A stretch of 36,397 nucleotides of DNA, from positions 1-36,397 of IMG/VR virus record IMGVR_UViG_3300030419_005935; one strand, given 5' to 3'. Of this stretch, positions 1-36,397 are shown piece by piece. Source of the stretch: a virus. How positions within the stretch are numbered: the first letter of the stretch is position 1; every line of letters begins with the position of its first letter. The notes beneath the pieces are model-generated. The model was not told where the DNA came from and did no database searches. It saw only the letters and a program-made list of their open reading frames with translations. Made by a program: the position numbers and the translations under genes.

Positions 1-743
1 GGTTGTTCTTTCTCATTTTCACCACCAATAATAAAATCTTCTTTTTCTGAAGGGCTCATATCAGAATTATCCATGCTAGCTGCTACTGCCTGCATGCCCC
101 TAGTGGCCAATGTATTTGAATAGGGTAAATAAACGGGGGCAGGTAAAGCTACTGGACTTTGGGCTTGCTTATGGCAGCTAATGATGTTTGCTTGTTTTTC
201 CGCTAAGCTAGCGCTAGGAAACGCGCATACTGCTTTTGTAACATTATTTATATTTTTTTGGCTCTCGCTAAGTCCCGGATCTAAATTTATTTTGCCGTTC
301 CCACACACCGCCATCTCTTCATTAATGACCACACATCCAGCCGCCCCTCTTCCTGTACTTCCTGCTCTTTTTCCAGCGAAAGATTTTTGAACTGGTAATG
401 GTCCAGATGGTTGATTACTGCTTACGGGCTCCACGCTATTAGAAGGTAAAGCTTGAATTTGATTAGATTTTCTTTTTTGCCCTTTGCAAGCTATTGGAGT
501 AACTATTGTTTGGCTTACTGGCGTTCCAGTGTTAGGATCTAACCCATAACCGCAATGCCAAACGCTGTTTCCACCGATATTAGTTCCCTTCGAAATTGAA
601 TTACCTTTCGAGTTTACGGCCTTTACAACTGTTTTACCACAGAAGTTCTCGGGGATTCCCTTTGAAGCACTTTCCGATTTGCTTACGGACACAAAGCAGC
701 CGGCTGCTCCTATTTCGTTATTTGTTATATTTTGTACGGGCAT
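1..743 (-). CDS. Partial virion-like protein of unknown function (3' end outside window)
   Basis: An open minus-strand frame starts at ATG 743 and is still open at base 1, giving at least 247 residues (MPVQNITNNEIGAAGCFVSV...). I do not recognise the family. The visible part has no signal peptide or membrane segment. It carries scattered cysteines, a Pro/Ser/Gln-rich middle (about residues 95-125) and a GKRAGSTGRGAAGC stretch, and looks modular and partly disordered. It is the last visible gene of the block downstream of the major capsid gene, so a virion role is an inference from position. A 60-base gap separates it from the upstream gene and holds a GTGTAATATTATC element. No strong Shine-Dalgarno is seen; AGG lies about 10 bases before the ATG. 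The plus-strand frame at 181-390 is its antisense shadow. Confidence 0.75.
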   Translation of the reverse strand, partial: MPVQNITNNEIGAAGCFVSVSKSESASKGIPENFCGKTVVKAVNSKGNSISKGTNIGGNSVWHCGYGLDPNTGTPVSQTIVTPIACKGQKRKSNQIQALPSNSVEPVSSNQPSGPLPVQKSFAGKRAGSTGRGAAGCVVINEEMAVCGNGKINLDPGLSESQKNINNVTKAVCAFPSASLAEKQANIISCHKQAQSPVALPAPVYLPYSNTLATRGMQAVAASMDNSDMSPSEKEDFIIGGENEKEQ

Positions 744-771
744 AATTTTACCTAAATTTTATAGACATTTA

Positions 772-784
772 GATAATATTACAC
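772..784 (-). promoter_or_regulatory. GTGTA/AT-rich element upstream of the partial left-end gene
   Basis: The minus strand reads GTGTAATATTATC, 28 bases before the ATG at 743. It is one copy of a motif that recurs in most intergenic gaps of this window. It resembles a -10 box (TGTAAT), but promoter activity is only inferred. Confidence 0.3.
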
Positions 785-803
785 GGGAAATATTAATAAA
801 TAA

Positions 804-1841
804 CTATGATATAGTTACTTTATTTACTTCTGGGAATTTAATACAGGGTACCTTATAAAAAGATTCGCTGAGATGCCCTGTCGTAGGGGGATCGCTCGAT
901 GTATCTACGGAATGCCCTGTAACCCTATATGTTAACAAAGTATTTAGAGTATCCTCCTCGCCTTGATTAGGGGTTGAGCAAGAGCAGTTATTAACGCCAT
1001 ACATAAGGCCTTGAGTATTAAATCTTTTACTTTGTCCAGAGGCTACTGTAAATTGATGAGAAACCCCGCTTAAATATTTACTATAATTAATCGATTGTTT
1101 TTTCGCCGGCATGTGGGCGAAAGAAAGCGGATCTATTTCAAAATTGTTAGTTTGCCAGCGGGAACCGTAAAAATCTGGTTTTATACCGCTTTCTAAATAT
1201 CTAAAGTCAGGAGTAACTTGCATTACATAACTTTTCGTCGGGCTTGTGTCTGAAGGCGGGATAAACCAAACTTCTCCACAGATACCTTCGCACTCTTTGG
1301 GCTGAACTCTCCCGTTGTACATAGCCAAACCCATAACCCAATTTACTAAAGTTGCATGACTGACGAAGGTGCTCTTAAGCGAATCAATTTTATCTTTACT
1401 TATCCAAATTTCTTCTTTTACTAAGCATTGATTATTGTTCTCATAGAAAAATGTACCATCTATACCTAGAATTAGAACATCAATAGTTGTTGCTGTCTCA
1501 TTTGAGAATTGAACGTATGTGTTTTTGTTTAAAGGGCTGTCCTCTATCAAGCTTTTCATTAAAGCTACTTGATTAGTAATTCTAAATTTTAACCTATTCT
1601 CTTCAGATACCCAGCATCCGTTAGTCCCTAAGCCCTTCATTTTGACGATACTTGCAGCGCTCAAACTTGAGCCTACACCTTGACAAGCGTCAGCTTTTAT
1701 GCATTGATGCCTTAGAAGGCCCGCTGTGCTATCTTCATACCCCCTAACTTCAGCTTGATCTAAAGTATCCCTGCGGCCAACTGGACTATTCTTTTTGCTG
1801 TCCAGTCTTATATTTTTTTGATCTTCAAAACGAAATGACAT
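804..1841 (-). CDS. Hypothetical virion-associated protein, 345 aa
   Basis: This is a complete ORF with ATG at 1841. It starts 13 bases after the stop of the upstream 175-aa gene, so the two are probably co-transcribed. I do not recognise the family. The product is soluble with no membrane segment. It has several cysteines, including a CSC pair near residue 284 and an ECEGICGEVW stretch near residue 184. Its N-terminus is charged (MSFRFEDQKNIRLDSKK) and the rest looks like a mixed beta-rich fold. Its place among genes following the capsid suggests a head-completion, neck or fibre component; this is inference only. The ribosome-binding site is weak (AAAGAA). Confidence 0.75.
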   Translation of the reverse strand: MSFRFEDQKNIRLDSKKNSPVGRRDTLDQAEVRGYEDSTAGLLRHQCIKADACQGVGSSLSAASIVKMKGLGTNGCWVSEENRLKFRITNQVALMKSLIEDSPLNKNTYVQFSNETATTIDVLILGIDGTFFYENNNQCLVKEEIWISKDKIDSLKSTFVSHATLVNWVMGLAMYNGRVQPKECEGICGEVWFIPPSDTSPTKSYVMQVTPDFRYLESGIKPDFYGSRWQTNNFEIDPLSFAHMPAKKQSINYSKYLSGVSHQFTVASGQSKRFNTQGLMYGVNNCSCSTPNQGEEDTLNTLLTYRVTGHSVDTSSDPPTTGHLSESFYKVPCIKFPEVNKVTIS

Positions 1842-1854
1842 AATTCAATATTCT

Positions 1855-2382
1855 TTAATCTGTTATGGTGGTAAATTGTCCTAGCTGGACATTATCCGCA
1901 ATACCCCTAAGGGTGGGCTGGTATCTTGAATAATAATAGTTAAAGGTTTTTAATTTATATTTAACTGCATTACCTCGGTAATCCACGCCATCTTTTTCCT
2001 CGGCTTGTATATCATCGTATTGCTGTTTTAACGCGGCCTGATAGTTTTCATCAAAAATCTGAGATACATATTCAGAATAACTATTATTATTATAATAAGA
2101 ATAAGGGGGCCTACAAGTCATGATAAAAAATTCTGATTCTGCTTCATTCTTTGTTAGATCGCAGTTTTTCAAATACATGCCTAAGGTTTCATCCCTTACA
2201 TATCCATAGTTTAAACTAACTGGGCTAAAAGAATAGTTAAGAATTTGTTTTAATTTAGTAGGTTCGATTCTGTATCTAGGGTCTTCATCTACCCCTATTA
2301 AATTTTGAGAGGCATCATTGAAGACTATCTTCCCCTCGAATTCGAAATAATAGTACTTCTTTTTTACATAAGGTGTTAGCAT
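1855..2382 (-). CDS. Hypothetical virion-associated protein, 175 aa
   Basis: ATG at 2382 lies almost on the stop of the upstream 458-aa gene (end 2384). The ribosome-binding site AGGAG sits inside the end of that gene, nine bases before the ATG, so translation is probably coupled. The product is very tyrosine-rich, with KKKYYYFEF near the N-terminus, a YSYYNNNSYSEY stretch near residue 95 and FNYYYSRYQP near residue 148. No cysteine cluster, signal peptide or membrane segment is visible. I do not recognise the family. Position in the post-capsid block and a size typical of neck or completion proteins make a structural role plausible, but this is inference. Confidence 0.75.
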   Translation of the reverse strand: MLTPYVKKKYYYFEFEGKIVFNDASQNLIGVDEDPRYRIEPTKLKQILNYSFSPVSLNYGYVRDETLGMYLKNCDLTKNEAESEFFIMTCRPPYSYYNNNSYSEYVSQIFDENYQAALKQQYDDIQAEEKDGVDYRGNAVKYKLKTFNYYYSRYQPTLRGIADNVQLGQFTTITD

Positions 2383-2383
2383 A

Positions 2384-3760
2384 TTAAATTACTCCTGTAT
2401 ATAGTTTGTTCATGTAATAGTGATATTTTTTCATATTTGACCCGCTAGCTCTCCACCCAGCAAGTATTAATAGATTATCTAATTTTCTTAGACAATCGAC
2501 ATGGGCTAAAGTGCTTGCCATGCCCTGCGCATTTCTTGGGTCTGTCATGTCTATACCTTCTCCAGAACCAGAAACAGTAATATTAAAGTTGTTTAGATTA
2601 CCACCGAATTCAGATAGACCGGTAGGTACCGCCTCGACCCTTCCATGGAATCCCATTTTTTCTCCGTTAGCGCTCCAGACCTCTATTTTATAAGGGGTAT
2701 TAGCTGGAATAACTCCATCCCAGTTGTATCCCGTTAAAACAGGAACCTTGGATTGACCAGTATAAGCCACTAATCCATTACCTAGCTCATCTCCGGTAGT
2801 TGCATACTCAGAGTAAAAATTAGTTCCGGTAATAGTTGCTTCTCCAGTAATTGCTGATTTAGTACCAGAAACATCAAATTTACTACCTACAACTGCTGAT
2901 TTGAAAACAGTTCCGCTAGGAATAATATAATTCTTGGAAGAAAGATAACTGATCTTAGCCTTTTTAGTAAATCCAAAGGATCCGCTTGCTCCTGTCCAAG
3001 GTAAACTACGAGCATCGTTTTGGCCAGTAAACCAAGACCCCGGGCCCGCTGCACCACTAAATCTAGACAATCCATTTTTGCCACTATGGTGATATGTGCC
3101 AGTGCCCTCTATGAAACCAGTAAAGCTTAATTCTTCATGAGGAGAAACCCATACAATTTTTTCTTTATGGATTCCGCTATTTACCCCTCCGGGCCCAGTT
3201 CTAAATCGACCAGTTTTAATAATAATTAAATCATTTAATTCTCTTATTTCCTCTGTCGCCCTCAAATGAACGGCATCTTTAAATGGCTTACACCAAGTCG
3301 AACGCTGATTAGGGATTGACCAATTTTTATTATTTCTAGAATAATGGAAAACAAATTTTCCTCCCGCCCCTTGAGTTTGAATAACTGAGTGTCGAGCAGA
3401 CTTAGAAAGGTATAGAAACCTGTCCATCTCCAAGTGAGAGTATCTCGCTAGCGCAAATCCATAGACAAATAAAGAATTGTTATAATGCAAGACCATTCCT
3501 CTGCTTGATCTATAAAATGAACCACCGCCGCTTAAAGAAACCTCCGCTTCTGTAGAGTAATCCAATTGAAATCTAGCTTTTACTTCCCCTCTGTCCACAA
3601 ATAACTCTAAATTGTCAGTGGTATCGAGAAACTTAGTGGCCTCTATGCTCCCGTCTTGATGAATTTTTACTTTTGAGCTTGCCCCGTCTGGCCCTAACAA
3701 TAGAGAGGCGTCGTTTCCCGGCTCATATTCTTCGAATCTTCTTGTATAAGGATGTGCCAT
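2384..3760 (-). CDS. Fibre-like virion protein, 458 aa
   Basis: This is a complete ORF with ATG at 3760 and is the first gene after the MCP terminator. The composition is Gly/Ser/Thr/Asn-rich, without charged coiled coils or membrane segments. The N-terminal part (about 20-60: LLGPDGASSKVKIHQDGSIE) resembles the short beta repeats used to attach fibre-like proteins, and a similar style is seen at the start of the 580-aa fibre protein. The middle (about 200-330) is a glycine-rich beta-type region. I read it as a fibre or capsid-surface protein; no catalytic motif is visible. No clear Shine-Dalgarno precedes the ATG. A GTGTAACGTAAC element lies in the upstream gap and may initiate transcription after the terminator. 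Confidence 0.7.
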   Translation of the reverse strand: MAHPYTRRFEEYEPGNDASLLLGPDGASSKVKIHQDGSIEATKFLDTTDNLELFVDRGEVKARFQLDYSTEAEVSLSGGGSFYRSSRGMVLHYNNSLFVYGFALARYSHLEMDRFLYLSKSARHSVIQTQGAGGKFVFHYSRNNKNWSIPNQRSTWCKPFKDAVHLRATEEIRELNDLIIIKTGRFRTGPGGVNSGIHKEKIVWVSPHEELSFTGFIEGTGTYHHSGKNGLSRFSGAAGPGSWFTGQNDARSLPWTGASGSFGFTKKAKISYLSSKNYIIPSGTVFKSAVVGSKFDVSGTKSAITGEATITGTNFYSEYATTGDELGNGLVAYTGQSKVPVLTGYNWDGVIPANTPYKIEVWSANGEKMGFHGRVEAVPTGLSEFGGNLNNFNITVSGSGEGIDMTDPRNAQGMASTLAHVDCLRKLDNLLILAGWRASGSNMKKYHYYMNKLYTGVI

Positions 3761-3821
3761 AATGAATTAAATTTGAATGTTGTCTACAAGTTACGTTACA
3801 CCAGTTTGTTAATATCTAGAC

Positions 3822-3848
3822 AAAAAAAGGCCGAGGAAAACCTCGGCC
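3822..3848 (-). terminator. Rho-independent terminator after the major capsid gene
   Basis: A perfect 8-bp stem GGCCGAGG/CCTCGGCC with a 4-base loop is followed on the minus strand by seven T residues. It lies 24 bases beyond the capsid stop codon. On the plus strand the same stem is followed by GTGTTTTTT, so it could also act in that direction. It is the strongest terminator in the window. Confidence 0.9.
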
Positions 3849-3871
3849 AGTGTTTTTTAATTATTTGTCGT

Positions 3872-5029
3872 TTAGACGTGAATTCCAACGATTGCGCGAG
3901 AATCAAGACATACACGGCCCTCTTCCAGAGATCCGTAGAATCCGATTCTTTCAGCACGGCTCACGAACTGATCATCAGGAACGGCCACGAAGGTCGAACC
4001 GCTGTCAGCATGACGAGCAACTGGGCGGATAAATGAGTCACGGCTCAAGTCCAATCCTACAAGAACCTCATGGTTAGAGGCGCCTGAAGAAAGATCTAAC
4101 GATCCGTTTCTAGTTCCTCCGCTAGCGTGAGGAGCGTAGTGAGTCAGTCCGCTGGCGTCTACAAATGTCTTATAAAGAGCATTGTATTTCTTGCCATTAC
4201 CGAACTCGAGCATCTCATGCAGAACTACCCCATAAAGGGAAGACATTCCTGCGCTGCTCCAAATATCGCTCCGGACGTTATCGGGAAGAGAAACTGGTCC
4301 AGTTTCCTTCGAGCCTACGTCAAGATCATTTACAGGATTGTAAGCGAATCCGCGAACGTCCTCCATCATCTCGGGGCTTAAGAACAAGTCAGTAAGTCCT
4401 CTGGCGCTGAAGTCAGCTGGGGTTCCGTCGTTACCTGTTCCTGCCCAAGAACCATTAATTCTCTTGACCAAAGTCATAAGAGCGTTAATGTCAGAAGGCA
4501 AGAACTGGTTAGCGTCCATACCACCGATGGTATGTACTGCACCGTTCGTGTTAGCCTCTGCAAGGGCCTTAAGAATAACGGCCCAAGCGTTTCTTTCCTG
4601 TTTCAGGAGAACCTCTTGAGACATTCTTTCGATAGTCTTGCTGAGAACATCAAGACGAGCGCGTCTGGCATACTTCTTGAGGAAAGTCACTGCACTATCG
4701 AGTCGATAGGTAGCGATTTTCATCTCAGCCATACCTTCGACATGACTGGTCGGTAGTCCACCGGCGATTCCTTGAGACCAAACGGTAATATGATCTTGAT
4801 TTTCGTTATAGTATAAGTCAAGTGGGTAGCTTGGGCTATCGTCTTCGTCATATTCATTGTCGACGAAGATCAGACTTGCTGTTCCAGCCTGTTGAATAAC
4901 TTGCTGAACAACCGGTCCAATAAAAGATGCGAAAGCCTCTTGGGCCTCGCGCGCTTCAGTAGCGTTTCTGGACCCCATAGCCTTAATAAGCTCTACTTGC
5001 TCTGGAGTGTTTTTTAATTTAAGTTTCAT
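3872..5029 (-). CDS. Major capsid protein (HK97-fold type), 385 aa
   Basis: This is predicted to form the icosahedral shell. The call rests on context and protein style: it directly follows a protease/scaffold gene and a decoration-protein gene, has a good ribosome-binding site (AAGGAA) and is closed by a strong terminator, as expected for the most abundant late protein. At 385 aa the length fits HK97-fold capsid proteins. The N-terminal region (1-50) is helical and Gln/Ala-rich. A long alpha segment at about 110-160 resembles the spine helix, and the C-terminus (about 340-385) has the usual mixed beta P-domain look. No single diagnostic motif exists for this fold, so structure prediction would be the firm test. 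The gene starts 23 bases after the decoration gene and is probably co-transcribed with it. Confidence 0.85.
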   Translation of the reverse strand: MKLKLKNTPEQVELIKAMGSRNATEAREAQEAFASFIGPVVQQVIQQAGTASLIFVDNEYDEDDSPSYPLDLYYNENQDHITVWSQGIAGGLPTSHVEGMAEMKIATYRLDSAVTFLKKYARRARLDVLSKTIERMSQEVLLKQERNAWAVILKALAEANTNGAVHTIGGMDANQFLPSDINALMTLVKRINGSWAGTGNDGTPADFSARGLTDLFLSPEMMEDVRGFAYNPVNDLDVGSKETGPVSLPDNVRSDIWSSAGMSSLYGVVLHEMLEFGNGKKYNALYKTFVDASGLTHYAPHASGGTRNGSLDLSSGASNHEVLVGLDLSRDSFIRPVARHADSGSTFVAVPDDQFVSRAERIGFYGSLEEGRVCLDSRAIVGIHV

Positions 5030-5052
5030 TTCAATAATTCCTTGTTGAATGT

Positions 5053-5607
5053 TTACAGTTCAATCTTAAGCAAGATATGGTTGTTGGTATCCTTAGTTCC
5101 TAGTACTTTGCCTACGGCTGCAGCACTATGAGCTTGGGTTTTACTTAATTCACCGGCTGCCGTAGCATAAACCGTTGCCCCAACTGTTGGGTCATCGGTA
5201 GCTAAAGTGGAACCGCTATATAAAACGATACCCTTTGTCAGAACTGGTACTGCTTGCCCACTTACTGCAACGCCCATCTCTGCGGCCTTGCGTGGGTTGT
5301 AAATAAGTTTCTCGCCGTTTTCGTCGGTCTCTTTCACGTCGTAAAGAGTAAGACCCAGAGGTACGTCATACCCACCAGTAACAGTAGTTAACTTGGAGGG
5401 GACTCCGTATCTTTCAGAAACAGTATTGTTGAATGTAGCGCCAAGATGCTGGGATCCCATCATCTCGATTGGCTCATTTGTATTCAACCATCCGTTACCT
5501 TGGATTCTTACAAGCGTTCCCTTGTTAAGGGGAAGGCTTCCACTAAACGCAAAGAGATTAACAACGTCGTGTTCGCTATAGTCTCTAAATGGTAATAATG
5601 TTGGCAT
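5053..5607 (-). CDS. Capsid decoration/minor head protein, 184 aa
   Basis: This is a small beta-rich protein immediately upstream of the MCP gene and downstream of protease/scaffold, the usual slot for decoration or cement proteins. The sequence is Gly/Val/Thr-rich. The C-terminal half (PTVGATVYATAAGELSKT, then AVGKVLG and a final hydrophobic ILLKIEL) looks like the DUF2190-type head proteins with a KGT/G-V-A repeat style; this is a family resemblance by eye. It has no signal peptide or membrane segment. The start ATG at 5607 has a strong ribosome-binding site in TTATATAAACAAGGAAA, nearly the same leader as the holin gene. High expression together with MCP is likely. Confidence 0.7.
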   Translation of the reverse strand: MPTLLPFRDYSEHDVVNLFAFSGSLPLNKGTLVRIQGNGWLNTNEPIEMMGSQHLGATFNNTVSERYGVPSKLTTVTGGYDVPLGLTLYDVKETDENGEKLIYNPRKAAEMGVAVSGQAVPVLTKGIVLYSGSTLATDDPTVGATVYATAAGELSKTQAHSAAAVGKVLGTKDTNNHILLKIEL

Positions 5608-5613
5608 AATTTT

Positions 5614-5630
5614 TTTCCTTGTTTATATAA
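5614..5630 (-). promoter_or_regulatory. Shared leader TATATAA + AACAAGGAAA before the decoration gene
   Basis: The minus strand reads TTATATAAACAAGGAAA, an AT-rich box fused to a strong Shine-Dalgarno seven bases before the ATG. The holin leader at 20499-20514 is identical except for one missing A. This suggests a conserved expression signal for abundant late products. Confidence 0.4.
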
Positions 5631-5635
5631 AATAA

Positions 5636-7171
5636 TTAATGTTTAATGTCAAACTGATCAAGCCCAAAAGCGCTCTTATACTTATCGTAAAGAGTAGGAG
5701 CACTAGCTTCTACAGAAGCGGGCACGATATCTTCTTGTTTTTCTGCCTGCTCTAAAGCGGAATCAACAACTTCGTCGTTAGACTCAGTGGTTTCTTCTTG
5801 TGCTTCAGAAGTTTCAACCTTCTGTTCAGGTTCCTTTTGGGCCTCCTCAGCTTCCGCTGAAGCCTTAAGGCTTTCCTTGTTCTTTTGAGAAAGAAGGACA
5901 GCCATCTTTTCCCAATAAGATTTAAATTGATCCTCGTCCAAGTCCTTAAGGTCAGAAGCGATGATATTACGATCATCATCATTGAGATCATAAGTTTCGT
6001 CCATGGATGCCATTCTCTGATTGTAAACTTCTAGAGCTTCTTTTTCAGCTTTTTCGGCTTCCATTTCTTCAACTTTTTTCTCAAGCGCCTCGGCTTTCTC
6101 GTTGGCGTTTTGGATTTCGGTTTTGAGGGTTTCATGATCGTTAGAAAGAGTCTCATGCTTTTCAGCAGCTTCTTTTAATTGCTCATCATACTTTACTTTT
6201 TCAGCAGAGTATTGTTCAGAGGCCTTTTCTAGTTCGTCCTCGATAAAGTCGGCAATAGCAGAAGCAGAAAGCGCTTTCAATGAATCATCTGTTATGTCTT
6301 GAATTCTTGTTATTTTCATGATACTAGTATTATCTGCATGGTTATTTACATTATTTTGTTCAATTTGTGAAACATTTTGTTCTTTACTTGCATCCTCACT
6401 CGAGGAAGACTTTGTTAGTTCATTTAGCTTTTCTTTAACCGCAACTCCCTGCACATCTGCAGCGGGGGTTTCCGTTAAGCCTATTCCTAAAGGAACAATA
6501 TCATTTACAACTTTTCTGTAAATGTTTCTTCCGTCCTCGAGCTTCCCAGAACCCCCAAGACTTCTTAAATTATCTTCTAATGCCTCTATTTGTTGCGCAT
6601 TTGACACTATTTCGGCATTTTCTATGTTTTTTTCGTCATCTTTTGTTAATGCCAGTTCATAATCAGAAAAGCCCAATTCCCAACTGGCAGATATTTTTTG
6701 ATAATAACTACTAGTAGGATCATTAGAGTTTTCTATCATATCCGCTAATTCATTATTAACTATTTTCCAAACAACACCCCCCAAGGTAACATTAAATGGG
6801 CCAGTCATGTCTTTTACTTTTTCTTCTTCTATTGGGGCGTCTGTTCCAAATTCCGTAAAACTAGCAGATAAAATAGTGCCAACCACTCTTTCTCTATTAT
6901 GTTCAATATTAATTGGTTTATTAATAAAATCTTTATACATTTCAGCAGCCGTCGCGCCGTCTACGACATCACCGTTTTTATTAACCCTATTAGCAACGAA
7001 TGCATTGAAGGCTATAGGTAATAAATCGATATTTCTTTCGGTATCCACTTCTGGGACAAAACGACCTACGTCCATTAAGCTCGCCATCGCAAGATATTTA
7101 TCCTTCTCTTCGGGAACTAATGGCCGAAGAGTTATATTGCTAAAAATGGTAGTATATTTAAACTCTTTCAT
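5636..7171 (-). CDS. Prohead protease fused to scaffold protein, 511 aa
   Basis: The N-terminal half (about 1-235) looks like a phage prohead serine protease of the herpesvirus-like class: a conserved-type His in INIEHNRE (His91) and a candidate catalytic Ser in KISASWELG (Ser161 or Ser163). A polar linker follows (about 245-283, Ser/Asn/Gln/Glu-rich). The C-terminal half is then highly charged and coiled-coil (about 310-385), with a Glu-rich acidic segment (about 435-485), as in scaffolds. It should drive prohead assembly and then be cleaved. I chose ATG 7171 rather than the TTG three bases upstream because AGAGG lies six bases before the ATG and the ATG overlaps the previous stop (TGATG). 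An in-frame Met-Lys-Ile at residue 285 (base 6319) marks the scaffold boundary and could be an internal start, though no ribosome site precedes it. Confidence 0.85.
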   Translation of the reverse strand: MKEFKYTTIFSNITLRPLVPEEKDKYLAMASLMDVGRFVPEVDTERNIDLLPIAFNAFVANRVNKNGDVVDGATAAEMYKDFINKPINIEHNRERVVGTILSASFTEFGTDAPIEEEKVKDMTGPFNVTLGGVVWKIVNNELADMIENSNDPTSSYYQKISASWELGFSDYELALTKDDEKNIENAEIVSNAQQIEALEDNLRSLGGSGKLEDGRNIYRKVVNDIVPLGIGLTETPAADVQGVAVKEKLNELTKSSSSEDASKEQNVSQIEQNNVNNHADNTSIMKITRIQDITDDSLKALSASAIADFIEDELEKASEQYSAEKVKYDEQLKEAAEKHETLSNDHETLKTEIQNANEKAEALEKKVEEMEAEKAEKEALEVYNQRMASMDETYDLNDDDRNIIASDLKDLDEDQFKSYWEKMAVLLSQKNKESLKASAEAEEAQKEPEQKVETSEAQEETTESNDEVVDSALEQAEKQEDIVPASVEASAPTLYDKYKSAFGLDQFDIKH

Positions 7172-7482
7172 CAAAGGCCTCTATTATTATCTTTAATATA
7201 ATAAGTTATAGTTACATTACCGTCACTACTCCAGACGGCAGTGTTTTCTCCGCAATCAATAGGAGCCCTAAAGTTGGAATGACCAGCCGGACAATACATT
7301 ATAATAGTTCCGCCTCCGCTGGTAGCCGTACTAATCGTGGTCGCTGCCGAAGCCATTATATCACAAATTACTGCGCTCTTGCCAGCGCCCGGGGCGCTAA
7401 GTATTTTACCAGCACCATTTTGACTTTCTTTAGCCCAACTTTTTGGTGTGCCTGTATCTTTAAAATGTATTTGATTAGCCAT
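7171..7482 (-). CDS. Small beta-sandwich virion protein, 103 aa
   Basis: This complete small ORF has its stop TGA overlapping the ATG of the protease/scaffold gene by one base, so the two are translationally coupled. The segment GAGKILSAPGAGKSAVICD followed by Ala/Thr/Gly-rich beta strands and GENTAVWSSDGNVTITYYI resembles a common type of small phage jelly-roll surface protein in which a S-A-P-G-A-G-K turn precedes beta strands. That resemblance is by eye. It is not a P-loop ATPase, because the GKS lacks the required spacing. No signal peptide or membrane segment is visible. The likely role is a minor head or neck surface protein, inferred from position and fold style. Confidence 0.65.
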   Translation of the reverse strand: MANQIHFKDTGTPKSWAKESQNGAGKILSAPGAGKSAVICDIMASAATTISTATSGGGTIIMYCPAGHSNFRAPIDCGENTAVWSSDGNVTITYYIKDNNRGL

Positions 7483-7485
7483 AAC

Positions 7486-7998
7486 TTAAATAAATTCAAA
7501 ATTTGTAGATTGCTTTTTTTCTTCTTCTAGGAATAAATCTTCTATATGTTTAAAATCATAATTTAGATTATTTTCTTCTATTATTTTTTTTGCACTAGCG
7601 AAGTCTTCTTGAGAAGGAATCCAAGAATCAGAAATGTCGATGTAAGATCTTAAGTTTACTTTATGGTCGTTTAGATCTGGTAGTTGACCCAACTTAGCTC
7701 TTGTAAATAAATTGACTCTAGCCATTGCCCATTCTCCGCAGCTATAATCTGAATCGGTTGATTGGTTACAATCTCCCGCTCCCCTAATATATACTTTCTT
7801 AACTTGAGCTAAAGTAATTTTTTTGTTTGGGTTCTCTTCGTTATGAATTGTTACTTTTTTTTCTAGGGCTTCTATTACCCTAATGGAGAAGTCCACAACC
7901 TCTTGTTGCATATCGTTTCCGCTTTGAGCATGCTGCTGTTTTTTTTCATCGACGGAAACAATTTGGTCCGTAAAATCTATTTCTTTTTCTCTTCTCAT
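7486..7998 (-). CDS. Hypothetical protein in head cluster, 170 aa
   Basis: This is a soluble acidic protein with a charged N-terminus (MRREKEIDFTDQ). It has a helical segment at about 30-55, a central part with CNQSTDSDYSCGEWAMARVN (about 77-96) and a C-terminal helical tail ending in EEEKKQSTNFEFI. Two cysteines flank an acidic loop. I do not recognise the family. It sits three bases upstream of the small beta-sandwich protein and leads a short run into protease/scaffold, so it may be a head-completion or chaperone-like protein; this is inference. There is no clear Shine-Dalgarno. The 79-base upstream gap has a GTGTATTTTATAG element and a 12-bp palindrome. Confidence 0.7.
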   Translation of the reverse strand: MRREKEIDFTDQIVSVDEKKQQHAQSGNDMQQEVVDFSIRVIEALEKKVTIHNEENPNKKITLAQVKKVYIRGAGDCNQSTDSDYSCGEWAMARVNLFTRAKLGQLPDLNDHKVNLRSYIDISDSWIPSQEDFASAKKIIEENNLNYDFKHIEDLFLEEEKKQSTNFEFI

Positions 7999-8023
7999 GT
8001 TAATTTAAAAAGTGCAATTCTTA

Positions 8024-8036
8024 CTATAAAATACAC
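8024..8036 (-). promoter_or_regulatory. GTGTA/AT-rich element upstream of the protease/capsid run
   Basis: The minus strand reads GTGTATTTTATAG, 25 bases before ATG 7998. It matches the copy upstream of phoH (GTGTAAATTATAG) at 11 of 13 positions. It is a plausible promoter for the 170-aa/protease/capsid operon, inferred from recurrence only. A perfect palindrome TTTATGCATAAA lies just upstream at 8059-8070 and could be an operator. Confidence 0.35.
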
Positions 8037-8077
8037 GAAAATCTTAATGTATGGAAGTTTTATGCATAAACATCGTT

Positions 8078-11000
8078 TCAACAGCCGCCCGAGCACGGGG
8101 TCGACGATCCCCCTAGTGTGAGGGACACAAAATCGTCAGCTTGACCTATCTTGCCCCCATCAGAATCTAAAGCAAACAAAATATCTTCTGACACCCAACT
8201 TCTGCTCACATTTGATCCAGTTGGAGAACAACAAATTAATCCTAAATCTAAATCTTCTTGAGTGACGGTTTTTCTAATGTCATAAGCATTTAATTCTTTT
8301 GGTATCTCTAAATAAAGTGTCTCCGTGGTTACGTTCTCCTCCGGATAAGCTCCTCCATCTTCCCTTTTCTGGGGGTCGTATGTTTTTATTGTGGTTTTCT
8401 TAGTAAACGCTATACACTCGCCCGCATTAAATGTTATACTACCCGGGCCAAGGGCTACTAAAGGATGATTAGCTCCATTATCGAAGAAATATCCATCTTG
8501 AGCATAACCCTCTACTTTATAGTAAAAATAAGGTGCAGATAAATTATGGTCATATTCAGGTACGCCGCCCCCATCTTTGTCATTTAAAGATATTGGTATA
8601 TAAACAGAATATGTTTCTACGTTTTTGAGACTATGACTATCGCAAGTTGCGTAACAGCTAGCATCGGTTGGGAAATCTTCTATAGAAGACCAATCATGCA
8701 TATCGCATTCTTTTTTCTTTTGACTAGTTAATTGAATGACTTCACCATTGATAGATATTTCTTCTTCTCTCCTGTACCAAGTGAAGTCATCAATTTTCAT
8801 ATTTTTGTCTTCGCAATCATCCCCATAACCATAGCCTCCGCCACCTTCGTCTTCAAATCCTCCATCACCCGGGCACAAACATTTATCATTTGAGTCTACT
8901 ACGGTATCTATCGGCGAAGCAGCTTGACCAGCCATAGAGTATATCAAAAATCCTCTATTGAATTTTGTAAACTTAAATGTAAGCGTCGCTCTACTAGACT
9001 CTGGTCCCGGCCCGTGATCTTCGGGCGCAAAGATTCCACTACCAGTGCAACTTGCAGAATAGTCTATATATTCACCTCCGTTTATCATCGCGCTAACCAT
9101 CCCCTCAATTGGGTTATCGCTACATGTATCAAGAATATATTCTTTATCGTATTCAGGACCTCCCTGATCCATGCTCTCTAGAGTATAAGCATTGCTTTCA
9201 AAAGATAGGCTGTCAAGGTATTCATCTGTATCCCTTTGAACAATGAATTTATATTTATTTGAATCAGGGGGCTTGACTGATTCAATCTTGTAGGTTTGAG
9301 TGGTGGATTTTTCAAACTTTTCTAAATCTGTATAATCACCCGGACAATAAAATGGATTAGTAAGTGGTGCTACGGAATAATTACTATTTATCGTTCCTAT
9401 ATAATCTTCTGAACATTGACATTCTATATCTTCATACCCAGTCGGATGACAAACGGTTCCATGAGTTTCTACTATGAATTCATGACTATCGTTTGTATTT
9501 AAAAGCATTAATGGGCCTCCTCCCCAACAATCATTATTAGGTGAACCGACATTTGTAATATCTGCATTTAGCTCTGGATGATTTCTGCTTTCCCTTATTC
9601 TGCCCGCGCTCATAAACGTATGGCCACAAGCCATTTCTCCAAGGCCCTGAGAAGATGGGTCAGGTTGTGTATTTCCAAAAATAGGAATATATCCCTTGTG
9701 GCAATAATCCCCCTTCTCTCCACTGTCTCCGCCCTCGTCATTATAATCATAAAAATTAAATATAGGAGAACCATTTAATTCATGCTCTAAATCAAAATCT
9801 CTACAGGCATAAGGATATTCTTGACTACTGCATTCTCCGTCAGGTCCAGATCCTCCTTTTATATATAATTCACTTTCTGCATGACCCCTAAATTCACCGA
9901 GGGGTTCATGAATTATTTCTAAAGCAGATGGGTGCGACAAAAGAGGATCCCAACAGAAGTCTTTTTCGCAAGCATCCTTAGTCTTATCACAGCATTCTTC
10001 CGGCTCTCCATCGAAGCTGAATTCTGTATATAATATAGCTACGGATGTAGCGGTCTCCATGCTAACTTCTTCCCACTCCCAACCGTCATTTTCAAAAGAA
10101 GATCTAGACATACCTAGGAATTGTCCTATTCCGTCCACCCCGGGTCCAGTAATCGTGCACGCACAGTTACCCATCTCAGCCACCTTCTTCATAGCGTGCC
10201 AGAACCAGCCTCCAGCTTGAGTGATATCTAAAGCAAAAGTTGGAACCCAAACATATTCTATGCCATTAATGTATCCTGCATATTTTTGGTATATTCCCCC
10301 GTCCACTTCGGAGTCTAGTATGTCTAACATTTCCCTAAGCTCTACAGTCATTTGCACTTTAGTCCAATCCAAATTAAGATCTACTCCGTCCCCTGCGTTG
10401 TCTGGAATATTAGCCTGAACTCTACTAACGTTAAATACAACTGCATCATCTAATATACCCCTTGCGTCTGCGGAACCTCTAGATCTGATTTCAGATCCGT
10501 TAACTACCTGCCTCCGTGTTCCTGACTCCGCCCCACGGGCTGTAGAAAAGAGGAATCCATCTTCTACGGCGCCACCATCTGCGGTGAGGGTATCTTTTCC
10601 GTTTTCAACATATACTGATTTTATAGATAATTGAGATTCTCCAGTATACCCTCCAAAGTCATCACATTTTTTTAATGTTTGACCTTCTGGGAAAGACTTT
10701 TGATCATAAGAGAATTTATATTTTCTATTTTTCTTTACTTCAACTTCAACGTCTTCCCCATCGTCATTTTGTACAATTTGTTTTTCAGTAAGGGTTTCGT
10801 TTGTCTCCCAACCAAATAAACTAGTTTTAGCGGTAGTATAATTATCATCAAAGAAGAAAGGAAAACCTACCGCCCACCAATTTGCTGACCCATTAAAGAC
10901 TGCATTCTCACCTGTGTGACCAGCGCTTAATATAAAGTGGCAATCTAAGGTGCCAGTTACGCCGGGTCTTGGGGGCATGGGTGGGAACTTAGGTAAAGAG

Positions 11001-14000
11001 GGCCTAGGTGTTCTGGATGGCGTTGGGGGAGGCGATACAGGTTTAGAGGCCGGAGGCGTGGCGGGGTACGCAGGGGTTTTACTAGGCGTATTAGACGGCG
11101 TATTAGACGGCGTTGCAGACGGGGACGCGCCCGGCGATGCGGCGGGCGTTGGGCTCGGGCATGCCATTGGGCAAGCTTCATTTACGGTAGCTCCAGCTAT
11201 TAATGGTATTCTGCTCGGACCAGTAGCACAAAATCCTTGACAAAAACCTCCGAAAAGATCTTCTTTTAAAGGCGGATCAATTGACACAACGAAATGATTA
11301 TTTGTTGTCCCCATGCTAACGGAAAGAACTTCATAAACGTCGTTATGGTTATTAAAATAAATACATTCACCTTGTTTTATTGGGTTGCCTGTTAATTGGG
11401 CATAAGGATCTAAATACCAACCTTGTATAGTAACTCTGGTCGAGCCCTTAGCAATCATACCTCCGTGTATTGGCAAACAAGCCCCTGCTGCCGTGGTCCC
11501 CTTGCTGGGACTAGGGCTAACAGAGGGCGTGGGCGTAGGAGAATAATTCGGCCTTGGTGAAGCTGTAACTGCAGCAGTAGGAGAAGCAGCTGGAGTAGCG
11601 GATACGGTTGGACCACAATTACAAGTAGATTCGCAGTCTGTTTTTGAATTATGATAGCCCAAGAAATTTTCTGTAAATTTTCTCTGAGTCCCTTCTGGAA
11701 CACATCTTTTTACAGAAGTGAATTTATCACACAAACATTCCCATCTACTAGTCGGAGATGCTGGGGTCGGAGTTGGAGTTACACTCCAAGTTTGAGAAGA
11801 TGGAGATGGGGTCGGAGATATACAGACTTGCTGACTAATTGTAAGTGTTCCGTCAATATGATTGGCACCTATATTGGCGCTATCCGGCGCCCATAAAGTA
11901 TAACTAGTTGCACCATCAATATGTGCAAAAGTATACATCTCACCAGTATACCAGTCTTCACATATATAATGAGGGCACCCTGCTCGACCGCAATATTGTC
12001 CATTGCAAACTCTACTATTTCTTGGCACAGTAAGCCCATAAGCTTCTATTCTTAATAAATAAGTGGCACCGGCAAAAGCCCTGCACCATTCAGCAGTAAT
12101 TTGATCGCCGGCACAAGCATCTAAGGTACCCCCAGCCTTTACCGTAACTCCTGTTCTTAAATTTGTGAAAGTAAGCCAACACGTACCCGGGGTTATTATT
12201 CTTCCTGTGTGTGAGGGCGTGGGAGATGGTGTCCTCGATGGCGTATTCGAAGGAGACGCCCCGGGCGTTGCAGGAAGAGAGGTTGACGGCGTATTACTCG
12301 GGGTATTAGACGGAGACCTTGACGGTAACAATCCAGTCGTACTTGATGGAGAGTTAGACGGGGTTTGAAAAGGCTTAGATGCAGACGGAGTTCTGAGCGG
12401 CGTAGGAGTAGGCGTCGGAGAATAGCAATTAGGCCTAGGGGTATTAGTAACAGTTGGAGTTAAAACAGGAACTATAATAGTTAATGGGCTATTTGTTACT
12501 GGGGCAGGCAGCAGAGCACCCGTAGAGCTAAACGAAGTATTAAAGGTCGTATTTATCAAATACCCCGTGCTCCTAAATCCTATCCTAGCTACCCTAGGAA
12601 AAGTACTTGTCCGATTAGAATAAAGAGTGGTGAATCGTCCGGTTGCGCCTTGCGTAGTCGAACCATAGGCCATTTGAGTACCCCACATTTGAGCCCATCT
12701 TCTCCTTACGCTGTCGTGTATTTGTCTACCGCTCGGTCGCCAAAACTTCCGCTTTGGTATGGGCGGACACCCGTAACAATGCCTGCGAGGCCACCAAGAA
12801 ATTACCGGCCTACTAACTTGCGGAGGAAACCTTACGGTGGTAGGAGACGGGGTCGGAGAATTCGTTGGGGTAGGTGTAGGACTCCAAGGACATTCTGTAG
12901 GTGAAGGCGTCGGGCTAGGCGTATTAGATTGACTTGCTCCCGGAGTAGGATAAGGGGTGCTACTTGGAGTGTTTGACGGCGTATTCGATGGGGTCGCAGA
13001 AGGGGATGCTCCAGCAGATGGACTCAAAGATGTGGACGGCGTATTGCTGGGCGTATTGCTAGGCGTATTCGACGGGCTTAAATTAGGAGTGGCCGGTATA
13101 GAAGTAGACGGCGTATTCGACGGCGTATTCGATGGGGTCGCAGAAGGGGATGCTCCAGCAGATGGACTCAAAGATGTGGACGGCGTATTACTCGGGGTAT
13201 TGGAGGGCGTACTCGTCGGGCTAGGATTAGGCCTATTGGGAGTAGGAGTAACAGATAAACAAATTGTTGGGCTAGCAGTAGGGCTAGGCGTCGTACCCGG
13301 GGTCGGAGGCGGAGGGCTAGAAGAACAAGCCGTTACAGATTTAATTACGGAAAACCAAGTACCGCCTGTTTGTTCCCATTCTACAGTTATAAGTTTATTT
13401 TCATTTACAGCTTTATATATATTTAATATATTTCCCTTGCCATTTATACAACCTCCGGCATTCGCTCCCCCAAATACACCATTGAAATAAGGAGTCGGAG
13501 GAGAAGAAGTCCCGTTCCCTATTCGAGCGGGTTGTGGATTGTTTGGATCTGCGGTATGCCAAAGTCTTGTACCTACATCTAAAGGGTCTCCATTATTTTT
13601 AAATACAGTAAGTTGAAGAGATGTCACTCCCCCTATAGAACAAACCTTTGAGGTTTGAGATGCATCCCAACCGCAATGATATTTTTCTTCGCGTTGATTA
13701 TAAATTGACCATTGTGCCGCGACCCTTTTTCCTACTGTTTCTATTATGCTGGCGTTCGCGTCATGTATGATTTGGATAGCTTCTCTTTTAGAAGAAGCTG
13801 GAGCCGCTGTTCCCGGAACCGCTGCTGGTGGAGCAACTACCCCACATTCGTTTGGGTTACCACAATATTTATCTTGGTCCGAGGCATCATTTATATATCG
13901 ATATTCAGATGTTCTGAACAATGCTGTACCACACTTGTTTGTAGGCTGAGCGCCAGCAGGAATATATGGCCCTTGAGTTCTGTTTCTTTTTTGTCCAATA

Positions 14001-17000
14001 TAATCGTTCAATACCCAGCATTGAGTCTGTTGTTGATTTGGCGGTACAAGAGCAACCGTTTTGAGTCTCCAGCATCCCCCTAATCCCTGTTCACATTCCG
14101 CCTTTTGAGTTGCGCCATTTTGCGTCGGATCAGGCTGAGTACCTAAAACATTCCCAGTAGTTTTGTCTATACATACTCCGACTGGCCCGGGGCCACAATC
14201 TCCAGTTCCATAACCAGCAATGCCTATACACCCGCAGTCTGCGCCCCCTCTATTATACCCCGGAGTTCGTGTATCGGAACAAGGATAATATGCTGCAGGA
14301 GCAAGCTGAGGACAAGGCCTTGCTCTATAATAATGAATTATACCAGCAGCATTATTCGGGTTTGTGGTTTGCCAAGGCGCTGATGGACTTGGACTCGGTG
14401 AAGGAGTATTACTCGGGGTAATGGCTACATTCTTTGTGGGGGTAGGCGTGCTACTTGGACAAAGAACGGGTGTATTTGTGGGCGTCGGCGTTGGCGAAGA
14501 AGTCGGCGAATTACTTTGTGACACATATGGAGGTTGTGATACTGACCGCATAGGTGTATTCGACGGACTATTGCTTGGCGTATTATTCGGTGTATTCGAC
14601 GGACTATTGCTTGGCGTATTATTCGGTGTATTCGAGGGTGTGTTCGACGGCGTATTAGATTGAGTGACTCCCGGTGTGGAAGGTATTGATTTAGATGGTG
14701 TATTAGACGGCGAATTCGAAGGCGAATTAGACTGAGTCACGGACAGGTTCGGCGTGGGCGAAGGGGTCGGAGAATAACACGTAGGTTTGGGCGTATGGGT
14801 CGGAGTGGGCGTAGGTGAATAATTAGGTGTCGGCGTAGGGGTAGCGCAATTACATCTAGAAATACATTCTGCTTGTGTATTATATATATTAACCGTATAC
14901 TCATGCCCCCCATTCGGTACACTCTCGTGAATACATCTATGAGTCATAGGTTGGGGCGGTATCTGCACTGACCCAAAAACGTCACAAACACATTTCCACC
15001 TATTCATTGGACTCGGTAGCGATGTTGTGGGCGTAGGCGTAGGGCTCCACTGACAAGTCGTAGACGTCGGAGACGGCGAAGGGGTATTAGAAACTAACCC
15101 CGGTGTATTTGATGGTGTGGGCGAAGGCGAATTAGATGCAGAGGGGCTTACGAATGGACCTATGGGGCTAGGACTAGGGCTGGTTGATGGAGTTACTGGG
15201 GGAACTGGACACTTTAAGCCACCCTTAAAACAAACAAATACTTCATAATATGTAGTGTTCGTAAATATAGTATACCCTACCTGCTTATATCCAAAACACC
15301 AGCAGCAAGGATCTTGTAAATGTGCTGGTTGAGTTTGTAGCCAAGTAGTTAGAGAACCATAAAGCCAAGTACTTAAAGCTAAGGTAGTTAAATTTCCAGC
15401 GTGTTGTAAGCCAACTGTACCAATAGATTTATCTCTACAATTAGGGTCGTAATTAGCATGGTATCCAGCGGTATTCGTATTGCATCTTGGGCAATGATCA
15501 GGGGTCGGTGAAGGGGTAACGCTCGGCGTATTGCTTGGGGTATTACTAGGCGTGTTACTAGGCGTATTACTCGGAGTATTGCTCGGGGTGTTCGACGGAC
15601 TACTCGACGGGGTATTCGAGGGCGAGTTACTAGGCGACTGAGATGGTGGCGGAGGGAAAACAGGGACAGTTTTTGAGGGGGTATTACTAGGCGTGTTACT
15701 CGGGGTATTACTAGGTGTATTACTCGGCGTGTTAGACGGAGTGTTTGACGGCGTATTCGAAGGCGTGTTTGACGGTGACGCTCCCGGCGTGGGTGGTATC
15801 GATGTCGATGGGGTATTGCTGGGTGTATTGCTAGGCGTATTGCTTGGTGTATTCGACGGGCTATTTGACGGGGTATTACTTGGTGTATTCGATGGCGTGT
15901 TACTTTGCGACGGAGGAGGTGAAGTATTACTAGGCGTATTACTTGGGGTATTACTCGGCGTATTGCTTGGGGTGTTCGAGGGGCTATTCGGAGGGGTGTT
16001 CGAAGGGCTATTAGAAGGGGTATTCGATGGGGTATTACTCGGCGTATTTGATGGAGAATTTGATGGCGTATTACTAGGAGTTATGCTCCTAGATGGCGTA
16101 TTAGACGGAGTTTGAGTTGGCGTAGGCGTATTAGATGGAGTTACAGACGGCGTAGGCGTTGGGGTCGAGGTTGGTGTCGGGGAAGGCCTAAGCGGATCTA
16201 TGCATAATTCATTAGCTATATTTAAATAATTTGTTTGACCAATATAACAACCACTTTTGTAATAATCTACTGTCGCCTTGCTAACATTCACCATGCACAT
16301 TGGCCAACATTTATTATCATGAGGAAATATTTGTGCGCAAGATTTAACCCAAGGAGCGTTGAAATTAACGTCTGGATCATCTTGGCCGCAAAGCCCACAG
16401 AAAAACTGAGTTTCATTTATCTCTCCTAATCCTATTCCATGGGGATAAGGAATGTCTATGCCTGATGTAAGAAATTTTTCTTTTTCGTGTTGCTCTTCTG
16501 TTCCCCAATTTCCTAAATTGTTTAACCAATTAGGGCTAGTAATTTTGTTTCCTCTATGGTCGTATAAAAATCCACCAGTTAATCCATCCACCCCTTCGCT
16601 TTGGTCACCAGAATAAATAACAAAACCAGTGGTCATAGTTCTTACTTTGTGAACGTAACCACAACAATTCGCCCTGTTCATACCCACTGTATAATTTCTA
16701 TGAGGGGGTCGATAAGATCCAGTTATAAAATGGTTTTTGAAAATATGAGGCTCTAATTGATTTGCTTCGTATTCATTCCATTCGAATCTTATTTTATATG
16801 CGTCTGCATTTATTCCACTCCTAGGAAAGAAAGTTAATTCTCCCCCTTCCGTAGCCATATTTGAAATAATTGGAGCAGCGTGACCTGCGCCATGAGTATG
16901 AGTTGCGCCTGTCCAATACCAAATATAAGAATCATCTATGTTCTCTACATAGAAACCACTATCCGCACACTCTCCGCCTTGAGACCCTATCGAATATATA

Positions 17001-17611
17001 TGATTATACTCTCCATTAAGAGTCATCCAAGGATGCCGTTCTCTCTGAGGGCCATAAGCATGACAGGCAAAACCTCCAGCAATTTTATTATAATTCCCTA
17101 TGGGCGGAGGGAATAAATCGGTCTCATCAAAACAAGTATGATAGCCAGAAGAATTTTTATCCGCCATGGTTCTTTGACCGCTCATAGATGGTATTTGAGA
17201 ACATCCAGAAATCAGATCCCCATAAGTATCCTCGGTGGTAGGTACAAACAATCCACATTTAGAACTATAATATCTTCCCAGCTTCGGCATAGGGCCTAGT
17301 CCAAATGGGTTGTATTGCCTTGAAAGATCTGCGTCGAAAGGTCTCGAAGAGAATTCTCCAGAATTAGACCATTCGTCCATACCGGGAGCTACCCCGCTTC
17401 CTCTAAAAACTTGATCTCTTACGTTCCTTACTGTGCCCACTGTGCTAGGAGACCCCGGGGATGCGGGATTATGGGACAATATAAAAGGATGATAGGCGTA
17501 AAGACCGTCACAGGACCTTTCGGCTTGCCCTGTATAGCCTACGCTTCTCCTTTCTGGGCCATCATAACCATGACCCAAGAAAGGTAAATTTAAGAGATCG
17601 AATTTCGCCAT
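8078..17611 (-). CDS. Giant 3177-aa Pro/Thr/Ser-repeat virion protein with Cys-rich modules
   Basis: One uninterrupted frame takes up a quarter of the window. The layout is: a Cys/Gly/Tyr-rich globular N-terminus (about 1-470); long NTPS/PTPT tracts (about 473-708, 804-868, 921-1080, 1430-1594, 1710-1805, plus shorter ones to about 2220) alternating with Cys-rich globular modules; and a large Cys-containing C-terminal region (about 2220-3177) without repeats. Two modules are clearly paralogous: W-x-C-x-C-D-x-F-x-S-V ending C-x-S-x-C-N-C, at 14846-14998 and 11615-11743. Tags of the form [CN]YSPTPTPT or WSPTPTPT recur at module edges. The architecture suggests an extended fibre with disulphide-stabilised knobs on stiff Pro-rich linkers, probably on the virion surface for adhesion. 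That role is inferred; no enzyme motif is seen. A TAAGG ribosome site precedes the ATG and lies in a hairpin. Confidence 0.85.
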   Translation of the reverse strand: MAKFDLLNLPFLGHGYDGPERRSVGYTGQAERSCDGLYAYHPFILSHNPASPGSPSTVGTVRNVRDQVFRGSGVAPGMDEWSNSGEFSSRPFDADLSRQYNPFGLGPMPKLGRYYSSKCGLFVPTTEDTYGDLISGCSQIPSMSGQRTMADKNSSGYHTCFDETDLFPPPIGNYNKIAGGFACHAYGPQRERHPWMTLNGEYNHIYSIGSQGGECADSGFYVENIDDSYIWYWTGATHTHGAGHAAPIISNMATEGGELTFFPRSGINADAYKIRFEWNEYEANQLEPHIFKNHFITGSYRPPHRNYTVGMNRANCCGYVHKVRTMTTGFVIYSGDQSEGVDGLTGGFLYDHRGNKITSPNWLNNLGNWGTEEQHEKEKFLTSGIDIPYPHGIGLGEINETQFFCGLCGQDDPDVNFNAPWVKSCAQIFPHDNKCWPMCMVNVSKATVDYYKSGCYIGQTNYLNIANELCIDPLRPSPTPTSTPTPTPSVTPSNTPTPTQTPSNTPSRSITPSNTPSNSPSNTPSNTPSNTPSNSPSNTPPNSPSNTPSNTPSNTPSNTPSNTSPPPSQSNTPSNTPSNTPSNSPSNTPSNTPSNTPSNTPSTSIPPTPGASPSNTPSNTPSNTPSNTPSNTPSNTPSNTPSNTPSKTVPVFPPPPSQSPSNSPSNTPSSSPSNTPSNTPSNTPSNTPSNTPSNTPSVTPSPTPDHCPRCNTNTAGYHANYDPNCRDKSIGTVGLQHAGNLTTLALSTWLYGSLTTWLQTQPAHLQDPCCWCFGYKQVGYTIFTNTTYYEVFVCFKGGLKCPVPPVTPSTSPSPSPIGPFVSPSASNSPSPTPSNTPGLVSNTPSPSPTSTTCQWSPTPTPTTSLPSPMNRWKCVCDVFGSVQIPPQPMTHRCIHESVPNGGHEYTVNIYNTQAECISRCNCATPTPTPNYSPTPTPTHTPKPTCYSPTPSPTPNLSVTQSNSPSNSPSNTPSKSIPSTPGVTQSNTPSNTPSNTPNNTPSNSPSNTPNNTPSNSPSNTPMRSVSQPPYVSQSNSPTSSPTPTPTNTPVLCPSSTPTPTKNVAITPSNTPSPSPSPSAPWQTTNPNNAAGIIHYYRARPCPQLAPAAYYPCSDTRTPGYNRGGADCGCIGIAGYGTGDCGPGPVGVCIDKTTGNVLGTQPDPTQNGATQKAECEQGLGGCWRLKTVALVPPNQQQTQCWVLNDYIGQKRNRTQGPYIPAGAQPTNKCGTALFRTSEYRYINDASDQDKYCGNPNECGVVAPPAAVPGTAAPASSKREAIQIIHDANASIIETVGKRVAAQWSIYNQREEKYHCGWDASQTSKVCSIGGVTSLQLTVFKNNGDPLDVGTRLWHTADPNNPQPARIGNGTSSPPTPYFNGVFGGANAGGCINGKGNILNIYKAVNENKLITVEWEQTGGTWFSVIKSVTACSSSPPPPTPGTTPSPTASPTICLSVTPTPNRPNPSPTSTPSNTPSNTPSTSLSPSAGASPSATPSNTPSNTPSTSIPATPNLSPSNTPSNTPSNTPSTSLSPSAGASPSATPSNTPSNTPSSTPYPTPGASQSNTPSPTPSPTECPWSPTPTPTNSPTPSPTTVRFPPQVSRPVISWWPRRHCYGCPPIPKRKFWRPSGRQIHDSVRRRWAQMWGTQMAYGSTTQGATGRFTTLYSNRTSTFPRVARIGFRSTGYLINTTFNTSFSSTGALLPAPVTNSPLTIIVPVLTPTVTNTPRPNCYSPTPTPTPLRTPSASKPFQTPSNSPSSTTGLLPSRSPSNTPSNTPSTSLPATPGASPSNTPSRTPSPTPSHTGRIITPGTCWLTFTNLRTGVTVKAGGTLDACAGDQITAEWCRAFAGATYLLRIEAYGLTVPRNSRVCNGQYCGRAGCPHYICEDWYTGEMYTFAHIDGATSYTLWAPDSANIGANHIDGTLTISQQVCISPTPSPSSQTWSVTPTPTPASPTSRWECLCDKFTSVKRCVPEGTQRKFTENFLGYHNSKTDCESTCNCGPTVSATPAASPTAAVTASPRPNYSPTPTPSVSPSPSKGTTAAGACLPIHGGMIAKGSTRVTIQGWYLDPYAQLTGNPIKQGECIYFNNHNDVYEVLSVSMGTTNNHFVVSIDPPLKEDLFGGFCQGFCATGPSRIPLIAGATVNEACPMACPSPTPAASPGASPSATPSNTPSNTPSKTPAYPATPPASKPVSPPPTPSRTPRPSLPKFPPMPPRPGVTGTLDCHFILSAGHTGENAVFNGSANWWAVGFPFFFDDNYTTAKTSLFGWETNETLTEKQIVQNDDGEDVEVEVKKNRKYKFSYDQKSFPEGQTLKKCDDFGGYTGESQLSIKSVYVENGKDTLTADGGAVEDGFLFSTARGAESGTRRQVVNGSEIRSRGSADARGILDDAVVFNVSRVQANIPDNAGDGVDLNLDWTKVQMTVELREMLDILDSEVDGGIYQKYAGYINGIEYVWVPTFALDITQAGGWFWHAMKKVAEMGNCACTITGPGVDGIGQFLGMSRSSFENDGWEWEEVSMETATSVAILYTEFSFDGEPEECCDKTKDACEKDFCWDPLLSHPSALEIIHEPLGEFRGHAESELYIKGGSGPDGECSSQEYPYACRDFDLEHELNGSPIFNFYDYNDEGGDSGEKGDYCHKGYIPIFGNTQPDPSSQGLGEMACGHTFMSAGRIRESRNHPELNADITNVGSPNNDCWGGGPLMLLNTNDSHEFIVETHGTVCHPTGYEDIECQCSEDYIGTINSNYSVAPLTNPFYCPGDYTDLEKFEKSTTQTYKIESVKPPDSNKYKFIVQRDTDEYLDSLSFESNAYTLESMDQGGPEYDKEYILDTCSDNPIEGMVSAMINGGEYIDYSASCTGSGIFAPEDHGPGPESSRATLTFKFTKFNRGFLIYSMAGQAASPIDTVVDSNDKCLCPGDGGFEDEGGGGYGYGDDCEDKNMKIDDFTWYRREEEISINGEVIQLTSQKKKECDMHDWSSIEDFPTDASCYATCDSHSLKNVETYSVYIPISLNDKDGGGVPEYDHNLSAPYFYYKVEGYAQDGYFFDNGANHPLVALGPGSITFNAGECIAFTKKTTIKTYDPQKREDGGAYPEENVTTETLYLEIPKELNAYDIRKTVTQEDLDLGLICCSPTGSNVSRSWVSEDILFALDSDGGKIGQADDFVSLTLGGSSTPCSGGC
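10950..11150 (-). repeat. Pro/Thr/Ser-repeat tract (C-terminal-most)
   Basis: This in-frame low-complexity tract encodes SPTPAASPGASPSATPSNTPSNTPSKTP and similar runs, ending in a Pro-rich stretch. It separates the last Cys module from the large C-terminal region of the giant protein. Confidence 0.8.
11615..11743 (-). repeat. Cys-rich module copy 2 of the giant protein (43 aa)
   Basis: The module begins WECLCDKFTSV and ends DCESTCNC. It shares the pattern W-x-C-x-C-D-x-F-x-S-V, a central Cys, a Tyr-[His/Asn]-Asn element and C-x-S-x-C-N-C with the copy at 14846-14998, differing by an eight-residue length change in the middle. It looks like an ancient internal duplication. Confidence 0.7.
12200..12470 (-). 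repeat. Pro/Thr/Ser-repeat tract
   Basis: This tract encodes CYSPTPTPTPL and runs of SPSNTPSNTPSTSLPATPGA between two globular modules of the giant protein. It is in frame throughout. Confidence 0.8.
12975..13045 (-). repeat. 71-bp exact direct repeat, copy A
   Basis: This copy is identical base for base to 13119-13189. The period of 144 bases is a multiple of three, so the duplication adds whole repeat units. Exact identity among otherwise diverged repeats implies a recent event. Confidence 0.9.
13119..13189 (-). repeat. 71-bp exact direct repeat, copy B
   Basis: This is the second copy of the 71-bp repeat at 12975-13045. Flanking sequence differs on both sides, so the duplicated unit ends close to these borders. 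Confidence 0.9.
14380..14850 (-). repeat. Pro/Thr/Ser-repeat tract with 36-bp tandem repeats
   Basis: This tract encodes NYSPTPTPT, CYSPTPSPT and NTPSNSPSNTPN units. At 14553-14624 a 36-bp unit is present twice in perfect tandem, with a third partial copy to 14635. Confidence 0.85.
14846..14998 (-). repeat. Cys-rich module copy 1 of the giant protein (51 aa)
   Basis: The module begins WKCVCDVFGSV and ends ECISRCNC. It is paralogous to the module at 11615-11743, with the same order of Trp, Cys, Asp and Phe landmarks and the same C-N-C ending. It sits between Pro/Thr-rich linkers, as expected for a small disulphide-bonded knob. Confidence 0.7.
15490..16190 (-). repeat. Longest NTPS tract of the giant protein
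   Basis: About 230 residues are dominated by the tetrapeptide Asn-Thr-Pro-Ser (12-bp units), broken by short Pro-rich spacers such as SPPPSQ and TSIPPTPGA. Serine codons switch freely between TCN and AGY from unit to unit while the peptide stays constant. Antisense reading of this tract produces an artefactual plus-strand Leu/Gly/Val ORF. Confidence 0.9.
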
Positions 17612-17634
17612 TAAACCTTACGCCTATTAAGGTT
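17612..17634 (-). promoter_or_regulatory. Hairpin covering the ribosome-binding site of the giant gene
   Basis: A perfect 7-bp stem (AACCTTA/TAAGGTT on the minus strand) with a 7-base loop ends two bases before the ATG. Its 3' arm contains the only Shine-Dalgarno (TAAGG), so folding would hide it. Translational control of this very large gene is a reasonable inference, but the stem is short and AT-rich. Confidence 0.4.
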
Positions 17635-17683
17635 CCTTACACCTATATATTTGATATATTATAGGGAGAAAAAGGTTTAAATG

Positions 17684-18178
17684 TTATTTTTTTTTCAAAA
17701 GATAAATTTTACTGACTTTTGTTCTCGGGCCGAAATATTCCTTTATATTTTTGTCTACAGGGAAACAAAGCCAGTGATAATTATTTAATTTACTATTTAC
17801 TAATACTAAAGCCACGTCTGCTTTAGGATTTAATTTATTAAATTCTTTTAAAGATACAATTTCATATCCGTATTTTTTAGCCACCCTTTTTATGTCGCAA
17901 GGCCAAGTTATTTGAATAGCTTCTTTTTCAAAGAAAGATAATAATTCTATAAGTGGTCTAGGGTTGTTCTGTATAAATTTACTTATCTCTTCTCTGTCTA
18001 CGTTTTGATCGAATTGTTTAAGCGCTTTCTCCAAAGCTTTTGGCCCGCATGAATAAAAATGTTCTTCATAATAACCTTCTGAATTTGTGTCATGACGATC
18101 AAATGTACTACAGCCTATGAACATGCCTAAGTATAAAGACATGAAAAACGAAAAGGCTATAGATTTAAAATATTTCAT
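17684..18178 (-). CDS. C39-like cysteine peptidase lipoprotein, 164 aa
   Basis: The N-terminus is a lipoprotein signal peptide (hydrophobic 5-20, lipobox FIGC, lipidated Cys23), so the mature protein should be membrane-anchored in the envelope. The rest resembles a papain-like C39 peptidase domain: candidate nucleophile Cys44 in SCGPKALEKAL, the helix/strand pattern ITWPCDIKRVAKKYGYEI, and candidate His135 in LNNYHWLCFP. The Gln that usually lies six residues before the C39 nucleophile is Glu38 here, so activity is uncertain. C39 domains normally trim leader peptides in bacteriocin exporters; a stand-alone phage lipoprotein form is unusual. The gene overlaps the upstream 91-aa gene by 14 bases and is the last of the small-membrane-protein group before the giant gene. 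Lysis or superinfection exclusion are possible roles, not shown. Confidence 0.65.
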   Translation of the reverse strand: MKYFKSIAFSFFMSLYLGMFIGCSTFDRHDTNSEGYYEEHFYSCGPKALEKALKQFDQNVDREEISKFIQNNPRPLIELLSFFEKEAIQITWPCDIKRVAKKYGYEIVSLKEFNKLNPKADVALVLVNSKLNNYHWLCFPVDKNIKEYFGPRTKVSKIYLLKKK

Positions 18179-18440
18179 TTATTATAAAAAATATATTAAG
18201 ACCTATACTAGAACCAAGCAGCATAGCATAAAATATTTTCAAAAATAGTTCCTTGTAATCAAAGGTAGGTGGAAGTCCGCAACTCATTTTTTCTTTTTCC
18301 TTTTTAGTATTTTCTTTCCCCGTTTCGTTTTTGTTTATAAGCCACCAATGACCAAGCTTATCTTGAAATGCAAACTTGGCATTCTCCTCTTTACAAAACC
18401 AATGCGCGTTTTTATCTAAAACTACAATCCTGTTTTTCAA
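18165..18440 (-). CDS. Small C-terminally anchored membrane protein, 91 aa
   Basis: The start is TTG 18440, unusual but supported by a very strong AAAGGAG six bases upstream; the next Met is only at about residue 52. The N-terminal part (1-60) is soluble and charged, with Trp/His motifs (NAHWFC, GHWW). A single hydrophobic helix lies at about 66-90 (YAMLLGSSIGLNIFFIINE). I do not recognise the family. Its neighbours are a coiled-coil membrane protein upstream and the C39-like lipoprotein downstream, so it belongs to an envelope-directed cluster near the holin genes. An auxiliary lysis or antiholin-type role is possible, but this is inference only. Confidence 0.6.
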   Translation of the reverse strand: MKNRIVVLDKNAHWFCKEENAKFAFQDKLGHWWLINKNETGKENTKKEKEKMSCGLPPTFDYKELFLKIFYAMLLGSSIGLNIFFIINEIF

Positions 18441-18464
18441 AAAGTGCTCCTTTCTTTTTGAAAA

Positions 18465-18878
18465 CTAAATCGAGAAATCGGCTAAGCTTCCTCCTCTATT
18501 ATCTTTGTTTTCTTTGTTTTCTTTTGGCGGCCACTGATCTAACTCTTTTAATTTTAATATGAGTCGATTAATTAAATCATTTTGTTGCCTAAAAACTTGA
18601 TCAACTTTTTCCAAGTCTTGTCTTTGCTTAAAAATAACTTCTCCTTGGAATTTTAGATACTCTTCCATATCTTTATTAGAACTCTTAAGTTCGTAAATTA
18701 ATATTGCATCTTCTTGCTGTTTTTTTAGATGCTTAGAAGTATCGTCTATACGCTTACCGTAAAATAACATCGTTATTAGCATCGCTACTAATACTGATGT
18801 ATAAATCGTTACCGTATGATTTGTTAACTTCTTCAATAGAGTTTGAAGATTCTCCTTTATTTTCGACAGAACTCTCAT
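18465..18878 (-). CDS. Membrane-anchored coiled-coil protein, 137 aa (i-spanin-like)
   Basis: An N-terminal basic helix (1-20) is followed by one transmembrane segment (about 23-41: IYTSVLVAMLITMLFYG). A long charged coiled coil follows (about 45-112) and then a polar tail. This N-in, one-helix, periplasmic coiled-coil plan matches inner-membrane spanins, which work with an outer-membrane lipoprotein to disrupt the outer membrane. The call is by architecture, not sequence identity. The start lies inside the upstream 101-aa gene, overlapping by 125 bases in another frame. Two lipoproteins encoded nearby (19896-20114 and 17684-18178) are candidate partners. Confidence 0.6.
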   Translation of the reverse strand: MRVLSKIKENLQTLLKKLTNHTVTIYTSVLVAMLITMLFYGKRIDDTSKHLKKQQEDAILIYELKSSNKDMEEYLKFQGEVIFKQRQDLEKVDQVFRQQNDLINRLILKLKELDQWPPKENKENKDNRGGSLADFSI

Positions 18879-19059
18879 CTTTTTTCATTACACTTAAAAA
18901 AGATAAACTACATAACATCAGTATAAGAAATATAATTAAAGCTATAGTTGGACTTCTATCTTTCAAAGAATATTTTTTGCCCCAAACTATATTTAAGTGC
19001 TCTGGAACAGAATTATATAAACGCATAGTAGTTGCGTTTTTTACGCCTTTCTTTTTCAT
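18754..19059 (-). CDS. Small single-pass membrane protein, 101 aa
   Basis: ATG 19059 lies 19 bases after the clpP-like stop. The product has a basic N-terminus (1-38), one strong hydrophobic helix (about 39-57: TIALIIFLILMLCSLSFLS) and a polar Ser/Asn/Glu-rich tail. The final 41 codons overlap the start of the 137-aa coiled-coil gene in a different frame. No Shine-Dalgarno is visible. I do not recognise the family. The membrane helix and good spacing to both neighbours argue for a real gene, but it is the least certain of this cluster. Confidence 0.5.
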   Translation of the reverse strand: MKKKGVKNATTMRLYNSVPEHLNIVWGKKYSLKDRSPTIALIIFLILMLCSLSFLSVMKKDESSVENKGESSNSIEEVNKSYGNDLYISISSDANNDVILR

Positions 19060-19078
19060 GGGGGTTTATCTAGGTAAG

Positions 19079-19813
19079 TTAATTATCTTTATTTAGGCGA
19101 TGCTCTGGCATCATAGCCTTAATTTCATCTACTAAACCAAGCTCTAAACATTCATCTGCATCAATCCACCAGTCTTTACGATCCCAATTTCTTTTGATTT
19201 TAATTTTTGTTAATTTAGAACGAGACACAAAAATATCAAGACATCTTTCTTCTATTCTTTTGACAAGTTTAACTTCATCTTCCACTTCGTAAGTTTTACC
19301 TATCGCTCCGAAAGCTGCTCTATGAATCATCATCCACGCTTGGTGACCAATCCATCTAACATCACCAGCTTGTAAAAGGATACCGGCCATAGATGCAGCC
19401 ATACCTAAAGAGCCAGTTGTTATATGATGACCTTTGTTTCTAAGGTCTTGTATAAAATCAAACAACTCAAAACCATCAATAATACTCCCCCCGGGGGAAG
19501 AAAAAACAATTTCAATTTTGCATTTTGGATCTTTCCTATGCCATTGAGTCAGTTTGCTCATGCAAGCTTCTACAGAGTTATGACTTACGTCTTTAGAGAA
19601 CCTATAAAGAAAATTTTCATCATCTGAATTTGCTTCTTTTTGTCTAGTCCTATAAGCTTTTTCAAATTCGAGTTGAGCTTTTCCAGCTTCCATCTCGACC
19701 TTTTTTGTTTCGGCTTCGGTTTTTTTAATTTCCGCAAGCTTCTCTTTGATTTCGGCTTGCTTCATCTCTAGATCTGCTGCGATCTCCTCTGGTGTCCTTT
19801 TCTCTTCGCTCAT
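19079..19813 (-). CDS. clpP: ClpP-like serine protease with N-terminal coiled coil, 244 aa
   Basis: Residues about 70-235 form a Clp protease fold. The landmarks are SSPGGS (105-110, oxyanion loop), nucleophile Ser141 in GMAASMAG, His164 in MMIHRAAFG and Asp214 in DRKDWWIDADECLELGLVD, so the triad is complete. Residues about 5-60 are an added Lys/Glu-rich coiled coil absent from bacterial ClpP. Phage ClpP-like enzymes often serve as head maturation proteases or act on host proteins. Here a separate protease/scaffold exists at 5636-7171, so the role is open. The gene lies between the holin/lipoprotein cassette and the small membrane proteins. GGAG precedes the ATG by 11 bases, and a terminator-like hairpin lies just upstream. 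Confidence 0.85.
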   Translation of the reverse strand: MSEEKRTPEEIAADLEMKQAEIKEKLAEIKKTEAETKKVEMEAGKAQLEFEKAYRTRQKEANSDDENFLYRFSKDVSHNSVEACMSKLTQWHRKDPKCKIEIVFSSPGGSIIDGFELFDFIQDLRNKGHHITTGSLGMAASMAGILLQAGDVRWIGHQAWMMIHRAAFGAIGKTYEVEDEVKLVKRIEERCLDIFVSRSKLTKIKIKRNWDRKDWWIDADECLELGLVDEIKAMMPEHRLNKDN

Positions 19814-19830
19814 AATAATATGGTCTCCGT

Positions 19831-19866
19831 AAAAAATGCGCTAGGCAAAATTAATTACACTAGCGC
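19831..19866 (-). terminator. Terminator-like hairpin between lipoprotein gene and clpP
   Basis: The stem is GCGCTAG/CTAGCGC (7 bp) with a 15-base loop, followed on the minus strand by A then six T residues. It lies 30 bases after the lipoprotein stop. The long AT-rich loop contains a GTGTAATTAA copy, so an attenuator is also possible. Confidence 0.6.
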
Positions 19867-19895
19867 GAGATGATGAAACGATAAATATTTTTAGA

Positions 19896-20114
19896 TTAAT
19901 CATTCATCGGGATGCCTCCCGCATACCAGCCTTCTGGTAATTTAACTTTTTTCTTTGATAAAACCCACTCTCCGTTTTTATTTACGTATACTTTTCCAGT
20001 TACGTCAGGGCCTAATCTTACTAAATCCGTCTGGGTGTCGACAAAAACAACACGGGTGCTTCCGCATCCAGTCAGAAAAATAACCAAACTAGTTAACGTC
20101 AGAATTTTTTTCAT
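19896..20114 (-). CDS. Small lipoprotein of the lysis cassette, 72 aa (o-spanin candidate)
   Basis: The product has a lipoprotein signal peptide with lipobox LTGC (lipidated Cys17), leaving a mature protein of about 56 residues. The mature part (VDTQTDLVRLGPDVTGKVYV, then LPEGWYAGGIP) resembles small phage lipoproteins commonly placed beside holin genes; this is recalled resemblance, not a search result. The gene overlaps the upstream 64-aa gene by 26 bases and has a good AAGGAAAG site. An outer-membrane spanin role is plausible, with the 137-aa coiled-coil protein as possible partner. A terminator-like hairpin follows it. Confidence 0.7.
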   Translation of the reverse strand: MKKILTLTSLVIFLTGCGSTRVVFVDTQTDLVRLGPDVTGKVYVNKNGEWVLSKKKVKLPEGWYAGGIPMND

Positions 20115-20283
20115 TTTCTTTCCTTTGCTCTTCCATTTTGGCTTGTTGTTCTTTTATCCTGTCAGCCCAACTTCTTTTTGTAGCTTCAGGTATTGCGTCG
20201 GCGTCACTCGCCTTAGTGTCTTTTTTTACTTCGGCTGTTAGCCACTCTAGTACAGCCTTAACTAAGGCTACTAGCCACGACAT
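20089..20283 (-). CDS. Small amphipathic/charged lysis-cassette protein, 64 aa
   Basis: I place the start at ATG 20283, which shares its A with the holin stop (TGATG), rather than at the GTG three bases before. The first 18 residues (MSWLVALVKAVLEWLTAEV) form a hydrophobic amphipathic helix and the rest is a charged, Lys/Glu/Gln-rich helix. This plan is often seen in small proteins encoded with phage holins. It may modulate the holin or line the membrane; the function is unproven. It also overlaps the downstream lipoprotein start, so holin, this protein and lipoprotein form a tightly coupled trio. Confidence 0.65.
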   Translation of the reverse strand: MSWLVALVKAVLEWLTAEVKKDTKASDADAIPEATKRSWADRIKEQQAKMEEQRKENEKNSDVN

Positions 20284-20492
20284 CACTTGCCTTTGGCTAG
20301 GCCTCTAGAGACAGTATATCCAACTGTTCCGAGCGCTGCAACTACAAAGCCAAAGACTTTGTTAGCTGTTCCAATTCCATCAGGATCTAGGATATCTGCA
20401 CCCCATAAGATTGATGCCAACGCAACGAGACTCGTTAACCAAAATTCCGTAGTTTTCCAACCCGGTTTTACTTCATTATTTTTTGCTGCCAT
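20283..20492 (-). CDS. Holin-like protein, 69 aa
   Basis: This small protein has two predicted transmembrane helices (about 17-35 and 43-62), a charged N-terminus (MAAKNNEVKPGWKTTEFW) and a basic C-terminus (RGLAKGK). The W-K-T-T-E-F-W-L-T start and the G-Y-T-x-S-R-G-L end match the style of small two-helix phage holins that open the inner membrane at lysis. The start has a strong AAGGAAA site in a TATATAACAAGG leader almost identical to that of the decoration gene. No endolysin was found in the window, so the lysis enzyme is presumably encoded elsewhere or is of an unrecognised type. Confidence 0.75.
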   Translation of the reverse strand: MAAKNNEVKPGWKTTEFWLTSLVALASILWGADILDPDGIGTANKVFGFVVAALGTVGYTVSRGLAKGK

Positions 20493-20498
20493 AATATA

Positions 20499-20514
20499 TT
20501 TCCTTGTTATATAA
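20499..20514 (-). promoter_or_regulatory. Shared leader TATATAA + CAAGGAAA before the holin
   Basis: The minus strand reads TTATATAACAAGGAAA. It differs from the decoration-gene leader (5614-5630) by one base, despite unrelated coding sequences. It combines an AT-rich box with a strong ribosome site. Confidence 0.4.
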
Positions 20515-20543
20515 TAAAAGACGATTTGACAAAATTCAAAAAT

Positions 20544-21713
20544 TTAATCGAGATCACCCAGAGAATGTAATTCATTTAATTTATTATCTGGACGACCCAA
20601 TCCGCCTATAGCTGTATACACAATTAAATTAGGTTTGTCACTACTATATATACCCCTATGGACTACGCTCCCTTTTCTTAATAATCTAGTGAACTGCCCA
20701 AATGCTCTATCTAGGCTTTTTTGTGGGATATTATTCAATACTTGCTCTCCACCGATCATCACAACGCCAGCAGAATTACCGCTAGACAAATCGATGTTTC
20801 CGCATAAAACATTATTTTTTAAATTTTCTCTGACCGTTCTAGAAATATTAGTTGAGTCTTGCCAATTATCGACTGGCGCTGCCCCGAAGAGTATAAAACC
20901 AGAATCTAAAATTTGTTTAAAATCATTAGAATCAAAAGCTGAATAACTACTATCTTTTATCGCCGTATGATTAAATAGATGAAAAAGACCAGCAATGCTT
21001 CTGTTTGCGGTCTTCCAAAATGGACCAACCGCCAGATTGGGATAAAGTTGACTAATTTTTTCATTGTCTAAAATAATTAATGGAGAAACAATACCCTCAT
21101 CAACAAGTTGCCAAACTTTTGCTAATGTTTTATGAGCGTTTGCATTCACTTTTTTACCTTCGGATTGTTTCGGTAAAGCTAAAATTACTCCTACTTTCTC
21201 CGTGGGCGCTTTAACTGAAATCTGCATTTCTCTAGCCGTATGGACCAAGGGGCAAACTGTACCCGCTCCAGAACCACCCCCTGCACCAGCACAAACAAAA
21301 ATTCTATCTATGTCCTCGCCAAAAGAATCATACATAAAATCCAAAACATCTTCTTCCCTCTCTGCATAACATCTTTCTGCAACAGTTGGATCTTTTCCTG
21401 CTCCGCCTTCTCCGATGCAAAGTTTATGATCTAATCGAATTGTATTTAAATCCTGTTGAGCGGTATTGATTGCGGAAATTTTTCTATAACCCAATTTATA
21501 AAAAGCCTCTGCTATCCTAGAACCTCCTTGGCCCGCTCCAACGAAAGCAAATTTAAAAGCTACATCACATTGATCTTGATTTTTCTCGGGAGCCTTTGGG
21601 GGAACAGGCATGGGCATATCCGGCATAGAGATATCCGGTTCTCCATGCCAATACGTGCCAAGATCTTCTCCGATCTTGTCTTCTCCATAAGGATTGTTTT
21701 CTTGATCCATCAT
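20544..21713 (-). CDS. FtsZ/tubulin-superfamily GTPase, 389 aa
   Basis: The protein has the tubulin-superfamily nucleotide-binding landmarks in order: FVGAGQGGS (57-65), AINTAQQDL (81-89), GEGGAGKDP (101-109) and the signature GAGGGSGAGT (143-152, compare G-G-G-T-G-T/S-G). The T7-loop region FDSNDFKQIL keeps the two acidic residues (Asp261, Asp264) that stimulate hydrolysis in the neighbouring subunit, but the FtsZ Asn position is Ala259. A disordered Met/Pro/Asp-rich extension (1-50) precedes the domain. The C-terminus is short and lacks the FtsZ peptide that binds FtsA/ZipA. It should polymerise with GTP. Phage tubulins (PhuZ, TubZ) position or segregate DNA; this one looks nearer to FtsZ by eye. 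It overlaps a 58-aa upstream ORF by ATGA. Confidence 0.88.
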   Translation of the reverse strand: MMDQENNPYGEDKIGEDLGTYWHGEPDISMPDMPMPVPPKAPEKNQDQCDVAFKFAFVGAGQGGSRIAEAFYKLGYRKISAINTAQQDLNTIRLDHKLCIGEGGAGKDPTVAERCYAEREEDVLDFMYDSFGEDIDRIFVCAGAGGGSGAGTVCPLVHTAREMQISVKAPTEKVGVILALPKQSEGKKVNANAHKTLAKVWQLVDEGIVSPLIILDNEKISQLYPNLAVGPFWKTANRSIAGLFHLFNHTAIKDSSYSAFDSNDFKQILDSGFILFGAAPVDNWQDSTNISRTVRENLKNNVLCGNIDLSSGNSAGVVMIGGEQVLNNIPQKSLDRAFGQFTRLLRKGSVVHRGIYSSDKPNLIVYTAIGGLGRPDNKLNELHSLGDLD

Positions 21714-21886
21714 TTCTTTTCTTTTGAAGCTGGAGCAGATTTTTTATTTAATTCATCTAAGACTGTATTCACGGCTACATCCACCATCCTGTGCTCTTCC
21801 CAATTAAGCTTAGATTGCCTTACTAAATTAACGATAGTATTAAAGGCCTCTTCCACGTTCATCTTCGGTTCTTTTTGATCGCTCAT
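21710..21886 (-). CDS. Small helical protein coupled to the tubulin-like gene, 58 aa
   Basis: This complete ORF runs from ATG 21886 to TGA 21710; the stop overlaps the ATG of the GTPase gene (ATGA), a strong sign of translational coupling. The product is MSDQKEPKMNVEEAFNTIVN followed by two more predicted helices and a Lys-rich tail. It is small, soluble and probably alpha-helical. It has no resemblance I can name; it is shorter than TubR-type winged-helix adaptors (about 100 aa). Its position suggests a regulator or adaptor of the filament, which is inference. No strong ribosome site is visible; TTATTATTATTATAATG lies upstream. Confidence 0.65.
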   Translation of the reverse strand: MSDQKEPKMNVEEAFNTIVNLVRQSKLNWEEHRMVDVAVNTVLDELNKKSAPASKEKK

Positions 21887-21925
21887 AGAACATTATAATA
21901 ATAATAAATTGATAAGTCTAATTAA

Positions 21926-23668
21926 TTACCAAACTTCTGCGGTGCTAGTCGTCAGAGATTCATTTAAGACTTCTACTATCTTGCCTCTCCCATTAGGATT
22001 TGCCATATTAGCTCGTGCAGTAATGCCACAATAATACTGAGTGGCCCTTGGCAGTTTTAAAACAATTACTAAATATTCTCCATCACCCGGAGAAGTGGCG
22101 TACATAGAATCTATATGAATAACATTTGTTCCATTCGAATTTGTTATTTCTGTTTGCCCCGGACTATCGTCGTTGGCCGCAGCGCTATACATATAACCAG
22201 CGCATGCAGAATTTATTATTCTTTCGTTTGTAGTATTACTATTAAAAGTATAACCTTCAAATATTATATGGAACATAGTACTATCACCTTTTTTGATATT
22301 AGTCTTAAGATGTAAATATTTAATGTCAGTTCCATTGTTCGTTGTGCTATTATAATCCCAAAATGCAGTCTGCTGTACTCCGCCCCTATAGGCCCAAGTG
22401 CCATACGCATCCATTCTTGTATATCTAGCGGTTTCATCCCCGTACTGGATAGCCAACCTGCTAGACGTGCCCGTTCCGTAAGTATACATTGCCCAAGACT
22501 TACTATGATTTCCATTATCTGCATTATATAAAACAATGCCCGCCGCCGCACCAGAACCAACGCTGGTGTCGCTTTGTACCTTAAGCATCCTAGCTTTGCT
22601 GTTCCAAGTTATTCCGCCTCCCGAGGTGGTAGTTGTGCCGACAAACACACCGCCCGGTGCCCCTGTTCCCGAGGAAGTACTTCTTAGCGCAAGGTTTGGA
22701 CTACTTGCTTCGCCTGTGTCGTTAGCACTTCTAAAAATTCTAAAATCATTATCACTTCCGCTACCAGCATAAAGATACCAGCTACTTCCCCCGGACACTG
22801 AAGTGCCACCTTTGGAGTTTAATATAACATTGGTGTCGTTAGCTGGGGAGGTCAAATAAATGGCACAATTACTTCCATTTTTCGATTTGAGTTCGCAATT
22901 AGCGCCATTATCATTAAGGGCAAAAAATGTACCACTATCTGTTCCATCATCGTTTAGAGATTTAACATTGAAGTAACTTTGGCCTGTCTGTCCAAGATCA
23001 CTTGTTCCTACTGCCCAAGCTTTTTTATTGGTTGCCCCTCCAGATTTGTAAAGACATACGTAAGTTTTTAAAGTGTCTCCATGGGCGTCGCCCTGAATCA
23101 TTACATGGGTATTCTCTACTTCTGAGACTCCTCCTAAAGTAATATAACTATTACTCTTAATTGTAAATTCGTAATTCGCAGAAGCTCTTAATCCTATTCC
23201 ATTATAAGAGCTACCACTCGTGTCTGTTCCCTGAATGTAGCCGAAATTATTACTATGGTCTGTTCCAAAAACCAAACCATTGGTTGTGCTACCAAACCTT
23301 GCGCACTCAGCGCCATCTGTGCCAGCGTGTGTTACGACGAAATTAGTGCCGGGTGAGCCGTTATTAATCCCAACATTTCCACCATTTAAAATTGTAAAAA
23401 GCTCTTTCGAGGTAGTCCTATTATAAACATAAAAACTAGTGGTATCATGCTCAAAGCTAAATTCGTTTCCGCCAGTCCGAAAAAAATGTATTTTTTTATC
23501 AGATCCTACATTGCTAATCCGTATTGCTCCACCAGCGACCTCTAGACTGTCTGATATGCTGCCCCCAGTGCCTATACCGATTTTTCCACCGATCAATGCA
23601 TCGCCATCAACATCTATATCATATAGAAATTTTGCTGGATTTAAGTCCCTTAACCGTACGTTTGCCAT
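21926..23668 (-). CDS. Tail-fibre-like virion protein, 580 aa
   Basis: The start (MANVRLRDLNPAKFLYDIDVDGDALIGGKIGIGT) is typical of fibre proteins that begin with an attachment peptide followed by image-like beta repeats. The body is Gly/Ser/Asn/Thr-rich with repeated short strands (about 40-420), and the C-terminal about 130 residues look globular and may be the receptor-binding tip or a trimerisation domain. No peptidase motif typical of intramolecular chaperones is evident. AGGATAGGAAT provides the ribosome site for ATG 23668. It follows the LamG-containing protein by 21 bases, and both probably form surface fibres. Confidence 0.75.
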   Translation of the reverse strand: MANVRLRDLNPAKFLYDIDVDGDALIGGKIGIGTGGSISDSLEVAGGAIRISNVGSDKKIHFFRTGGNEFSFEHDTTSFYVYNRTTSKELFTILNGGNVGINNGSPGTNFVVTHAGTDGAECARFGSTTNGLVFGTDHSNNFGYIQGTDTSGSSYNGIGLRASANYEFTIKSNSYITLGGVSEVENTHVMIQGDAHGDTLKTYVCLYKSGGATNKKAWAVGTSDLGQTGQSYFNVKSLNDDGTDSGTFFALNDNGANCELKSKNGSNCAIYLTSPANDTNVILNSKGGTSVSGGSSWYLYAGSGSDNDFRIFRSANDTGEASSPNLALRSTSSGTGAPGGVFVGTTTTSGGGITWNSKARMLKVQSDTSVGSGAAAGIVLYNADNGNHSKSWAMYTYGTGTSSRLAIQYGDETARYTRMDAYGTWAYRGGVQQTAFWDYNSTTNNGTDIKYLHLKTNIKKGDSTMFHIIFEGYTFNSNTTNERIINSACAGYMYSAAANDDSPGQTEITNSNGTNVIHIDSMYATSPGDGEYLVIVLKLPRATQYYCGITARANMANPNGRGKIVEVLNESLTTSTAEVW

Positions 23669-23678
23669 ATTCCTATCC

Positions 23679-23688
23679 TAAATTACAC
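23679..23688 (-). promoter_or_regulatory. GTGTA/AT-rich element upstream of the fibre gene
   Basis: The minus strand reads GTGTAATTTA, 10 bases before ATG 23668 and just upstream of the ribosome site. It is a member of the recurrent intergenic motif. Confidence 0.25.
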
Positions 23689-23689
23689 A

Positions 23690-26335
23690 TTAAAATAAAG
23701 GGTGATTACTATAAACCAAAGGATTACTGGAAGAATCCGTTAATGTATCACCATCAGAATTAATTAAATTATGTTCGAGTTCAGATATTGTACCGCTCAT
23801 GAAGAATCCCTTTGTCAAGTCTTCTGTATCAATTTGAGTGCTTAATGATAAACTCAAAGAATTGTTGCTTCCTACATTTATGCTTTCGGATACACTATCT
23901 AAATTGAAGCCCACAAGATCATAAGTTAAATTAATATCTGGTTGTATTCCAGTTCCATCTTTTTTCGCGGTTATTGATATATCATATAAATTGTCATTCG
24001 TGAAAACGCTTTCAAAAGATCCAGAGGATGTGCCACTAGGTATCAATTCTATATTCGCATTGATTTCAATCGGGAATTGAATAGGCATGTCGCTAGACCT
24101 TTTATTGCCTAAATAATGAATTCCATTATCTCTATTTAGGGTCATGTCTACGTCAAAAGACTCTACCGGATACGAATGAAAGTTTGGAGATTCTTCGTCA
24201 TTTAATTCTGTTATTACAATATCTTTTAAACCAAAGTCATCATCGGTACTACCCTGATAAGGGTAGCCAAAAGTATTATTGTGAGTAAAAATATATAAAG
24301 TTGTATTTGGACTTGAAGCATCAATTACAAAGGGGTCTGATACAAAATCCACCCATTCGCCCCTTTTGCTTATTCTAATATCCAGTCCGGCAGGTCTGTC
24401 TGCATAACCTGCATGGCCTACCGCTTGTTGATATCCAATCTCATCGTGAAAACGAACCTGAGTAATACTCGTAAGGTCTTTTATATAAATTTTAAAAGAC
24501 AATCTATATTTTTTATTTTTTTCAGGAAAAAGATTGGCATAATGTATATAATGCTGCGTATTATTACCATTACCCTGTAGTTTTAAAACGTTTGATTCAT
24601 CAGCGTATGTACTTCCAGCATTAGCTGTTAATTGGCTAATTATCCAACCCTCTACGGGACTGCCGCCAGCAGCCGTACTAAAATCTGAAGTATAAATATT
24701 TTTTAGTTTATTTATTTTAAGATTGAGATCTCCCGCAGAAAAGGTTCTCAAAGGATGAGAAAGCTCAGGAGAACTTTCTTCGTAATGTTTAGGGATGATT
24801 AATTGTTTGTTGGTTTGTTCTTCTTTGTTTGTTTCTTTGTTAAATCTAGGAGCGCAGAATCCACTACCAGAAGCATAGAAGGTTGCATTGCAAGCAGAGA
24901 AACCAATATCTGTTGTAGGAAAATCCCCGACGGATAATTTTAACGAATAACTATTAACATAACAATCCTGTAAGCATAATAAAGAATATCGATTTATATT
25001 TGGATCAATTACGTCATGTAGCTGACTTAGAGACGTTACGTTTACTGGGTAGTTTGAGTGTTGCTCTCTTATATCTTCATCAGTTTTATTACTTACGACA
25101 TATATATTTCTTCCATCATAATATCTTGATTCATCTAAGAAGTTTTTTATAAAATTTATTTTGGATGTATTTGATGATACTTGGTCTTTTATATTAAAGC
25201 CAATTTTCTGCTCGTTCTGCCCTCCCTCTATTACATAAGAAAAACTTCCGTCTATTAGGGTCGGAGATTTTGCCTTACGTGACAAAGAATGAGTCTTGCC
25301 TAAGATACTCAGGTCTTGCCTCTCTTGACTGAAGTTATACTGAAAACTCTGCACCCTATTTATCCTTTGGGGGATTTCAAAATGAGAACCGAAAGGTGTT
25401 GGCGACAAGGTTTCGAAGGGATAAACAGAGGAGTCTTCGACGTGAAGGCTTTTTATTCCCCATTTGTTTTCTAGAAAATTCTCTATGCTTTTTCTTTCGT
25501 TAGAGGGTAAGACTCTGTTAAATATTAGTATTTCGCCTATTAAGCCGTGAAAGAATTTCGTTGATTGACCTATTGTAACATAATGCCAAGAGTCCGAAGT
25601 ATAGCTTGGCGTTCCCGCCGTTGTCGATGCCGGTAAGCCATCTACTGTTAATATTGTATTTGTATGATTAGTTGCATTATTCCAAGAATGCATATATACG
25701 TGAGGCTTCCATAAGGGTGGTTCATTCGCTACGTGAGGATGAGATGGAGAAGTAGAAAAAGTTCTGGTTGATGAACTACCATCAGGTTGCCCGAACCAAC
25801 CAAAAGTACCATAACCACTTGAACCCCGATTTATACCTATGCCTCTCTGCGCTATCGAAGCATATCCAGCGTGATCAATTCCTATTAGCCCGTGCGTGTA
25901 GGTTGTGCCTGATCCAAGGTCAGACCATCTCGGTTCAGCTACTACGAATATGGTGTGTCCATCACTAAATGATTCGTTAAGCGTGCCCTGAATAACATCG
26001 TTATAACCGTCAAAAAATGCAGCAGTTCTATTATTTATTTTATATTGTGGATCAATAGTGGGGGAACGGTCGGTGCTACTCGCAGCCATATTTGTTGAGC
26101 CGACAAGCGCGCCAGCCTTGTCGTCTATACCCCAAAGTACGTGACCAGCCGTCGTCCCTCCCGATCCATCATATGGAGACATTCTAAGGGTCGATATATC
26201 TGAAAAATCATACCAAGCAACCAAGCCGTTATCCTTGGATATATAACCTCCATAATAATCTGGATCCTCATATTTACCCAAAGGATTCCCTATGAGAAGA
26301 TCCTGTACGTTATAAGATATTCTAGCTCTAGACAT
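23690..26335 (-). CDS. LamG/lectin-domain virion protein, 881 aa
   Basis: Residues about 35-295 look like a concanavalin-A-like LamG domain: GLVAWYDFSD at the start and the closing helix FNRVLPSNERKSIENFLENK typical of such domains. Residues about 545-710 resemble a carbohydrate-binding jelly roll (KKYRLSFKIYI, GEWVDFVSDPFVIDASSPNT, DDFGLKDIVITEL). The remainder looks like a structural beta protein. Such domains bind sugars, so adsorption to host glycans is likely; this is inferred from family knowledge. The ATG at 26335 has an AAAGGA site six bases upstream. It lies between portal and fibre genes and is probably part of the tail or capsid surface. Confidence 0.75.
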   Translation of the reverse strand: MSRARISYNVQDLLIGNPLGKYEDPDYYGGYISKDNGLVAWYDFSDISTLRMSPYDGSGGTTAGHVLWGIDDKAGALVGSTNMAASSTDRSPTIDPQYKINNRTAAFFDGYNDVIQGTLNESFSDGHTIFVVAEPRWSDLGSGTTYTHGLIGIDHAGYASIAQRGIGINRGSSGYGTFGWFGQPDGSSSTRTFSTSPSHPHVANEPPLWKPHVYMHSWNNATNHTNTILTVDGLPASTTAGTPSYTSDSWHYVTIGQSTKFFHGLIGEILIFNRVLPSNERKSIENFLENKWGIKSLHVEDSSVYPFETLSPTPFGSHFEIPQRINRVQSFQYNFSQERQDLSILGKTHSLSRKAKSPTLIDGSFSYVIEGGQNEQKIGFNIKDQVSSNTSKINFIKNFLDESRYYDGRNIYVVSNKTDEDIREQHSNYPVNVTSLSQLHDVIDPNINRYSLLCLQDCYVNSYSLKLSVGDFPTTDIGFSACNATFYASGSGFCAPRFNKETNKEEQTNKQLIIPKHYEESSPELSHPLRTFSAGDLNLKINKLKNIYTSDFSTAAGGSPVEGWIISQLTANAGSTYADESNVLKLQGNGNNTQHYIHYANLFPEKNKKYRLSFKIYIKDLTSITQVRFHDEIGYQQAVGHAGYADRPAGLDIRISKRGEWVDFVSDPFVIDASSPNTTLYIFTHNNTFGYPYQGSTDDDFGLKDIVITELNDEESPNFHSYPVESFDVDMTLNRDNGIHYLGNKRSSDMPIQFPIEINANIELIPSGTSSGSFESVFTNDNLYDISITAKKDGTGIQPDINLTYDLVGFNLDSVSESINVGSNNSLSLSLSTQIDTEDLTKGFFMSGTISELEHNLINSDGDTLTDSSSNPLVYSNHPLF

Positions 26336-26346
26336 TTTGTATCCTT

Positions 26347-28374
26347 TTATGTTTTGCTTACATAAAGAATACTAGCTAGATATTGATCAACTTGATGCTC
26401 TACAGCTATTTCTTGAATCTCATCGATTCTTTCTTGATTTGTGTCAACAGGTTTCTTGACGTAAGCGCTTACTTTCTTTTTCCAATTATTGGGGTCTTCA
26501 TTAGCTATAATTACCGAAGCGATTCCTTCAGCAACTTCTTTTTGCTTTTTGTTAAGCCTTTTAATTTTGTTTTGCTTTCTCAATTCTGCTTCAACAAGTT
26601 TATTTAGCGAGCTAGCTAGTATTAAATTATCGGTTACCTTTGATAAGCTAAAAGATGCTACGGATTTAGGCGGCGTACCATTTTTAGATTCACCAATAGG
26701 TTTAACATTTTTAGTTGTTTGCGGGGACTTCGTTCCCGCTGGCCTTCCAGCCTCTTTACTGGGTTGACTGGGCTGAAAGCTAGTTTCTTTCTTGACTTCA
26801 GAACTCATCTTTCCTAACTTTACCTGAGTGTAAGGACCGCCCGTTACTGGCTCGTAAAGGCCCTTGTCGCGCAGTTTCTTGTATGCCTCTTGGTTCTGTA
26901 CCGACATTTCTGCATCGGGCAATTTACCGCTTTCTATGGCTGTTACGCCCTCCTCTGGGGTGAGTACGCCAATTTCAATTAGCCTATTATATATTCTAGA
27001 AATATTAGTGTCATCTTTTAAAGAAATTCTTTCGAACTCTGGCCTTGGAAAATTCTTAAAACCGATCTGTTTAGATATTCTTTTAATCTCTGGTAATAAA
27101 AATTCATTTATAAAAGCTTGTCTAGCTTGCCTTAATCTTCCGATAAAGATTTCTACTTTAATGTTTTGGTTTGCGAATCTCTCTCCAGATCCGACAAAAA
27201 CATTATTCAATCCAATTTGAATATCTCTGTTTACAACTTCATACTTCTTCGGGTCAAGAATAGATGCAATGTCTGGAATAACAAACTTAGCCTCTGTGGT
27301 ATAATCTGCGATTAAAACTCTGCCTACAGATTCGTTCTGGAAAAGGTTCTGCATGGCTTGTAGATTTTTTTGATTAACCCCTCCTTTGTCTGGCTCTGCT
27401 CCCATAGTTACCAAAAGGATAGCTTGCTGAGTGGTTCTGGTGATGGCCATGTCCATCTTTTTCATTTCTTCTTTCCAGTTCAAGTCTCCCAAAACTGGAT
27501 AAGCCATGGGGATAGCGAACGGTTCATAGTCTTGTTTTTTGTAAAAGACTGCATTTATTTTGTTGCTGTTTAGGGGCAAAAGAACTAAACTGTTAGATTT
27601 TTTATTAACTTGCTCTTTTACATCTGGATCTAGATTGTTTAAGATTTGTTCATCCTCTTCTGTCCTCGGGTTTCTTATTCTATCTAGCTCATAATCGGTG
27701 AGTACCTTAAAATAATTTCCCGTAGCAAAACTGGCTGAACCTGCAATTTGTATATCTGCTGGATTTAAAATAATATATCTAGAGGGTAAAGAAATTTTCG
27801 CATTAGATGTTCCGCCGAACGTTTTAGTAATTTTGTTTATATCTTTTTTCTGTAGATCTGACTCAAGTCTATATAAAAATACATTTCCCGACCGATAATA
27901 CTCTCTAAAGAATTTATCTTGTAATTCCCAGATGTTTATCTTCTTAAAATAACTTTCAAAAAAGTCTCTAGATTTTTTGCTTCCACCCCGATAATAAATA
28001 GAGCTTATAGAAAACTCAGTCATGAGGTCTATGGTATTTCTAAAAATTGCAAAATTATAATAAGCCTTTTGGCACAACATAACCGCGTCCCTAACGTTTA
28101 AGTTAGACTTATTGGTTATCCCAGAAGAATAATGAAACGGCACTAAACCGTCTTCTATATTTCTAAATCTATCAGTTCTATGGATTGAACCTGCTCGATT
28201 TCTTCTGCTCGTGGTATCTGTAGAGCTAGACGCATGAATTTCTGACCCCCCTGACATCAAGGGAAAAGACATGCTGCTGGCATTAGCCTCTTCCGTCGGG
28301 GCTTTTTTGGTCCTTTTCCTAGTTGTTGCGCTCTTTTTTGAAGCGTTTGTATTTTTTGGGCCTTTTTCGTTCAT
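26347..28374 (-). CDS. Portal protein, 675 aa
   Basis: This is the predicted dodecameric portal through which DNA is packaged. It lies directly after terL, as is usual. Residues 1-75 are basic and disordered. The core (about 75-480) has the portal style, including LDPKKYEVVNRDIQIGLNNVF and a QNIKVEIFIGRLRQARQAFINEF helix, and the MAYPVLGDLNWKEEMKKMD segment seen in many phage portals. After about 480 it continues with a SGKLPDAEMSVQNQEAYK helix, a Ser/Pro/Lys-rich linker (about 510-575) and a helical C-terminus. The extra C-terminal region is longer than in many portals. A GTGTAATTTTA element lies six bases upstream of the ATG, with no Shine-Dalgarno. Confidence 0.85.
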   Translation of the reverse strand: MNEKGPKNTNASKKSATTRKRTKKAPTEEANASSMSFPLMSGGSEIHASSSTDTTSRRNRAGSIHRTDRFRNIEDGLVPFHYSSGITNKSNLNVRDAVMLCQKAYYNFAIFRNTIDLMTEFSISSIYYRGGSKKSRDFFESYFKKINIWELQDKFFREYYRSGNVFLYRLESDLQKKDINKITKTFGGTSNAKISLPSRYIILNPADIQIAGSASFATGNYFKVLTDYELDRIRNPRTEEDEQILNNLDPDVKEQVNKKSNSLVLLPLNSNKINAVFYKKQDYEPFAIPMAYPVLGDLNWKEEMKKMDMAITRTTQQAILLVTMGAEPDKGGVNQKNLQAMQNLFQNESVGRVLIADYTTEAKFVIPDIASILDPKKYEVVNRDIQIGLNNVFVGSGERFANQNIKVEIFIGRLRQARQAFINEFLLPEIKRISKQIGFKNFPRPEFERISLKDDTNISRIYNRLIEIGVLTPEEGVTAIESGKLPDAEMSVQNQEAYKKLRDKGLYEPVTGGPYTQVKLGKMSSEVKKETSFQPSQPSKEAGRPAGTKSPQTTKNVKPIGESKNGTPPKSVASFSLSKVTDNLILASSLNKLVEAELRKQNKIKRLNKKQKEVAEGIASVIIANEDPNNWKKKVSAYVKKPVDTNQERIDEIQEIAVEHQVDQYLASILYVSKT

Positions 28375-28380
28375 TTTGAC

Positions 28381-28391
28381 TAAAATTACAC
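28381..28391 (-). promoter_or_regulatory. GTGTA/AT-rich element upstream of the portal gene
   Basis: The minus strand reads GTGTAATTTTA, ending six bases before ATG 28374. The gene has no Shine-Dalgarno, so a -10 box for a near-leaderless transcript is one reading. Confidence 0.3.
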
Positions 28392-28395
28392 TTTA

Positions 28396-30213
28396 TTAAA
28401 TCATTGTGGGAGTAAAAGTCTCTCCCGACTCCACCTTAGTGGACATGATATCATAATATGCTTTAACAGCCCAATTGGCTAACATAAGAGTGGTATAATT
28501 ATCTTTTCTCGCTCTACTGGCGGAAGTGTTTCTTTTTAAATGCTGTGGCAAATCAAATGTTTGCGTGCCTTTAGCCGTACTTTTAACTTCTAATAGCGCA
28601 CACTGTTTTTTGGTTTGATATACTAAATTGTCTTGGTTTTCTATATGATCTAGTATGGATTCTGTAGCTGGTAATTTTAAGCTAATTCTTTGTGATGAGG
28701 CTTTTTGGAATTCGTGGTTATTAGCCGTAGTTCTAGAAGCGAACCAAATTCTCTTATGATCTATATTGGCCTGTAGATGCTCATTGGCCTTTCTTATAAA
28801 TGAAGTGGTGAATACCTGTTTAAAAGCTATTGCTCCATTTTGTTTATTATACTGCCTTCTTGCCTGCCTTAGCATCTTATCATAATCTACCCCTTCTGCG
28901 TCGCTATTAAAATCAAAAAGATTTATTTTATTTTTAAAATCTGGAGATTCGTTACAGCTATCTAAGAATTGAAAGCCGGCATTATCAATGATTACCATCT
29001 CTATATTAAAGCTTTCCATTATGTAGGTAAAGTATTTTATGTGATCCTTAAGGTCTGCGCCCGCGACTGCATAGCTGTGTACTAGGGTAGATTGTTGGGT
29101 TTCATCATCCAACTCCAATACGGACATAGCAAAAAAGTCAGAGCTTGGACTATTAGAAAAGCTAGGGTCAATACCTACTATATATTTTTTTCCTTTTTCT
29201 CCGTTAATTTTTGTAGTTGGAGACTCACCATCTGGTATGGTGCACATGTGCATTTTTTTAGCGCTAAAGTAACTATCTGAGCCGTCAGTGAACTGAGCAC
29301 AATACTCACGTTGAAAAGATGAATTTGAAATGCCTCCTGCCTGCGCCTCTTCAATGATAACGGGATCTATCATCTCTTTCGGTAGCGCTTCATATCCCAT
29401 CTGTGAAATAAAATAAGTAGCATCTCCGGTTTGTTCTTTTTCGTAAATGTTAGCCACCCATTCTTTATATGTTTTGTAAAGATTCTCGAATGTATAAGAG
29501 GCAGAAGACAATGCGACCATCTTAGAATTATTTTCAAAAACCATCCTGTCTTCCTCCTTCATGGAGCCCTCTTTTATGAGTTTATCTTCCACTTCCCTTA
29601 TCGCAAGTCGCTCTTTCATATTTTGTGGGGCAACTAGGAATGGCATAAGAACTGTATTAACTAAATCTTCAGGAAGCAAAAGAAACTCATCAAGAACTAA
29701 AACGTTAGCTCTAAAACCACGAATTTTTTCTCCGTTAAGGGGGATGGCTGTTATGGAGCCCCCATTTATTTTCCATTCGTATTGATCATTTCTTTTTGAT
29801 TTAGCTCCAAATGCTTGAGCCAATAACTCTGCTCCTTTAGATTCTACTATATTCTCTAGGTTATTAAAAATAAACCTCGCAGTTCTAAACGTCGGGCCAG
29901 CAATCAGTATTTTTGTACCGGGGTTAAAGATGCATTGTAAAAAACAAAATATACTAGCTATAAACGTTTTGCCACAACCACGACCCCAAACACACATACT
30001 AAAATTTCTATTCATCAAACCTTTTAAAGTTATTTCTTGGAATGGTGCTAATTTTATTCCAGATATTAACTCCGTGGTCATGCCTAGGTTAGAACTTAAG
30101 AATCTAGCTAAAGAAATCTTGGCTTCTTTACTGGGTAATTCGCCCTTTAAAGAAAGTAGCTCTTCATTAACATTCGTTATACCTTTTTTATATTTTTCTG
30201 GGGAATACCACAT
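28396..30213 (-). CDS. terL: Terminase large subunit, 605 aa
   Basis: This is the packaging motor and headful/cos nuclease. The N-terminal ATPase has Walker A WGRGCGKT (76-83) and Walker B VLVLDE (171-176, catalytic Glu176), with an adenine-binding-type Gln (PFQ, about 58-60). The C-terminal RNase H-like nuclease shows Asp349 in YIVGIDPSFS and Asp410 in MVIIDNAG, the usual acidic residues. The length is standard. It begins one base after the stop of the zinc-finger/ERCC4 nuclease gene and is followed by the portal gene, so packaging genes form one run. No Shine-Dalgarno is visible at ATG 30213, which suggests coupling to the upstream gene. Confidence 0.95.
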   Translation of the reverse strand: MWYSPEKYKKGITNVNEELLSLKGELPSKEAKISLARFLSSNLGMTTELISGIKLAPFQEITLKGLMNRNFSMCVWGRGCGKTFIASIFCFLQCIFNPGTKILIAGPTFRTARFIFNNLENIVESKGAELLAQAFGAKSKRNDQYEWKINGGSITAIPLNGEKIRGFRANVLVLDEFLLLPEDLVNTVLMPFLVAPQNMKERLAIREVEDKLIKEGSMKEEDRMVFENNSKMVALSSASYTFENLYKTYKEWVANIYEKEQTGDATYFISQMGYEALPKEMIDPVIIEEAQAGGISNSSFQREYCAQFTDGSDSYFSAKKMHMCTIPDGESPTTKINGEKGKKYIVGIDPSFSNSPSSDFFAMSVLELDDETQQSTLVHSYAVAGADLKDHIKYFTYIMESFNIEMVIIDNAGFQFLDSCNESPDFKNKINLFDFNSDAEGVDYDKMLRQARRQYNKQNGAIAFKQVFTTSFIRKANEHLQANIDHKRIWFASRTTANNHEFQKASSQRISLKLPATESILDHIENQDNLVYQTKKQCALLEVKSTAKGTQTFDLPQHLKRNTSASRARKDNYTTLMLANWAVKAYYDIMSTKVESGETFTPTMI

Positions 30214-30214
30214 G

Positions 30215-31156
30215 TTATAATTTTTTTAAATCGTAAGCTAATTGCAAATCAATCTGCTTAAAGACACATCCACTAGTGAAAATCTTTTCCATTACCCTAG
30301 ATGATTCTTTTCTTCCGTCCACAAATAAGAATTGAACATTAGGGTACTTTTGTATTAGGCTTCTTACTCTATGAAATATAAACTCTGGGGTGGCTTTTAT
30401 TTTTTTGGATATGTAGGGCAAAAATTGAAAGCTCGAAGCCTTAGAGAGAGTTTCTTCGACAAGCACTACTAGATAAGCTTCTTCTTCTACTGCTCTTTCT
30501 ATTTCGTTGTTGAATCTTTCATATCCGGCGCTCATAGTTCCTATAAAATCAGGTAAAGATTTTCTTTCTATATGACAATTGCAACTGGCCTCGCTATCGC
30601 TAAATGCATAGTCACCATAATCTAATTTTTTAACCTGTATGGTTCTCTTTTCAAACTTAAGAGGCTTTTGTTCTCTCGTATCCACGAACACAACATATTC
30701 TGGATCATTATATTCTTCGCTGGCAATTATTTCCTTGAATGTTTTATGTTTGTTTTTATATCCTAAAGAGTTACATAATTTATAATAACCATCATAGCCG
30801 AAAAGCTCATCAAAGTATTGAATCGGAGGAGAAGTTAAGGATCTCAATTCAACCTGTGTTGGCGAGTAAATTAATTCCTTTTGTTCTTTTCTGTTGGATA
30901 AAAATTCCGTACAATATTCTTTTGCCTCTTCTTCCGTAATAGACTTAAGCCATAATCTTAAATTAGTTCTAGAATTGAAATCAGATTCAAAATATTGTTT
31001 TTTATTTTTAAATTTGATTATCTTATTGTCATGTTTATCGTAACGAGGAAAATATGTTTGATAATATTCAGCCATCCTCAACTTGTGAGCTCTTAAATGA
31101 GAATGAAGTTGTTTGTCTGATTCAAATTCTTTTCCGCAGATTTTACAGCTAATCAT
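30215..31156 (-). CDS. C2H2 zinc-finger + ERCC4-type nuclease, 313 aa
   Basis: The N-terminus is a classical C2H2 finger (Cys4, Cys7, His20, His24) followed by a conserved-looking Y-F-P-R-Y-D segment. The C-terminal domain matches the ERCC4/XPF nuclease core: VFVDTRE (156-162), LDYGDYAF (178-185) and the signature IERKSLPDF (196-204). Members of this family cut branched or flap DNA using Asp, Glu, Arg and Lys at these positions, all present here. The gene overlaps the upstream 360-aa gene by eight bases (AAGAGG site inside it) and precedes terL. Resolving branched DNA before packaging is the simplest inferred role; recombination or host DNA attack are alternatives. Confidence 0.85.
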   Translation of the reverse strand: MISCKICGKEFESDKQLHSHLRAHKLRMAEYYQTYFPRYDKHDNKIIKFKNKKQYFESDFNSRTNLRLWLKSITEEEAKEYCTEFLSNRKEQKELIYSPTQVELRSLTSPPIQYFDELFGYDGYYKLCNSLGYKNKHKTFKEIIASEEYNDPEYVVFVDTREQKPLKFEKRTIQVKKLDYGDYAFSDSEASCNCHIERKSLPDFIGTMSAGYERFNNEIERAVEEEAYLVVLVEETLSKASSFQFLPYISKKIKATPEFIFHRVRSLIQKYPNVQFLFVDGRKESSRVMEKIFTSGCVFKQIDLQLAYDLKKL

Positions 31157-32231
31157 CTATTACCTCTTCTTCTGTTAAACCTAAAATTCTAGCTTTAAGC
31201 TCGTCCATAGAAGAAATGTTCTCTACTTCTTTTTTAACTGCCTCTTTCCTCATCTCTGCGAGGCGAATTAATTTCTTTCTAGACTCTTCGTCTTTCCACA
31301 TCTCTACTAGGTTTAGGATACTGGCGTTTTCTCTAATTTGGTTTTTTAATCTATCACTTCTTTTTTCTTTAAGATCTCCTAATAATTTAGTTTGCCTATT
31401 AATACATTGATTATATTCTGTTTGGGAGTTACCAATAGCATCTACCAAGCTCATAGACATTCTTCTTCCATCTGAGTCATCTGCGGTGGCATCAAGTAAG
31501 GTGCTCAGCCTGTTTATTCTGCGTTGAATACCAGAGGCTATAACTACCTCCGTGGATAATACTATATATTGATCTACTTCTTCTTGTGTTAGGTCACATT
31601 TATCATTGGTATATCTAATAAAGCTACTTTCAAAAAGGTTCCTGTCCTCTTCAGTTGCATATGTATTGATCTGATGAATAAATCTATAGGTAGATAAGTA
31701 ACCTATGACCGCTGCTACATCCCTTTTTCTTTTAGGGGTTAATTTATTTTTTTCTATCTTTTCGTGAATGTATTTATTTATTCTATATATTGTCTTGTCA
31801 AAAGTCTTGGGGGGTTTATACTCTTCTGTTGGTATATCATTTACATCTTGATAAGTATCAATATCTACAGTTTTAAGGAACTCATTTACAGTTCTAGTTT
31901 CTTGACTTAAAGGGCCTAATTCATTGTTTTTGAATATTATTCTGGAAAGCTCATTAGCTTTCATCGTTCCAGCGTTATTGATAACGAACTCTTTCTGTTC
32001 ATCCGTCATTTCTATTTTCCCCTTAGCTTGGTATTCATGAGCCCCTCTGGCCTTTATGTTTTTCGACGCCAAGAAAGCCTTAACTGCTCTGCCCTCTTTG
32101 CTTCTACCGTCTACGTTTTTATCTGGAAACGCTGCATTTATTAGATCCAATAAGGGTGGGGGATCGTTAGGGGTGGAGTTCCACTTATCTAAGATCCTTT
32201 GCTCTTGCTCTTCTGTAAGAATATTTTCCAT
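31149..32231 (-). CDS. Putative DNA-binding protein upstream of nuclease/terL, 360 aa
   Basis: I do not recognise this with certainty. The first 125 residues hold what looks like a duplicated domain: LTEEQEQRILD ... EGRAVKAFLASKNI (5-60) and MTDEQKEFVIN ... ETRTVNEFLKTVDI (75-124), each helical and helix-turn-helix-like. The remainder (about 140-360) is all-helical and charged, suitable for an oligomer. Its place directly before a nuclease and terL makes a small-terminase-type DNA-recognition role possible; that is inference. It starts right after the sigma-like gene (stop at 32232, ATG at 32231), so both are co-expressed. Confidence 0.65.
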   Translation of the reverse strand: MENILTEEQEQRILDKWNSTPNDPPPLLDLINAAFPDKNVDGRSKEGRAVKAFLASKNIKARGAHEYQAKGKIEMTDEQKEFVINNAGTMKANELSRIIFKNNELGPLSQETRTVNEFLKTVDIDTYQDVNDIPTEEYKPPKTFDKTIYRINKYIHEKIEKNKLTPKRKRDVAAVIGYLSTYRFIHQINTYATEEDRNLFESSFIRYTNDKCDLTQEEVDQYIVLSTEVVIASGIQRRINRLSTLLDATADDSDGRRMSMSLVDAIGNSQTEYNQCINRQTKLLGDLKEKRSDRLKNQIRENASILNLVEMWKDEESRKKLIRLAEMRKEAVKKEVENISSMDELKARILGLTEEEVIDD

Positions 32232-32921
32232 TTAAAATAAATCTATGTCCCCCTTATCTAAAACCCTTTTTACCTTTTTGATTATAGCCTTTTTGATATT
32301 TTTAATTTGTTTATATCCCGGAGAGCGATTTTTTTCAGTAGTCTTATAACCCATTATTTTTGCTAATTCATTTTCATTTTTATTATTGACATAAAGATGT
32401 TCGTATACCGTCCATTCTACCGGCTTTAGGGTCTTCTTCATTTCTTTATGTAGCTTTTTCCCAGCATCTTCGATATTTATTCCGTCCGCAGGTTTATTAA
32501 AAACTTCTTGAGAATGGTCTTCTAAGGATAAGGGGAGCTTTGCGTCATGGGCTGATTTTTTTGTTTTTTCCCAATTAGCATAGAGAGGACAATTCCCATC
32601 TTGTTTTCCATATATAGAACATAGATCTATACCTTCTGCTGCAGCGCACTTTAAACATGGTCGACAATAATTTCCATAATTGTTTCTTATAAGATTTTTT
32701 ATTTGATTAGATATTATTCTATTTATCCAAGGAGCAAGTGGCTTAGAGGGATCGTAAAGATGCCATTTTTTATATATATGTATTCTTAAGATTTGAGCGA
32801 CATCTTCGAAATCCATCCAAGCTAAAATTGTTAGATTCCACTTCCCCCTTCTTTTAATAATTTCTGTATTTATTGCGACAATGCTATCCTCGAATGTCGG
32901 CTTTGGCTGATCTTTTTTCAT
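32232..32921 (-). CDS. Sigma-70-family-like RNA polymerase sigma factor, 229 aa
   Basis: Residues about 30-85 resemble sigma region 2 (LAWMDFEDVAQILRIHIYKK, then PLAPWINRIISNQIKNLIR). Residues about 165-225 resemble region 4, a helix-turn-helix (EWTVYEHLYVNNKNENELAK then QIKNIKKAIIKKVKRV). Between them lies an insert with five cysteines (86, 89, 92, 101, 111), probably metal-binding. It should redirect host RNA polymerase to phage promoters, as T4 gp55 and other phage sigma factors do. It lies near the start of the late-like operon, seven bases after the zinc-ribbon gene. Sequence identity to known sigmas is low by eye, hence moderate confidence. Confidence 0.75.
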   Translation of the reverse strand: MKKDQPKPTFEDSIVAINTEIIKRRGKWNLTILAWMDFEDVAQILRIHIYKKWHLYDPSKPLAPWINRIISNQIKNLIRNNYGNYCRPCLKCAAAEGIDLCSIYGKQDGNCPLYANWEKTKKSAHDAKLPLSLEDHSQEVFNKPADGINIEDAGKKLHKEMKKTLKPVEWTVYEHLYVNNKNENELAKIMGYKTTEKNRSPGYKQIKNIKKAIIKKVKRVLDKGDIDLF

Positions 32922-32928
32922 TACGGGG

Positions 32929-33303
32929 CTAGGAATTTTTCTTCTTTAAGGCTCCCGCTTCTTTTTGAAATTGATCTTGTATGTTTCCTTCTTTAAGCCC
33001 CGGTGGTGGCCCCTGTCTCTTTTGTTTGATGGTGGGTCCTGTTCCTGCTTCTACTGGCTGTACGACCCTTTGTATTTCTATACCTTTATATTCGTCCGCT
33101 TGTATTTCTACACTGAGTTTGTTTAGGCTTCCTATAGTGTTACTTTTTTGTTCTGTAACCTCTCCCTGCTCTACGTTTTCGTCTACATGCTCAGACGCAA
33201 GAGCTTCACCTTTGATATAGGAATATCCACAGGATGAGCAAAAGTTAGGTTTTTTGTTAGTATAGTTTGCTGGGCTTCCGCATTCTGGGCAATAAATTTT
33301 CAT
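32929..33303 (-). CDS. Zinc-ribbon protein, 124 aa
   Basis: The N-terminus is a short zinc ribbon, Cys5-x2-Cys8 and Cys22-x2-Cys25 (MKIYCPECG ... NFCSSCG), like small rubredoxin-type ribbons found in transcription proteins. The rest is polar and Gln/Glu/Lys-rich (about 35-124), including an IQADEYKGIEIQRVVQP segment, and probably disordered. It is the first gene of the leftward operon and immediately precedes the sigma-like gene, so a transcription-related role is an attractive inference. It starts at ATG 33303 with no Shine-Dalgarno; TTATATAAGATG lies just before. Confidence 0.7.
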   Translation of the reverse strand: MKIYCPECGSPANYTNKKPNFCSSCGYSYIKGEALASEHVDENVEQGEVTEQKSNTIGSLNKLSVEIQADEYKGIEIQRVVQPVEAGTGPTIKQKRQGPPPGLKEGNIQDQFQKEAGALKKKNS

Positions 33304-33340
33304 AACATCTTATATAATCTCTAGGAAAGAGCATAAATTC

Positions 33341-33353
33341 TATTTTTTTACAC
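33341..33353 (-). promoter_or_regulatory. GTGTA/AT-rich element upstream of the zinc-ribbon/sigma operon
   Basis: The minus strand reads GTGTAAAAAAATA, 37 bases before ATG 33303, in the gap between divergent genes. It could let the sigma-like factor control its own operon; this is inference. Confidence 0.3.
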
Positions 33354-33408
33354 ATTTAATGTACCAAGTTCTATTTTTAAATGTAATACTTTGAAGAGGA
33401 TAAATTCC

Positions 33409-33870
33409 ATGCCTAGGAGGAGAAAAAAAAGAAGAAACTTTACTTTTAATAATAATAATGGCATAAAATATGAAGTTCTTTTCCACAAGCCCAATTCTAG
33501 ACATTATGGGGACGCAGATGGAACCTGCTCAGATCCGCAAGGAAAACACCCCAGAATTCACATTAATCCATATTTAACTAAACAATCAGAACTTAACACT
33601 TCAATACATGAATTTACTCATGCTTTTTTTTGGGATGCGACAGAACAGGAGGTCTATAAATTTGCTAACACATTAAGTAGATTTTTATATAATCATTGCA
33701 AATGGAGAAAACTAGAGAGGGGAAAGTATAAAGAAGGAGAGGTTTATAAAGCGGGTGTTTTGGAGCCAGAGAAAGATTCGCCCGCAAAAACAAAAAGAAA
33801 AAGGAAAAAAAATGCAAAGTCAAGCCAGAGAAAAACAAGATGTAAAAGGCCTACTAAGAGAAATAGGTGA
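33409..33870 (+). CDS. HExxH zinc metalloprotease-like protein, 153 aa
   Basis: The motif HEFTH at residues 67-71 (SIHEFTHAFFWDATE) is a zincin active site: His67 and His71 would bind zinc and Glu68 would act as base. Glu79 or Asp76 could be the third ligand. The N-terminus is strongly basic (MPRRRKKRRN) and the C-terminus (about 120-153) is Lys/Arg-rich. I chose ATG 33409 because AGAGGA lies eight bases before it; the in-frame TTG at 33391 has no such support. The protein resembles small phage metalloproteases that may act on phage or host proteins; the substrate is unknown. The 3' end overlaps the next ORF by 59 bases. Confidence 0.7.
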   Translation: MPRRRKKRRNFTFNNNNGIKYEVLFHKPNSRHYGDADGTCSDPQGKHPRIHINPYLTKQSELNTSIHEFTHAFFWDATEQEVYKFANTLSRFLYNHCKWRKLERGKYKEGEVYKAGVLEPEKDSPAKTKRKRKKNAKSSQRKTRCKRPTKRNR

Positions 33871-33985
33871 TAAATCTTTAGCAATAATAAATATTCAGAA
33901 ATCTAAAGGCCAAAAAGACGCAGTTTGGGAGCACGCAATTAAAATAAATGAAATTGCACACAAATTACATGATTTTATGGATTAG
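33812..33985 (+). CDS. Small helical protein overlapping the metalloprotease, 57 aa
   Basis: ATG 33812 has AAGGA seven bases upstream, inside the end of the metalloprotease gene, in another frame. The product (MQSQAREKQDVKGLLREIGD ... HKLHDFMD) is soluble and predicted to be helical. I do not recognise it. The longer reading from GTG 33755 lacks a ribosome site and encodes a basic, unlikely extension. The stop TAG overlaps, tail to tail, the stop of the Cys-rich minus-strand gene. Confidence 0.6.
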   Translation: MQSQAREKQDVKGLLREIGDKSLAIINIQKSKGQKDAVWEHAIKINEIAHKLHDFMD

Positions 33986-34155
33986 TGGCATCCGCAATTT
34001 TTGCCACAGCATTTGTCAGAATGACAAGAGCATTTACATGTCTTTAAATTGCACAGTCCCACCTTACAAAACCAGTGTTTAATTTTTTTCCAAAGCCATC
34101 CGTGATTTGGGTCTTTCTTTATAAATTTTCCATGTCCTGAACTCCACATACTCAT
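33982..34155 (-). CDS. Cys/His-rich miniprotein, 57 aa
   Basis: This complete minus-strand ORF runs from ATG 34155 to TAA 33982 and starts MSMWSSGHGKFIKKDPNHGW. The second half holds nine cysteines (30, 35, 40, 42, 44, 49, 50, 54, 56), with CKCSC, DKCCGKNCGCH and several His, a pattern seen in metal-binding or metallothionein-like miniproteins. No known family is recognised. It shares a convergent stop with the plus-strand 57-aa gene. A GTGTAATTATTA element lies five bases before the ATG, and no Shine-Dalgarno is visible. A second ATG two codons in (34149) is an alternative start. Confidence 0.65.
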   Translation of the reverse strand: MSMWSSGHGKFIKKDPNHGWLWKKIKHWFCKVGLCNLKTCKCSCHSDKCCGKNCGCH

Positions 34156-34160
34156 AGTTT

Positions 34161-34172
34161 TAATAATTACAC
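34161..34172 (-). promoter_or_regulatory. GTGTA/AT-rich element upstream of the Cys-rich gene
   Basis: The minus strand reads GTGTAATTATTA, five bases before ATG 34155, in the short gap after phoH. The gene has no Shine-Dalgarno, as with portal and phoH. Confidence 0.3.
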
Positions 34173-34185
34173 TTTTTTAAAAATT

Positions 34186-34995
34186 CTAACCAGAAGGCCT
34201 CCAGACCATATCGTTATTATATTCTTTTCGCTCATTAAGTTTAGTTATTAAGAACTTCACTAATTCTGATCTCATTATATCTTCTTCTGTAAATTCGAAC
34301 GTATAGACTCCGTGTTCTTTACTTTCTTCATCTGAAAATGTTTTATACATAGTGGAAAACCCACCGGATATTCTATCATTTTTTATGTCAGTCTGCATAG
34401 GATCTGCTAAAATGAAGCATCTACTGTGTTTGCCCATTCTGGTCAAAACAGTAGTAATTTCCTTTTCTGTGGAATTTTGCGCTTCATCTAAGATAATGCA
34501 CTTAGAAGTCCAATTCATGCCGCGCGCAAAGTTAACAGGAAACATAGATACTCTGCCTTCGGATTCGAGTTTCTCAACTCTCGTTTCAGCTAACAATTCA
34601 TCCAATTTATCTAAAAAAGGTAAATTATAAAATCTTAATTTATCTTCAGCGCTTCCGGGGAGATACCCTAGGCTATGAGCGCTGCTTTCTACGGCTGACC
34701 TTAAATACATAATATCAGATATCATTCTTTTGTTTAATAACTGTAAAGCACAATATACTGACAGTAGGGTTTTTGAAGTACCCGCAGGACCTTTAACAAA
34801 AAGAACATTAACATTTGGATCAAGTGCTAATTTAAAAAATTCCTTTTGCTTATCACTCCAAGGAAATTGCTTTATCCTTACTTGTCTTTTAATTGGGTTG
34901 GGATTTTCAATGACTTCGGTAAGTTCCTCATCAAGCTGCTGACGAAGTTCTTGTTTATCTTTGGCTCTCGAAGATAGCCCCTTTTTCTTGTTCAT
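34186..34995 (-). CDS. phoH: PhoH-like ATPase, 269 aa
   Basis: This is a P-loop ATPase of the PhoH family: Walker A GPAGTSKT (69-76), Walker B CIILDEAQN (166-174), and the family pattern around FILADPMQTD and SGGF. PhoH-like genes are widespread in aquatic phages; biochemical function is poorly known, with RNA/DNA helicase or phosphate-related roles suggested. I use ATG 34995 rather than the GTG three bases upstream because no ribosome site supports GTG. The first 30 residues are charged and disordered. It faces the plus-strand low-complexity gene across an 82-base divergent gap carrying GTGTA motifs on both strands. Confidence 0.92.
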   Translation of the reverse strand: MNKKKGLSSRAKDKQELRQQLDEELTEVIENPNPIKRQVRIKQFPWSDKQKEFFKLALDPNVNVLFVKGPAGTSKTLLSVYCALQLLNKRMISDIMYLRSAVESSAHSLGYLPGSAEDKLRFYNLPFLDKLDELLAETRVEKLESEGRVSMFPVNFARGMNWTSKCIILDEAQNSTEKEITTVLTRMGKHSRCFILADPMQTDIKNDRISGGFSTMYKTFSDEESKEHGVYTFEFTEEDIMRSELVKFLITKLNERKEYNNDMVWRPSG

Positions 34996-34997
34996 CA

Positions 34998-35010
34998 CTA
35001 TAATTTACAC
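34998..35010 (-). promoter_or_regulatory. GTGTA/AT-rich element directly before phoH
   Basis: The minus strand reads GTGTAAATTATAG, ending two bases before ATG 34995. It is close to the 8024-8036 copy (GTGTATTTTATAG). Its closeness to the ATG would require a leaderless transcript if it is a -10 box. Confidence 0.25.
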
Positions 35011-35051
35011 TATTTATGAGAAAATATCTAAATCATATTTATTGGAAAGAT

Positions 35052-35062
35052 GTGTATATATT
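35052..35062 (+). promoter_or_regulatory. GTGTA/AT-rich element before the right-end plus-strand gene
   Basis: The plus strand reads GTGTATATATT, 15 bases before ATG 35078, with AGAGGAAA between them as ribosome site. It is the plus-strand member of the recurrent motif. Confidence 0.3.
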
Positions 35063-35077
35063 CTAGAGGAAACAATT

Positions 35078-36397
35078 ATGCCGGGAAAAAAACCACCACT
35101 AGCAGCGACTTTTAATAAAGGAAAAGCTCCAACCTTAAATGTTAAACTAGGCTATTCATCTTCAAGTGGAACATCAACAAGCCCCCCGGGCTTCGCAGGA
35201 CCCGGAGGCGGTAAAATACCCGGCATACCAAAATCAATGCCCAAACAAGGGGGGTTACCGACCTTAAGGCCAGTACCCGGAACATCTTCTACATTTAATA
35301 ATTCTGGCTTACAAGAACAAAAGGGAAGCGTAAATCAAAATGTAAAAACAACAGCATCAGGAACAATAGGCGGCGAAAAAGTACAAATTATTCGACCGGG
35401 AACAATAATACCAGCTGTTCCACTCAGTAGTGTACCCCAAGTAAAACAACAAGTAGCAATTTCTGAAATCCCCCAAATAAAAAATAATAGAGTAAATATA
35501 CAAAAAAGCAACAACCCGAAAGGATCTATACTTCCGACTAAAAATGTTAGACCAATCCCATCAGGCCCTCCAACCAGCAAAGCCAGTGGAGCAGCAAACA
35601 AACAAATTAATCAAAACAAATCCGGCACGCTGAACGGCACGCTAATAATAGAAAATCCGCAAACAGGGCGCGGCGCTAAACCAAATATTCAAAAACAGAA
35701 TAAAAAAGTACGTATTAAGCCAGAAAACACCATATCTGGACAATCAACCAAACAAACTACAAAAAATATTAAAGATCCATCAGCAAATTTAAATACAAAT
35801 AAAGGCCCCGGGAACGGCGTTACAGGAAAGAGTGGCGGTTTTAAAAAGGGCGGCCCAAAAGGAAATTTAAACGAAGTACCCGGCAAACCACCCGTAAGGA
35901 ACAACCCGACGCAGAAAGGGCCCAAGGGTACGGGGCCCGGTGAAAATTTAAACGGTAATGGTAAAGGTGGATCCGGCTCAACTGTAAAAGTACAACCAAC
36001 GGGTACAGGAAAAGAAGGCGGCAAGGGCGGCCCAATTAGTGACGATGGTAAGCCAACTGGGACAGATGATGTCAAGGTCATACGTATTGGCGCGCCAAAG
36101 AATAAACCTGAGCAACCGGGCGTAAAAAAACAACCACCAAAGCGCAACGCTCCCGGCACAGACCCGGTAGATCCGAATAAAAAGCCACCCAAGCCCAAGG
36201 TCCCAATCCCACCTGTGCCACCAAGAAGACCCGGCGAAGGACCCCCAAAAGCAGTAACCCGAACTACTACAGGCGTTCAAATAAATAGACGAGATTGTAA
36301 AACGGTCGAATTAGCCCCCGGGGTAAGTTTGACAGCAGGTACAGGTGCGGGAAGGGCCACAATAGTCGAAAAAATATATACCCAAAGACCCACTCCC
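35078..36397 (+). CDS. Partial low-complexity Pro/Gly/Lys/Asn-rich protein (3' end outside window)
   Basis: ATG 35078 has a strong AGAGGAAA site; 440 codons are open to the right edge. The protein is probably disordered and strongly basic, with many PG, KGG, NKG and TGTG elements (MPGKKPPLAATFNKG at the start, KKGGPKGN near residue 255). The last visible 60 residues become more ordered (VQINRRDCKTVELAPGVSLT, AGRATIVEKIY), so a folded domain may follow. It is not a strict Gly-X-Y collagen repeat. Minus-strand ORFs at 35335-36280 are antisense artefacts of the Gly/Pro-rich codons. The function is unknown; a virion surface or DNA-binding tail is possible. Confidence 0.7.
   Translation, partial: MPGKKPPLAATFNKGKAPTLNVKLGYSSSSGTSTSPPGFAGPGGGKIPGIPKSMPKQGGLPTLRPVPGTSSTFNNSGLQEQKGSVNQNVKTTASGTIGGEKVQIIRPGTIIPAVPLSSVPQVKQQVAISEIPQIKNNRVNIQKSNNPKGSILPTKNVRPIPSGPPTSKASGAANKQINQNKSGTLNGTLIIENPQTGRGAKPNIQKQNKKVRIKPENTISGQSTKQTTKNIKDPSANLNTNKGPGNGVTGKSGGFKKGGPKGNLNEVPGKPPVRNNPTQKGPKGTGPGENLNGNGKGGSGSTVKVQPTGTGKEGGKGGPISDDGKPTGTDDVKVIRIGAPKNKPEQPGVKKQPPKRNAPGTDPVDPNKKPPKPKVPIPPVPPRRPGEGPPKAVTRTTTGVQINRRDCKTVELAPGVSLTAGTGAGRATIVEKIYTQRPTP

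Follow-up and report, generated by a model that had tools for sequence, protein, structure and literature searches.

Few phage tubulins are known, and these are mainly from jumbo nucleus-forming or plasmid-like phages. Where, then, does the tubulin-like protein of an uncultivated marine phage belong, and what might the phage use it for? We analyzed this gene in the whole stretch of DNA that carries it (the window), which is one 36,397-base IMG/VR virus record. The gene and two loops of its product lie as follows:

20544 to 21713, minus strand: phage tubulin, a TubZ-like GTPase of the tubulin/FtsZ superfamily, 389 amino acids, ATG start (PF00091, AlphaFold and Foldseek, 77 relatives)
21258 to 21287, minus strand: T4 signature loop GAGGGSGAGT, residues 143 to 152, with G145, G146, G147, G149, and G151 invariant
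20922 to 20936, minus strand: T7 synergy loop FDSND, residues 260 to 264, with D261 and D264, aligned with LDFAD of FtsZ and FDxx(D/E) of TubZ

A sequence-only reading of the window had claimed a 389-amino-acid tubulin-like GTPase with GAGGGSGAGT, D261, and D264, and all of these were found. The protein matches the Pfam Tubulin family PF00091 above the cut-off (E = 9e-12; 46.1 bits versus 33), far beyond chance, and its best PDB match by sequence is 4ei7 (TubZ/RepX; E = 7.7e-15), followed by FtsZ and CetZ. Structure prediction, which the same reading had proposed as a check, gave a confident tubulin fold: the AlphaFold model, built on 43 relatives, has a pLDDT of 87.6 and a pTM of 0.85. A Foldseek search with this model returned 765 PDB matches at E ≤ 0.001, the top ones being TubZ, FtsZ, and CetZ; TubZ structures head the ranking (best, 2xka; E = 1.3e-22), and CetZ2 is among the structural matches. 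The protein is thus confidently modeled as a two-domain tubulin/FtsZ fold, closest to TubZ.

Among 77 distinct relatives, there is no variation at G59, G61, G64, G145 to G147, G149, G151, N217, D261, or D264, and the T6 region of the window protein carries the TubZ-type sequence VDNEK. The alanine noted earlier in place of the FtsZ asparagine is present (Ala259) but is not distinctive; this position is S, A, or T in 45, 30, and 2 of the 77 sequences, so that Ala259 is ordinary for the phage family, and plasmid TubZ likewise lacks the T7-loop asparagine of FtsZ. Beyond the core, there is no C-terminal partner peptide of the FtsZ type. The protein stops a few residues past the core helix, which bears out the claimed absence of an FtsA/ZipA-binding tail, and the consensus C-terminal end of the phage tubulins is LKELKKLGDL. 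Comparison with the closest relative (L059) gives a dN of 0.10 and a dS of >3; the gene is under strongly purifying selection.

To place the protein, we scanned IMG/VR with the family alignment and found at least 302 stretches that encode relatives, 80 of which were retained; when 50,697 records of sequenced phages were searched at the protein level, no relatives were returned at E ≤ 0.01. A scan of genome contigs added one phage-like contig from a metagenome-assembled genome (MAG) (L083; tubulin 46% identical) and 17 loci with 35 to 38% identity in MAGs of Planctomycetota, Omnitrophota, and Anaerolineae; in the MAG loci that were inspected, the tubulin gene lies amid ordinary chromosomal genes. 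The phylogeny covered the phage family, the chromosomal group, plasmid TubZ, Bacillus phage G gp138, and FtsZ; PhuZ was dropped from the later tree, since its branch length of 4 makes its placement unreliable. In the IQ-TREE analysis without PhuZ, the phage family and L083 form the sister group of the chromosomal TubZ-like proteins (aLRT, 97.9; bootstrap, 99), and the phage family is separate from plasmid TubZ, phage G gp138, and FtsZ whether or not PhuZ is included. A position outside the tubulin superfamily, which the sequence-only reading had named as an outcome against it, did not occur. The window gene is one of a large clade of TubZ-related phage tubulins that had not been set apart before; we found no paper describing this family in the literature searched, the coverage of which was incomplete.

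The chromosomal sister group (Phycisphaerae, other Planctomycetota, and Omnitrophota MAGs) has the same loops in contexts without phage genes, and most of its members have a Lys/Arg-rich N-terminal tail as opposed to the acidic PDIP tail of the phage proteins. These chromosomal proteins occupy loci L084 to L100 in Phycisphaerae, Omnitrophota, and Anaerolineae MAGs (e.g., L086:9743-11026 and L089:9722-11044), most with a histone-like tail, and L100 has the gene in two tandem copies. In the class of genome G031, only 3 of 61 genomes have a tubulin/FtsZ match, all of the weak TubZ-like kind.

Membership in FtsZ, classical TubZ, and PhuZ was considered and is not supported. FtsZ shares the GTPase domain, the T4 signature, and the two T7 aspartates; however, the window protein scores 73.2 bits against a TIGR00065 cut-off of 295.2, lacks the T7 asparagine and the C-terminal tail, and lies outside FtsZ in the tree. 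TubZ of Bacillus-group plasmids and phages (type III partition) has VDNE(K) after T6 and the T7 pattern FDxx(D/E) in common with it but is only about 20% identical and forms a separate clade; unlike TubZ, the window tubulin has a conserved N-terminal motif and sits in a block of head genes, with no adjacent tubR and no tubC iterons within positions 19000 to 24000. PhuZ of the Chimalliviridae is also phage encoded and also dispensable in some relatives, but it has no close structural or sequence similarity to the window protein (TMq of about 0.53, a weak match) and a different gene setting. Long contigs of the window family also differ in showing no chimallin: phiKZ gp54 had no match in 7 contigs of 83 to 162 kb, which is weak evidence because the genomes are incomplete and a single query sequence was used. 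A search with a multisubunit RNA polymerase profile was uninformative, as this profile scores phiKZ itself below the cut-off. Bacillus phage G gp138 is likewise a phage TubZ-like protein, about 24% identical to an Omnitrophota homolog, on a very long branch and with no adjacent portal gene. The best viral structure match in BFVD (E = 9e-34; 27% identity) is A0A6J5RW92, annotated "FtsZ Cell division GTPase" from an uncultured Caudovirales phage, which at 452 amino acids is longer than the window tubulin.

The gene immediately upstream had been proposed as a translationally coupled partner:

21710 to 21886, minus strand: 58-amino-acid open reading frame (ORF), a clade-restricted accessory gene whose TGA overlaps the tubulin ATG (ATGA); weak match to phrog_25521 (E = 0.003)

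The overlap is exactly as described (21886 to 21710 over 21713 to 20544), and the ORF is a real gene, its product being 75% identical in L059 (dN, 0.16; dS saturated). The partnership failed, however, by the very outcome set beforehand as refuting it, namely, that the small ORF is not conserved beside tubulin homologs. In a profile search, the 58-amino-acid family was found in 6 of 107 tubulin loci (the window, L059, L003/L004, and L005/L006), and the start-codon overlap is limited to the window and, by one base, L059. A dedicated IMG/VR scan added a single locus, L169, in which a 69% identical copy lies in a 44-kb record without tubulin. Given this distribution, we regard the gene as a clade-restricted neighbor and not as a general tubulin partner; it also has no similarity to the gene in the TubR position of a plasmid.

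A far more constant neighbor is the portal gene, and the surrounding block bears on head formation:

28396 to 30213, minus strand: terminase large subunit (PF03237, 1.8e-10; phrog_2, 2e-25)
26347 to 28374, minus strand: gene for the portal protein (cluster 1), conserved as the upstream neighbor of the tubulin (phrog_16240 portal, E = 0.0011; position after TerL)
23690 to 26335, minus strand: structural protein of the virion (cluster 14), encoded between the portal and tubulin genes in some members of the family (phrog_10356, 1.2e-06)
20283 to 20492, minus strand: small membrane protein (cluster 11), holin-like (phrog_34682 holin, at E = 0.03 only)
19079 to 19813, minus strand: ClpP-type head maturation protease (phrog_94, 7.5e-49; PF00574, 8e-27)
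5636 to 7174, minus strand: cluster 4, a putative scaffold or protease by its position from portal block to capsid, without a family match

The portal gene is upstream of the tubulin gene in 104 of 107 loci; the 107 loci include redundant contigs and were collected via the tubulin itself. In 79 of them, the tubulin starts no more than 150 bases from the portal (median distance for all 104, 11.5 bases), so that it is probably cotranscribed with the portal; in other loci, a structural gene lies between the two. No portal neighbor was seen beside the tubulin in L061 or L002. In the former, an 82.9-kb contig, the tubulin is near ORFs of 1,717 and 2,653 amino acids, and in the latter it follows an ORF resembling a secreted serine protease. 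Downstream, the commonest neighbor is cluster 11 (47 of 90 loci). A separate portal search yielded an outgroup (L071 to L081) with a portal about 41% identical, cluster 4 directly next to it (gaps of −94 to 34 bases), and no tubulin in records of up to 59 kb; tubulin therefore occupies a slot between the portal and the next head gene. Because holin-like and lipoprotein-like genes are found in the same slot, it may be a site for accessory genes. Gene order of this kind is evidence of operon membership and not of function.

The tubulin-free record mentioned above (L169; IMGVR_UViG_3300006789_000047) falls within the tubulin carriers in a tree built on the portal, which indicates that tubulin has been lost and is dispensable there or has been relocated. 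This is comparable to the situation in nucleus-forming phages, some of which lack PhuZ (PMC11724907). The slot in L169 holds glycosyltransferase-like genes, and cluster 6 (below) is absent as well.

Scans of the window for promoters and terminators gave no excess above shuffled sequences, and Rfam and tRNA scans gave no matches. Between the holin/protease block and the cluster 6 gene, positions 8078 to 17611 hold an ORF of 3,177 amino acids with almost no family match (phrog_15511, 7.8e-4); at the equivalent place, L059 has an ORF of 1,652 amino acids, cut by the end of the locus. A Cys/His-rich ORF of 57 amino acids at 33982 to 34155 (KTCKCSCHSDKCCGKNCGCH) is metallothionein-like in composition. 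The sole large plus-strand ORF (34961 to 36397) is low complexity, rich in Pro, Gly, and Lys, runs off the contig end, and is divergent from PhoH.

One further gene accompanies the tubulin at a distance:

7486 to 7998, minus strand: DUF5824-like helical protein (cluster 6; PF19141, 6.6e-10 in L108)

Cluster 6 is present in 46 of the 51 tubulin loci that have both markers and thus span its slot. The remaining 5 have c30, a remote homolog (hhalign E = 1e-5) that substitutes for it in one lineage. It was found in none of 11 tubulin-less loci; its occurrence in the tubulin-less record L068 makes it a lead to, not proof of, a link with tubulin and weakens the case for an exclusive partner. Cluster 6 tracks tubulin better than the 58-amino-acid ORF does, though imperfectly. 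Its structure model has no significant PDB match.

The N-terminal tail of the protein also holds a conserved stretch:

21606 to 21635, minus strand: conserved linear motif DISMPDMPMP, residues 27 to 36, in the disordered N-terminal tail (conservation in 77 sequences)

AlphaFold gives pLDDT values of <50 at residues 1 to 24 and low values to about residue 45, as for a disordered tail. Across the 77 sequences, P31 and P36 are 100% and D27 is 96% conserved, while the rest of the tail is poorly conserved; the consensus is D-I-S-M-P-D-I-P-M-P, with the near-invariant pattern DIxxPDIPxP. The motif is retained in phage contig L083 and absent in the chromosomal relatives, and a regular-expression search of the gene set found no match outside the tubulins. 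From this conservation, we predict that the motif is a docking peptide for a cargo or adaptor.

What might such a protein do? FtsZ docks its partners through its C-terminal tail. We tentatively favor, at a little short of an even chance, the view that the phage tubulin is a late-expressed cytomotive filament for head assembly or capsid traffic. It would be made late, together with the head genes, and would polymerize with GTP into dynamic filaments by which proheads, or the site of assembly or packaging, are positioned or moved inside the cell; the N-terminal D-I-x-x-P-D-I-P-x-P peptide would dock the cargo or adaptor, substituting for the C-terminal tail of FtsZ. Support for this proposal comes from the fold, from the purifying selection on the gene, from its near-fixed place behind the portal, and from GTPase loops and T7 aspartates that are intact. 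The role would resemble the capsid-traffic part of PhuZ activity, as capsids reach the phage nucleus on PhuZ filaments (PMC10299810); this is a precedent for function, not for membership. The broader idea, that the whole clade is devoted to virion morphogenesis in large phages without a nucleus, where filaments comade with the portal place proheads via the PDIP-type peptide, is possible but doubtful; contigs of tubulin-carrying phages reach 162 kb. The earlier suggestion of a distinct phage cytoskeletal module, perhaps for capsid assembly, fits a tubulin that lies in the head-assembly block and is not PhuZ, classical TubZRC, or FtsZ; it loses the 58-amino-acid partner, and the capsid role is putative.

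Other roles were weighed against the same evidence. PhuZ, the best-studied phage tubulin, positions DNA at mid-cell and is among the BFVD structure matches, and the window protein could similarly act as a spindle that holds replicating phage DNA or the phage factory at mid-cell, with no special head link. We consider this unlikely, since PhuZ is so distant in structure and branch length, chimallin is without a match in contigs of up to 162 kb in the single-sequence search, and phiKZ gp39 has no portal annotated next to it, whereas the window tubulin is linked to the head block. A TubZRC-type system that partitions the genome of a plasmid-like or pseudolysogenic phage is less likely still. A maintenance gene would be unexpected within a head operon; moreover, plasmid TubZ has a gene of ~80 to 110 amino acids directly upstream, but no TubR-like gene adjoins the window tubulin (the 58-amino-acid ORF is dissimilar and missing from 101 of 107 loci), nor is there an iteron array nearby. 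This is despite plasmid TubZ being the nearest match of known function by both structure and sequence, the VDNEK motif, and a match to PF22453 (TubZ-like_C) that is at the cut-off in a relative (L008) and is not reported for the window protein.

There is little chance that the phage tubulin copolymerizes with or poisons host FtsZ to inhibit division. Many phages inhibit FtsZ, and the window protein has the same fold; however, known phage inhibitors of FtsZ are small early proteins, whereas this one is encoded in a head block, is very distant from FtsZ by TIGR00065 score, and fully keeps the polymerization-coupled T7 aspartates, which a decoy would not need. The block of host division raised by the sequence-only reading gained no positive evidence. 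Equally improbable in our view is a noncytomotive GTPase or head structural protein (an assembly chaperone or virion component) that has kept the tubulin fold: the 79 loci in which the gene directly adjoins the portal and a dedicated protein bearing a linear motif are compatible with such a role, but the T7 aspartates, which activate the neighboring subunit, are completely conserved, and this argues for head-to-tail assembly.

This tubulin family is common in environmental phages and unseen in sequenced records at the sensitivity used. A chromosomal sister group in a class mostly without FtsZ or tubulin offers a lead on how cytoskeletal genes may have passed between phages and hosts. The portal linkage suggests that certain phages employ a cytoskeleton of their own during particle construction, and a single gene makes the use of filaments in virion assembly by ordinary large phages directly testable. 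If the broader idea of a clade devoted to virion morphogenesis is true, these tubulins would provide the first example of a phage cytoskeleton whose main tie is to head assembly and not to DNA positioning.
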